DNA of 64,000 bases from Onchidella celtica. Taxonomy: Eukaryota > Mollusca > Gastropoda > Systellommatophora > Onchidiidae. Positions within the stretch are counted from its first letter, which is position 1. Every line of letters starts with the position of its first letter. Below, piece by piece: positions 1-64,000 of the stretch. Both the position numbers and the translations under genes were made by a program. The notes under the pieces were generated by a model that was not told the origin of the DNA, ran no database searches, and worked only from the letters and a program-made list of their open reading frames with translations. The stretch lies in assembly GCA_963931925.1 (NCBI GenBank), contig OZ007569.1, positions 71,985,618 through 72,049,617 of the forward strand, read 5' to 3'.

Positions 1-909
1 TTTTCTTTACCGTTACCGGCTTCGAGTAGATACACTGTCGTCGGCTTTGAACAAAAACCGTTGTGCAATTGGGAATTCGCGAAGACTTTCATTCATTTAA
101 ACGGACGAAAGTGGCCTGAGTGTGTATAGCAGTGAAAACCTGCCATGATACTGGTGACAATTAGGCCTAAGGCTGAAGGCTCAGGTTTAGAACTAACAAA
201 CAAGAAATTAAAGCTGACTTTATTTTTCAGCGGGAATTTTTTTTCATAAGATCTTGAAGGCCCATGTTCTTTATATGCGATTATATAACAAATTTCAGTC
301 AGTTCACCCAACTGGTTGCAAAGCTAAGCATCTTAAATGTAGGCATGAGTTTCTGAGCAGACTTGCACTTTTTCTGGTATTTTGTACTTTTGATGTTGCC
401 TGGAGTTGTTTTCAGCAGTACATGGTATATCCATGGAAAAATTTCAGCTTTGTATTCATTGGAAAATTGTCCATGTCGGAATTTATGTTGGGAACAGCTT
501 TTTGACCCTTTGTTTACAGCATTACTGGTGAAATTATTTTTGATAGTAGTCAAGAAAAACAAAGTTTTTTTGTTTTTTTTAAAGAAACTACTCAGTGGAA
601 AAGAGTCCACAGTTACCTTAAAAGTAGATTGTCTTCCTATTGGGAATCCAAGAATATGTCCTAAACTCAGCCCGACAAGTTTATAGTACCGTGAGAAGGA
701 TATAACTAAGGAAAGGAATTTAACTGTTTAACACCTTCTTAGCTCACTTTTGGTATCTTAATCTTTTAATTTAACCAGAATGGAGATAGTCAGGCGAATT
801 TGTGTGTGTGTTAAATGATATTGTTTGCCATTCTGAGTTAATTATGGTTGTACAGAATTAGTAGTAATGGTGTTAGTGACCCAGCATGATTTGTTTTTTG
901 TAATTTCAG
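1..909. other. Region upstream of exon 1, probably intron or 5' flank
   Basis: AT-rich sequence without a convincing gene. The overlapping small ORFs on both strands look random. It ends in the 3' splice site used by exon 1, so at least its right part is expected to be intronic. No promoter element is clear. Confidence 0.4.
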
Positions 910-913
910 AATC

Positions 914-1030
914 ATGGAAAGGGAAGTCCCCTTCCAGCCTAATTTCGAGCTTGGCTGGTCTGTGGCTATGAAGACAATGGAAGTGGGGACCAAGATAGTT
1001 GATGATATGGCCGCTCCTGTAGCAGAGGAG
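914..1030 (+). CDS. Exon 1 (predicted first coding exon) of the AIG1-Hint gene
   Basis: A 3' splice site (TTTTTTGTAATTTCAG) ends at 909, so a 5' UTR exon must lie upstream, perhaps outside the window. The ATG at 914 has A at -3 and G at +4, a good initiation context. The reading frame gives 39 residues and stops at the sixth base of the intron unless spliced at the GT at 1031 (GAG|GTATAA, a weak donor). The product contains a PNFELGW stretch that recalls the conserved start of the SNTX-type module. It ends in phase 0, matching exon 2. It is too short to be recognised on its own; confidence comes from phase and position. Confidence 0.55.
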
Positions 1031-4000
1031 GTATAACATTTTATTGTGGTTGCAAATGCCAAGATTTGGCACACTGATTATATATCGCGACCTAAGTTCT
1101 TGTTTGCTTCAACTCCACTTTTTGCACTTATAAAAATGAGAATTTCAGAGTTTAATGTTTGCAGCTTTAGTATGACGTTAGAATGAATCAGAATTGTGAA
1201 ACAGCGTGATAAGTGCCACAGCATATGTTAAACAAGTGTCAAAGTGTGCATTATTTGCAATATCTCTTTTAGACACTAAAAGATCTTCAGTTTCGCAGAA
1301 AATGGAGACAGAACAAACAAAGACTAGGGTCAGGATATGATAGCATGACTGTCCAGTCTGAACCTCACGTAGAGAAAAGCCCTAACCTGACAGTTGAACC
1401 ATAACCCTAATGGTGAAACATAAACTTGCTCTTGATCTCAGCTGTTTACTTTCTGAGTCACACAGTTGGTATGAGCTAACATTTTTCTGGGTCTGACTGG
1501 GACCAACAAATAAAAAATGACCAAACTTAAAAAGAGGATAACTTCAGAATAGCATATGGAATGATATCTTTTAAACCAATTAATATCATACTATAATGGA
1601 GCAAGGTCTGTAAATGTGTCTAGCTAAGAGGCTTCGAAATTACTCATAGAAAAAATATCAAAATTGGTAGATAGATTTTCCACTATGTTCGTTTAAGTGC
1701 AAAATTGTGCTACAAGATGATTTTCTAGCCTTCAACCAGTAGATCTCTGTACTTCTGCCACCGCCAACCAATTTCTCTTCTCATGGAACGAGTGCAAGGT
1801 ATGTGATCCGGTCATGTCACAAATTCCTTGACTTCAACCCAAGCCATGTTTGTGCAAAATGTCTGTAGTGGGAATAGATGCGTTATAAGCGGACAAGATA
1901 TGAGAGAGCCATTATAAATTTCTCAGATCAATCAAGATTTGTTTTCAACTGACCTGCTGGCCAAATGCCATGTAATCGGAGAAAGAACAAGAAATGTTAC
2001 CTCCTTTTTAAGCGTATACTTCCCTTTGCCAGACTCTATATTGTATCACCATGTGAAATAAGGATTGGTAAACTTCTATTCGTGCATTTCACCTGTTTGG
2101 TCTGCATGTCAAAATGGGTGTCGTCTTTTCAGTTGCGTTTTCTTTTGATTCTTAGTAACACACACTCTCACACACACACATACAAACAATTAAATATTAT
2201 GGTCATCTACTGACTTAAATTGCCCTGCCCCGATTCAACAGTCTTAAATGTACGTGTATTTTTTAAATGCAGTGTTATTTACTAAGGTCTTAATTTGTCA
2301 TTCAGGTCAATTGTCTACATACAAAGTTTTCAATGGCAAAGACTCTTGAACAAGTCTGTGAGATTCTGAAAATTCCACTTGAATTTGCACTAAAAGTGAA
2401 GGCGGGCAAAGTGCAAAATGACACAATGCTGGAATGCTTGAAAAGCATTGGCAGGGAAGATTCATTCACTATGATCATTGCTGTATCATACCTGAAGGTA
2501 AGTGATGATGACTTTTTCTTAGACCAAGATTTGAAATGGTGATTTCAGAAAGAAATAAAATGATGGTTTTAATTTACTCTCTCTTTCATAGATATGCTTT
2601 AATGTAAGACGTACGAGTGGCTATGTGGAATTAGGTGCAGTGGGTTTAATTTTTTCTTAGGGACACAGAACCTGAAAAAATGCAAGTTCTCCATTGATGC
2701 TCTTATTTATTTTTTTTTAAAAATAGGAACCATAAAACAAAAGGGAACCAGCAAAAAAAAAACAACAACCAAACAGCCATGAGCCTAAGTTTCCCTTGTC
2801 GTGTGCCACCGCGTCATGCCTTGGGCAGTGCGAGCTGTGTGGCAAGGGTCTATCGTTCTGACTTTACTGGCAACTTCTATCGTTCTGGCTTTACTGGTGG
2901 TGGTCAGCTAAGAAAAACAGTATTGTATGATCTATGATGCCTGCTCGGACATGGGAGGGAGCAGGCCCAGTGGTGGACAATTCGAATGCTCTGACATAGG
3001 AGGGCCTAGACCAGAATAATTTGTTGGGGTACCGACATAAAAAAAATTCCTAGCGTGGCTAATATTGCTCTCACAGAAGTCAAACGGATATCCCGTAAAA
3101 CTACAGAAGGTACTCTAGCATTCTATTGAGGTACAATTTAATAAGTTTGACCCAGGTTGAATATATCGGTGATAAAACGCGTTTAGCTCGTCATTTATTT
3201 AAAATCTGGGACTCTATTATTGACAATCTCACTGGGTTACATGCATCGAAGCACAATAAAATTGGTATCAATACAAAGTAGGAATTTTCTACTAAAATTC
3301 GAACCGGCTGCTTTGTCCAGAAACACTGTAGTAGCTTTAATATAATTTTTCAAATGTGACGAGATAAGTAAAATGGACAAACACGTGCGGAATATTTTAG
3401 TCCAATCAACACGTCGTACCTACTACTACTACTATTTCCTGTTGCACCCACTGGTGCTTAGGGCAGCAACAAAGGATCTCCAGCCCTGTCTGTCCTGGGC
3501 CATCTTTGCGAGAGTTCCCCATGAGTGATTGAAGGATTTCATCTCTGCCTCGATTGTTCTCCGCCAGGTTGCCTTGGGTCTGCCTCGCTTGCGCCGGCCC
3601 TCCGGTGTCCACCGAAGTGCTGTTTTGGTTATAGAATTTGCTTCCTTTCGCAGCACGTGTCCAAGCCATCTCCATCGTCTCTTCGTGATGATGTTGGCTA
3701 TTTCTTCTTGCTTGCATCGCCTCAGTAGTTCCTGATTAGAAATCTTGTTTGGCCAAAAGATGCGGAGAATCCTACGAAGACATGTGGTATGGAAGGAAGA
3801 CAACTTGGCGAGGTCACCTTCTGTCATTCGCCAACACTCTGATCCATACAGGAGTGTGGATAGGACACAGCTTTGGTACAATCTGGTCTTGGTGTTTGTA
3901 GCGTCTGCAAGCTATCCCTTGCCCTCCCCCGTTTTCTTGTTACACTGGTGAGCGTGTGTTCATTTCTGTTTCCATCTTATTGTTGACCACCGCCTGAGTG

Positions 4001-7000
4001 TACTGTACTCCGTGACCTGACCTTCTTTTCTAGTGAGTTGTTTTTTTCCTCGCTCGCTTGTTGTCAGGTGTTTTGACTCATTCAGTAAATATTAGTATGT
4101 TCCCGAACATTCGATAACACTGTGGATAAGGATGTTTACGCCAGATTTGGCCTTGAGTGATGTAACCTGATATCGTATTGATACGTGATTGGTTAGTTTG
4201 TGCGAGGGCAAAGGTAACGTTTATTTCGGGAACTTTCTGTAGAAATGTTTATATATATGGACCTGTGTGAGTGGTTGGTCGGTGAGTAAGTGAGTTTCCT
4301 TTTGTGTGGCGTAGATATTTAGTTTCGCTGGTGTCTTCCCAGTAATTTATTGTTCACTATACAGTTATTAAACTTTAGTATTATTTAATCTATCGTCGGA
4401 TCTCGTGTTTATTTATTTTACAGCTGTAATAGTTTCGTTTTCTAAAGGGTTGTAGTTAGATCAACTAACTCCCCCCTACTATAACGTGCTAGAACAACCT
4501 CAGCTGTTACATATTGGGGGCTCGTCCGGGATCCGACCATATTCGAACGGACCAGATCTAAATTATTAGATTCATTTACATAGTTTATTGTAGGAATATC
4601 ATCGACAAGCTATCTACAACATGTCGGAGGTTATTGGAAGGCTTAGCCAGGAAGCGGACGCTATGGAGCTCACTGGGCAGGAGAGACGGGACTACCTCCG
4701 TGAAGGCCTAGAAAGAGAAAGACAGCTGGAGGCTCAACGACAGGAGAAGGAGGCTGAACGACAGGCTCAGGAGAAGGAGGCTGAACGACAGGAGAAGGAG
4801 GCTGAACGACAGGAGAAGGAGGCTGAACGACAGGAGAAGGAGGCTGAACGACAGCTGGAAAGGGAAAAGATGAACCACGAGTTGGAGATAGAGAGGATGC
4901 GCCAGCAACGTGGAGGCAACGACTCAGCGCAGAAGACCGACGACCACGCGAGTTCTAAGAGACCCAAGCTACCTGCATTTCAGGACAAGAAGGACGATCT
5001 GGATAGCTGGTTGCTGCGGTTTGAGAGGTTTGCCGAGACAGCTGAATGGCCCAGATCCACCTGGACGACATCACTGTCTGCCCTGCTGACCGGGAGAGCT
5101 TTGGAGTGCTTCTGCAGACTACCGATCGACGAAGCCAAGGACTACGACAAGGTCAAGGAAGCGTTGCAGAAGAGGTACAACCTGTCAGAGGACGGATACA
5201 GACTCATGTTCAGACAAGGTAAGCCTGAAGATGGAGAAGATGTTGGAATGTTTTTGATCAGGATCAAGACCTATCTAGAGAGGTGGATAAAGCTGTCGAA
5301 GACGGAGGAGACCTACGAAGGAGTGAGAGATCTGTTCGTCAGAGAGCAATTCATGGATGCCTGCCCACCAGACCTTGCAACCCATGTGAGGGAGAGGAAA
5401 CCAAAGACGCTACAGGACATCGCAGATTCAGCGGAGGCGTACCTGGTAGCGAGGAACCGGACGCTCAGCGGGAGCGCCAGACTGCAGAGCCGGCCAGTGC
5501 GACAGAGGCCCAACGGAGACAGAAGCCCACAGGTCTGCCATAGGTGCCAGAGGCCGGGACATAAGGCGACGGAGTGTCGTACCAAGTTAAACGACAAAGG
5601 TGAGTTGAAATGTTACCTTTGTGGAAAGCCAGGCCACGTTCGGAGGATGTGTCCAGCCCAGAAGGATATGGGACGTGGCAAGCCGAACAAGGCGGCGGCG
5701 GCCGTAGTGATAGCGGCGGACGAGTCGTCGACACAGGATGCGACGACGGCTGACACCAGCATCAACGTTCAAGCGGTAATGAAGGACGGGAAGCTACAGT
5801 TAGCGGTGCCTGTTACGTGCGGAGGATGCAGTGACGGAAGGACCGTGGAGAAGCTGAAGTTACCAGTGATGAAGGGCGTGATTGGAAATCGAGCAGTAGA
5901 TGTCCTAAGAGATACCGGCTGTGAAGGTGTAGTGGTGCGGCGATCACTGGTGGACGACGGACAGCTCACCGGTGGGAAGAAACTTATCGCGAGGATCGAT
6001 AACTCCTTGCTAGCGGCGGAGGAAGCCGTTATCGACGTGAAGACGCCTTACCTGACGGGCAGAGTGACGGCACTGTGTCTCCCGGAGACCATCTGCGACC
6101 TAATAGTCGGGAACGTGGACGGAGCGAAGGACCCGTACGACCCTGATACTGAGGTGATGGTAGGAGCGGTGACCACGAGGGCCCAGGAGAAGAGGAAGGA
6201 CCAGTCTACGTCGCTGAAGGTGCCGAGGGCCGAACGGCACGCGGGAGTGGATAGAGAGGAACTTATCCGACTCCAAGAAGAAGACGAAGTCATTAGGAAG
6301 TTAGAGCAGAAGAAGATCCCAACTAATAGAGGCAATAAATCTGTTCATTTTGAGAAACATGGAGGAGTATTGTACCGGATCTACAAGGACCTGAGACAGG
6401 CGACGGTTATAAGGCAAGTGGTACTACCCGAGAAACTGAGAGAGTATGTACTGAGTGTTGCCCACGACTCGATCGTCGGAGGACATCTCGGCGTGAAGAA
6501 AACCAAAGACAGAGTTATGAGCAATTTTTATTGGCCTGGAATAGAAGGTGACGTCTCGAGATACTGCCACTCATGCGACATATGCCAGAGGACGGTGAAC
6601 AAAGGAGCGACCCCAAAGATGCACCTGCAGAGTATGCCAGTAGTGGACGTACCGTTTAGGAGAGTGGCCGTGGACTTAGTAGGACCTATCGACCCCCCAA
6701 GTGAAGGTGGACATCGGTATATCCTGGTGTACATAGACTACGCTACTCGTTACCCTGAAGCCACACCCTTGAAGAAGATCGACGCAGAAACGGTAGCAGA
6801 AGCCTTAGTGAACATCTACAGCCGTTTGGGTGTGCCCGAAGAGATCTTGTCTGACCAAGGGACCCAGTTTATGTCAGATGTCATGAAGGAAACGAATAGA
6901 CTACTGGGAATTCGACAGTCGACCACAACAGTCTACCACCCTATGTGCAACGGGTTGGTGGAGCGATTCAACGGCACGCTGAAGAAAACATTGAGACGAT

Positions 7001-10000
7001 TGTGCGCAGAGCAACCCAAGCAGTGGCACAGATACATCAACCCGCTGCTCTTCGCATATCGTGAAGTTCCTCAAGAGTCGACCAAGTTTGCCCCATTCGA
7101 GTTGCTGTATGGGAGAACTGTGAGAGGACCGATGCACATCTTACGTCAACTATGGACCAAGGACGTAGAGGAGCCCGAAACGAAGACCAGTTACCAGTAC
7201 GTCATGGAACTACGTGAGAGGCTGGAGGACACATGGAAGCTAGCGACGGAAGAACTCTCCAAGGCTCAAGGTAGACAGAAGACCTACTACGACCGGAAGG
7301 CGAGAGAGAGGAAGTTCCGCCCCGGAGATGAAGTGTTGGTGTTACTGCCGACGAATACTAACAAGCTCCTAGTCCAATGGAAGGGACCATATAAGGTAGT
7401 CTCAATTGTCGGTGTCAACGACTATAGAGTCAAGATGGGTGCAAAAGAAAAGACCTTGCACGCCAACCTCCTCAAGAGATACATTCCAAGGACGTCAAAA
7501 GCAGCAGCAGTGGCAATGGAACCGAGACCTGTTGTGACCGAGATGTGTGGGATGGACAACAGTAGGAGAGATACCACGCCTGAACATGTCAACGCCATAA
7601 AGGACGGCGGCGGTGATAGTGCTGAGACTGTACTGGCAGAGGACGACCTGATAGACAAGAGTCAACCCGTGGAGTCAGCTGGCATGACAGTCATCGAGGA
7701 CTGCGACCTGGAAGGCGACAACGGTGGAACGACGGAGGACCTTGCCGACCTAGGAAGCTGGGACCAGAAGGAAGGCTACAGAGATGTCCAGTATGGAACG
7801 CAACTGACGTCGGAACAACGTCAAGAACTCTGCGATGTGGTGAAGGATTACCAACACGTCTTCACCAATCTCCCTGGATGCTGCCAGTTGGGTGAACATC
7901 GCATCGACCTTACGACAGAAGTACCAGTTCGTCAACGACCATACCCGGTGCCCTACGCTATGCGCGACTCCTTGAAGGAGGAGCTTAGCACCATGGAACG
8001 GCTGGGCATCATTCGAAGGAGCTCATCAGCTTATGCTTCACCTGTTGTTGTCGTCAAGAAGAAGGACGGATCCAACCGAGTCTGCATCGACTACAGGAGG
8101 TTAAACAAGATCACAGTATTCGACCCTCATCCGACAGCAGCGCCATCGGAAGTGTTTCAGAGTCTATCGAGAGGAAAATTATTCTCTCGGATTGACCTGA
8201 GCAAGGGATACTGGCAAGTGAAAGTTCGAGAGCAAGACATTCCCAAGACGGCGTTCGTCACCATGGGCGAACACTATGAATTCACTCGGATGCCTTTTGG
8301 GATGATGAACTCAGGAGCCACGCTGAACAGGATCGTAAAGCCATTGATCCGTGGAATGAACAATGTGACAGCTTATGTGGACGACCTGCTGATTCATACA
8401 GAGACATTCGACGAGCATGTGAAGACTCTCAAGGACTTACTGCAGAGGATGGACCAAGCTAGATTAACTGCAAGACCATCGAAGTGTCTGATTGGAACGT
8501 CTGAAGTAGACTTTGTTGGACACTTAGTGGGAGAAGGTATGATTGCCCTGTTAGAAGAGAATGTACGTAAGGTACGAGACGCACCCAGACCCACCACTAA
8601 GAAGGAAGTGAAAGCATTCTTAGGATTAGTGGGATATTACCATGAATTTATTCCTAACTTTTCAGCGATTGCAGCACCATTGTCTGATTTACTTAGAAAG
8701 GGTCAGCCCAATATAGTTCAGTGGGATGAAACGCAGGAGAAAGCGTACACTTCTTTGAAGAATGTCATTATCTCCAAACCCGTGTTATGTTTGCCAGATT
8801 TTTCCAAAGAGTTTGTCTTAGCAACTGATGCATCAGATCGCGGATTAGGCGCTAGTCTTATGCAGGAACACGAGGGAAAGTTGTACCCTGTGGCATATGC
8901 TAGTCGTAAGCTATTGCCTCGTGAGACAAAATATTCGGTCTCAGAGCGCGAATGTTTAGCTATTGTTTGGGCTGTAAAAAAGTTTACTTTGTATTTGTAT
9001 GGAAAGGAGTTTGTGCTCCAAACTGACCATCGGTCATTAGAGTTTTTGAACTCTGCCAAGTTTGACAGTCCAAAGTTATTACGATGGAGTTTATTTTTAC
9101 AGTCTTATCGATTCAGGATTCACTACGTAAAAGGCAGAGAAAATGTATGTGCTGATTTCCTGAGCAGAATATTTTAAAAGTAGTGCACTATTAGTGAAAT
9201 GTATTGTAACCCATAGTTTTGCCTATTAGATGAATTTCTAGGACGGCAGTATTGTACTGTAATTGGGGACATAATTCATCTGTGACTGAATATTGAATTG
9301 ATGGCTGATAGTCATGATGTGTTGGTCACATTTTGATTTTATGCTATGTCATATTAGTTACCAATGGAACTTGGTGTAATTTTTGGAAAATGTAACCCAA
9401 ATGGGGACTGCGAGCAAGCAGTGTTTGTGTTAGATTGCATTGTTGTAACTTGTTTTGGCCTAGTGTGATGAAGAAAGACCCTAATCAGTGGTCGGTATGT
9501 ATTGGTATTTTTGCCATTGTACGTATGAGTTATACATTTTGGAGATAACCATGTTATGTACAACAAGTTATATGCTATGATTCGTGCACGAAGCATTGTG
9601 TAAACGATGGGCCATCGTTTCACCATATATGATTTGTAATAATATCATTGACCATTGTTTCACCACAATGGTGGCATTGTACTATTTTGACTAGTAGGCC
9701 TACTGTTAACCATTGGTCTGTCACAATGATGATACTGTATTAGTCATTGTATTAGTGATGCAAAGGATATTGCATTGTATTGTATTTGTGATGACATTCG
9801 GGAAGACACTGAAATTGTTATTAATTGTAATAGAATTAGCAACTACCTTTGTGAGATTGGGAGTGCTATAAGATTATTTCACGATAGTGCAGACGCTGTA
9901 TAATGGTTTTGGAGTTGAAAATATTCAACTTAAATTGGGGAGTTGTGTAGCGTCTGCAAGCTATCCCTTGCCCTCCCCCGTTTTCTTGTTACACTGGTGA

Positions 10001-13000
10001 GCGTGTGTTCATTTCTGTTTCCATCTTATTGTTGACCACCGCCTGAGTGTACTGTACTCCGTGACCTGACCTTCTTTTCTAGTGAGTTGTTTTTTTCCTC
10101 GCTCGCTTGTTGTCAGGTGTTTTGACTCATTCAGTAAATATTAGTATGTTCCCGAACATTCGATAACACTGTGGATAAGGATGTTTACGCCAGATTTGGC
10201 CTTGAGTGATGTAACCTGATATCGTATTGATACGTGATTGGTTAGTTTGTGCGAGGGCAAAGGTAACGTTTATTTCGGGAACTTTCTGTAGAAATGTTTA
10301 TATATATGGACCTGTGTGAGTGGTTGGTCGGTGAGTAAGTGAGTTTCCTTTTGTGTGGCGTAGATATTTAGTTTCGCTGGTGTCTTCCCAGTAATTTATT
10401 GTTCACTATACAGTTATTAAACTTTAGTATTATTTAATCTATCGTCGGATCTCGTGTTTATTTATTTTACAGCTGTAATAGTTTCGTTTTCTAAAGGGTT
10501 GTAGTTAGATCAACTAACTCCCCCCTACTATAACGTGCTAGAACAACCTCAGCTGTTACAGTGTTGATGCCGTATTGTGTCGATTTCCAGATGTTGCTCA
10601 TACTTTGAAAGACAGCCCTTGCATTTCCCAGCCTACTTTGGATGTCCTCCTTTGTGCCACCCTCTGGTCTGATAATGCTACCAAGGTATTTAAATTTGTC
10701 CGTCGTGGTGAGGTTCTTGCCATCTACTTGCACTGGTGCTGGAGTGTCTACATTTAGGGTCATAATCTCTGTCTTCTTCTGGCTAATCCGAAGGGCTACT
10801 TTGCATCCAAAATTATGTAGTCTCTGCATCTTATCTTGCATGTGTTGGTGACTATGTGACAATAGCGCAAGGTCATCTGCAAAGTCCAAATCCTCTAGGT
10901 TGTCGAAGAGTGTCCATCTGATGCCTCTTGGTGCATCCTCTGTAGTTTTCCGCATAATCCAGTCGATTACGAGGTTAAACAAAATTGTTGACATCACACA
11001 TCCTTGCCGTACACCAGTTTTCACTTCAAAGGATGCATCACTGTTTCCGACACTGCAACTGAAGTTCTTGTAAAAGCTTTTGATGAGTTCAACAAGCTTG
11101 CTGGGAATCCCATAGTGCCGAAGAATGCGCCATATACTCTCTCTGTGGATGCTGTCGAAGGCCTTTTCGAAGTCAACGAAGTTCACATAGAGCTGCCTTT
11201 GCCATTCTGAACACTGTTCTATGATGTTTCGGAGTGTGAAGATCTGGTCAATGCATCCTTTCCCCTTTCGGAATCCGGCCTGTTCCTTTCTCAGTGTCTT
11301 GTCCACAGCATCTGACATACGTTTCACAATGATCTTGGCAAGGATTTTGCTGGGTATAGAAAGGAGAGTGATACCACGCCAGTTGTTGCAATCGCTGAGT
11401 GCTCCTTGTCACGAGTGGAGTGAGCGATAGTTAATAATTACGGGGGGGGGAAAGGAGGAGAGTAAAATTAACGCACGGAGACAAGTGAGAAGTCGTGCAT
11501 GTCAGGAGTGGGGGGTCTGAATGAGACGAAAGCGTTACATTACTATCACTGCAAGTTAGAAGGTCCTACGGAGCGGACCTGTGAATAAGAGCCCATCGGG
11601 CGGACATAAAGGGAGCAGTCGAGAAGACTAGCGAGAGAGTCTTTCCAGTAATGACTGGTATGTAGAACGTTGATTGATTATTATGATTGATGTATTATAT
11701 TATATTCGTCTATTACCATGATGTGAATAAGTATATGTGAGGAATGTGGAAGTCCTTGATATTGGATATAGCAATGTGCGCCATGAGCGATAGATGAAAG
11801 TGAGTTCATGGATTTGTAGCACGAGTGAGTATTGTATACTCCGATGGAGATGTGTTACCGTAAGATGTGTGGTGAGTGAAAGGTGAACTATTATGTGTAC
11901 ACTTCATGAGTTGTAAGGAGAGGTGGAGTGAATAGAATGGAAGGGTGTTATACCAATGTAATGTTATTCTTGTAGGTGTCGGGGACGGGGCCGAAGAGCC
12001 ACCTCGATGAGCACAAGTGATAGGCCAGCATAGGGCCGGAGGCCATACATAGGCCAGAAGTGAGACTGTCGGTGTAGGACAGTAGAGGCACCTAAAGTCG
12101 TGGCAGTCAGGCCACGGACAGGGACGTAGATATGAGAGTGAATGAGATACCATAGTATTGCCATGTTGATGGGCAAGTGAACTGATAAGTTGTATGACAA
12201 TAGGCGGTGATATGGAGAGACTGCGGTGCCAGTGAATTACTAAGGTGCTATTAAGACCCTGAGGGGAGAGGCTGAGGCCGAAGTGCCTTTAGGAGTAACT
12301 ACCGGATTGTGGATCCGAGGGAGAGTGTGTGTGAGAATAAGGCCGTTGTACGGCAAGTCATTTCAATAATATCATGTATGTAATTGCGCTATTATCTGTA
12401 TAATTTATGTATAATAAATGTGTGAGTCTGATGGGTTGTTCTGTTAAGTGTTAAACTTGTTCGTTCGTGATTGTTGTCCTGTCATTAACTTATTACATCT
12501 CCCAGTCTGGGATTTGTGACACTCCTTTCTTGGGTATTTTCACTATTCTGCCTTCATTCCAGCTCTTTGGTACTGCCCCTGCTTCCCAGATAGTTGTGAA
12601 CAGTGGCTGAAGGATGGTGGCTGACTGAACCGGATCTGCTTTGAACAGTTCTGCAGTCAAGTTGTCTTTTCCTGGGGCTTTGCCGTTTTTTAGGCTCTTT
12701 ATTGCTGCCACTATCTCTTCTTTCTTTGGTGGATCTATGTTGATGTCAAGGTCTTCAGCAGCATCTTGTATTATTATTCTATCTTCAGGTGGTGGCCGGT
12801 TTAGTAATTCCTGAAACTGCTCTGTCCAGCGTGCATCCTGTTCTCGTTCTGTAGTCAGTAGTTTCCCATTCTTGTCTTTGATTGGAACACTTGGTCTTCC
12901 ACCGTACTTGCCACAAATGCGTTTAGTGATCTTGTGGAGCCTACCCTGTTCTCCTCTTGCTGCTGCCTCCTCTGCATCTGCCGCTAGCTGTTCCATGGCT

Positions 13001-16000
13001 TCTCGTTTATCTTTCTTTACTAGACTCTTCACTTTCTTATTTAACTCTGTGTAGCTATGTTGGTACCTCTCTTTCAGCCTTTCCGATTTCACTTGTAGGA
13101 GTTTCTTTTTCATGACTTTCCTCTCCTCGATCACATCCCATGTTCTTTGTTGGATCCACTCCTTGCTTTTCCCTTTCTCATTAAATCCAAGGCAGGCTAC
13201 ACTGCTCTCTGTGTACACTGTAGTTACTCTTTTCCACTCTGAATCGATTCCTCTTTCTTTAGGGTTGTTCTTATCAGACTCTCGTAGAGCCTGGAATCGG
13301 TTCTTGACTTGTATGTTGAAGGCATTTCTAACACTTGCATCTCTCAGTTTCTGGATATTAAGGTGTCTTTGCTTTGATGTCTTGATTCCGGTCTTGTTCA
13401 GTTTAATTTTGATAAGTGCTGCCACTAGATGGTGGTCGCTGGCTATGTCAGCTCCTCTTTTCACTTTCACATCTAGAAGGGACCGTCTCCACATACCGTT
13501 GATCATCAAATGGTCTATTTGGTTCTTGTCTCTTCCATTTGGAGAATTCCATGTGAGTTTGTGAATTTCTCTGTGTGTGAAAAGGGTCCCTCCGATGACT
13601 AAGTTGTTCAAGGCACAAAAATCCACAAGCCTTTCTCCATTGTCATTCCTTGTTCCAGTTCCATGTTTTCCCATTACTCTTTCATAATTTATATCATCTT
13701 TACCTACCTTAGCATTGAGGTCTCCCATGACAATGATGAGATCATGCCGTGGCGTCATGTCCATTTCCCCCTGGAGTTGTTCATAAAAGTCGTCTTTGTC
13801 TGTGTTGTCGTTTTCGTTGGTTGGTGCATGTAACAGTTGATGCAAATTTCAGCACGTTATGATGGGGAGAGTCAGATGAACTGATCGTCTACCCCTTAAA
13901 AACGAAACTGTCTCGAACTGTTGTAGAAATAAATAACAGGATCCGATGAACACTTAATACTAACGTTTAATAACTGTAAACAAGAGCTGATATCCACAAG
14001 TTACTTACACCTATCAGGGAAGGCACTTACACTTCTACTACAACTGAATTTACACACCTACGGATCATGCCGTGGCGTCATGTCCATTTCCCCCTGGAGT
14101 TGTTCATAAAAGTCGTCTTTGTCTGTGTTGTCGTTTTCGTTGGTTGGTGCATGTAACAGTTGATGCAAATTTCAGCACGTTATGATGGGGAGAGTCAGAT
14201 GAACTGATCGTCTACCCCTTAAAAACGAAACTGTCTCGAACTGTTGTAGAAATAAATAACAGGATCCGATGAACACTTAATACTAACGTTTAATAACTGT
14301 AAACAAGAGCTGATATCCACAAGTTACTTACACCTATCAGGGAAGGCACTTACACTTCTACTACAACTGAATTTACACACCTACGATTTGCACCTTACGA
14401 TTTTCACCCACGATTTGCACCCCTCCCACTCGCCTGGCCCTCCTTATATATATTCTGTCCAGGAACGTTCAGGAAGCGGCTTAACCGCCCCATAAGCACG
14501 AGACAGACCTAGATCGTTCGGGACACACATAAGCCACCCAATCGTACACAGACACGTCACAGCATTACATCACTCAAGGTCGACCTAGCGTAATCTCGGA
14601 TATCGCAGTACTTTCTTAGACCTTCTAGATTTTCTACAGTGAAACAAACAAGCCACATCAAAGAGAAATACCGGCCTTGCTGGCAAGAGGGGGGAGGAAG
14701 ATCGCCGAGTGAGACTCGCCAAGCGGGGGGTGAGAAAATATCGATCGTCCTACTAGTGGGACGCTACAGTGCATAACATTGGATGACAGTGATGTTTGTG
14801 TGTCGTCCTTTCATCCTCATCCTCATCAGTCTGCTATTGACTGGTTTCCACTCCAACAAGCATTTGTCCAGTCCTTTCTTTAGGATGATGGCTACTCCTT
14901 CATGATGTTGGTCATCCTCTCTTCCAGAGTAGAGAACGGTTTCTCCAGTGGATGTTTTGATCCTTCCAGATCCAGTCCATCTGCTCTCACTTACACCCAG
15001 GATGTGTAGGTTGTAGCGCCTCATCTCTGATGTTACTTGTGCTAACTTACCCGATTCATACATTGTTCTAACATTCCAGTATCCAATCCTGGTCTTGGTT
15101 TTGGCGGTGTTCAGTTCCTCCTTCATCCTGCTAGCAGTTTCCTTTCGGCTTTCACTACTTGCATTCATACGAGTCGCGAGGTACTCAGAAGGTCCATCAC
15201 ATCCAGAACGTTGGTTTTTCCATGTTGCTGTTTCCGTAACGATTTTTGTTTCTCCAAGTAAGGTCACCCCAACAAGGATTTCAGGGTAGGGTTGTTAGCC
15301 CTACGCCCAACCCCCGAACCTGGAGGGCCGGTCTGTTCAATCTTGTCTGGTCCTTCCCCCATGACCTGTCCAGCTTGCTTAAAGCTATCAGGGGCACGAG
15401 GCCTCCGCTGGCTTAGCTCCTGGGATCACTGGGACATGCAAGCCACTCCTCCACGTCAAGGCATGAACAATTGGAGCAGACGTCGTACCTACGTTAATAA
15501 CAAAAGTTGTCATGAGCACCCATATTATATGGGAAGGGTATTGCATACTCTTGAAAATGAACCCGAGTTCCTGTGTTTCTGACGCTTAAATAAAAAAGAA
15601 AAAAGAAAACGTAAGGTTTAGACCATGGCACTCTAAACTAACTATAGTTAGAAGGCCCAGGTTTAGACACATACAGGAGCTGGGTGCCCGCTGGTCACAG
15701 TTTCCACCTGACCAATCAAAACGCACGCTTCCTCACAGCAATGTTAATAACGGGTCCCGCGCTACCGTACACAAGGGAAGTAATTCAAGTAATGGCAACC
15801 AGACAAGTGCCTATAAACCTCTATGAGTAGCTGTACCTAGTCACACAAAATAGCATTACAGATGAAAGCACATTATTTGAATAAAAATAAAAATCGTTCA
15901 TCCTCTCACAGTGATAAGATCCAAACCTATTTTGTCTTTATTATGCATCTGATTCATGAGCGCACATTTATTGAATTTCAGTCCAAAGACCTTGTGCATT

Positions 16001-19000
16001 GTATCCAGGTCTTATCATGTGGTGGACACTTGAGCGTGTAGAATTTAAAAAACAGGAACCTATGAAAATATATATATAGACAATACAAAATATGTGTGTA
16101 GGACTAGCAGAGGTACCAGCTGAAGTTTCCGCCCTCCCTTTTGCTTCCTCCTTGTCCCTCTCTCCTTCCTGCACCTCTTCTCCCCGTTCATCCCTCTGAC
16201 CTCCTCCCCGCCCTTCCCCTGCCCATTCTGCTCTATCTCTCCTCCTCCCCTCAACTTCCCCCGCCCCTTCTTCAATAACCTTGAGGGCCATTTCTTTGAT
16301 CTCACATCAATTCTGAATCATAAATCTCCTGTGATGGGCATTATTGTAAAAAGCAAGATGCGACAGGCTGATACTAAAGGTGTCATAATCTTCATAGTAT
16401 ATTTCTCTTTGTCTCTCATGAATTTTTTTGTTTTTTTAAACATTTAAACAAGCTGTCATCAGGCTAAATATGTGACTTATGGCAATATTTCAGTCCAAAA
16501 GATAAATTTTTGGATATTTTGAGTCATTGATACCTGAGAAAAGAGGTCTCTCCCCCCCCCCCCCCATTTGACATCATTCCCATCCTTATCTAGTCATATT
16601 CAGTTGAAGTTGGGGCATTCCTAGTTGATCAAAGAATCAATATTTGAAGATGAGCACTGTTTCTGGGTAGCAACAGGCAGGTTCTGTTTAACCCAGCCAT
16701 GTGAAAAAGGCATGGATATTTTCATTTTATATTCATGGCAGTTCTCAATAAAATTCGTTGAAAGATTATGAAATGCTTAACCTTTTTCATGGACACTGAC
16801 AAATGGAAATTATTAATTTGAAAACAAAATCACATCAAAAATGATACATGAGTTTTATTATTTTGCTTTCATACAGCCGATTACATTTTTAGTTTTCTTA
16901 TAAATCATTTACTTTTGAATAAATATACCAACTTCCATGACATTTCTGCAAGTAGTTACTGAGTCATGGTCCTTCAGGTTGAGCAAACCTAAAATTTTGC
17001 GGCCACATTCAGACCCCAAAAATTTATTTCTTCAGAACCTGTTGGCCAATGTTTAAAATACTTATCATCCAGTATGATATTGGGAAGAAAATAAAATGCA
17101 CGTGAAATCCTTAACCATCCAGAGTTATGTCTCCTCGCAAGAGACGCTCAAAAGCCCCACTGACGCTCACAACAAAATTTAAATGGACAACACAGTCATG
17201 CCATTTAGTCTTGTTTCGGACAGGTTCATTGAAATACATAACAGTGAGCTAGTGTGTTGTTGTTTTTTTTAAATTTTATTTCCCCAAATTGTACACATAG
17301 TAAAGTTACATAGTAGATGTATATGAGCATTTGCATTTACCTGACCAGGTATATTCACTGGGGCACAGGAGATTTAAATGTAAAGGCAAAGACAAGAGCA
17401 CAATGATTCACCAACAACAAATCGGCTAATTTGGCATGCCCTGTTATTAACATGGATTCACCCACAAACTGCCTTTTAGCCATCTCATGATCCTCCACAA
17501 CAGCTGGCACATAAGCAATAGTTTGTTTGTTGTTTTTTTCTGATCCAACCATTATGGAAACATAACGACAGGTATCTTTCTTTATGGGTATGATATTGGT
17601 ATAATAGCAGAACATAGAAATAGGAATTGGGATACTTTCCAGCTTTTTTCAGATTCATTCTTGTCACAAAATGGGGCTGGGGGGAAATTAAAAGTTAGAG
17701 GATATTTGCTTACAAGATGCCAGAAATGAGAAATTGTAATGCAGACTGTGAAACTAAAAATAAAATGTGCAAACTTCACACTCACCAACAAGCATTGAAA
17801 TTCGAATGAGAATACAGGTCAGATTTGAGGAGCAGGAGGATGATGGTAAAGGTAGGACATTTGTGCTTAATATCAGTTTAGTGCATGGTCCATATCATTT
17901 GAATGCATAGGTAATATTTCAGGGTGTTGTTTCCAACTTTATGCTAAACACATGCATTCACTTGTTATCATTTGGATGTAGACATTAGTTTCCGGGGTTT
18001 TGTTTCCAAATGCTAAGCAATATGCATTTACTCATTTTAATTTCTTTCCCTGGGGATAATTTTTGCAAAAGGTGCAAAGTGGCCATTATCGTGCCACTGC
18101 GCCGTAAAATCCAAACTCAAACTCTGTCAGACCAGATGGCCTGGGGCTACAGTCGACGCCTCATGTGAGTGGAGCTCTTGTCTTCCACCACTAGCACCCC
18201 TCTCCAAGCATTAGGTGTAGGTATAGCAACCGTTGGGGGTCACGCACCACTTAGTGTACAATAAACATAAAAAATGTACTCAGTAAACACAAGATTAGGA
18301 ACAGTAATGAAGAGGAATTAAATCGGAACAGGAGAAAGTGTGCGTTAAATGTGTGAGCATAATGGCAGGATGGCCAAACTGCGGCTAACGAGCTACAAGC
18401 CACCTTCAATCTGCGGTTCGTAGAAGAGAGGTTTTGAATTGATTAGCAAGATCTCAGCATTGTCTTTGTAGGCTGTGATCAGCAAAAGTGTTAATGTGTT
18501 AATGATGCTGCATTAAGAATGACAGGAAAGCTGAATGCAATTTAAGGGATGTGTATGACATGTTCTGGGGGTCCAATATGGGTGTATATATAACCATCAA
18601 ATATCGATTTTGAGATTTTGGTGTTTTTGAACTCATTAGCCATCCTTGCACCCGAATCAATATATTTTTCAGGCGAAAAGTCTCTTTCACTGTAAAAAAT
18701 GACTTTGAACGTGAGAGATTGAGGTGATGTTCTATCAGGGTTTTGGATTTTCAATCTCAATTTTCTCAAAATGTTGATTTTGATGCAATTTGATTTGGTT
18801 TTTCGGATGTACTGACCTTATTTATGTGAGTATCTTGTTGAGATTTGGCAGGGATGTTGTCTAGATGTGTATAAATGAAATTATGAAGAGATATTTCAAG
18901 ATTTTAGATGTATTATAATGTGTCTTTCAGGAAGTTTATTCACTCACTGTGTGAGGTTTCGAATCGATGTCGGTAAATGCTCACTCATATCATGTTGTAA

Positions 19001-20397
19001 GATAAATATTATTAACTTTAAAAGGCAAAATGCTTCATAATTTCACTCTATAGGGTAAAAAACTGGGTCTGTGCAAAATTTTGAGGGTCTGCCATTGTTG
19101 TGTGTGAATTAGAATCTGAAACGAATTATGCAGTTATTTTGTGTGTAAAATAAACAGAAGCCGTCATCACGGCTCATTACTGTTCCGAAAACCTTAGGCT
19201 TGCTATTATATCATCTTTTTGTACTTAGTTTGTCAGTTGAAACCTATTGCTATCACCTCTCTATCCTCCCTCTCTATTTATTTATTTACTTGTCACACAC
19301 ATCCCTTAAGACAGAGATTGATATACATTTTTAACTTTTGTTCAGGGGAACTGACTAAAGATTGTACTTATTGTTCAGTTAAGGGCAAGAGCCAATTAGA
19401 TCGTGATAAGCCAATGAAATAATGATGGGCTTCCACAGCTTAAAACATGTTGGGTATTTTCCTTTTTTAACTTTTCTTTTCTCCCTCCACACTGAATTGT
19501 TCACAGTTGAACATTCTGTAATAGCTTTACAGGCCTGTTTTATCACAGAGTCAAGTGGTTTAGCTCCCTTTATTTCATGTACAAACCTAGGCATGAAGAT
19601 TATTTTTTGACCTTGTCAGATTAATTTGTTTACGACATTTGCACATTTTTTTAAGATGGACTTGTAGTTTGAATCATTACCGTGTTTAAGACTTTCAGTA
19701 TAGTTAAAACAGTCATTAGCCAAAATTTTTGAAACATTTGGTATATATATATATTGTTAAGCATAAGTCTTGCGTGGCCTTTGCCCGCCACAAGTAAGCA
19801 GAGATGTGCTTCCTGGGGGTGAGGTGAATTTGTTGCATGAGGCCAAGCATGAGTTCTGTGCTGACGCTCTCTGTATTTTTGTAAATGGGTAGAAAAACAT
19901 GTGCATGCCCCCAGCCTATTTAAGGGGGATGATATTTCTTCTCGGGGTCCACATTCAAGCAGCCATCTTGCAGTGAGGAAGAGGGACACGGTTGTTTTGC
20001 CAGTAGTCTTTCTTGTCAATTCTACTTATGTAGTTCTGTAGTACTGTAACTGTTATATTGATGGTTACTATGTGAAACTCGTCAACGTTGGAGAAACAGT
20101 CGTAAACGTGGACCCGGCTGCTGGCGTTGGACAACCTGGCTCCCTGCTTTGGTAGGTGACAGTTGAGGTCGCCTTGGTGGTTGCTTTGTGGAACGTGTTG
20201 TCATCATTGGGGGCGCAACCATGAGTGGGACCCGGTTGCCAATGGTGGGCAGCGTGCGACGTGGCTGCGAAGGTGCGCCCGATCACTGTCGTTGTGAAAT
20301 AGCACTGTGAGTTGTGAATCTAGAGTGGTCAGCCCCAAGAAACGGAACTGTGGCTGACTTCAGTGGTATCTATCTCTCTCTCTCTCTCTCTCTCTCT

Positions 20398-20446
<49 letters not shown>

Positions 20447-23400
20447 GTTGTCTCGTGGACCATTTGGGGCGTCACATGTGATCTGGCAACCAGCATCCTC
20501 CAATCCTGTCGGTTTTCTGACCTCCTGATTGTATCGCTCAACCTCAAGCCCGTCCATTCTGGGATATTGTCCTCCCATCTCTTCCTCTGTCTGCCTCTCT
20601 TCTCCCTCCTTGCACTGTGCCCTGCAGGAATGTCTTGGCAAGCCTTGGTGATCTCATGACATGGCCCCACCATTTGAGCTTGCGTCTCTTGCCCAAGGTC
20701 AACAGGTCTTCGTAGGGCCCAACGACTTGCCTGATTCTGTTCCGAACTTCTACGTTCGTGATATGATCTTTGTATGAGATGCCCGGGAGTCTTCAAAAGT
20801 ATCTCATCTCAGTGGACTGTATTCTCTTTTCTAGCTCAGCTGTTAAAGTCCACGATTCACATGCATACAGGGGTATTGATGTCACCAGGGTACGCATCAG
20901 TCTGATCTTTGAGCAGAGTGCAATGTTCCGGTCGTTCCAGATGTACCTCAGTTTTGTGAGTGCTGTTGTCACCTGTGAAGTCCTGGCGAGTACTTCTGGT
21001 TTGGATCCCTCATCAGTGGTATACTCTCTAGTTAATCAGTGCAAGTGTTGATTTTGCATTGTAAATTTCTCGGGAGGAGTTCCGTATTCGTTACATATAA
21101 TTTTTACACTATTAAGTAAAGCTCACTGTTCCACATTGTTCCAGACCATATGACCAATTATCACTTCATATTCACAATAACATTTGTAACACACTTGCCA
21201 AGAAAAATAGTACAATCCCAAAAAAAAGTCTGAAGTGAGACAAAATCCGAAAATAGCTGCCATTTTGAAACTTGGTGGGGAGAGGTTGCGGCTCGTAACA
21301 ATTTATATGTGTACTTTTCAATTACTGAAAATAATGCAAATTGACAGTTTAAAAAACTGAATACGTGAGTAAATACTGTTGTATAAATGTATTTTTTAAA
21401 TATCAAACTCCTGTAACAAAATGTACATGTAACAATAATAACGTGTGTGTTCATTTTCTTCATATCTTGCGGCTCTTGAACATCTGAAGTTTATTGTGTG
21501 TGGCTCTTGCTGGCTCTTGCATTAAGATGTTTGGCCACCCATGTTGTATATATCATCTCCGTGTCCCCAACAAGTGTACTTTTACTGTAAAAATAATAAA
21601 TCAGCAGCACTTTCTGAATTTCCCCCCTTCATTATATATAGAATGCCGTCAGTTTTGTGCCGTGCCGTTATGTTTCAGTAATCATCAAACAATATATAGT
21701 TTGACAGCAGATTGGGGGTTGATTTGGGGCATGTTAAAAGTTAACATTATGATTGGGAAATGGAAGAAAGTTCAAAGTGCCAAGATGAAAATAGTAGGCC
21801 TACCCAGCACTGAGTTGCACTGATATATTAATGTCACTGCAGGAAAAGCGAAGTCTGCCAAGTAATCCACGCGCTCTGCAAACCACAATCGGTGATACAA
21901 GAAGAAGTGCTGAAGCTGGTTCAGCATCCAACATAACACACTGGATTAAAGCAGTGGAGATTGGAGATGCACTGGTCACTATTCTGAGGATTTCGTGTGA
22001 AGGTAACTTATTACAAGATAAAAGGGTGTCAGACATTTTAGATTTGAACAACAGTAAAGAGAGAAAAAAAAATTAGTCAGCCAAATGAGAAACAGAGCAG
22101 TTAATTTTGAAAACAATGAGGGGTCACATTAAGTTGTACATAAACAGTGCACACGATGAAATGAACCAACAGACGTGACTTATACAGGACTGACTGTTTT
22201 GTTGAACTCACCCCTTTTCACGCTTTTAAAGATGGTCGCTTCTAGAATAGATTGATTATTCGTGTATCTTCAAGTCATTATTTGCTATCTGGTTCCTGCC
22301 TACAACATGCATAAACTGATGACATAGCAATACCTAGATGGGTCGCGGGAGTTCTGGACATGGGTAAGAATGATAAAGCTCTCATTTAAAACAAACATGT
22401 TATGGTCTATGACAACACAGATAAAAGTTATGTTATTCCAAAAGAAGATGATTATGGCATACCACAATAAATTATTTCAAATATTTATGTAATTGAGATT
22501 ATTGATGCATTTTCCTCATTTTTATTTTTCGTCGTACTCTAAGATCACCTCGTTGAGGGAAACTGTTAAAAAGGATATAAAGGATTATTTCAACATTCAT
22601 TCTTTGCAAACAGGTTTGCACTAATTTTACACGCATCATATTTGATGTAACTTTAAATTCAGCCATAAAATCCAGAGATTAATTGTTTGCATTTGGTGTC
22701 TAAGCTGAGCATCATGTTTGATGTTCAATGCAAATTTTGTAAGTATGCAATGTGTGTAAGTGTAAGTATTATAATGTGCTTAATATGTTTGTTCAGTGAA
22801 GAATGTTGTATTAACAAAAAGGATAAGACAGGACCATATCTATTCATTGCTTGAGAGTACCCTGTACCATAAAGTATATATTTAACAGATCAGTAAATGA
22901 AAGAGTAGTCGAGCAATTAGTTTTTAACCAGAAATCAGAATCACCATGCCATCTACTTAAAATTAACGTGTGAAACATTACAAAAAAAAATTACTTTGCT
23001 GTTATTCATTTGATAACAGAACATCTTACTGCCAGATGAAATTTAATTTTTGGAATGAAACTGTGACTTACTTTCAGGTTTTTGCTTTCAGTGATTCTTT
23101 TATGCAGTCAGTTATAATGTAATTATTTAAATTTATTTCCCAACAGAGATATCATATCTTAATGCATTCAAGTTAGAGTTCAACGAAAAATTGCAGAATT
23201 GTACTGACGGTGAAATTGATGAGCACCGCACGGAGGAATTGCTGAGACTTGCGGCAAAAATTGACATGCAACTCACATTTCAGCACCATAGGCATGTTTC
23301 TCTGGACATATATTACAGTTCCTTTAGTGTATTGAAGAGCTACCCAACTAGCTTCACTGGAATGGTGCAAACCGTGAAGGACTTTATGTCAAAGTTTGGC

Positions 23401-26400
23401 AGCTATAAAAATACAACAGACTTCACAGTTACACCATGTTCCGTGACACTCCATGCCGCTGTAGACGAGGAAAACCAGAAAGGTAGGGTGTTGTTACTGA
23501 AGGATCATTTAGTCAGTTTCTTGTTCTTTATTTCACAGATGGTACAGATCAACTTCGTGTTTCCCACTCAGCATTCCTAAATGGATTTGGGTCAAAGTAG
23601 AGGGACCTCTATGAAGATTTTTTAATCATGACAAAAGTCAGGCCTTCGTTTTGAGTCTACGAAGAGATTGCATTTTTTAGTGGGGTCTTTTAAGAGACAA
23701 GTCTGTGTAACTACATTGTATTGCACATCTTGACATCGGCATGAGACCTGCCACAACCATTCTTTATATTTTAATAAATTTACCAACATCCTCGAAGATC
23801 AGATGTTTAGGAACACCACGTACTTTGATATCAAACTTGCAAAAAGACAAGGACTTAGAAGAGGATAGGTGTATTCCACGATTAAGAAAACAGTAAAGCA
23901 GCCTCTGTGGTAATGTTTATATAGATAACAGAGCTTGCAGATCGATGTTAATTTGTGTTTCACCGTTCTCCTTTAAATTCTTGGCATATTTGACGCACAA
24001 AATGATTTTATATGATGAAATAGTCATGATTTGCAAGCTTGAAAGTAGACTAAAATCACTCAGTTTTGATTGGTTTTGAAATAATCACACTGAGAAGGTG
24101 CTAGTTTGTGCAGCGAAATCTGGAATTCCCTGTAAGTTGTGCAACAAATTAAAGATTTTATAACACTAGTCTGCATTTTGAGAGAATATTGTTTTCTTTC
24201 TTGTACTTAACATTGTGATCTTAGATGATTTTTTAACCCCGGTTTAAAAAATATAACTGCTTTTTTTTCTACCACCACACAAGGTTTCTTTATAAAATGC
24301 TATAGTATATAAATAAATAGTAAATTTCATACATTTATAGTATTATATACACTTGCAGGTATTGATGAAGTAATCCAGTGTAAGAAAATTAACTGAATTC
24401 AATGCAGTTAACTTTCGCAAAGTAGTGTTTCACTGGTCCATAGAATCATTTTGATGAAGGGCACGAATAACATGTTATTTGAGACTCCAGCAATTGTCTG
24501 TCATCATCTATTCATTCAAGTTACCATGGTAGCGCTGCTCCATGACTGCAATGTCATGATGGAATCTTTCGCCTTGCTTTTACTAAGAGCACCACAGTTA
24601 TCCAGCAAATAGTCCATGTGAGCATACAGGGAATGCATTTCTCACCAATCCACCCAACAATGCGCTCAGACTGCTCAGACTGTTTAGCACCTAAACAAAT
24701 CTAACAGTGTCATTAAAGGCATTTCTTTCTAATTCAGTTAGCTGCTCTTCAGAATTTTATCCTTCATCAATTCCCAAATTTGTGACTACATAAATGTTCC
24801 AGGTTTTAAATCTGCCTCACTTCTGAGTGAAACGTTTGATTTCAGATATTTAAATGCCTTTCCATTATTATCTAGTATCCTTACTGGGTTCTTCATCAGG
24901 CCTAATGTGAATTGGAGAGGTGGCAGCAGTACTTTCCAAGGATCTACCGGAGGAAAAACCTTCCGAGACCCACTGATATTAATGTATCTCTATTGCCATT
25001 ATGATAAAGCATTGCTTTAAGACTTTTGTTCGATGAGTCAATAAAGAACCTCCAATCTGCTGAATCTTACATCAATTCCACCTGCTCTATTAAGGGCAAG
25101 CGCAGCAGAAAAGCATCTGAATACCATGAAGATGGGAGACGAAATTGTGGAGTCCCAAATCATGACCTAAGTTCCGACTAATAAAAGTAGGCAGGTCAGG
25201 GTTACGAAACAAAACTAGGTCACTTTTTACTATGAGTACTATGCATTTTCCGTGTAGGCCTGTGTGGGAGGAGAAAATAAATGACTTTATTCAATATATC
25301 TGTTTTTAAAAAAAATGGTGGTGGAAGTGATTCATTGTGGTACAATTTTGTCCATTTCTTTGCTCAACACTGCAGCCTAAGTGAGAGTTTCAAAGGTTAT
25401 AAAATTGATTTTCACAAGTGTCAATTAATCTAACCCAATCGTTTTTGTATTGGCCTATTGTGTTTATTCAAGTTTCAGTCAATTTCTTATAAAGTTATAA
25501 AAATGTAAAATATAATGATCTGTTTTTGTGCTCCCCTTGGTAAACCTATCACACCATGAGATTGTATCTGACAAGCATTCGGTTGGTGCGCAGTGCCCTG
25601 CAGCGCATAAATTCTGAAGCAAGACCGTGGATTATCATACATGGGAAATTGTCTAGATCAGAGGGAGGGTGAGAGAAGGGTGGGAACACCAGGTACTTCG
25701 GCTAGTAAAGATAAAACTGAAAGACTATTTATAGTCCTCCAGTGGTACTGCAGTATAACAGAGACTCTAATCATGCTATTGGCATAGAAATGCTGATCTT
25801 TTGAAAGAGGTGTTACAAAATGGCAATTTTCAACCTTTTGTCTCCAAAAGACCTCAAACTCAGAAGGGGCTGCCATCAAATAGATGAAAAAAAAAACTAC
25901 ATTCTGGACACCTGTGCTCAAAGTAAAATGGTTTTGAGTTAAGTTTTCATGCAGGACCTTGAAAAAATGCCTGTAACTCAAAATCAGTTGGGTGACCCCA
26001 AGATCACCCATTTTGCCTGCTGCATTGGCAGTTAATCCTTGAATGTTGCAGAATACCAGACAGATTTCTTTTCTGTCTTTTTTTAAGTTGTTCCCCAACT
26101 TGGGTTTCAGACAAAGGTTGTTCCTGGTGTCAGGAGATGATGTTCTTGTTTTCTAGACCAAGTACATGAGTAGCATCTTTTGGGGGAAATCTTGAAAGGT
26201 CATTTACATCAGCCTGATCTAGTGACTTGGGCTGATCTATGTCCAACACAAACTCCATATCGATACAAATTGTCTCATATTCTTCCTCTACTTTACTGCT
26301 GTTTGATTCAGACTGACAGAGATACCAATGCACCAGGAGGGTTTGGAATTGGCAAATCATCGTTATGAGTTATTAATCTTGTTACTGATGTCAGATTTGT

Positions 26401-29400
26401 ACATATAGTGTGTACCTTGTTCTTCATTTGTCAAGCAGAAGTAGCAATCATTATGATGATCACTCTGTTCTCACCAAACTAGTCGGAGGCCAAAAGGCAT
26501 GCTTTTAACTTTCTTTGCTGACTACATCTTTTATGTACAGTTCTTGCAGGCCATGTGAGGTGCAGAATATTTCATCTTGAAAATAAATCTAATGGATTGA
26601 AAAGGGGGCGAATCTCTGAGGGGCGGTATTCCAAAATGTAGGCATGATACCACTTCTAGCACAATGGACAATCAAAGAAAAGTGTATGCAGGTGGTGTAT
26701 GCCAAATTTCATGGTGATATCAAGAAATGCAATGTTATTCCCCAAAGGGACCCCACTATTTTACAAATTCATACACGAATGAGAGACCATGGAGTTAGGT
26801 GTGACTTTAATTGATGATTGATTGAAATGTTGTATCTTAAAGGATGTGGCTTTCAACAAGAGGGGAAAACACGAGTAACTTTCCCCGACTTTAGTCCGTA
26901 TTTGTTCTATCTCCACATTCTGAAAATCTAGAGATCGTTTAATGTGTACAAGAGATAAAACGAATGCACACTTTGACATTTCTTTAAAATTCGTTGAGGC
27001 ACTTATCAAGCTGTTTCACAGTTCATCATAATACTTGAGCTGTAAACATTTATCGACAAATTTCTGACTTGTGCAAAAAGTGGAGTTGGAACAAACAGGA
27101 ACCAAGGTCGCATTTTGGTGACTTTGTATTTTGCCAGTTTTGTTTCAACATAGTTTATTGCTGGTTCCTGCATATGTTATCTTTGATGTCTTATACGTGT
27201 AATATGTGTTCTTTGGATTATCACAGCTGGGCTGGTTTCCTTTGGTTTGAAAAGGTTTAAACTGCTGGCACATTCAAAGGAAATTTACTTTTAGATGGAA
27301 TTTGTGTTGCCCATAAACCAATAAGGACGTGCATAGAATTCAAGATTTAGGTTTAAATCAAGAATAGAATCTACTAGAATATCAGACTTAGAAGCACCAT
27401 GCGAAAAATAAAAATGGGTACCCAGAAATTTCATGTGCAATAAACTGGGGTGACTGAGGAGTGGCCATATCTTTAAATCTGGCCTTCAGCTGATCCAAGC
27501 TTTTTGCACAGTCAGCATGCAATGATATTTCTCTTTAATTGTTGGGAGGATCGTTATGAACGGGACATTTTTAGCATAATTGGTAGGATTACTGAACAAA
27601 TAAAAAATCAAATAAGTATTACTAATTTTGTTTTAGTATACAGATCTGGGGTGGATGTAAGAATGCCATCAGCCAAATGTACAGGAAGCAGGCCTAATGA
27701 ATGAAAATCGCCAATATACAATACAAAACATATGAACACTTGTGCAGTCAAAAGGACTAGTAATAATAGTATTTAAAATTTAAAGTTCCCTTTTTACCAT
27801 CTCTTAACAAAGACATGCTACAAAGCTGGAGTATCAGTGAATTTTAACTGGGAGGACATCAGTATTTAAGTGTACTCAAAAAAGGGAATTGTACACTGTC
27901 TCATTGTCTGGTTGTGCTATGTGTTTCGTAAATTTTCAGCAAGGTGATAACAGTGACTGAAGCACTATTAATAACACAGTAGCAGTTCACACAGTAGATT
28001 CACAGAACAGAAAGATGTACCTCGAACATGGCATTAGACGTTGGAGGTTATAATATAAATTTAATGCCCACAGATGAAGCCACAGCTGCTGCCACAAACA
28101 TCTCACCAGAACAACCTTCCTTTTACAAGTTGCGAGTTGAGGTCCAGCCTTTGTCAGGTGATAAAATGCGATATCTATTGAATTTTAAAGAGTGCGACTG
28201 AAATGTTCACTTTTATAAATGCGTACCCCCCACTAATGTGAAAATTTATAAGGGATGTTATTTATGGGGGTAGAAGCATGCAATTCAGATCAAAATTGGA
28301 CAGCTAGCCCCAGATACATTTAAAATTACAGACAGGTCTTGCAGGACTGGGAGGATTTGTAGTTTACTGTTTTGTCAAGTTGTAAAGGATTGATTTTTAG
28401 TGAATCAAATTGGGTTTCAAGAAAAAACTAAGACATTAATGATGTGCATTCCTTGGAAAAGGCAGTACTTTAACCTCTTTGTGATTTTTCATATACAAGG
28501 TACAGCATAGTTTCTGTGGCAAAAGGTATGTCATAAAATTAGCTGATTTTGCTATAACCGGAGACCTTAGTACTTTCTCCATACTTAATTCCATTGTAGT
28601 GACTTTATGTACTATTGTAGCAGGAAACAAACTGACCAAAAAAAAATGTGCCATGCCAAAAGGGTACAAATATAAACTTTTCAATTGGGAGATTTACAGA
28701 GCAGTTTTTTCTGCTTGTTTCCAACTTTCATTCTCATTCTTCTTGTGTCTGTCGAGCATCCAGCATGGAGCCAACAAGCCATCATTTGAATCCATGGTCA
28801 TTGAAAAGTTATAAACCTTCAGTTGAACAAAGATGGAAGTGATTAAAACGTATGAAGGGTATTGTTTACAAAATTGTTACAACACACAGTTTGAGGCTTG
28901 AGTTTTAGTTTAATGGCATGTTGGCATGAGAACGAAGGAAGGAGGGGGGAGGAAGGAATTAACTTGTTTGCTGGCCAATGATTTTTTTAAGCCTTTGCAT
29001 GTGGTCTTGAAAGAATTTGTCTTAATTGCACCACTTGTTTCCAATTTCATTTGATGAGTTTCGGGTGCTTTTTTACTCTTTTGTCTCTATAATGGGAATT
29101 GAACTCTCTATGTAATAATATTTGAAAGTTTTACAGAAAAGTGATGTCATGAAAATCATTGTCAAACACTCACAATAATCTTAAAATAAAACAGTGCATG
29201 CACTAAACAGCATTGTGAACTTCTGGGCCACTTAAAAAAAAAGAAATACCCTGAAATCGCATTTGGGTTTAAAATAAAAAGTCATCTCAATCCAAATACA
29301 TTGAGCACTGCTGCTCATGCAAAGTAATGTTTGCTGTAAGTCTCCCGAACTTTCATTTAGAAAGACAGAATATTAAACATCCAATCTATGACAAGCAAGT

Positions 29401-32400
29401 GACTTACTGAATCAAATGGAAAAAGTAAAATTTAATTACATTGATTGTTCTAACCATTATTTTCTTCCAATGATATAGGCAGTGACACTAATTCCCAGGA
29501 TACTGACAACAAAACACTTAGCCAGCTATACAAGACACTGTGTGACACTGTGGAGGCAGACATTCCTTTAAATGTAAGTGTTATTAGTAAGACAGTTATC
29601 CCATGCTGAAGGGTCTCTCTGTACCCATGTCCATGTGGACATGCTGGCATGACCTCCAGAAAACTGAGCAGATCAGTAATTCTCACCATGGGTGATATCG
29701 CCCCATGGAGAAGAGTTTGTGTTTCAAAGGGGGGCAAAAACAAAGTAAAAGCCGACCAGAAAGGGGAGGGGAATCATCCAAGGAACAGTTTGCTTTCAGT
29801 GCCGATTTTGTTAAAAATGGTTATATTAGACTCTCCATGAATGTCATTCCTATTTTGTCCGGTAATTTAAATGCTTTTTCAGTGGAATTGTCTACATTTT
29901 TTCACGAGCATTTCACGTTCATGAATTGAGTATAATGCTTGTGCATGAAAAATGGAGGACGGTGGTAGGAGTGTGGTTGTAGAGAGTGGTCGTGTAACGA
30001 AAAAGCAGACAATCTCAGTTTGCTTCCATTTTGCCTTTTATGTAAAGGAGACATTATAGAATGGAGGTGGGGGCAATGTAGCATCACGTCAGAGCGTCGC
30101 TCTGGTCATTCTGGCATGGGTGACAATCTACGATGTGACATCATCTAGTGTCACTACAGAATCCTGATTCCGCAGATCACATAAGATATTAACTTTGAAT
30201 TTCTATTATGCAGCAGAACCTGCTTAAACCGAAAGTGGATAACAACAAATTTCTCTTTATCCGAAAACATTTCTGTGGTCCCGCCGTAATCCTTCTATAT
30301 TCTTCTGTATTCCTTATAAGTTCCCTCTTAACAGGGAAAGAAAATTGTATAAAAACATTTTAACCGAAAAATTCTCTTTTACCTGCTCTTTTTAGCAAGG
30401 CTGCTGCTTCAAAAGTTTAGTGCCTTTGATGTGAAATAAAACAATCCTGCCTTGTTAATTTCATGCACGACTATACAGGGCTACTAATAGTGTCTTTGAA
30501 CAGGCTGACGAGGATACCAGACAGTAAGGTGCCTTCTGGTCTTCTCACCATTCCGTGTGTCATGGGCGTCACATCGTCTACAACACATTCACTAACAGTA
30601 ATTCTCCTGTAATTCAAGTACATTATATTCCATACAACCATCCACAATTTGTCTATACTTTTAGGCTACTGCACATAAAGGTCAAAATTGGGCAAAACGA
30701 AAAAGTTATATGTAGCGAAGCCCCACGTGAGAAATAATACCCAAACGATACAAAGCAAACTAAAGAGAAGACAGAAAATGGTCAAATTTTCGGCTTTCGA
30801 CTTTATCAAAAAAAAAAAAAAAAACAGAAATACAGAAAAATGGAACGGAGAAAACAATCGAACAATAAAATGTGAAAGCCAAAAATTTGACCATTTTCGG
30901 TCTTCTCTTTAGTTTGCTATGTATGGTTTGGGTATTATTTCTCATGCGGGGCTTCGCTACATACAAGTTTTTCTTTTTGCCCAATTTTGACATTGCTTAT
31001 GGCCCTGCTGCGACCCCACAGTTTTTCTGTGGTTTTTATAATATTTTGTATAAAGGTGCAGCTCATTCATACACACACACACACACACACACACACCACA
31101 CATACTACACACTACACGCATGCACGCATGCAAAATGGAGTTTCATTGTTGAATACAGCACATCAAAGGGAGTAATGAAGTAAAATTACCAATATATCTT
31201 ATCACTTCCCTTCAAGACACTAAATATTGCAATTTTAAAAATTACTTTTTATCCAAAATTCTGTTTTTATGTAATACAGTTGTTGGTCCCCCTGAATGTC
31301 GGCTTAAGCAGGTTTCATTGTAATAATGAATGAAAACAGAACAGTTACAATCATTTTGTACTGATTTGTGTGAGGGTTACTCTGAAACCCTGAGATGTCT
31401 ACAAGACTGCACCCTTGCACATCTAGAAAAGAGGAAGGGGAAAAATGACAGCTTCCTAGCCCTTCATTAGGATTTGGGATTTGTTGAGGAGGCCGAGAAG
31501 TTGACATATCTCACACAATCATGTATGATTGTCCAGTACTGTCACTGTATGCGAGTCTCTTTTAACTCCACTTTGCCCACTTCTTATTTAAGCAACTTGG
31601 GTTAAAAGTGGCAAACTCTCAAAAATGTACGAATAACAGAAATGATAACTTGAACTTTCTGGGTTAATTGTAACTATATTCTTTACTCATTTGTTATGCA
31701 GGAATTCGAAAATGGCAAGTTCTACAGTTCTAAACTGCATAAGAAGAAAATAGAGCATCTCAAGAATGCAAACAAAAAATACCATAGAGATGCAGTTAAG
31801 TTGATTTCCCAACTTGACTGCATGGCCATTCCACATGAAACGATCAACAGGTTTTGTTTGGACTGCAAGCCGCTGGACAACTTCAAAGAGTTTATGGATG
31901 TGAGTATAGAAAGTATAGAATATTGTCGGCATATATATCAGTTTGATAACAACCACTATAAAAACAGGTGCACAACATTTTGTTCAAAAATTCTGAAATC
32001 TGAAAAGCTCCGAAAATGGAGCATTTTACAACTGAGCATCACTTACATCGTCAACAACCTGAAGTAGTGCCAATCCCGAGCCAATGTCTACAAAACTGCC
32101 ACACTTGCATCAGGTGGCAGGAGACTTAGTTCAACACTTCCAAGTAACATATGCAACTGACACGTGAATACTTATCAAAGCCACTGGCAGCCAATTTCTT
32201 TGATAGACCAGAGAAACTTTGCCCACAATTACCAATCTCTGTTTTATTATTTTGCCTTTAGCGAACAGTTACAGATTACAAAGCATAAAGCAAAGTGGGG
32301 GGGGGGGGGTGGTATCCTTGTGATCGGAATTTTACATTGCCCTATTGTCCTTAATCCTCAAACAGTTTTTAATAGTCACTGGTGACGGGGGTTATAGTCT

Positions 32401-35400
32401 ATTATATTTTGTGATTATTTTTTTTATAAGACCTGATGAATTAATTATGATTATTTTGTGAAAATAAAGCGTTTTCTATTGATACATTAAAAAAAAACCC
32501 ATCACTTTGAAGAGTCAATTTGTTGCAAAAATGGACATTAAAGTTGTGAAGCCTAAAATTTACATGTCCCATTCTATGATTCCAAAACTGGTACCAACTA
32601 AAGTGAAGACAGGAAAAACTGCAAATTGTGCCATCAATCGCATGGTCTTGACCGAAAATGTAGACATAAATCATAAATGTGTTGCCTGTCTTCTGTGTTC
32701 TTGTGTGTTTTCAAGAAGACAGAAATAGTTTAGCCAAATGGCAAATCATTAGATTTGACGTATAAAATTTTGTTCATGTAATAAGTGACAGTTATCCAAT
32801 TCATGGCTTCATTATGATTTTTTGCAAAATCTTTCTGTGAAAGGGTTTTCAGACTGTTAAATACATCAAAATTTACACAGGATATGTAGTATGGTTACAC
32901 CAAAACACCAGTCATGTCATGAATATTGATGAAATTGCCTGAAACTTACATGTATAGTGGAAAAATGGATGAACTTTGATAGCGTGATAAATTTTTATTG
33001 TACTCTCTCTATACTTTTTCCCATATTGATTTTGTCATAATGTCATTTTTGTGTAAAAATTCTATTTTTAGTAACATGATTACATAACTCATAAATCTCA
33101 TTCAGCTATTGTGAAAGTAAAGTAAAATTAAGGTTACATTTCTGAGCAAAATGATACCAAATAATCACTGGTAATTTCATGCAGTCTTGATGATTCTCAA
33201 AATTCAGATCTACCTTCTGTACTTAGAAAACAAAAAATGTCAGAAATCCGAAAACGTTCAAGAGAACCAAACTCAACGCCTCCTACGGTACCTGATGAAA
33301 GTTGGTAGGGTCTTTGCACCGTGTCTCTCCCACTTGTCACATCTGCATCAAAGGCACCAAATACAATCCAACACGTCTCTGTTCAGAGCAGCATTTAACG
33401 TCTTTGCATACATTTTTCTTTCCAATGAACAGCACTGTACAACTACAATATATTTACTGTATGATATTTACTTGTGGTGTAAAAATCTGTAAGGTTTACT
33501 GCAGAAAGAACAATTTAAGCATGTTTACTCATGTGTTTCAGTGAAAATGTTGGCACACACCCCGCTAGGGGTAGTAACTGGAAGTAATTATAGTAATAAT
33601 AACAATAACAGACATTTATATGGCGCTTCACCCCGTAATACAAGCTGTAAGCGCGTCACAGTCATTCTACCACCCACTTTCAATTCACCAATACAGAGAA
33701 CATACTGAAACATGTGACAATGGTCAGAAACAGCTGTAGCTGCATTTTATCAATTGAAGAGATGTGATTTTTAACATTTTTCTTGCAAATTCACAATTGA
33801 GTTTGTACATGCCTTGAGGCAGTGAATTCCAGGTCTCCAGGCCATAAAAAGATAAATGATAGTTCACCGAGTGACTTAAGAGACATAGTTGGAACTTTTA
33901 ATTTGTTATTTCAGCAGAAGATTGTTGTTGATGTGATGGAACATATAGATTCAGTAACTGGCTAATGTAATACGGTGCATTTTATAATACTATATAATAT
34001 AGGTGTCGGTAAAATGATGTGGCCACCTTGTGCAAAATACGTTTCTCAGCTTGCAGCCAGTGCGCAGACTTCAGAAGAGACAATGTTGTTTTGCATCTAC
34101 TCAGGCAATGTTGTTTTGGGCAGTTCAAATGTTTTTCATTTTATCCATGGATATTCCAGTCAAGAGAGAATTCCAAAAGTATAGTTTAAACAAAATCAGT
34201 GATTTCACCAAGAATGCTGCGATCTCATAGGAGAGGAAGTATCTGATTTGACCAATTCACTTGATTTCAAGATTGCCTAACTTGGCTGGACCTTGACAAA
34301 TCGGGCCAAGATTTTTTTTGTATATTTAGAACATTGCTTCAAATTTCTACCAGTCTTCCTCAAGTGTATTCTGCCGACTTCTCCAAGAGTCCCTACACTG
34401 CCATTTCCTCTGTTCTTCCTTTAGTTCATAGTAATTTGTTTCTGTTCATCCAGTTCTTCACAGATGCTAGGCAATTCATACATCTGTGGACAATTGCATC
34501 AAGCAATACTAATTGGGGTAGTTCAGCCATAAAGTGAGGTCTCGTTTTAATAAAAGTGATATTCAAGATCTTTTTGTTATTATTTCCATAACCTGTGGTT
34601 GTGTGTAAATAGTAAACAAAATCAGTCCAAGTACAGAAACAGTGGCAGGCGTGCTATATTTAAGAAGATATCTTTTCAAATTTTCCGTCTTTGGTCATGA
34701 TAACTTGTAGGCAATTTGACACCTAAGAGTTGAACCATCTGTGGGCTGTGCTTGTTACATCAAAAACTACTTCAACAAAAATGGTGGTCAACAGTACTGA
34801 GTGTGGCTGAAAGTTATAGAAGACGTCGCAGAAGAAATTTGCCAGAATCGGCCTCAACAAGAAGATCATTCATAACTCTAGGAACCACTGTTTCAGGACT
34901 ATGACAAAAGCAGTAGGCTGATTGAAAAGGTTCTGTGAAGTTTATGATTTGCAAATGAGATGTTAACTGCTGAAGAATGACCTTTTCAAGAGTATTGGAT
35001 AAAAGTGTCAATTTTGAAACAGGTCTGTAATTTTTCTGAAGGTTCTGGTCTAGTGTCTGTTTCTTCAACAAAGGTTTCGCTAAAGCCACCCTTTGAAAGG
35101 TTCTGGCAGCTAGTAGCTCCCCACTACTCAAAGAATCATTAGTAATAGTAGTAATCAATGGAATAAGTTCATCATTAAAAGAAACAAGGAGAGTTGTCGT
35201 AAAAGGATCTACATCAAAGTAATTGGATGGAGCCTTTTTTCTTCTTCATCAAAATCATTTGGTAAGGATGTTTGCGTAACCTTCCCAAACAGTCTGTCAG
35301 AAATTTTGAATATTTGTTTAAACGTTTTGAAATCTTCAAGTTTACTACAAATTAGCCTTTTGAATTGCCCATTTCCATGACTGTTTTTTAAGCCAAATAT

Positions 35401-38400
35401 GTCCCTGTGAATTGTGAGTCCAGTGTTTTGCTTATTCGCTCTGCTTTTTGACACTCCAAGCAAATACCATGGAAAGCATGGCCAATTGGATAAACAGCCG
35501 GTTCTGAGGGTTGCACGCGTGTCCATAACATTCTTGCGTGTATGATTAAAGCTGTCAATGCTGACTTTTTTAAAGTTGTCGAGAGATTTTCATACCGCAT
35601 ATATATGTGTCAGCCCGAAACTCTGCAATGTCAATTCCCTTGATATTTCTTGATGTTATATACAGCTTTGAAACATTTGGTTTTACAATATCTGCCCCAA
35701 GAAGGGTAAAGGGTAGTGCTGAGGTCAGATATTAATCTGTTTAAGATAGTGACACTTCCAAAAGTCTCAGTGGGCATGATAACCCAATCAAGTAATCTAT
35801 AATGACGAATGTGATGGGTGGGATGTGAGATTATTTGAGTGGGCATTTCAGTGAAAAAATTCAAATTTCAACAAAGACCATGAAACTATGATCAAAACAA
35901 TAGCCTTGATCCACTGATTGCAAATCTTTTTTGAATTTTTTTAATATCTCAATTTGTTGCAAAGTTATGATTTGTTTTTTTCTGTAGTTATTTCTGGCTT
36001 AATTTTAGCACTAGCGACTGTGGCAGGATGGGGCGAACGACTCTGGCTGTCGGTAGGGGACGCTACCGCCAATTTCTATGTTATCGGATACAAACTAACG
36101 CTGTTGAATGTAAAGAAGCATTTTTATGCGAAGCCCAGCGCCTTGCTGATTGACTAAATTAATTGAATTTTTACCATATTCGGGAGAAAAGACCATTCAA
36201 AACATTTAAGTGAAGTTTCAAAAACATAAGACAAGTAGATTTTTTATGCACTCACAGATTCAAAATTTACTTCATTTTTTAATCAAAATATCTCTGGAAC
36301 TATCGAATCGACAGAAACTTGGAGAACGCCATTTTGAAGAGCATTCATTCCCCTTTAAAAATATGCATTGGAAGTGCCGACAAGTCGATGTTAACGAAAC
36401 AAAACGGACGGTTTTTGAGACCATGTAAATGCGCGAAAGTCACGTCAGTCACAGTTGGCAATGGGTGAAAAAGGCTGCCGCGCCAGCCTATCGGAGATGT
36501 GATAAAAAGTAAAAATCAGTTTGGACTAGCTAGTACTAGTACTCTGTACATTCCACACTCGCGTTATTGAAGCCATGGGTCATCCTCTTTGTCCACACAT
36601 CCCCTTTCCTGCTCCTTTCTGCCAACGCCGCAAAAGAAATAAAGAGGTCTTATTTGCAGTGAGTTGCCTAGGCATTTGCGGCAGCACAGTAGTAGATCTA
36701 GTGCACTTGCTGCGCTCTGGTTGGGGAGAAATATGTCCATATAAAAGGAAAGAATGGAATAACATGTCGAATTACGGGGAAATACATTCGACTCCACATA
36801 CTATGATGTCGCCCGATATTTTTCTTTTATCCCTTTCCCAATACCTCATTTCTACGGGGAAAAAAACGTTTAGTATGACATCTTGGAATCAGTCTTTACT
36901 CTTTGTGCAACCTCATTTTGAAAACCGACAGAGAGTGGCGCCATGCGTATTCAGACTGGATGTGGTCGCTTTGTCCATGAGTATGGGATTTTATCAATTT
37001 TAGTCTGCCTGCATTACAGATTCCCAACACTCAGAGGAGCTCATTATCATTGCCATGTGTTATTCACCACGCGGACCAATAGTGCAATATTAAATAATGC
37101 ATCAGATGTCATAAAATGCAAATGGCCACTGATTTTACTTTGTTTTTACTCTGTGTCTAGTGAAAATGATTGAATCTCTATTCCGTAGTTAAAAAAAAAA
37201 AATTGTAGCCACGCGTGTTACGGTGCCTACACGTGGGTAACCTGTTTGCTTTTTCTCCTTATCATAACCTCTGCTCTCAATGCCCAACCCGAGTAAAACC
37301 AGTGGCCTTGTGCATTTTACGACATCTGATGCATTATTTACAATTATACTGCATTATCGATCCACCTGATGAATAACACATGGCAATATTTGAACTCACA
37401 TGAGTGCTACTGCTAGGAATTGGTAATGCCAGCAGAATAAAGTTTGTAAAATCCTACACTCATGGACAAGGAGCTAGACTACATCCAATTACGAAAGATG
37501 GCAGTGTGTGTTTGACCATGACACAGATTAGGAAAATAATGCAAAGCATTTTTCTTTCCTCTATCGGTGTTGAAAATGAGTACACAAGGAGTAATTTTTT
37601 TAAGCAGTAACCCCTCAGACAACCTAATACACATAGCACTACACAAAAAAAATACCCCCTCCCCCCTTAAAAAAATCATAGTTTACCTATGCCTACCATG
37701 ATTTGATGGATTCCGCGATGTTATTTATTATGTCCCCCGTATATCATGCTAACCAATGTCAACTGCAATTAGTAGCATTAAAGAAGGACCAGGTTGGGAC
37801 TTAAAAGTTGTGTCGAGCTGTCCAGAATGTTGACAAAAGCCATCGTGAGATAAGTGGATTGGACTGTATTTCATAACTTCTCTTTCGTCTTCGTATAACA
37901 CGCGTCGAAAATAGCCAATATTACCATCCTCTGATGCATCGGCGCTCCTTAATTGACCCCTTTCTGTGAATGTTCTATTGCTTCCTATATCTTTCATTTT
38001 GCTTTCATTTGATATGTCATTTGATATGCTTTTGAACATTATGCCGTTAATAATGAGCTGTTAAAGATGAGACCCTTTTTTTTTGAGTTGGTCAAAAGCA
38101 ATTGTGGTATACAAGGAGTTAATGTTGATATTATCAAGCTATGATTTAAAAGCATTTTGATATTACATTACTGCACAAAACAGGCAAAGCAAAAGAGTGT
38201 GTGTCTGTGCGTGTGTGTCTGTGTATGTGCGCATATGCACGTAAATTTCATTTTTTTTCTTTTGTTTTCATTTCTGACTTACGATATATGGGTGATTGCT
38301 GATAACTGAGTTGTCCACATGAAGATTGTTTTACAAACTGGATACACAATTTTTTTTTTTCTTCTGCCATCCTGAAACAGACCATTTTCAAAGTACCTAA

Positions 38401-39994
38401 CGGCGATAAGACTGACCTTCTCCTGATTGGAAAAACGGGACATGGAAAGAGTTCAACAGGAAATTCTATCTTGGGGAAGAAAGAATTTGAAGCATCTGAT
38501 GCTTCAGTGTCTGTGACAAAAGAATCAGAATTTAATATTGCTGAAGTTGATGGTCGTAAGATCAAAGTGGTAGATACACCTGGTTTCTATAATACTAGTT
38601 GTCCGGGAAAAGACAACAAGAAGGCCGCACATGCAATGAGTAATGCCATAGCCTTGTGTCCGGACGGCTTTCATGCAATACTTCTGGTCATCAGCCTGGG
38701 GACAAGGATGACTCCAGAGGAGACGAAAGCAGTAGAGCATTTGAAGAAAATTTTTGGCAGTGAGATATTACAAAAACATGGTATCTGCATAATTACACAT
38801 GGTGACAATTACGAGATAAAGGACAACAAGACCTTTGAGGATTGGTGTAAAGATCAGAAAGAGTACCTCAAAGAAGTGTTTGAAGACTGTCAATACAGGT
38901 GCGTACTCTTTAACAACAAAGACAAGGATCCTAAGATAATCATGGCACAGCGGGTACAGTTGATTAAACATGTGGATGATGTGAGGCAAAAAGGCCCTTA
39001 TACTAATGAATTGTTTCAGCTTGCTAAAACAGAACGCGAGAGACTCATAAAGGCCAAAGGTTTACCACAACTAAAGACTGAGGTGAAGGAACTTATCTAT
39101 TTGATTGATGATGGCCTGAACATTTTGACAGAGAACAAGGAAGATAGATATCTGAAGGAAATAAAAATAAAAGCAGACAGTCTCAACAAGATTCTTCAAG
39201 GCGATGAAGAATTAGAACACCTGACTGATCTAAAGACTTTGGTCTCAAACATAATGAATGGACTAGAGAAAGGGAACCTCACAAAGAACTGGTTTGTAGG
39301 TATGAAACAAAAGTGGGGAGATTTAAAGCAAGAATTCGCAGAAACAGAACACCAGCATGTAACGCCAGAGGTGACTGACAAAGTGAAAGAAAAGGTTTTG
39401 GCACAAGAGTGCTTCCCAGGATGTTCAACAGTCATCTTGACAAATGGAAAATTTGTACCAATGGAGGAAATGCAAATCGGTGACAAAGTTCTTGTGAGAG
39501 ATCAGCAAGGTCACTTGAGCTATGATACAGTTTATATGTTTGGACACAAAGAGTTGGATGTTTTCAATGAGTTTGTCATTCTCAAGACAGCAACACAGTC
39601 TGTATCTGTTACAGGAGGCCACTATGTCTACTGCATCCAGGCTGGAGTGGAAGTGTGTGTTGCAGCTGAGAATGTCAGAATTGGAGATTGTTTACTGATT
39701 GCCACTAGGAGAGGATTAATGCCCCAACCTGTGGTGTCTGTCACTTGTGAGAGAAAACAAGGATTATTTGCTCCATTCACCTTCTGTGGGACAATCGTTG
39801 TAGATCAGGCCTTAATGTCTTGTTATATTGATGTTTTACCAGCTTCAATTTGCCATACTTTGTTATGGCCAGTTCGACGATTGTATCACATATCTCCCTG
39901 TGCACTGGCTTTTGTGAATGGCTCAGCCCCAGCTCATCCTGTGCCTCGTTGGGTTCAGTTTGCTATCAAGTTCATACGAACATCAGTTTACTGA
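914..39994 (+). CDS. Multi-exon gene: SNTX-like N-terminal module, AIG1 GTPase and Hint domain (spliced model, 931 aa)
   Basis: Model exons are 914-1030, 2306-2497, 21843-22002, 23147-23482, 28074-28157, 29479-29573, 31702-31899 and 38381-39994. Every intron starts GT and ends AG, all seven junctions keep phase (0,0,1,1,1,0,0), and the summed length, 2796 nt, is 931 codons plus stop. Seen: AIG1 motifs G1 (GKTGHGKS, about residue 411), G3 (DTPG, 459) and G4-like THGD (533), then a charged helical region, then a Hint domain from Cys738. Family knowledge: AIG1/GIMAP GTPases are septin/Toc-related, mostly cytosolic and immune-linked; Hint domains self-cleave. Inferred: a cytosolic GTPase whose C-terminal module autoprocesses. 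No signal peptide is visible. Exons 1-4 recall the N-terminal module of stonustoxin-like (SNTX) MACPF-related proteins, but this is weak pattern similarity. The 5' exons could belong to another transcript, although phase and orientation argue for one gene. Intron 2 is about 19 kb because of nested retroelements. No transcript data are available to confirm the model. Confidence 0.65.
1031..2305. other. Intron 1, no recognised content
   Basis: AT-rich, noncoding. It holds a short (CA)n run near 2160-2180. Small ORFs look random. Confidence 0.5.
2306..2497 (+). CDS. Exon 2 of the AIG1-Hint gene (SNTX-like region)
   Basis: The exon is bounded by TTTGTCATTCAG at 2305 and a perfect AAG|GTAAGT donor at 2497/2498. 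It encodes 64 residues in phase 0 on both sides. The ORF runs through the acceptor without an earlier stop in the exon. Sequence is amphipathic (LEQVCEILKIPLEFALKVKAG, then a beta-like TMIIAVSYLK), compatible with a MACPF/SNTX-like fold but not diagnostic. An ATG at 2333 lies inside the exon but splicing from exon 1 explains the codons upstream of it. Confidence 0.65.
2498..3410. other. Intron 2, left part before the LINE
   Basis: Noncoding. It contains poly-A runs near 2715 and 2752, and a GC-richer stretch at 2790-3010 of possible repeat origin. No coding signal is visible. Confidence 0.4.
3411..3423. repeat. Left target-site duplication of the RTE-like LINE
   Basis: ACGTCGTACCTAC, 13 bp, repeated exactly at 15480-15492. 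The pair encloses the LINE and fixes both ends of that insertion. Confidence 0.85.
3432..3896 (-). CDS. LINE ORF piece 4: C-terminal region
   Basis: Encodes SCVLSTLLYGSECW, LRRILRIFWPNKISN, RRWRWLGHVLRKE and GRRKRGRPKATWRR, the usual end of such LINE proteins, and stops at 3432-3434. In frame with piece 3 after removal of the LTR element and one copy of its target duplication. Confidence 0.85.
   Translation of the reverse strand, partial: NTKTRLYQSCVLSTLLYGSECWRMTEGDLAKLSSFHTTCLRRILRIFWPNKISNQELLRRCKQEEIANIITKRRWRWLGHVLRKEANSITKTALRWTPEGRRKRGRPKATWRRTIEAEMKSFNHSWGTLAKMAQDRQGWRSFVAALSTSGCNRK
3897..4511 (+). repeat. 5' LTR of the Gmr1-like element
   Basis: 615 bp, TG...CA ends. A TATA-like stretch (TTTATATATATGG, about 4248-4260) and AT-rich 3' part with TTTATTTATTTTAC are present. 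It differs from the 3' LTR by no base that I could find. Confidence 0.95.
4515..4532 (+). other. Primer-binding site, tRNA-Pro type
   Basis: TGGGGGCTCGTCCGGGAT matches the 18-nt complement of the tRNA-Pro 3' end used by murine leukaemia-type retroviruses. It starts three bases after the 5' LTR. Confidence 0.85.
4621..9177 (+). CDS. Gag-Pol polyprotein of the Gmr1-like element (1518 aa)
   Basis: Single ATG-started ORF, no frameshift or stop between gag and pol. Residues about 25-95 are a Glu/Arg/Lys-rich coiled coil with ERQEKEA repeats. About 110-280 is a capsid region of the type from which the vertebrate SCAN domain is thought to derive. Two CCHC zinc knuckles lie at 306-319 and 331-344. 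The aspartic protease DTG is at 431. Integrase has the zinc-binding HHCC region from His615 and the catalytic triad D685, D745, E781 with the canonical 35-residue D-E spacing. Reverse transcriptase follows (YVDD at 1252-1255), then RNase H (TDAS, Asp1403). Integrase before reverse transcriptase defines the Gmr1-type layout. It stops at 9175-9177. All catalytic residues that I can check are present. Confidence 0.96.
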   Translation: MSEVIGRLSQEADAMELTGQERRDYLREGLERERQLEAQRQEKEAERQAQEKEAERQEKEAERQEKEAERQEKEAERQLEREKMNHELEIERMRQQRGGNDSAQKTDDHASSKRPKLPAFQDKKDDLDSWLLRFERFAETAEWPRSTWTTSLSALLTGRALECFCRLPIDEAKDYDKVKEALQKRYNLSEDGYRLMFRQGKPEDGEDVGMFLIRIKTYLERWIKLSKTEETYEGVRDLFVREQFMDACPPDLATHVRERKPKTLQDIADSAEAYLVARNRTLSGSARLQSRPVRQRPNGDRSPQVCHRCQRPGHKATECRTKLNDKGELKCYLCGKPGHVRRMCPAQKDMGRGKPNKAAAAVVIAADESSTQDATTADTSINVQAVMKDGKLQLAVPVTCGGCSDGRTVEKLKLPVMKGVIGNRAVDVLRDTGCEGVVVRRSLVDDGQLTGGKKLIARIDNSLLAAEEAVIDVKTPYLTGRVTALCLPETICDLIVGNVDGAKDPYDPDTEVMVGAVTTRAQEKRKDQSTSLKVPRAERHAGVDREELIRLQEEDEVIRKLEQKKIPTNRGNKSVHFEKHGGVLYRIYKDLRQATVIRQVVLPEKLREYVLSVAHDSIVGGHLGVKKTKDRVMSNFYWPGIEGDVSRYCHSCDICQRTVNKGATPKMHLQSMPVVDVPFRRVAVDLVGPIDPPSEGGHRYILVYIDYATRYPEATPLKKIDAETVAEALVNIYSRLGVPEEILSDQGTQFMSDVMKETNRLLGIRQSTTTVYHPMCNGLVERFNGTLKKTLRRLCAEQPKQWHRYINPLLFAYREVPQESTKFAPFELLYGRTVRGPMHILRQLWTKDVEEPETKTSYQYVMELRERLEDTWKLATEELSKAQGRQKTYYDRKARERKFRPGDEVLVLLPTNTNKLLVQWKGPYKVVSIVGVNDYRVKMGAKEKTLHANLLKRYIPRTSKAAAVAMEPRPVVTEMCGMDNSRRDTTPEHVNAIKDGGGDSAETVLAEDDLIDKSQPVESAGMTVIEDCDLEGDNGGTTEDLADLGSWDQKEGYRDVQYGTQLTSEQRQELCDVVKDYQHVFTNLPGCCQLGEHRIDLTTEVPVRQRPYPVPYAMRDSLKEELSTMERLGIIRRSSSAYASPVVVVKKKDGSNRVCIDYRRLNKITVFDPHPTAAPSEVFQSLSRGKLFSRIDLSKGYWQVKVREQDIPKTAFVTMGEHYEFTRMPFGMMNSGATLNRIVKPLIRGMNNVTAYVDDLLIHTETFDEHVKTLKDLLQRMDQARLTARPSKCLIGTSEVDFVGHLVGEGMIALLEENVRKVRDAPRPTTKKEVKAFLGLVGYYHEFIPNFSAIAAPLSDLLRKGQPNIVQWDETQEKAYTSLKNVIISKPVLCLPDFSKEFVLATDASDRGLGASLMQEHEGKLYPVAYASRKLLPRETKYSVSERECLAIVWAVKKFTLYLYGKEFVLQTDHRSLEFLNSAKFDSPKLLRWSLFLQSYRFRIHYVKGRENVCADFLSRIF
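4739..4854 (+). repeat. 21-bp in-frame tandem repeat in gag
   Basis: About five units encoding ERQEKEA; one unit is 27 bp because of a 6-bp insertion. The repeat makes a charged coiled coil at the Gag N terminus. Copy number is likely variable between element copies. Confidence 0.85.
9178..9945 (+). other. Noncoding 3' part of the Gmr1-like element with polypurine tract
   Basis: No ORF resembling env. It ends in a purine-rich AAATTGGGGAG stretch at about 9932-9942, next to the 3' LTR, the expected plus-strand primer site. Minor internal repeats of CACAATG/CATTG type occur at 9640-9780. Confidence 0.7.
9946..10560 (+). repeat. 3' LTR of the Gmr1-like element
   Basis: 615 bp, same sequence as 3897-4511. 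It is followed by the target duplication GTGTT at 10561-10565, after which the LINE resumes. Confidence 0.95.
10566..11406 (-). CDS. LINE ORF piece 3: reverse transcriptase core
   Basis: Encodes LRKEQAGFRKGKGCIDQIF, FVDFEKAFDSIHR, GVRQGCVMS and the FADDLALL active site (complement of about 10872-10883), then the thumb YLGSIIRPEGG. The reading frame runs into the Gmr1-like LTR at the 5-bp target site GTGTT. Confidence 0.9.
11407..12521. mobile_element. Solo LTR, family A, copy 1
   Basis: 1115 bp with TGTCACGAG...TTTGTGACA ends and target duplication CTCCT at 11402-11406 and 12522-12526. It interrupts the reverse transcriptase ORF of the LINE. A near-identical copy with its own target duplication is at 59286-60402. 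AATAAA near the end (about 12413) suggests + orientation. No coding content; ORFs in it are random. TG...CA ends and 5-bp duplication support an LTR rather than a DNA transposon. The internal part of the parent element is absent. Confidence 0.8.
12527..13828 (-). CDS. LINE ORF piece 2: end of endonuclease and start of reverse transcriptase
   Basis: Resumes as APTNEND after the upstream insertion. It contains MGDLNAKVG, NQIDHLMI and SDHHLV (endonuclease catalytic region), a charged helical linker, and KNGKAPGKDNLTAELFK, WNEGRIVKIPKKG (reverse transcriptase block 0-1). No stop or frameshift is seen. It ends at the target duplication of the solo LTR. Confidence 0.9.
13740..14385. repeat. Exact 323-bp tandem duplication across the LINE/LTR junction
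   Basis: Units 13740-14062 and 14063-14385 look identical. Each unit holds 89 bp of LINE followed by 234 bp of LTR. It therefore arose after the LTR insertion. A recent duplication or an assembly artefact would look alike. Confidence 0.9.
13829..14768 (-). mobile_element. Solo LTR related to the Gmr1-like LTR, with internal duplication
   Basis: Starts TGTAACAG and ends ACGCTACA, i.e. the reverse complement of the Gmr1-like LTR ends. Internal stretches (AGCACGTTAT, AAAACGAAACT, AATAAATAA, GTTTAATAACTGTA) also match that LTR in reverse. Target duplication GTGCA is at 13824-13828 and 14769-14773. Removing one unit of the 323-bp tandem duplication leaves 617 bp, close to the 615 bp of the intact element's LTR. 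It is a diverged, older relative inserted in the LINE endonuclease region. Confidence 0.85.
14774..15267 (-). CDS. LINE ORF piece 1: N terminus of APE endonuclease
   Basis: Encodes the endonuclease start (TRIGYWNVRTMYESGKLAQV, LGVSESRWTGSG, YSGREDD, GVAIILKKG) and ends in IQCYA at the LTR insertion. The first in-frame ATG is at 15168 (complement); upstream codons are open to a TAA in the 5' UTR. It continues in frame at 13828 once the inserted LTR is removed. Confidence 0.85.
15268..15479 (-). other. 5' UTR of the RTE-like LINE
   Basis: GC-richer sequence between the ORF and the right target duplication. It contains an in-frame stop ahead of the ORF, so the ORF cannot extend upstream. Internal promoter activity would be expected for this class but no element can be pointed out. 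Confidence 0.6.
15480..15492. repeat. Right target-site duplication of the RTE-like LINE
   Basis: ACGTCGTACCTAC, identical to 3411-3423. Confidence 0.85.
15493..19755. other. Intron 2, middle part
   Basis: Noncoding and AT-rich. A CT-rich tract lies at 16125-16270, poly-C at about 16551-16565 and a possible SINE-like piece at 18065-18240 (ends near AATCCAAACTCAAACTC). No exon candidate with good splice sites and compatible phase was seen. Small ORFs on both strands look random. Confidence 0.45.
19756..20370 (+). repeat. Unidentified repeat-like segment, possibly LTR or element leader
   Basis: GC-richer than its surroundings. It contains a CTATTTAAGGGGG promoter-like motif and two related copies of a GTGGACCCGGCTGCTGG-type sequence near 20107 and 20226. 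It lies just before a (CT)n run. No reading frame is recognised. Assignment as a retroelement leader is a guess. Confidence 0.25.
20371..20443. repeat. (CT)n/(GA)n microsatellite
   Basis: Almost pure CT dinucleotides, broken near 20398. It forms the 3' tail of the adjacent minus-strand LINE fragment. Translated RE/LS repeats in this region are not genes. Confidence 0.95.
20444..21035 (-). pseudogene. 5'-truncated LINE fragment (reverse transcriptase C terminus)
   Basis: Minus-strand translation gives SKPEVLARTSQVTTALTKL, YACESWTLTAELEKRIQ, KRRKLKWWGHVMRSPRLAKT, then after a frameshift near 20600 KRGRQRKRWEDNIPEWTGL and a short tail. This is the thumb and C-terminal region of an APE-type LINE. 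The copy is broken by a frameshift and truncated at its 5' end; the (GA)n run follows its 3' end. Confidence 0.8.
21036..21842. other. Intron 2, right part
   Basis: AT-rich and noncoding; ends in the acceptor of exon 3. Nothing else recognised. Confidence 0.5.
21843..22002 (+). CDS. Exon 3 of the AIG1-Hint gene (SNTX-like region)
   Basis: Acceptor CACTGCAG ends at 21842 and donor GAAG|GTAACT starts at 22003. The exon holds 53 codons plus one base (phase 0 in, phase 1 out). It encodes an ITHWIKAVEIGDALVTILRI segment whose T-H and G-x-A pattern resembles a conserved segment of SNTX-type proteins. This is the strongest single hint for that assignment, but it is still only a short motif. It follows the 19-kb intron 2 that carries the nested retroelements. 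Confidence 0.65.
22003..23146. other. Intron 3, no recognised content
   Basis: AT-rich, no repeat or coding signal recognised. It ends in TTTCCCAACAG. Confidence 0.5.
23147..23482 (+). CDS. Exon 4 of the AIG1-Hint gene (SNTX-like region)
   Basis: The exon lies between TTTCCCAACAG (ends 23146) and AAAG|GTAGGG (23483). It is 336 bases, phase 1 on both sides, 112 codons. It encodes a helical part (NAFKLEFNEKLQNC...RTEELLRLAAKI) followed by a beta-rich part with a YPTSFTGMVQTVKDF segment. That layout, with an N/YPTSF motif and a following strand-rich end, resembles the end of the SNTX N-terminal module. The largest of the 5' exons, with coding-like composition and no stop across its full length. 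Confidence 0.75.
23483..24439. other. Intron 4, left part
   Basis: AT-rich, noncoding, no repeat recognised. Confidence 0.4.
24440..26390 (-). pseudogene. Decayed copy of a widespread repeat-borne ORF family of unknown function
   Basis: Minus-strand reading gives pieces in the order expected for a protein family seen in many invertebrate genomes and often left uncharacterised: PKSLDQADVNDLSRF (about 26200), WRFFIDSSNKSLKAMLYHNG (about 25040-25070), PPLQFTLGLMKN and GKAFKYLKSN (about 24850-24930), and ERFHHDIAVMEQRYHGN (about 24520-24570), then DNCWSLK. Several stops and frameshifts separate them, and 25.2-26.1 kb shows little match, so an insertion or decay is likely there. It lies in intron 4, antisense to the host gene. 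The family has no assigned function that I know; a transposon origin is likely. Confidence 0.65.
26391..28073. other. Intron 4, right part
   Basis: Noncoding. The part nearest 26.4 kb could hold more of the decayed element, but I cannot show it. Remaining ORFs look random. Confidence 0.4.
28074..28157 (+). CDS. Exon 5 of the AIG1-Hint gene (short linker exon)
   Basis: An 84-base exon with acceptor GCCCACAG (ends 28073) and donor TCAG|GTGATA (28158). Phase 1 on both sides, so it can be skipped without breaking the frame. It encodes an Ala/Thr/Ser/Pro-rich start and a FYKLRVEVQPL strand. The acceptor has a poor polypyrimidine tract, so this exon is less secure than its neighbours. Confidence 0.55.
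28158..29478. other. Intron 5, no recognised content
   Basis: AT-rich, noncoding. A GA-rich patch is near 28933-28957. Confidence 0.45.
29479..29573 (+). CDS. Exon 6 of the AIG1-Hint gene (linker exon)
   Basis: The exon lies between ATGATATAG (ends 29478) and AAT|GTAAGT (29574). It is 95 bases, phase 1 in and phase 0 out. It encodes an acidic, Ser/Thr-rich start, then a helix-like LSQLYKTLCDTVEADIPLN. The donor is a consensus match. No domain is recognised. Confidence 0.6.
29574..30680. other. Intron 6, left part
   Basis: Noncoding sequence; no element recognised. Confidence 0.4.
30681..30991. repeat. Foldback repeat with about 120-bp arms
   Basis: Arms 30681-30800 and 30873-30991 are inverted copies with roughly nine mismatches. 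The 72-bp spacer holds an A-run. The right arm and 55 bp beyond it (30888-31047) recur as a diverged copy at 58913-59078. MITE-like; no terminal target duplication was identified. Confidence 0.8.
31069..31097. repeat. (CA)n microsatellite
   Basis: ACAC repeat of about 14 units, followed by a looser CACA/TACACA stretch to about 31120. Confidence 0.9.
31702..31899 (+). CDS. Exon 7 of the AIG1-Hint gene (basic helical linker)
   Basis: Acceptor TTGTTATGCAG ends at 31701 and donor GAT|GTGAGT begins at 31900. Exactly 66 codons, phase 0 on both sides. It encodes a Lys-rich helical stretch (LHKKKIEHLKNANKKYHRDA) and a Cys-containing end (RFCLDCKPLDNFKEFMD). Its phase-0 donor can join either AIG1 exon (38381 or 42008), both of which start in phase 0. 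No family is recognised. Confidence 0.7.
31900..33589. other. Intron 7, left part
   Basis: AT-rich and noncoding, with a G-run at 32298-32309. No exon candidate recognised. Confidence 0.4.
33590..34813 (-). repeat. Probable 3' part of a CR1/L2-like LINE or related SINE
   Basis: On the minus strand it ends in a GCGCCATATAAATGTCTG segment followed by an ATT-rich run (33596-33610 complement), typical of tails of dispersed elements. The part near 33820-33850 (AGTGAATTCCAGGTCTCCAG) resembles 3' regions of CR1-like repeats. It lies just downstream of the LINE relic at 34814-35870 and may be its 3' end. Confidence 0.4.
34814..35870 (-). pseudogene. CR1/L2-like LINE relic (endonuclease end and reverse transcriptase start)
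   Basis: Minus-strand pieces in order: LLDWVIMPTETFG...NRLISD (endonuclease C terminus, about 35800), an FKTFKQIFKISDRLFGKVTQ linker (about 35300), and AKPLLKKQTLDQNLQKNYRPVS with NTLEKVILQQL and FQSAY (reverse transcriptase blocks, about 35060-34920). Different frames and stops show it is broken. Antisense to the host gene, in intron 7. Confidence 0.7.
35871..37043. other. Intron 7, middle part
   Basis: Noncoding. A short stretch at 36497-36525 (GTAAAAATCAGTTTGGACTA) recurs at 58866-58885, so part of it is dispersed repeat. ORFs on both strands look random. Confidence 0.4.
37044..37396. repeat. Imperfect inverted repeat with about 95-bp arms
   Basis: Left arm 37044-37136 and right arm about 37300-37396 are inverted copies sharing TTGCCATGTGTTATTCA, AATAATGCATCAGATGTC and AAAATGCA...GGCCACTG. 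The spacer is about 160 bp. MITE-like foldback; no coding. Confidence 0.7.
37397..38380. other. Intron 7, right part
   Basis: Noncoding; a GT-rich stretch is near 38195-38230. Ends in the poly-T tract and acceptor of the AIG1-Hint exon. Confidence 0.5.
38381..39994 (+). CDS. Terminal exon: AIG1 GTPase domain fused to a Hedgehog-type Hint domain
   Basis: One uninterrupted ORF runs from the 3' splice site (poly-T tract, CCTGAAACAG ending 38380) to TGA at 39992-39994. Codon 17 starts the P-loop GKTGHGKSS; DTPG is at 38573-38584; the G4-like THGD is at 38795-38806; a VLFNN G5-like segment follows. After about 120 charged helical residues, a Hint domain begins at Cys 39410-39412 with CFPGCSTV, IGDKVLVRD, an SVTGGHYV block with Thr (39611) and His (39620), GLFAPFTFCGTIVVD and SCY with the second conserved Cys (39821), then an HTLLWPVRR end typical of Hedgehog C-terminal domains. 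No in-frame ATG precedes the P-loop, so upstream exons are needed. Because both domains share one exon, the fusion does not depend on splice prediction. Family knowledge: Hint domains perform an N-S acyl shift and cleave before the Cys. The residue before that Cys is Glu here, not the Gly of Hedgehog. Confidence 0.93.
   Translation, partial: TIFKVPNGDKTDLLLIGKTGHGKSSTGNSILGKKEFEASDASVSVTKESEFNIAEVDGRKIKVVDTPGFYNTSCPGKDNKKAAHAMSNAIALCPDGFHAILLVISLGTRMTPEETKAVEHLKKIFGSEILQKHGICIITHGDNYEIKDNKTFEDWCKDQKEYLKEVFEDCQYRCVLFNNKDKDPKIIMAQRVQLIKHVDDVRQKGPYTNELFQLAKTERERLIKAKGLPQLKTEVKELIYLIDDGLNILTENKEDRYLKEIKIKADSLNKILQGDEELEHLTDLKTLVSNIMNGLEKGNLTKNWFVGMKQKWGDLKQEFAETEHQHVTPEVTDKVKEKVLAQECFPGCSTVILTNGKFVPMEEMQIGDKVLVRDQQGHLSYDTVYMFGHKELDVFNEFVILKTATQSVSVTGGHYVYCIQAGVEVCVAAENVRIGDCLLIATRRGLMPQPVVSVTCERKQGLFAPFTFCGTIVVDQALMSCYIDVLPASICHTLLWPVRRLYHISPCALAFVNGSAPAHPVPRWVQFAIKFIRTSVY
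39410..39991 (+). other. Hint (Hedgehog C-terminal autoprocessing) domain
   Basis: About 194 residues from the predicted nucleophile Cys1 to the end of the protein. Counting from Cys1, block A keeps G24-D25; the TxxH pair is T68/H71; the SCY cysteine is residue 138. Position 46, reached without gaps when laid against Drosophila Hedgehog, is His (codon 39545-39547) where Hedgehog has the Asp needed for cholesterol transfer. Predicted activity: self-cleavage at Glu|Cys, with an acceptor that need not be a sterol. The tail after the HTLLWPVRR segment is hydrophobic and has no match I recognise. Confidence 0.9.
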
Positions 39995-42007
39995 GTTCTT
40001 TCTTAGCGAGTGCAAGCTAAACACAGTATTGAATTATATGCAGTCTTATTACTTGACCCACCGTTAGTGGAAATTTCCCATGTTAGCTTTACTTTTGTGA
40101 ATTTAGTTTTTGTTGCCAAAGAATTTTCTATAACAGAATAAGTACTCTGGTCTTTCAAAGGTGAAAAAAATTGTTGTTTGAGTCTTTTTTTTTTTTAAGT
40201 CTTGTAGTAGAATTCCCCCCCCCCCCCCCCCCCCGCCCACAGTACATAGTGATACAGCATATGTAATCATATTGGATAATATTTTAGGGTCCCTTTTTTT
40301 TCTTAAGATTCGTTGGTTCAGCAAAAGAAGAATACAGTGCTCAGAACAATGATTTTGCATGCATTGATCACAGTAGTTGTTCCACTACTGATTCTGATGC
40401 ACCTTGATTACCTAACTTATATTTTATTTAGTTTCATCATTTTGTATTATGCATTCTCAACAGACAGCCTAGATGTAAGCAGAGTCACTGTATATTTTAA
40501 ATTGTACATGAGACAAACCAACCTGTATTTAGCAGATATAGTTAATGTTTTAAGGTTTGGTGTAAGGGTCAGAGTGGTTTTCTAAGGACAAATTGTTAAG
40601 GAATTGCCAAATACCCAAGTAATGAATGTCAGAATGTATTTCAAGAATCAGCTTGGTCACCTCATTTTCATTATTTGGAGGAATGATGTATGCTATCAAA
40701 ATCCATGTATGTTCTGTCTCTGCTTACAAAATTTTGAGTTGTTGTTACACAATTACTGAGCTTGCCAACATACTGTCAAACTTAGAAAATCATGTGTACA
40801 CCTCTTACAATAGCTTTCTTTGCTATTGGACTACAATGTGCCTATTTTGCTGGAAAAAGCCATTTGCTGTACATGAAGTCATGACAGGATTCTAGAATAC
40901 ACTGCAACCCTCATCTACAGGAAGTGGTTGTCATTCATTGGCATGCTTACTTAGACGGCTGTTAATCTTGCATTTTGCTCAGTCTCTTTGATAAGATTTA
41001 TTCAGACTCAAAGACAAGGTAGTAGAAAGACATCAGTATATCATAATAATTTGTTATATCCCGTTTAAATTCGTTTCATACACATTTGAAATGACTGAGT
41101 CTGTTATTTTCCAAGATTGCTTCAGTAAAATGCCATAGCAATGATAGCTACTTTGTTCACATATTGACAGTACTAGAAATATATTTATAATGTTGTGATT
41201 AAAATGTATTTCATTTCATTTGTGCGGTTCTTTGCAGTACAATTTTAAATGTAAATATAATGAGTCACTATTTCATCCCTTGAAAGTTGAAGCGCTGTCC
41301 TAGGTTTCTATAAATTAATAATGACAGTGAACCCCCAGAAAATCTTGTGTGTAAAGGGATCAGTTTCTGCAACCTATTTTATGTTATGTAACTGTTGTAC
41401 CATTTGTAGTTTGTCATTATGATTGTTTCTGCTTAGCAATTTTGAAATGGAGACCACCATTGGGTATATTTTTTAAATAGTGTAGAAGTTCTTGTTAGTG
41501 ATTGTTTTCATTAGTGAAAACCTAATTAACGTTAGTAGAAGATTTACCAGTGGGTAAAGATAAAAGATAAAGTAAGACAATTGAAAGTAAGTGAAAGCAG
41601 AAAGATTTTTGTAATGTGTCGACAGATATGTTTTGATTACACTTTAGAGATTATGATCCATACTGGCAAATGAGGCAAGTTGAGACTTTATCTTACACAT
41701 AATGACTGAACATTCATGTGGAGGGGCTAGAGTAGGTCATTCCGGCATTACGTTTTAAGCTATGTTTCCACTTGGGAGGAGGGTGCTTGCCTTGTGGATA
41801 CATTTGTGCAGCGCTTGGGTATTCTTGTTTAAATTTTCTGTAACGTTTTCATTTGTGTTCCTGTGCGATGCACATTAAAAAGAAGTATTTAACTGTTGTC
41901 CTGATTGATAGGCAAGTCACAAAATTATATCTTGGAAAAATCTGTGTTGAGCTGTGCTTCAAGCAGCATCCATTTGTTTTCTCTTATCATTTTCTATCCT
42001 AAAACAG
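39995..42007. other. 3' UTR of the AIG1-Hint exon and spacer to the second AIG1 exon
   Basis: AT-rich. Holds a C-run at 40215-40236, the AIG1 relic near 40.55 kb, and ATTAAA hexamers near 41203 and 41874 that could serve as poly(A) signals. No other exon recognised; the last bases form the acceptor of the second AIG1 exon. Confidence 0.5.
40545..40613 (+). pseudogene. Short relic of an AIG1 exon
   Basis: Bases 40554-40576 are identical over 23 bp to 42475-42497 in the second AIG1 exon (the VWCKGQS region). Looser similarity continues on both sides, including a shared TAAGGA and a GCCAAA/GCAAA stretch downstream. It sits between the two intact AIG1 exons in the same orientation. The rest of the expected exon is not recognisable. 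A chance 23-bp match is unlikely, but gene conversion or a local copy of a small piece is also possible. Confidence 0.5.
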
Positions 42008-43144
42008 AATCCTTTCAAATTACTGCCGGGCCGTGACCTCAACCTTCTCATTATTGGGCACACTGGCCATGGAAAGAGTTCCACTGGAAATTCAATTTTA
42101 TGTAGAGAAGCATTTTGGAGTGGAGATGGTAGCTTGATGAACGCTGCTAGCAGTAGGCAATCTGAAGTTAATCCCACAAGAACAGACTGGGCAGAAATTG
42201 ATGATCGCATAATAAAAGTTGTAGACACTCCTGGACTCGATGAGACAGATTTCACTGATGTTGCTCATGGAGCTGTTGCAAGGTTTCCTGATGGCTTTCA
42301 TGCTTTGCTTTTAGTTATCAAGTTGTCAAGTCATATGACCGAGAGGGAATTTAACACCATCAGTCAGATCAATAAAATTTTGGGCAAAAAAATACTTCAA
42401 TGCCGTTGTATATGTGTAATTACCTATGGTGACATTTTTAAAGAAACATGGGCAAGAGAGTGGGGCAGTTTTATGGTTTGGTGTAAGGGTCAGAGTGATC
42501 CTGTAAGGAAACTCTTCAAGAAATGCAAACATAGATGTGTTCTCTTTAACAATTGTGATCCAGAGCCAATGGAAAGAAAAAGACAACTGTGGGATTTAGT
42601 CAAAATTGTGGACAGTTTGGGATGCAGGAGAAAGCCTTATACTAACCGCTTGTTTAAGTTTTCCAAGAAAATGTATGAAGATTGGACAAGGAAATACAAG
42701 CAGCCACAAATGATGATCAAGACAGTGAAAAGCATAAACTTTATTCAAGGGAAGCTGAATGCATTGCTGAACAGCGGCTGTGGTAAAGCTCTAGGGGCGG
42801 ATGAGCTGAAGAAACTAAAGAAACATGTTGAGAAAATCCATGAGAATCTTTCCAAAAGTCAAAATCAGAGTTTGTCTGAACTAAAGTCTCTGATTTCTCA
42901 GCTAAAGGATGCGATCCAGCCACAGAATCCTGAGATTAGCATGGCAAGTTTGAAAAATGTTGCAACAACCTGGAACATATGCATTGATGAGTGTGTAACT
43001 CCACATGATCCTATAATCTCAGACTATATATTTGAAAAGGTGAAGGCTAAGGTTGAAGAAGATTCAGATTCCACTACATTGTGCTGCCCTTTCAACAGTG
43101 ATGTAAGACAAGACCCATTTCACGATCCAGGAGCAAGTAAATAA
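42008..43144 (+). CDS. Second AIG1 GTPase terminal exon, without Hint domain
   Basis: The open frame continues upstream to 41954, but holds no ATG before the P-loop; a strong acceptor (TTTTCTATCCTAAAACAG) ends at 42007. Exon phase is 0 and the P-loop GHTGHGKSS begins at codon 17, exactly as in the 38381 exon, so the two are tandem duplicates. DTPG, a TYGD G4-like motif and VLFNN follow, then a long Lys-rich helical region. The C terminus ends soon after CVTPHDP, at the point where the other copy enters its Hint domain, and instead carries a short acidic and Cys-Cys tail with TAA at 43142-43144. 378 residues. It may be an alternative last exon of the upstream gene (would give 772 aa) or the last exon of a separate gene whose 5' exons are not visible. 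I found no exon candidates between 39995 and 42007. Confidence 0.85.
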   Translation, partial: NPFKLLPGRDLNLLIIGHTGHGKSSTGNSILCREAFWSGDGSLMNAASSRQSEVNPTRTDWAEIDDRIIKVVDTPGLDETDFTDVAHGAVARFPDGFHALLLVIKLSSHMTEREFNTISQINKILGKKILQCRCICVITYGDIFKETWAREWGSFMVWCKGQSDPVRKLFKKCKHRCVLFNNCDPEPMERKRQLWDLVKIVDSLGCRRKPYTNRLFKFSKKMYEDWTRKYKQPQMMIKTVKSINFIQGKLNALLNSGCGKALGADELKKLKKHVEKIHENLSKSQNQSLSELKSLISQLKDAIQPQNPEISMASLKNVATTWNICIDECVTPHDPIISDYIFEKVKAKVEEDSDSTTLCCPFNSDVRQDPFHDPGASK

Positions 43145-45119
43145 GAACATTAGTTTGAGTCAGGGTATGTTTCAACAGAAAATCATTTGCGCAAGAAATA
43201 AGCTGATTATGCATCATAAAGTACAAATATTGCAAGACTGATTCGTCATTTGACATTGATGCTAGTGGAGGCAAATGGTTCAGCACTCATTACTTCTCTG
43301 TACATCTGTGTATTCTTTTATAGATTTATTTATTTTATTTTTTTTGAACGTTTAATTCACTTTGATGGAACTGATACTTTGACTGAAAATGTGAGGAAGA
43401 ATGTGAAAAGCCAAGACTATTCCGTCTGCTGTGATAATATTGGTTACAAAGTTCTTGTATGACAAAAAGTAGAGTCATTTGAATTAGTGACAACTTGAAA
43501 TGAAGCTCAAGTTTTTTTAATCCTTAAGTGTGTATGATACATCTTAGAAATGTCTTTGGTTATTAAGTTTTGATTGATTCTTTTCTTCTTTCTAATGGTC
43601 TCTTATTTCACGCAAAACACTGGGTATGATTTCTATTGTAGAATTTTCTATTTGTCAAGCAGAAGATTTCTCTGTCAAATGAACAATTTTGATCATCGTG
43701 TTGCCTGTTGTTTGTGTAAATGGTGTAAAGACCCAAGAGTGGGTGTTAATTGCGACACTGTACAGGTGAATATCAACTGGACAAACCATGAAAGTCAACT
43801 ATAATTACGATAGGTTTATTTCAAGAGAACTAAAACAACATGTATTCTGTACTTAGACGCTATAGCCAAGGGCCCTCACTCACTCATTCATTCCCGTTAA
43901 TTAATTAGTTATTGTTTTGCAATCAAGTCATGAACTATGTAATAATTAACATCCTTTCTTCTCCGAATAAGAGTAATGTCTAAACTGAGCCATGATCTGG
44001 TTTACTTAACCTTTTATAAAATTTATATGATTACTGATTCCTTATTACCGTGTAAGAACTTTCACACCATCATTCAGTAAATGCAGACATGTCAAACGAG
44101 GTAAGGTATATTAATTGTAGCCTAAATAATATCATTGTTCATCGAATTATCAAATTGTTTGTAAATTATTAAAATTATTGGTTTTTGACTGTTGTTTTCA
44201 GTCACAGCATTGTTCGTCCGTTCATCTCTTAACCATGGTCAAGTCTGTTCATAATTAATGTTAATTACGATAAAATGATATATAATATAAAGTCTAAAAA
44301 TAGCCAGAGCATTTGTTACATGCTAGCTAGAGCGATCAAAATAATATTTCGTCATAAGGACGTTATTTGTTAGTGCCTAACATGGTAAGTAAAGTGTATG
44401 CGGGAGGTGTTGTGCTCACTGCACTACCCTTTGTTTCAACATTTACTAATATAATGTGTACCTGGCGGGCTTTTTAACAACACGACCACTTTCTGTAGTG
44501 TGTGGTGAAGGTGTATGAGTGGACGTTCCGCAGGTGAAGTAATGTGCTTAGACTGCTGGTTGGTGAACATCAGAGTTCAACCGGCTTGTCATTGTATTCA
44601 CACCACAAGGTCTGTCATCCACTGTGGCTGAACACGGGTTTGTAGAGACCGCCTTGGTGGTGAGTCTGCATCAGCAATTGATGACTGGCGAATCTCCTCT
44701 GGGTCTGCTGTTTGAGCAGGATTTGGTGATTTGTTGAGTTCCTCATCTCTTCCTGAAGTGTTGTCAAGCCCACAATATTCTGATCAAGTACAGTCTCCGG
44801 AGATGGTTGGAAAGTTGTGTGCGTGTGGAGAATGGTTATTTGATTATACCTGCAGTGCCTTATGCATAAAGAAGCAAACTGGTCATAAAATGAATTGTAC
44901 AGCAAAGTTGGCCATTCAGTGTTAGTATATGTGAGGAAGAATACAGAAACCTCATTAGAGTTTATAATGTTTGCTTGTGTTACAAATCATTTTGAGGTGG
45001 TCGGGACGTTTCTTTTTGTATGTTTCTCACTTTGAAAACTTCAGTTAGTTACTCATGTAATACTAAATATGAGCTTTTAAAGGAAGTAGTATCAACAAAT
45101 AAACGTCACAACAACAACT
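43145..45119. other. 3' flank of the second AIG1 exon
   Basis: AT-rich, noncoding. A slightly GC-richer patch at 44500-44900 may be repeat-derived. No gene recognised. Confidence 0.4.
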
Positions 45120-45206
45120 TCTTGAGGTTGGCTGATGACAGATCGGAGTGGAGAGCCATGATCGCCAATGTCAGGGCAACTGATGATGATGATGATGGTG
45201 ATGTTT
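45120..45206 (+). pseudogene. Short 3'-end fragment of an APE-type LINE
   Basis: Encodes RLADDRSEWRAMIANVRATD, the usual last residues of RTE/CR1-related LINE proteins, followed by a (GAT)n tail that reads as poly-Asp. Heavily 5'-truncated. Confidence 0.7.
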
Positions 45207-45759
45207 ATAAATACACTTTTCTGTGTGCCTGTCCATTTGTATGTTATGCCTTATGTGTATAAGCTTAAATGATGAATGTACTCTTTCTATGGGTTGCTGT
45301 TTATTCTGTTATGCTTTGGACACACCTTTTTATACAAACATTTTTAGATACCTAGTCCATATTGTAGTCATGCACATTAATATTTTAAACAATGCGAATA
45401 TAGCCTATCACTATCAGTAAATGAAATTGAAATTGCTTTTTGTTGTGTGGTTGTGTTTTCTCCATGTGAACATTTGTAATGAAATGTTCTGAATAGTAAC
45501 ATCTATTGTATCAATTTAATGTCAGGTTTTCTTTGGTATGATGAAGCAAATGGTATATACAGTCGAGCACGCGAAACTCGAACACACCTAAGTCGAAATC
45601 ACGGATCCCACGAACAGAGATCTAGGTCCCGAATTTATTTCTTAATATTCTTAGTAGTTATTTCACGCGAACCTCAAACTGTGACACGCATTCGTCGAAC
45701 TAGTTTTCCTGCTGCGAGTGAGATCCAAGCATCCCAGTAGCCTAGAAGTATAAAATTTT

Positions 45760-46145
45760 TAGAGGATAAACTCCCAATTCAAAATATATAAAAGCATTTG
45801 GGGTTGTTTTTCTCACACCTAGAATAGACTTCAGAAATGTGAGGTGGACTCGCTCAATGGGCCAAGCTTCAGCAAAACCCCAGATTTCACAAGCATATAA
45901 AAGTATAGGCTTTATTCATGTATTGAATAGTCGTAGCTGTAACGAAGGACTCAGCTCTGGATTTTTGTGCAAATAAGCCTTCAAACCAAATAAAGCTCTC
46001 TGTGCTTGATCCACTAGCGCCTGAATACCTTTAGAAAATTTACCTGTACTACTAAATATAAATCCAAGATACTTGAATGAACTAACGGTTTCCAGAGTTA
46101 TATCATTGTACATCCATCTATCCCGCACGCCAGACGCTTTTTCTT
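45760..46145 (-). pseudogene. LINE fragment (reverse transcriptase thumb and C terminus)
   Basis: Minus strand: SFKYLGFIFSSTGKFSKGI, QRALFGLKAYLHKN, LQLRLFNT, one in-frame stop, then IKPILLYACEIWGFAEAWP and VHLTFLKSILGVRK. Typical C-terminal region of a jockey/CR1-type LINE, truncated at the 5' end and broken by one stop (TGA at about 45913). Confidence 0.75.
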
Positions 46146-46627
46146 CCCTTTTCCTTTTTTACTGTTTGGTCGTGTTAAATATTTTTATGAGAGTCATGGT
46201 GTAGCCTACTGAACTGGATGTATTGGCTCCATATTTCGCTAAGTTATGTGTCCTTTAATTCGCATTGTGATTTTACATGATATGTTCACACGACCTGAGG
46301 GCTCACTGAACTTAGTGTGGTTAGCTGCTAACCAGCTTAGGCACAATCTGCGGAGCTGATTAGAATAAAATGTGCCATGATCATGTACAGTTATTTTGGA
46401 CATCTCTCTTTTCTTATGCATTTTTGTTTCTGATGGCATAATTCTTACTCTTTGTATTGTAAGCCATGTGTTATGATATTGATAGGTGTATTTCTTGCAT
46501 GAAAATGTTGTTTATTCATTTAAAAATGGAGACAAAGTTTTTTTCTGTGACGTTGACGTTATCATTTTTTAAGTTTGTTCATTGATTTCCTTCTTCATTG
46601 AATCCTTAAGTCTTAAGCATTTTATTT
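46146..46627. other. Noncoding spacer
   Basis: AT-rich. A segment near 46345-46370 (GAGCTGATTAGAATAAAATG) has a near match at 50540-50562, a trace of a dispersed repeat. Confidence 0.35.
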
Positions 46628-46810
46628 TTTGTATTTTTTGTATTTGTGTAACTCTTTAATCCCATTTGGGAAATTTGCCTTTGTGCCATTGCAGCCCAGT
46701 TATAACTGGAGCAGGCACGTTGTCGCCACAGTGCAGCGCCGATCGGCGGTTTTTTTTTTGTGTGTGGGGGGTTTGGGAGATGAGGGGGGAGGGGCAGGGA
46801 CTAGTAGGGA
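46628..46810 (+). repeat. Dispersed repeat, copy 1
   Basis: Shares TGTATTTGTGTA, the CATTGCAGCCCAGTT segment, CCACAGTGCAGC and GTCGGTGG/ATCGGCGG followed by a T-run with 47830-47960. The second copy directly follows an L2-like LINE fragment, so this may be a 3' UTR of that family. Confidence 0.55.
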
Positions 46811-47129
46811 TGAATTTTAATTCTTATTAACTCTTTGGTCAGTATCTGTGAACATTTTGTCTTTGGATTTACATACAGTATGTGCACATGATAAACTTAC
46901 ATGATATAATGTTCACTGTGTCAGGTAAAGGTTTTCAAATGAATGACTTTGAAGGAGGTCTCTCCATTTGTAAGTCACAAAATTCAGATTTTAATATATA
47001 TATAAATATATATATATACAGTAATTGTCAATTGTGGAGGCTTTCATTTATTTTGTAGGAGCAGCTGATAACAGCGAACGATTTGGAATTTTCTTTTTAA
47101 CATTTACTGTTGTCACTTGAATGAAATAT

Positions 47130-47830
47130 TATATCACAGCAATAGCCAGGCTTGTTCAGTGGTACAAAAATCTTTTCTCATATTAAATGTACAGAAAACA
47201 AAGGAGGTTGTCATTGATTTGAGGACAAATATGCCACCTTCATCAATGTTAAGCACCGGTAATAAAGAGGTTGAGTGAGTTGAACATGACAAGTATTTGG
47301 ACATAAATATCCACCACATTCTACATTGGCACAGGCACTTTGCAAATGTCCACTCAAGAGCCAGTCAGAGAATGTACTTTCTATGCAAGTTAAGACCCTT
47401 TATTGCTGATAAAACACGATTTTTCTTGATCTATAAAACCACAATCGAAAGCATAGTAAAATATTTTATTACAGCATGGAAAAGCAATGCCAGAGAAAGT
47501 GAAAAGATGGAACTGCTACATCAAGAAAACATGCAACATGACAGACCTGGCCTTTTTCAGCTTTGACCACCTGTACTCATATATTTAGTGTGACGAAATT
47601 TATTTCTGTCTTAATTAGTGACAATCACCATCCCCTGATTTCTAGATCATCCTGGAGTGACACGATAATACACATTAAAGCAAGCAGAGAAAGATACAGA
47701 AGATTGTCTTTGTCCCCTCAGTTCGCCTCCTCAACAAGATATTGATGTTTGCCATATTTTACTTAGGTTCCATGCCATGTTACTTCATGTAAAATACTTG
47801 TTATTGAATTGTCATTATATTTTTTTTTAT
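47130..47830 (+). pseudogene. L2-like LINE fragment (C-terminal end and 3' UTR)
   Basis: Reads NVQKTKEVVIDLRTN in one frame, then KYLDINIHHILHWHRHFANV, SQRMYFLCKLRPFIADKT, LIYKTTIESIVKYFITAWKSN. The same motif order occurs in the LINE at 61.45-63.7 kb, so both belong to one family. 5'-truncated and frameshifted. Confidence 0.75.
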
Positions 47831-47965
47831 GTGTATTTGTGTATATGCCTACTTCTTTAATACCTTCGTGTCATTGCAGTCCAGTTGAAACTAGAGTAGA
47901 CAAGTTGTATCCACAGTGCAGCACCTGTCGGTGGTTTTTTTTTTGGAGGAGAAGGGGGGGTAGGA
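47830..47965 (+). repeat. Dispersed repeat, copy 2
   Basis: Direct repeat of 46628-46765, diverged; ends in a T-run followed by a G-rich patch. Confidence 0.5.
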
Positions 47966-48052
47966 GTACGTTTTTTATTTAAGTTTGTTCGGGCAGCAGC
48001 CTGGGCCTGCTCTTCTCGATTTCCAACAGCCAAGGTATCTTTAGCATGTGCA

Positions 48053-48248
48053 ACATTCACATGGGCACTCCAAGTTTTTCATCTTTATCTGAGAAGACCA
48101 GGTGCTCGACCCTAATTGCCATATGATCAAGGACAGGAAAATAGGAGAAAAATCCCCAAATTCCAACGTGCCTGCACCGACGGGGATTCGAACCTGGTAC
48201 CTTCAGCATGAGAGGCAAACACCTTGCCTTTAGACCACCGCGTCCCCA
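48053..48248 (-). mobile_element. tRNA-derived SINE
   Basis: On the minus strand the element starts GGGGACGCGGTGGTCTAAAG (48247 downward), with an A box around 48226-48237 and a perfect B box GGTTCGAATCC at 48184-48194 (complement). The tRNA-like head is followed by an unrelated body of about 110 bp. A functional tRNA is excluded: no 3' acceptor strand pairs with GGGGACG. Confidence 0.75.
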
Positions 48249-51200
48249 TGTTACATGTGTATATGTAAATAATAATATGATGCATAAGATGTGTGTACAT
48301 GTAGGCCTACCATGTTTGTACTCTTCAGACATGTCAGTGAAAGTGCATTTCTCTCATGGGATAATAATGTGATTATCATATCTAACTATAATGGAGCTAG
48401 AGGGTGAACCTGTAAACAGCTAAAACTTCATGACTACGCCATAAAAAAATTATGAAACATGGTGCACTGCATCATTTTTTGACGAAGAGTTACGTGGACA
48501 CATTCATTTTCAACTAAAATCAGCCTTTACTATATTAAAATGTTTTCAGCCGCAAAAACAGAGACGCATTTTCGTCGAGTAGAATCAAAAAGCCTGATTG
48601 GAAATTCCGTCCTTGACTTCTCTTTACACATTGGTGGTCGAAAATCAATGTAATCACATCTGTGTATTTCTGCTTACGTTCTAGTATTAGTCATTGCATC
48701 GAATCCAAATGCTGTTTTTAATGTAGCTTAGATCTAGATAAAAGGTTGGGCTACTGCAAAGAATGTACAAGATTTATCTTGCGCGGGTCAGCTTGTCTTA
48801 TTGATTTGTTTTTATGTTTTTGGAAGTTTTGTCCAAAATAGGGAAAGAAGAAAGAACTTTTTTTCTTTAATCTGTTGATTAATGTTAGAAAATTTGATTC
48901 ACTGGTACATGCTGAAATAATTGTTGGTGTTCTTTGCTAAAGCGTATCCTTCATCAACTGCTGTTGACATGCTCACATTATATGTGAGGCGCTCTAGTGA
49001 AATGTTCCACATGTCGCGCTCGACACTTTCAAGATCGGACCAAAAAATAGATGGATAGGGATGGGGACTCCTCAGCCCTAAAATGCGGCTAAATCAGCTT
49101 TTTGGCATAAATCGGTTCCTCAATCATTTCTTTATGCCTGTGCCAAAGGATTTCAATGCATTCCGCCTATAAATACATGTATATTTTTCTTTAATCCATT
49201 CAAATGGTCTTTTTATACCGTATTTTCGTTGACTTCAAATACGTTTTTCTCAAAAGTGACTTTTTCTAGCCTGCCACTTTGAATCACAATAACATGGTCA
49301 AATTTCAACGTTTTTACATGAAATAAAGTGCATTTCTGTTATAATTCATTTTAAAGTGATGGTGGAGATGAGGGAGCAAGGAAGAAGTGTGTGCCCATTT
49401 GCAGCAAACATGGCAGACTGGACATCCCTGAAGATTTCGAAAGAATAATATTCAGAATGTGAATGAGCAGAAAGTTTACAAGGAAGTTTGTCACCAATGT
49501 GAAAATTAATTTGAAGATAGTTTAGCAACATTTTTTTTATAAAGTTTTGTTTGTAAATTATATCTTTAATGTTGATTTTTTTTTGCCCTGATTATTTTTC
49601 GAGGTCCTGGACAGCATTCGTAATTTACTGTCTTCTAAATCATGACATACTATTGTATTTTCTTTTTCAGTCAGCTGCAAAGTAATTGTAAAGTCACATT
49701 TTCATTGTTTTGTTTGTCATTGTGTTTTTGATTAGTAATTTGTTAGTAGTCAAGACAGACAATAATTATATAATACATGTACATGTCCTGGATTGTCTCT
49801 CCTTTTAAATGCAGGAATTAATTTATGTAAAAACTGTTGTTAGGATCATTTTGTGAGTATTTTCCTAGCAACTGTTATTTATGTCATCTTTAACTGGTGG
49901 ACTTAGTTACATGTATTTACTACTGAAATTTGCTTTTCTTTTTTTTTACCTTAGAAGTTGGATTAGTGTAGAAGGTGCACTATTACATTATGGCACAATA
50001 TTGCTTTTGAAGATGTGACCATCTGATAATAATTTCAAATGGCTAACAGTAGGCAAAAAAGGTATCATATTCTAGATCTATCCAAATTCAGTGGCCAGAG
50101 ATGTCGCGGTTATTTGGCCGTTTTTTTGCATTACTCAACCTTTTGCGGTCACGTGACTAGGCAGGGACTACCATTAAAGATAACATTTTTAGCAATATAA
50201 TCAGCTTTCTTGAGCTGTATATTGACAAACTTAAAAATATGTACCAACAAAGAAACTTGAATTATCTCCTAGTAGTCCAAGACACTGTTTTCAGCAGGAG
50301 AACAGCCAGTCAAAAGTTTACAGCCTCATCTCACTGATGCTGGTCAAAATTCTTTGTGTTTATGTAATAAAATGTATTCAGCCGTCCATGCTGCACTCAG
50401 GATAGTCAGCTGGAGCACATTATTTTATTAGAATAATAATTATATAGGCCCACATATACACTGTGTTAAAAGGAGCAATGCCTACATAAAGTGGGGGCAG
50501 ACCAGACTTCAGGAAGTTAGAAAGTTAGCCATTAAGTAGCTGAGAGCTGATCAGAATAAAATGTGTCAAAATATGATTCTGGGGTTATTGTATCTGATAC
50601 CCAGTTGAAACGGTTGGTCCATGCCCCATCATAAAGATGAATGTTGATGTTGATGTCAATAAGTGTATTTTTCTGCATGGATTTGGGATCATTCCCAATG
50701 TATATTAAATTATTTTTTTCTCACAGTGCTAAAGAATAGCAGTGTAATCAAATGTTTAATGATTGATGTATCCCCAAATTCTGTTTTCTCTTGTTTAGTG
50801 CACCTTTCTTTTTATTGGCTTATTTGTCACTGACAGTAATGTAAAATGTTGTTTATTATCATAATTGTGTTTTGCTTTTAAATTTTTGCTTATTCATTTT
50901 AAAATAGAAGCAAATCTTCTTCCTGCAGTGGTCCCAGTTTTAAGTACATGTACATTCGGTGCTTTTCTTGAACAAGGCTTAAATCTTGTGAGCAATTTAG
51001 TAGGTAGCCAATCTGATTTTTCATTACATGTATACATGTATATATTTATTATAACAGAATACCATAGCTCATAGCCAGAAAGAACTCATTCTTATGATAT
51101 TGCAATAGCTAAATTGTTAAGGCAGATTTTTAAAATCTGTGCGCCACCGACAGAAAATACCAAATAGCCATTTTTATGCATGCATAGCAAACAAGAAAAT

Positions 51201-52554
51201 GTAACTATACAGTTGAAACTTCTTAAAACAAGAGACACCAGTACACATTATGCTATACAAAGCTTAATCTCTTTAAATGGATTTCTGAACATTATATGTT
51301 TGAAATTTTGAAGCTAAAAATGGCTTTGGAGATTTTGCATTTTCTCTGTGGAGAGGTTGGAAAGTCAGTTTTTTACTTTCAAACTTTCAAAAACTAACCA
51401 CTCAGTGAATAGACAAGACTTTTATGTCGAACTAAATAGTATTTTAGACCACTGCTAGTTAACAAATTCAAAGGACTGAAGTTTAAAATTCACCCTGTTC
51501 ATGGACCATAGAATTCAGACTTCATAATCTAAGTGCAAACAGTCTTTAGTTTATAGTAATTTTACATCATGTTCAAGACAGTGGAAAATGACAAACAATT
51601 GAATTTGTTCCACAGCTGTTCGTATTAGAAGTATGGACACTAGCACAGCAAAATGCTCCAACCACAGTAATAATGAGCATTAAATTTAGTATTTGGGCCT
51701 GTTTTTGACTGGTTGATTGTTTGTTGTTTTTTTTAAGAATACTGTATCACAAACATTCCCAACCAAACAAGCTCCTGACATTGTCTTGTTTCTGCATTCA
51801 TATTAATAATGAAGATTTCACCCGCCTTTATCAAAGATTGAATGAATGTTGATTTTTCGAATAGTGCCAACGAAAACAGTGTTCTTTTGTTCCATTAGGA
51901 AATTAATGGTGCTGATTTCGCCAAGCCTCCCCCCCCCCCCCCAAGCAGTCCTACTTCAGTGCAGTAAATTACTGAAAGGATGTTACATGTATATATATGT
52001 ATTGCATTGAATCCAGTTTTTGCTTTACTTTCCTGTCCATCAGAGCAAAATAATGGTGTAACTTTTTTTAAACAAGGAAAGTGAAATTTAAAGATTTGTA
52101 ATTATGATTTGAATGACTTTTTAAAATTATGGATTTAAAATACGTGTAACTTTAAATTTCTGGACAGTAAACCACTGTTTACAAAAACGATATTTCAATC
52201 AGAACATACAGCACACTATTCCTCACTTCCACTGCTTTAGAAAAGTTTTAATACAAAGTGCCGAGTATTAAACCCTTCCAGATGTGTTTTCCCAGGTTGG
52301 CAATTAAATGATGTGAAATGATTGTACAATATTTTATCCTTCATATATATATTACACTGTATTATATATATATACACATATCACGAACCACGTGGTAAAC
52401 TCGGTTTTTAGAAATATTTCAGGAGAAGTGAAACACCGAATAACTTTCTTCATCAGACTTAATGATTACGATATTTAAAAAAAGGGAGCGTTTATTGGGG
52501 CTACATGATCAATGTTACGATAGCGAGAAACGGGTAGCCCAAATAATGTTTCAG
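48249..52554. other. Long noncoding stretch
   Basis: AT-rich with scattered homopolymers (C-run near 51929-51942) and TATATA microsatellites. A possible LINE tail (GATGTTGATGTT) is near 50640-50657. No gene recognised on either strand. Confidence 0.4.
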
Positions 52555-53282
52555 GTGTGGGGTTTGGTTATCATTGCCTTTCTCACCCTGGATCAGGGTA
52601 TAGGCCACCAACAAACACTTTCCATCCCTCTCTATCGTGGGCCAGCCTCTTTACATTATTCCAAGTCTTTCCGCTTCGTTGCACATCATTTTCTCTGGCT
52701 CTTCTCCACGTTCCGCGCGGCCTTCCTCTTGATCTCTTGCCCTGGGGATGCCAATCCAATACCGTCTTCGTGATGCTGTTTCCTGGCCTCCTGAGAGTGT
52801 GGCCGATCCATCTCCATCGCCTCCTACCAATTTCCTCTCTGACTGGGCTCTGTCTTGTTCTTTTCCATACAATTTCATTGCTGACCTTGTCTGTCCATCT
52901 GATCTTAAGTAGCTTCCTCAAACATCTGTTGATGAAAACTTGGATTCTCTTTATGCAGGCCTGGGACGCATTCCAAGTCTCACATCCATACAACAGGACT
53001 GACTTCACGTTCGAGTTGAATATCCTCAGCTTTGTTTTTAGGGATATATCCTTGGTTCTCCAAATCTTGCTTGAGGACGTGAAAGCTGCCTGTGCCTTTC
53101 CAATTCGTGCTTTGACTTCTGCCTCTGTTCCTCCCTTATTGTCAATAATACTACCAAGATAGCAGAAGGACTCTACATCTTCCAGTGGTTGATCTCCTAC
53201 TCTGACGTGTGCGCTTGGGGGTGCAACAATATTTAGGACCTTCGACTTCGCAGGATGTATCCTCAATCCAATAGATTCTGAG
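52555..53282 (-). pseudogene. 5'-truncated LINE fragment with open C-terminal ORF
   Basis: An ORF of 227 codons on the minus strand (53266-52583): LNIVAPPSAHVRVGDQPLED, FCYLGSIIDNKGG, SVLLYGCETW, INRCLRKLLKIRWTDKVSN, RRRWRWIGHTLRRPGNSI, GKRSRGRPRGTWRR. This is the thumb and C-terminal part of an APE-type LINE of RTE-related character, different from the element at 3.4-15.5 kb. The open frame suggests it is fairly young; the 5' truncation is near 53282. Confidence 0.85.
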
Positions 53283-56129
53283 GGGTTTGGTTATGAAGGC
53301 TACATTTAGCCCCAGTAAACATATATGTAACAAAATATATATACATGTAGTTTGATTATTAAGGCTTTATGTGGCCTATATAAGGTCACCCGTAAAAAAA
53401 TTAAAATCATTAATTACATCTTAGTTTTCAAAATTTAAGGCCCAACTTAAAACACAACTGGAGGACTGACGAGGGCTACAATTTGTTAGAAAAGTTACCG
53501 CAGTTTACCACACGGTCCTCAATATGAATGTAATCACATCTTCCTTAGGTAAACAGATCACAGATGCCTACTTCTGATGTTTGATTGCATTGTTCAACCC
53601 TCACCTTCCCAAAAATTATGAATAATCATAACAGGACAATTTGTCGATCACCCTAGCCCTATATAGTATATGATTATTGCTATTATTAGATATGCACTGT
53701 TGCTGTGTTCAGCTTTTTTTTTTTTTTTTGTTGCATTTGTTTGGTTTGCCAATATAATCTAAGCTTATTAGGAATAAATGCGGACATGGTTCGCAAGAAA
53801 ATGTTATCAAAGGCATTGTTGTGTTTTGCTTGAACTGAATGGGTGTATAATTTGCTGATTGTTCTATAGTCAGCAAGATCTTCTTTTCTTTTCAATCGTT
53901 TTAATTACCAGATTAATATTATTTTAAACTGGAGCTAAACAACATGGCCAATTATCTGACAAACAGCCTTTAAGTAGGTGCCCATAAGCATCATTTAAAA
54001 AATGTTTTACATAGCACTATAGCCCAAAAGAACTTTTTATTTGGAGTAATGTAGTACTAAGGATATTTCTGTCTCTTAATTTTTAAGAAAGTTGTGAACT
54101 TTTACCTTTTTTTTAACTTTCGTAACAGTCAGTCAGTGCATCAATGCCATTTTCAGACTATCACATCTTGAACCAACACATTGTAATTATGTGCCTCATC
54201 AAAACCGCTGGAATGAAGTGACAGAGCTCAGCTGTTGTTTTTTTCCAGTTCAACAGACCCCAAGGTGACAACAACAGACAAAGCATTTGATCAGAAGCAA
54301 ATAATTTTATTTTCACTGGATTTTGTTGGTGTGGCTAATGTTTCTGCTGTTGTTATTGTGTTTAATCCTTTCAGTGTTACAGACCTTCCTAGTAGTTGCT
54401 GGAATTTTCCTAAAATACATGATGTATGTACGCTGTTACGAAGCTGGTCCCCTCTAGTGTTACGGGGCTCGACTAATGTCCCCGCCAGTTGTTATGACTT
54501 GGGTTATATGGGGAAGGATGTGCCCTCCGGTGTTACAGAGAGGGTCTTCTCAATGATGGTATTATGACTGCATTTAAATCGAGAGGTATTTAATATCTAA
54601 TCTTTCGTACCATGCCACACACTAAGAACAATCTGAATAAGTTTCATAAACAGACCTGCAGGGCCACAAATTTAATTACATTAATTACCCTAACAATTTT
54701 GTCTAGATCTATTATATGGTAAAGACAACATCAGCTGCATCAAATCCAAATTCAATAATACGTTACTAGAAGTCTACTCTAGATTCCTATAATATTATTA
54801 TACTTCTGACTCACTAATAATCTAAGTACTAATTATATATCTCTCAGATCTGGTCTGCCTACTATATGTCAATCAATATACTAATATGGTCTCTGGCGAC
54901 AATGTCATCTCAACTATTTGTGCCTAACGCTTATAATGAATCGAGCCCGTCAATACAAACTGACGTAGTTAAGTCTAGAGATCTACTCTTGGATGGGCTG
55001 GCAATTCCCAGCCTCATCCAGACAAATCAATCACAATTCACAGATGTGTATGCCATACATTCATACTAGTTGCAAGTCAATATATATCTTTGTCTTGCAT
55101 TCTTGGGTAGCACTCCTAGTATATGCGACAATCCTGTCCTACTGGATAACTGTTATGTTCAGCTCCTCGTTCATTGTTGAGTCATCAATAGACAAAACAC
55201 TTACGATTATTCCCTGGTGTTAGAAACCAGGGAACGATGGACAATAGCGGTGGGCATATCTCATTCAAGCATATGGATTCATCTCAAATGTCTATAGTGG
55301 ACTAGACATGAAGTCGTACCAAACTTTATGATTCTTCAGGCAGAATCGTGCCGACGCCTGCACAGATTGGAGTTTTCTGTATGGAGTGATGGACATAGGT
55401 ATGGCTACACTTTTATACTGTGTAGCCACCTGCACACTACCGTCCAAATCTCTAGATTTGATTAGTGCATCCATGCGAGCTCATCTCGCAGTATTAATAT
55501 ATTCTACGTGGGAGTTGGTCACGGCCTTGTACTAAAACAGACAAGGTCAATTTAAAATGTCAAAACAATTACTGAAATCTTTAAACCCTCGTGCTTTCTG
55601 CATTTTATGTACGAATTTCTGAACGCGACTAAGCGTCTTAAACTATCTATCCTTATTCGCCCCTTCTCTTCCCTTCTAAGTGTTCATCAAAATCACGGGG
55701 TCGAGCACGGCTCTGTCACTCCTAGCTATACATTTATTCTATCTCGCCCCACTTTCTTTCCATCTCTAAAACAAAAGTGTTTCAAACAAACTGTTCACGA
55801 GAACAGCTCAAGGACAAATTACGCTGGTTAAAATTAATAAGTCGTGAAAATTTACTCACTGAACGTCGTGACCTAGCACGGCATTTAGAAGACATTGTGT
55901 TCGTGACATACGCCGAGACCACAATAGCGGTCAATTGGGGGTAGGTTGGATCTATGATAAAGTATGGAAACAAACATGCATTAAAATGCATTGATATACA
56001 GAAGGGTTGAGTATTCATTCAAACTGATATGATTAGACTTCAGCATTAATTTCACTCGTGTCTGTTGATATCATTATTATTATTATTATTTTTATAATTG
56101 GTTGGCAATGAGTAAAACATACATTGTAT
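53283..56129. other. Noncoding stretch
   Basis: AT-rich. The part at 54840-55950 is richer in CTAG/TCTAGA-type words and might be an old retroelement, but no protein motif or LTR pair could be shown. Confidence 0.35.
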
Positions 56130-58125
56130 TTTTTGTTACAACCATGCAGAGAGAAAAGACCGGAAAACAACACACATAGAAAAAAATAATAAAAACATTA
56201 TTAGTAACCCAACTAGCACTGAAAGATGGTGCAAGTCCATCATCCACTTCACATAAAACTAAATAGGCACTAAATTTTTTCGCCTCATGAATTCCACCTG
56301 TCCAGATCCACTTGAAATGTTACAGAATGCTAGCCAGTAATATACATTAATAACAATAAGAACACGAAATCATCTTATTTACTCTTGAAAATAAAGAGAA
56401 ATATCAATATCAGAATCATCATCATCACCTTGGAATAATACAAAGATATAAGAGGGAGTGTAGAAACGACAGCAACATATGTGTGCATCACCTATGTACA
56501 TGTAAATGAAATGTATTAAATCTTTTCAACTATTCCTGTAGAACTGGACAGAAAGCTTTAGTGAAATAGCCTTGACAGTTGAGTAGACGGACAGAGTAAG
56601 TCCACTGAGACAAAAGTAATGCATTGTAAAAAGTAAGATCTATAGCATGTTAAGGCAAAATTCGATCGATCATGTTGCAGTAACAGAATTTCTTGTTAGT
56701 GAATATTATTCTTTGATAGCTTATTTGTAGAAAGATATACATTTCATGTACCTTATGGTTTAGGACACTGGGTTAGTTTGCAAGGCATGTGAAAGATTGA
56801 ACTTATGTGTTATAGTGAATAAGGGTTTGTCACTCGCGAGTGAAATAAAATTTAAAAAAAAGACCTTGTCCGTCTTTACCTTCCTAAGCTTGACACATCC
56901 CTTGCCAGAGGATTTAACAAGTGTGTATTCGCACACAAAATTACTCTAAAATGACTTCATTTTTATGAGCGTGTTAATTATTTCATCCATTGCGACTAAG
57001 TGTTTTTCAGTGCCAAACAAACAAGACAGTGAAAATTTTACTCCTGGGCAACCGTGCAACCATGAAAACAACTACAACATGACAACGAACGTGAGTGAAA
57101 TGAGGTTTAAAGTTGAATCATATCAGTTTGAATGGATATTCAACCCATAGTATATCAATACATAATAATGCATGTTTTTTCCTCTGAATTGTATAATGAT
57201 TTACGGAAGTCAAGAGTGTAAGTATGTATGTATTACTATGGTGCCCGTTGACAGTGATAAAAAATGAATTAAACTATGATTGAAATAAACTGTGGTGTTT
57301 AGGCCAAACTATATTCCACCAGTCCAGATTATACTCCCATATTCAGGCAAAATATTCAAGGATACAACATTAATTTTTTAAAATTTTATTTCACCCGTAA
57401 GTGACATCCCTTTATTCATTATTACACATAATTGCAATCCTTCAAATGCTCTGCAAAACTAATCCAGTGCCTTAAACCATCAGCTACTTGAAATGTACAC
57501 CTTTCTACAAATAGGCTATCAAAGAATTTATTAACAAGAAATATTAACGCAATATGATCCATCTAATTTTTTGCCGTAAGAAACTGTAATTATTTTCTAC
57601 AATGCACTGTTGTCTCAGTGAATTTAATCTGTCAGTTTTCACGACTATTAAAGCTACTAAATTAAAGCTTTCTGTCCAGTTCTACTTGAATAGTTGAAAA
57701 GATTAAACATATTTTTTACATATACATGTAGTTGGTAAACACACTTTGCTGCTTATAGATTCTTGAATGGTGTGTAGGTCATTTTTATATTCCTTCTTAT
57801 CTTTATAATATCCCAAGACGATGATGATGATGGTGATTTTGATATTGATTATAGTCTCTTTGTTTTCAAGAGTAAATAAGATGATTTCGTGTTCTTATTT
57901 TCATTAGTGTATATTGCTGGTTAGCATTCTGTAGCGTCTCAAGTGGATCAGGACAGGTTAAGTTCATGATGTGAAAATTTTTTAGTACGTATTTAGGTTT
58001 TGTGTGAAGTGTTTAATGTCTGCTGGATGATGGAATTGCACCATCTGTCAGTTGGTTAATAAAATGTTGTTGTTTTCTCTGTGTGTTCTTTCTCGGCCTT
58101 TTCTCTCTGCATTATTGTAACTTTA
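56130..58125. repeat. Large foldback element: inverted repeat with about 730-bp arms
   Basis: Left arm about 56130-56857, right arm about 57377-58125. Reverse complement of the right arm follows the left arm along its whole length with small indels; examples are ATGCAGAGAGAAAAG, AACACGAAATCATCTTATTT, GTAGAACTGGACAGAAAGC and GTGAAATAAAATTT. The loop is about 520 bp. Part of the loop (56935-57300) recurs as a diverged direct copy at about 58180-58545. No transposase motif is seen. A non-autonomous DNA transposon with long terminal inverted repeats, or a local inverted duplication, would both fit. Confidence 0.8.
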
Positions 58126-58179
58126 TACGTAGATCTAATTGTTCTGACATATCAAACACATTTCTGATTTTCCAAAATT

Positions 58180-58545
58180 AAAATAAAATTCAGATGACTT
58201 TACACTTATGAGTCTTATAATTATTTCATACCTTGCATTAAGCACATGTCAGTGATGTCAAAAAAAACCAAAACAACAAATACAATATATGTTTAACTAA
58301 TGGACAACTAATTATGAAAAAAAACAACTAATAACAATACCAACGGACACAAGTAAAATTAGTGTTAAAGTCTAATCATATCAATTTTGTATATCAATGC
58401 TTTTTACTGCATGTTTATTTCCTCTCCAATTTAGTCCAATGTATCATAATTTACAAGAGTCAAGAATATATGCTTCAATATGATACCTGATGACAGGGAT
58501 AATGAACAATTTAAACTAAAGTTGAAATAAGCTGTGGTCTTGACT
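58180..58545 (+). repeat. Direct copy of the foldback loop
   Basis: Diverged direct repeat of 56935-57300, sharing ATTATTTCAT, TCAGTG, TAATCATATCA/GAATCATATCA, TATATCAAT, GCATGTTT, TTTACAAGAGTCAAGA-like and GTTGAAATAAGCTGTGGT-like words in the same order. Confidence 0.65.
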
Positions 58546-58564
58546 TGTTTAAAAAAAAAAAATA

Positions 58565-58725
58565 GGGGGTATAATCTGGACTGGGGGGGTATAGTCTGGC
58601 CTAGCCCAAAGTATCCCCCGGGGTATAAACTGGCCTAGCCCAGAATATACCCCGGGGTATATTCTGGGCTAGGCCAGTTTAACCCCGGGTATAGTCTGGC
58701 GGGGGTATAATCTGGCCTGCTACAC
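58565..58725. repeat. GGGGTATA-TCTGG repeat cluster with a 56-bp perfect palindrome
   Basis: Several direct and inverted copies of a GGGGTATA(A/G)TCTGG word. The core 58626-58681 is a perfect palindrome centred between 58653 and 58654 (half-site ends AATATACCCC|GGGGTATATT). A reverse-orientation copy of the flanking words is at 57301-57345, inside the loop of the foldback element. Confidence 0.85.
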
Positions 58726-58912
58726 CGGTAGTAAATTCAAGGTGTTTTTTCACTTTTGAAAATGCCATTATTAACTTTCATAGCCTTTAAGCTAGTATAA
58801 TAAATTTGGTATCAAAATTCTTGGAAAAGCAAGCTCCATCAGATTAGACAATAACCGGTGAGAAAGTAAAAATCAGTTTGGACTACTTACCACTATTAGT
58901 AGTAGGAAATAT

Positions 58913-59078
58913 CGACCATTTTCTGTGTTCTCTCTTAGTTTGCGTTTCATTTATCATTTGTGTATTTTGTTCTTACGCGAGGCTTTGCTGGATACAACTT
59001 TTTCTTTCCGCCAAATTTTGACTTAACCTTCAGCCTTGCTGCGACCCCACAGTTTTTCTGTGGTTTTTATAATATTTC
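58913..59078 (+). repeat. Second copy of the 30.9-kb dispersed repeat
   Basis: Diverged copy of 30888-31047, including GACCATTTTC, CGAGGCTTTGCTGGATACAA-like, CCAAATTTTGAC and the well-kept GCTGCGACCCCACAGTTTTT end. Only one arm is present here, so the foldback at 30.7 kb is a rearranged form. Confidence 0.75.
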
Positions 59079-59285
59079 GTCAGTTTCTTACTACTGGCCG
59101 CCTATCCCTTTGTGCCGTATTGTGCTTCTCTGATCTTTCCTTTTATTTTGATAATTGTATATGATTGTTTATTGGTTTATCTTACTATTCAAATCTTTTA
59201 TTGTTTGATTGTTTTATCTTTTCAATTTTCCACTTTTTTTTCTCTTTTGTTGTTTTTTCGTTTTTTGACGAACGACACTGTAGAC

Positions 59286-60402
59286 TGTCACGAGTGGAGT
59301 GAGCGATAGTTAATAATTACGGGGGGGGGGGGGAAAGGAGGAGAGTAAAATTAACGCACGGAGACAAGTGAGAAGTCGTGCATGTCATGAGTGGGGGGTC
59401 TGAATGAGACGAATGCGCTTTAGTACTAGCACTGCAAGTTAGAAGGTCCTACGGAGCGGACCTGTGAATAAGAGCCCATCGGGCGGACATAAAGGGAGCA
59501 GTCGAGAAGACTATCGAGAGAGTCTTTCCAGTAATGACTGGTATGTAGAACGTTGATTGATTATTATGATTGATGTATTATATTATATTCGTCTATTACC
59601 ATGATGTGAATAAGTATATGTGAGGAATGTGGAAGTCCTTGATATTGGATATAGCAATGTGCGCCATGAGCGATAGTATGAAAGTGAGTTCATGGATTTG
59701 TAGCACGAGTGAGTATTGTATACTCCGATGGAGATGTGTTACCGTAAGATGTGTGGTGAGTGAAAGGTGAACTATTATGTGTACACTTCATGAGTTGTAA
59801 GGAGAGGTGGAGTGAATAGAATGGAAGGGTGTTATACCAATGTAATGTTATTCTTGTAGGTGTCGGGGACGGGCCGAAGAGCCACCTCGATGAACACAAG
59901 TGATAGGCCAGCATAGGGCCGGAGGCCATACATAGGCCAGAAGTGAGACTGTCGGTGTAGGACAGTAGAGGCACCTAAAGTCGTGGCAGTCAGGCCACGG
60001 ACAGGGACGTAGATATGAGAGTGAATGAGATACCATAGTATTGCCATGTTGATGGGCAAGTGAACTGATAAGTTGTATGACAATAGGCGGTGATATGGAG
60101 AGACTGCGGTGCCAGTGAATTACTAAGGTGCTATTAAGACCCTGAGGGGAGAGGCTGAGGCCGAAGTGCCTTTAGGAGTAACTACCGGATTGTGGATCCG
60201 AGGGAGAGTGTGTGTGAGAATAAGGCCGTTGTACGGCAAGTCATTTCAATAATATCATGTATGTAATTGCGCTATTATATGTATAATTATGTTTAATAAA
60301 TGTGTGAGTCTGATGGGTTGTTCTGTTAAGTGTTAAACTTGTTCGTTCGTGATTGTTGTCCTGTCATAACTTATTACATCTCCCAGTCTGGGATTTGTGA
60401 CA
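59286..60402. mobile_element. Solo LTR, family A, copy 2
   Basis: 1117 bp, TGTCACGAG...TTTGTGACA, target duplication TAGAC at 59281-59285 and 60403-60407. Nearly identical to 11407-12521 with a few substitutions and short indels (for example in the G-run near 59320 and the AATAAA region near 60295). Confidence 0.85.
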
Positions 60403-60805
60403 TAGACCACCAACATGTTCGGAGTCTTCGTCTGCGGCTGTTTGTCTCCCAGACCACCAACGCGTTAGCTTGTCCGATCCAAACGGGTCCAGTAAATATC
60501 TCTTATGTTCAATCCTATTACGCAATTATGACGTCACTCGCCGACAGCTCCAAAACGAAAAAAAAAACGACCGGTCTAACTCTACCTATCAGTATTCGAA
60601 CACGTGCTGTGGTCGCGTGGCACAGTGCTTTTGACGTTAGGTGAAAATCTGTCATTACTAGAACTACATGTATTTGAAAAAGCATGCCCATGTTTATTTC
60701 ATGTGGACATTAAGTATTAACTGAATTGTTATCAACCAGACAGAAATGATATAAAAGATCAACCATGGAGAAATACTTTCATTAACTGGCATTTTCGACT
60801 TCATT
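60403..60805. other. Noncoding segment between the solo LTR and the MULE pseudogene
   Basis: No gene recognised. It contains a TTCGAACAC word near 60595 that looks like half of a Pol III B box but lacks a partner. Confidence 0.35.
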
Positions 60806-61445
60806 ATGGGGGTATACACAACGAATAAAGGAGGAAAGGGACTTTTCTTTAATCAGAACCACAGCTATGCCATTGGAGAACGAAAGAACAAAACAAAAAC
60901 TATTCGATGGAGGTGTGCAAAGCGCTCTTGCCGTGCAAGCATGTTAACAGATGAAGACTGCGTCGAAGTTTAAAACGACAACAAGAGGCCATAATCATCG
61001 AGAAACTTCACAATATGACACAGACATGAGAAGTCTACGCAACAGTCTTAAGAGAAAAGCCACAGAACAGCCACTGGAGAGATCGATGAAATTAGTATAT
61101 AGAGAGGCAGCATCTACATCTACAATTAACATGAAAGATGTGGAAAACCTATGCCGTCAAGTCTGAACCGTCGAAAGACCAGTCTCAATTTGCCAATAAG
61201 TCGCCAAGCAACACGTCACGTTTTGAAAGAGTTTTCCATCGATTTCATTACAAGAGTTGATGAAGATGCAGAAATCGTTGTTTTGTCGACTGACGGAAAC
61301 TAGTAATTATTTGCAAGTTCAGCAAATTTACTATTTTACCAACTGCACACCATTTATGGGCAAAAAATGGCGTCTTCATTCCCTGCAGCTTTGCTTTGCT
61401 GCGAGACAAGAGAGAAAAAACATACACTCGTCTTTTGCTAATTAA
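60806..61445 (+). pseudogene. FLYWCH-MULE transposase pseudogene, 5' part
   Basis: From ATG 60806: GGKGLFFNQNHSYAIGERKN, IRWRCAKRSCRASMLT, then a 1-nt frameshift near 60965 into RGHNHRE. This is a FLYWCH zinc finger (C-C-H-H). Further on, after more breaks, FYQLHTIYG and IPCSFALLRDKREKTYTRLL match the start of a MULE transposase domain (about 61330-61440). The reading frame is then cut by a LINE and resumes at about 63706. Confidence 0.75.
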
Positions 61446-61449
61446 GATT

Positions 61450-63705
61450 AAGTCAGACAAACCCATTAAAAAGACTGTTACTATCTGGAATGAAAGTGTA
61501 TGTGAAAAGATGTGTGGATGTTTTGAATGTACTGATGGGTCTGTTTTTCGCCATGCTTGTGACAATATTCATGATTTGAATTATACAAGTGTCAAGTTTT
61601 GTGAAGACCTTGTCTGGGAGAAGAGGCAAATTACATGCTTTTCTAATAACAAGCCACGGATTAATAAAGAGATAAAATTATTATTAAATGAAAAGAAGAG
61701 AGTGTTCAAGAAGAAGAAGGCACAGAGAAGAAAGAAATGAAGAAGAAACTGAAAGCAAAGATTAAAATAAGCAAAGATGAGTACATGTATAAAAACAAAC
61801 TTGAACAACAGTTTGGCCAAATAATCACTCGGACGCATGGAACTGCCCGAAGAGAATCGTGGGGTACTCATCTAAACAAACACATTTTGGTGTTCAAAAT
61901 GGAAATCAATGAACTGAATAAATTCTATGCTCGTTTTGACAACCATGATTTTACAGAAAATATAGAGGAGATAAAAAGAAAAACACTGAACATTTTTTTT
62001 AAAATGAGGAGCCCATTGTTGTGAGCGAGCCTGAGGTAATTAGAGTCTTTTCTAGCTTAAATGTAAACAAAGCTTGCGGCCTGATGGGATGAAAGGTAAA
62101 ATTCTTAACATACTATATGCTCATGTCAATTAGCAAAGACGTTTACACCTATCTTCAACATGTCACTAATGAGCCATATTGTTCCTATTTATTGGGAAAC
62201 GTCACAGAAACCTGTGCTTAAAAGGGAAAGAGTGTCGGAAATGAATGACTTACGTTCTGTCGCTCTCACCTCTGTTGTAATGAAATGTATGGAGAAAATT
62301 GTACTGCCTAGGCTGCTCTCCTTTATCTTTCCAAGACCCAACGCAGTTTGCCTACCGTGAACAGAGAGGTGTTGATGGTGCCATACTTTATTTTTTAGAT
62401 AATATTTACAAACACATTGACTCACCCAACAACTATGCCAGGGTGCTATTCGTGGATTTTTCAAGTGCCTTCAATACGATCCAACCTCATTTACGTGTTT
62501 CACAACTTTTAAACATGCGGGTGAACAAAAATCTTATGGCATGGATTTTAGATTTTCTCATCCATCGACCCCAGTACGTTAAATTAAAGGCAAGTAACAG
62601 CAGCCACCAGGGTACCCACACATTATTACATGTCATCTAATATTTCCATCAAAACAGACGCTTACCAGGGCTGCGTGTTGTCACCTGCCTCCCCTCCCCC
62701 CCCCTTTTTTTTCTACTGCCTATACTAGCCAGTGCGGAAGTAAACATGCAAATATTCCCCTTATAAAGTTTGCAGATGATACCACCATACAAGGATTGAT
62801 TTCTGACCCACTCGATGAAGACCCTTTTTTAAATACTATACAATGGTTTATCCAGTGGTGTGAATATCACTTCTTACTATTAAATGTACAGAAAACAAAG
62901 GAAATGGTAACTGTTTTCAGAACAAACGCAACATCACTTCCACCGCTTAAAATCTATGATAAAAATGTCGATAGAGTCGACTCTTATAAATATCTTGGAA
63001 GAATCCATGTCGACTCCAAACTTGATTGGCATGCTCATGCTACCTCAGTTCACACAAAGGCAAACAAAAAATGTATTTTTTTTTAGGAAACTTCGATCAT
63101 TTAATGTAGATAAAATACTCATTCAGATATTTCATAAATCAACTATCTAAAGTATCATTCTATTTTTTATTACAGCCTGGGGAAGAAATGCAAAGGAGCA
63201 CAGGAACTAAATTAATAACTCTATTATAAAAAAAGCTTGCTATCTAACTAAGTGTGAATACGTGAACTTTGAGGAGTTGTTTGAGCATTCGTGCAAACAG
63301 AAACTAAAATCAATTCTAAATGAGTGCTTCCACCTCTTGTTCCATCAGATAGTCCGATTCCAAAGAAGTGAACGAATATTGTATTTAAAAACAGACAGCG
63401 CTATAGACAATCTTTTTTGCCATCCGCTATTCCAAGTAGTAGCAGTGTTTCCTGATGTAATGTGCTGTTGTTAAGTTTTCCTAATGGATTGTTCTAACAG
63501 TATGTGTGTGTGTGAGCAATGTTCTTACTTGCTGGTAATATTGTGTGAACAATGTGCGTGCGTGTGGTATGCGTGAAAGATTTATAGGTCTTAGATATTG
63601 TAATTACTGTTGTACCACTACTGATGCTGTAACAACAAATTTCTTGGAAACGGGATAATAATGTTTTATCTTCTCTTATCTATCTCATTTTATCTTATCT
63701 TATTA
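61450..63705 (+). mobile_element. 5'-truncated L2/Rex-like LINE inserted in the MULE pseudogene
   Basis: Pieces: CGCFECTDGSVF, CEDLVWEKRQITCFSNNKPR and a Lys-rich helix (61440-62020, linker after endonuclease); SEMNDLRSVALTSVVMKCME, FAYREQRGVDGAILY, FVDFSSAFNTIQP, FADDTT at 62769-62780 (reverse transcriptase); NVQKTKEMV, YKYLG, FRKLRSFNVDK, FITAWGRN, then a 3' UTR and a TTATC-type tail (63655-63705). Frameshifts or stops near 62030, 62640, 63085 and 63150 make it nonfunctional. Same family as 47130-47830. Confidence 0.8.
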
Positions 63706-64000
63706 GTGAGATGATTGTTGATAGAGGTGCACAGCTGCAACCAGATGTGATCCATTGTGACGTAGACTGTTAGAGGAAACTGTTATGGCCGCAGTGAGAC
63801 AGCAATTGTCACCAACAGAAACAAAAAGCTTGTCAGTTTCAGGTCGGCCAAGCATGGTTTCGAAAACTTCAAGAACTCGAGGTCTCAGTATGGCTGAAAT
63901 CCTTCTTTGGACTTTCGGCATTACAACCAGGGGAAGTACAAGATTGTTTTGCTTTTCTTATCATGGCGCAGGCACCCGAAAGTGCCAACTTAGGACAGTT
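63706..64000 (+). pseudogene. FLYWCH-MULE transposase pseudogene, 3' part (runs off the window)
   Basis: Reads RGAQLQPDVIHCDVD, then in another frame FQVGQAWFRKLQEL and WLKSFFGLSALQPGEVQDCF. These match the middle of MULE transposases (the HcDvd-type acidic position, the GQAWFRKLQ-like C/H region and the FxxL-LxPGEV region). It continues the reading of 60806-61445 on the far side of the LINE and is also frameshifted. Confidence 0.65.

Follow-up and report, generated by a model that had tools for sequence, protein, structure and literature searches.

An AIG1 GTPase fused to a Hedgehog-type Hint domain in the gastropod Onchidella celtica, with histidine at the general-base position

A single exon in the genome of the gastropod Onchidella celtica encodes an AIG1 GTPase followed by a Hedgehog-type Hint domain, and this fusion, which is genuine in the DNA, keeps the core residues of Hint self-cleavage and carries a histidine at the position of the Hedgehog general-base aspartate. 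From the conserved residues and a predicted structure we put the probability that the protein cleaves itself at Cys344 at roughly three in four. The combination of AIG1 and Hint is already known; what is added here is the natural His46 state, a pattern of conversion among the Hint segments of paralogues, and the structure of the gene. The window is the whole 64,000-nucleotide stretch of contig OZ007569.1 that was analysed, and coordinates are positions within it unless given in Mb.

The fusion lies in an open frame of 562 codons (38306-39991, with the stop at 39992-39994), and its acceptor reads ...CTGAAACAG/ACC at 38380/38381 (Table 1). The coordinates and the uninterrupted frame with both domains, as given in a preliminary description of this DNA, are borne out, with both Pfam matches far above their cut-offs: PF04548 (AIG1) spans residues 12-224 (E 3.1e-51; 174.1 bits against a cut-off of 27) and PF01079 (Hint) residues 341-504 (E 1.4e-34; 120 bits against 29.7). 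GTPase motifs G1, G3 and G4 are all present. The predicted structure of the exon product, a model of moderate confidence (pLDDT 74, pTM 0.58, with 43-62 in the tail), matches both GIMAP7 and Hedgehog Hint structures, in agreement with the Hint fold proposed for the C-terminal region, and the proposed co-occurrence of the two Pfam domains was found in 19 of 120 listed profile-search matches (of 144). Weak matches to capsid proteins at residues 307-366 (E 0.25 to 0.96) were taken as chance.

Table 1. Features of the modelled AIG1-Hint gene; residue numbers are those of the last exon.
Feature	Position	Strand	Evidence or remarks
Coding exon 1, start codon at 914, 39 aa, donor GTATAA, phase 0	914..1030	+	tblastn, five gastropod orthologues
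Coding exon 2, 64 aa, CAG acceptor, GTAAGT donor, phase 0-0	2306..2497	+	tblastn
Coding exon 3 (THWIKAVEIGDALVTILRIS), phase 0 to 1	21843..22002	+	tblastn E 1e-6 to 0.058, 5/5 orthologues
Coding exon A, 112 aa, phase 1-1	23147..23482	+	tblastn E 1.6e-14 to 4.8e-9, 5/5 orthologues
Possible coding exon (FYKLRVEVQPLS), phase 1 start, donor GTGATA	28011..28157	+	weakest of the set
Coding exon B, 66 aa, helical, phase 0-0	31702..31899	+	tblastn E 0.045 (P0008), 0.046 (exon of the 16.46-Mb copy on C2)
Last exon: AIG1 GTPase, linker, Hint, tail, stop	38381..39994	+	537 aa
AIG1 GTPase domain	38414..39052	+	G1 GKTGHGKS, G3 DTPG, G4 THGD
Helical linker, GTPase to Hint, fast evolving	39053..39409	+	predicted helices 233-341; dN, dS by region
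Hint core, Cys344 to SCY	39410..39826	+	
Cys344, Hint Cys1 (Drosophila Hh C258)	39410..39412	+	predicted cleavage directly before; 26/26 sequences
His389 at Hedgehog Asp46/Asp303 (general base) position	39545..39547	+	alignment; 26/26 sequences
TGGH (Hh T326xxH329)	39611..39622	+	His 26/26; first residue Thr 20/26, Ser 6/26
Cys481 of SCY (Hh C400)	39821..39823	+	26/26 sequences
55-residue tail, adduct/sterol-recognition-like	39827..39991	+	H..L..P.R, late Trp, without HWY

Residues were placed by aligning the Hint domain to Drosophila Hedgehog, whose Asp303 is Asp46 in Hint numbering, and were counted over 26 AIG1-Hint sequences in three alignments (11 + 11 + 4), a sample skewed towards gastropods and by the reach of the search. 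Cys1, TxxH and SCY, all recognised in the preliminary description, were located at 39410, 39611-39622 (as TGGH) and 39818-39826. Its LLWPVRR stretch is present too, but HTLLWPVRR is not the end of the protein, as had been supposed: about 35 residues come after it, within a short tail resembling a sterol- or adduct-recognition region. The general-base Asp46 of Hedgehog cholesterolysis domains is absent, with His in its place throughout the sample. Elsewhere in this genome, position 46 is Asp in a Hedgehog-like Hint on C16 and His in two secreted-looking cysteine-rich Hint proteins (on C1 and C18), and His46 is therefore not special to the AIG1 fusion. An engineered D303H Hedgehog retains its structure and its activity on cholesterol and accepts more sterols, according to the portion of PMC9163320 available, in which we found no mention of a natural His at D46/D303; the natural His thus fits with sterol transfer but does not prove it.

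No sterol-recognition region with HWY follows SCY; there is instead a short tail of near-constant length, in which H, LL, P, R, P, N, P and W are invariant in all 11 aligned AIG1-Hint rows, and the protein ends 50-67 residues past SCY in 11 of 11. The late Trp is kept in 23 of the 26 sequences and lost in three. This tail is shorter than that of the C16 Hedgehog-like Hint, which has HWY. Just before Cys1 the 11 aligned rows show E, G, K, Q or S rather than a fixed Gly.

On a model built from homology, the fusion exon probably closes a gene of about 39 kb (914-39994), so that the phrase "in one exon" stands for the two domains and not for the gene, which probably has six more coding exons upstream. 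Gastropod proteins of about 1050 residues carry an N-terminal half of about 490 residues that maps onto the window as these upstream exons, and a profile search found the same architecture in Candidula, Arion, Bulinus, Physella, Lymnaea, Plakobranchus, Biomphalaria, Elysia and Aplysia. The exons stand in order with GT/AG borders, and their phases match at all neighbouring junctions except 28157/31702, between which an exon of about 55 codons, needed for phase, was looked for and not found. Support from homology is strong for the exons at 2306-2497 and 23147-23482 and weaker for those at 914-1030 and 31702-31899. Exon 2 aligns with four of five orthologues at E 4e-14 to 4e-9, none being listed with P0017, and exon 1 aligns from residue 1 of each orthologue at E 0.0004 (P0015), 0.005, 0.011, 0.031 and 0.22 (P0017). 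The candidate at 28011-28157 matches one of five orthologues at E 0.8 and fits in order and frame. Exon A has six genome matches, each lying 6-87 kb upstream of, and on the same strand as, an AIG1(-Hint) exon of the family on C3 or C2, and the genome search gave no exon A match for the C2 copy at 16.60 Mb. Exon B, for which the E value is weak, gains support from its position, as each of its four genome matches (100, 98, 95 and 49% identity) lies 6-40 kb upstream of a C3 GTPase exon of the family on the same strand, in a search that missed the diverged C2 exons and so was not exhaustive.

The N-terminal half shows no known domain above cut-off, and no CARD match, in the six gastropod proteins examined in detail. 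A MACPF identity (PF01823) was considered and not adopted: the match is sub-threshold (19.5 bits against a cut-off of 21.5) and found in P0015 only among 11 members searched at E up to 1, and none of 50 PDB matches has its best stretch there. The structure predicted for exon A by itself was poor (pLDDT 56.7).

The fusion belongs to a family of six AIG1-Hint open frames, at 72.02, 72.34 and 40.50 Mb on C3 and at 16.46, 16.60 and 16.66 Mb on C2, in a genome of 1.14 Gb with 94 AIG1 match rows. In a midpoint-rooted AIG1 tree of 60 own sequences (62 of the 94 rows) and five homologues, from which 32 rows including close duplicates, fragments and most of a C13 cluster were left out, one clade (100/97) unites the Hint-bearing copies with five Hint-less sibling exons and one more Hint-less copy, and the other 48 fall apart from it; branching inside the clade is only partly resolved (93/93). 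The additional Hint-less copy, at 72.094 Mb on C3 (L110, reverse strand, 2973-4118), is 82% identical to the window protein and ends just before Cys1, has an altered G1 (GKMGHGKS), and has matching upstream exons at 72.135 and 72.155 Mb. Since it is nested inside the Hint-bearing group, loss of the Hint is the simplest reading.

Substitution rates, estimated per region by NG86, suggest that the Hint has had a history of its own in the C2 trio. Between the C3 and C2 groups, where dS is 1.18-1.51, the Hint has a dN/dS of 0.13-0.17; the value is 0.16-0.20 when the 72-Mb copies are each compared with the 40.50-Mb copy, and 0.28 (4 against 4 changes) when they are compared with each other. Between the 16.46-Mb copy and the other two C2 copies, silent sites are saturated in the GTPase, whereas Hint dS is only 0.22-0.27, with dN/dS about 0.5. 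Third-position identity of the 16.46-Mb copy to these two relatives is 0.33-0.55 over the GTPase in 40-codon windows, rises from residue 340 to reach 0.97 in windows starting at 416 and 436, and is 0.47 in the window starting at 516. Compared with proteins outside this genome, the same copy is 82% identical to P0001 and P0008 in the GTPase and only 61 and 59% in the Hint, and 72 against 49% to P0015. AU tests reject the grouping of the 16.46-Mb copy with P0001-P0004 on Hint data (p-AU 0.0035) and, marginally only, the C2 trio as a clade on GTPase data (p-AU 0.047), under which the six own copies as one clade are not rejected (p-AU 0.077); as these groupings were picked after the dS pattern was known, the p values are descriptive, and many branches are poorly resolved. 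The simplest reading of these comparisons is that the Hint has been gene-converted among the three C2 paralogues and the GTPase spared. A general rule that the Hint is the conserved part fails, as the GTPase is more alike across species for the 16.46-Mb copy, and for the window copy the two are level or the Hint is ahead (Hint against GTPase, 48 and 48% to P0015, 62 and 52% to P0008).

The preliminary description proposed a GTPase able to cut or ligate its own C-terminus, which stands as a fair inference because a genuine fusion keeps the core self-cleavage residues. The protein is most likely cytosolic, since no hydrophobic leader or strong hydrophobic window is found in any of 11 longer homologues; the last exon has one hydrophobic window of 1.77, in the GTPase core. 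A secreted Hedgehog relative was rejected on the presence of AIG1 upstream of the Hint and on the lack of a hydrophobic leader in modelled exon 1 as in all 11 homologues. We favour a precursor that stays in the cytosol and joins a GIMAP-type GTPase to a Hedgehog-type self-processing (Hog) module at its C-terminus. As the predicted structure and conserved residues suggest, Cys344 would attack the preceding peptide bond, so that the GTPase-linker part would end in a thioester. His389, in place of the Hedgehog Asp, would then activate an alcohol bound by the tail, the simplest candidate being a membrane sterol. The products would be a membrane-held GTPase with a lipid ester on its new C-terminus and a free Hint. 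A C-terminal transmembrane segment is said to anchor some vertebrate GIMAPs, and the lipid ester would serve the GTPase here in the same way. Kinship with GIMAPs hints at a role in immunity or cell death.

We regard transfer to a sterol or other lipid as the likeliest normal outcome of self-cleavage, at slightly less than even odds, with plain hydrolysis its main rival. Several features count against it. The tail is shorter than that of the genome's own Hedgehog-like Hint and, although it has H..L..P.R, it has no HWY, which makes hydrolysis or another nucleophile a serious rival; the residue before Cys1 is variable; and the Hedgehog Asp, which according to the available part of PMC13060885 also curbs wasteful hydrolysis, is here replaced by His. 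The Hint dN/dS within the C2 trio and between the 72-Mb copies, the lower cross-species likeness of the 16.46-Mb Hint than of its GTPase, and the moderate confidence of the model, lowest in the tail, weigh in the same direction.

An autoproteolytic switch without lipid, in which water or a small cellular thiol would complete the cut that the Hint makes at Cys344, is possible, if less probable. PIDD is a self-cleaving immune protein, and by analogy such a cut might free the N-terminal-GTPase part or remove an inhibitory C-terminus. Retained cleavage residues, together with the short tail lacking HWY and the unfixed residue before Cys1, would suit this, as would the Hint-less copy that ends just before Cys1, which suggests that the GTPase part can stand alone; vertebrate Hedgehog domains, moreover, undergo thiolysis without sterol, and faster without the Asp, as described in the accessible text of PMC13060885. 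On the other side, the near-constant length and invariant residues of the tail suggest that something is bound, and His at the D46 position is a working general base for sterols in the engineered enzyme, as the part of PMC9163320 at hand reports. That the Hint is unreactive and now a binding or oligomerising module seems improbable: dN/dS near 0.5 within the C2 trio would fit, but the catalytic residues are unchanged in 26 of 26 sequences even though Hint identity to the window copy falls to about 40% in some members. Intein-type splicing that rejoins the flanks was ruled out for want of a C-terminal extein of note, the stop following so closely on SCY; the fold is the same as in inteins, and NCBIfam searches of 11 members gave, beside general GTPase models and scattered weak matches, two weak intein models (NF038136 in 2/11, TIGR01445 in 1/11), but no homing-endonuclease domain occurs among the Pfam matches of the fusion exon or among 25 of the 32 families listed for the members. 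A gene-model artefact, with AIG1 and Hint in one frame by chance or belonging to two genes, was ruled out by six loci with a single frame and no stop between the domains, by the homologues with both domains, and by four coral transcriptome sequences carrying both (PMC3723955, in the part available).

The preliminary description held that no AIG1-Hint protein had been described; such proteins are on record in coral, Biomphalaria, amphioxus and Glomus-type fungi. According to the parts of these reports available, they include GmGIN1 of Glomus, which lacks a signal peptide (PMC2362128), and a Glomeromycotina family (PMC8778642); the Acropora sequences; genes of Biomphalaria (PMC7053062, PMC10075465), none of whose AIG genes has a signal peptide (PMC7053062); and amphioxus CARD-AIG1-HINT, in a paper according to which no other animals have the recurrent CARD and HINT architectures of amphioxus (PMC12373286). 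An induced fungal gene is named Aig1 in PMC7490403, a paper in which the word Hint does not occur. In the literature surveyed, which mostly excludes subscription journals and was available in part, we found no cleavage test of any AIG1-Hint protein. Searching proteins with the P0005 Hint gave no match beyond P0005 itself.

The closest likeness is to the Biomphalaria protein P0015 (annotated "GIMAP protein", 1049 aa), which is built in the same way, from the N-terminal half through AIG1 and the linker to a His46-bearing Hint and its tail, and which may be the same gene as the B. glabrata AIG with a C-terminal hint/hedgehog domain described in the available text of PMC7053062, an arrangement as found here. 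Onchidella differs in its six-member family, three with a converted-looking Hint. Likened by description only, from partial sources, GmGIN1 and the Glomeromycotina family also combine an AIG1-like GTPase with Hog/Hint, though in fungi, the Acropora millepora proteins likewise pair AIG1 with a C-terminal Hint, and the amphioxus proteins share the C-terminal Hint, the N-terminal CARD being on the amphioxus side. With the Hedgehog Hint-SRR (1at0) and the D46H/D303H mutant (6tyy; PMC9163320) the fusion shares fold, Cys1, TxxH and SCY, and with 6tyy also His46; it differs in carrying AIG1 where Hedgehog has its Hedge domain, in showing no secretion signal that we could see, and in its shorter tail without HWY. 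Human GIMAP7, GIMAP1 and GIMAP5 (3zjc, 3v70, 6z3e) share GTPase fold and sequence, but match the GTPase and linker only, the Hint part having no counterpart in them.

Hedgehog proteins have been called singular in their covalent ligation to cholesterol (PMC7242414, in the part available). Immune-type GTPases that carry a conserved His46 Hog module, probably in the cytosol, offer a ready test for Hedgehog-type chemistry elsewhere in nature; if the proposed transfer is true, Hedgehog-type sterylation would not be unique to Hedgehog. AIG1-Hint proteins also bear on how a base-swapped enzyme behaves in its own setting and on how invertebrate GIMAPs reach membranes, and the conversion-like pattern over the Hint alone and the Hint-less copy provide natural comparisons.

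A second AIG1 exon, without Hint, lies downstream in the window (41951-43144, + strand), with a phase-0 acceptor like that at 38381 and no Met before the P-loop, and Hint-less sibling exons also lie beside the 72.34- and 40.50-Mb copies. The genome search, which misses diverged copies, found no extra exon B copies for these siblings. The downstream exon may belong to the same gene, as an alternative last exon to the one N-terminal half, or it may be a gene of its own. We venture, as a rather doubtful conjecture, that immune GTPases might sterylate their own C-termini in the cytosol by means of a natural His base, with one locus giving Hint-bearing or Hint-less forms through alternative last exons (38381-39994 or 41951-43144).

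Within an intron of the modelled gene, a 1527-aa frame (4594-9174, + strand) shows, by eye, reverse transcriptase and RNase H preceded by a zinc knuckle and by protease and integrase-like parts, which we take to be the domain order of Gmr1-type Ty3/Gypsy elements. Frames with LINE-type endonuclease and reverse transcriptase, also recognised by eye, lie at 10494-13848 and 52586-53290, both on the - strand. The genome also encodes a further kind of Hedgehog-related protein, secreted-looking and cysteine-rich with a C-terminal Hint (L009 and L019 on C1, L017 and L018 on C18); in the two that were aligned, L009 and L017, position 46 is His and the tail contains HW(F/Y). P0006, a fasciclin-Hint protein (862 aa), has His at what by eye seems the equivalent position.
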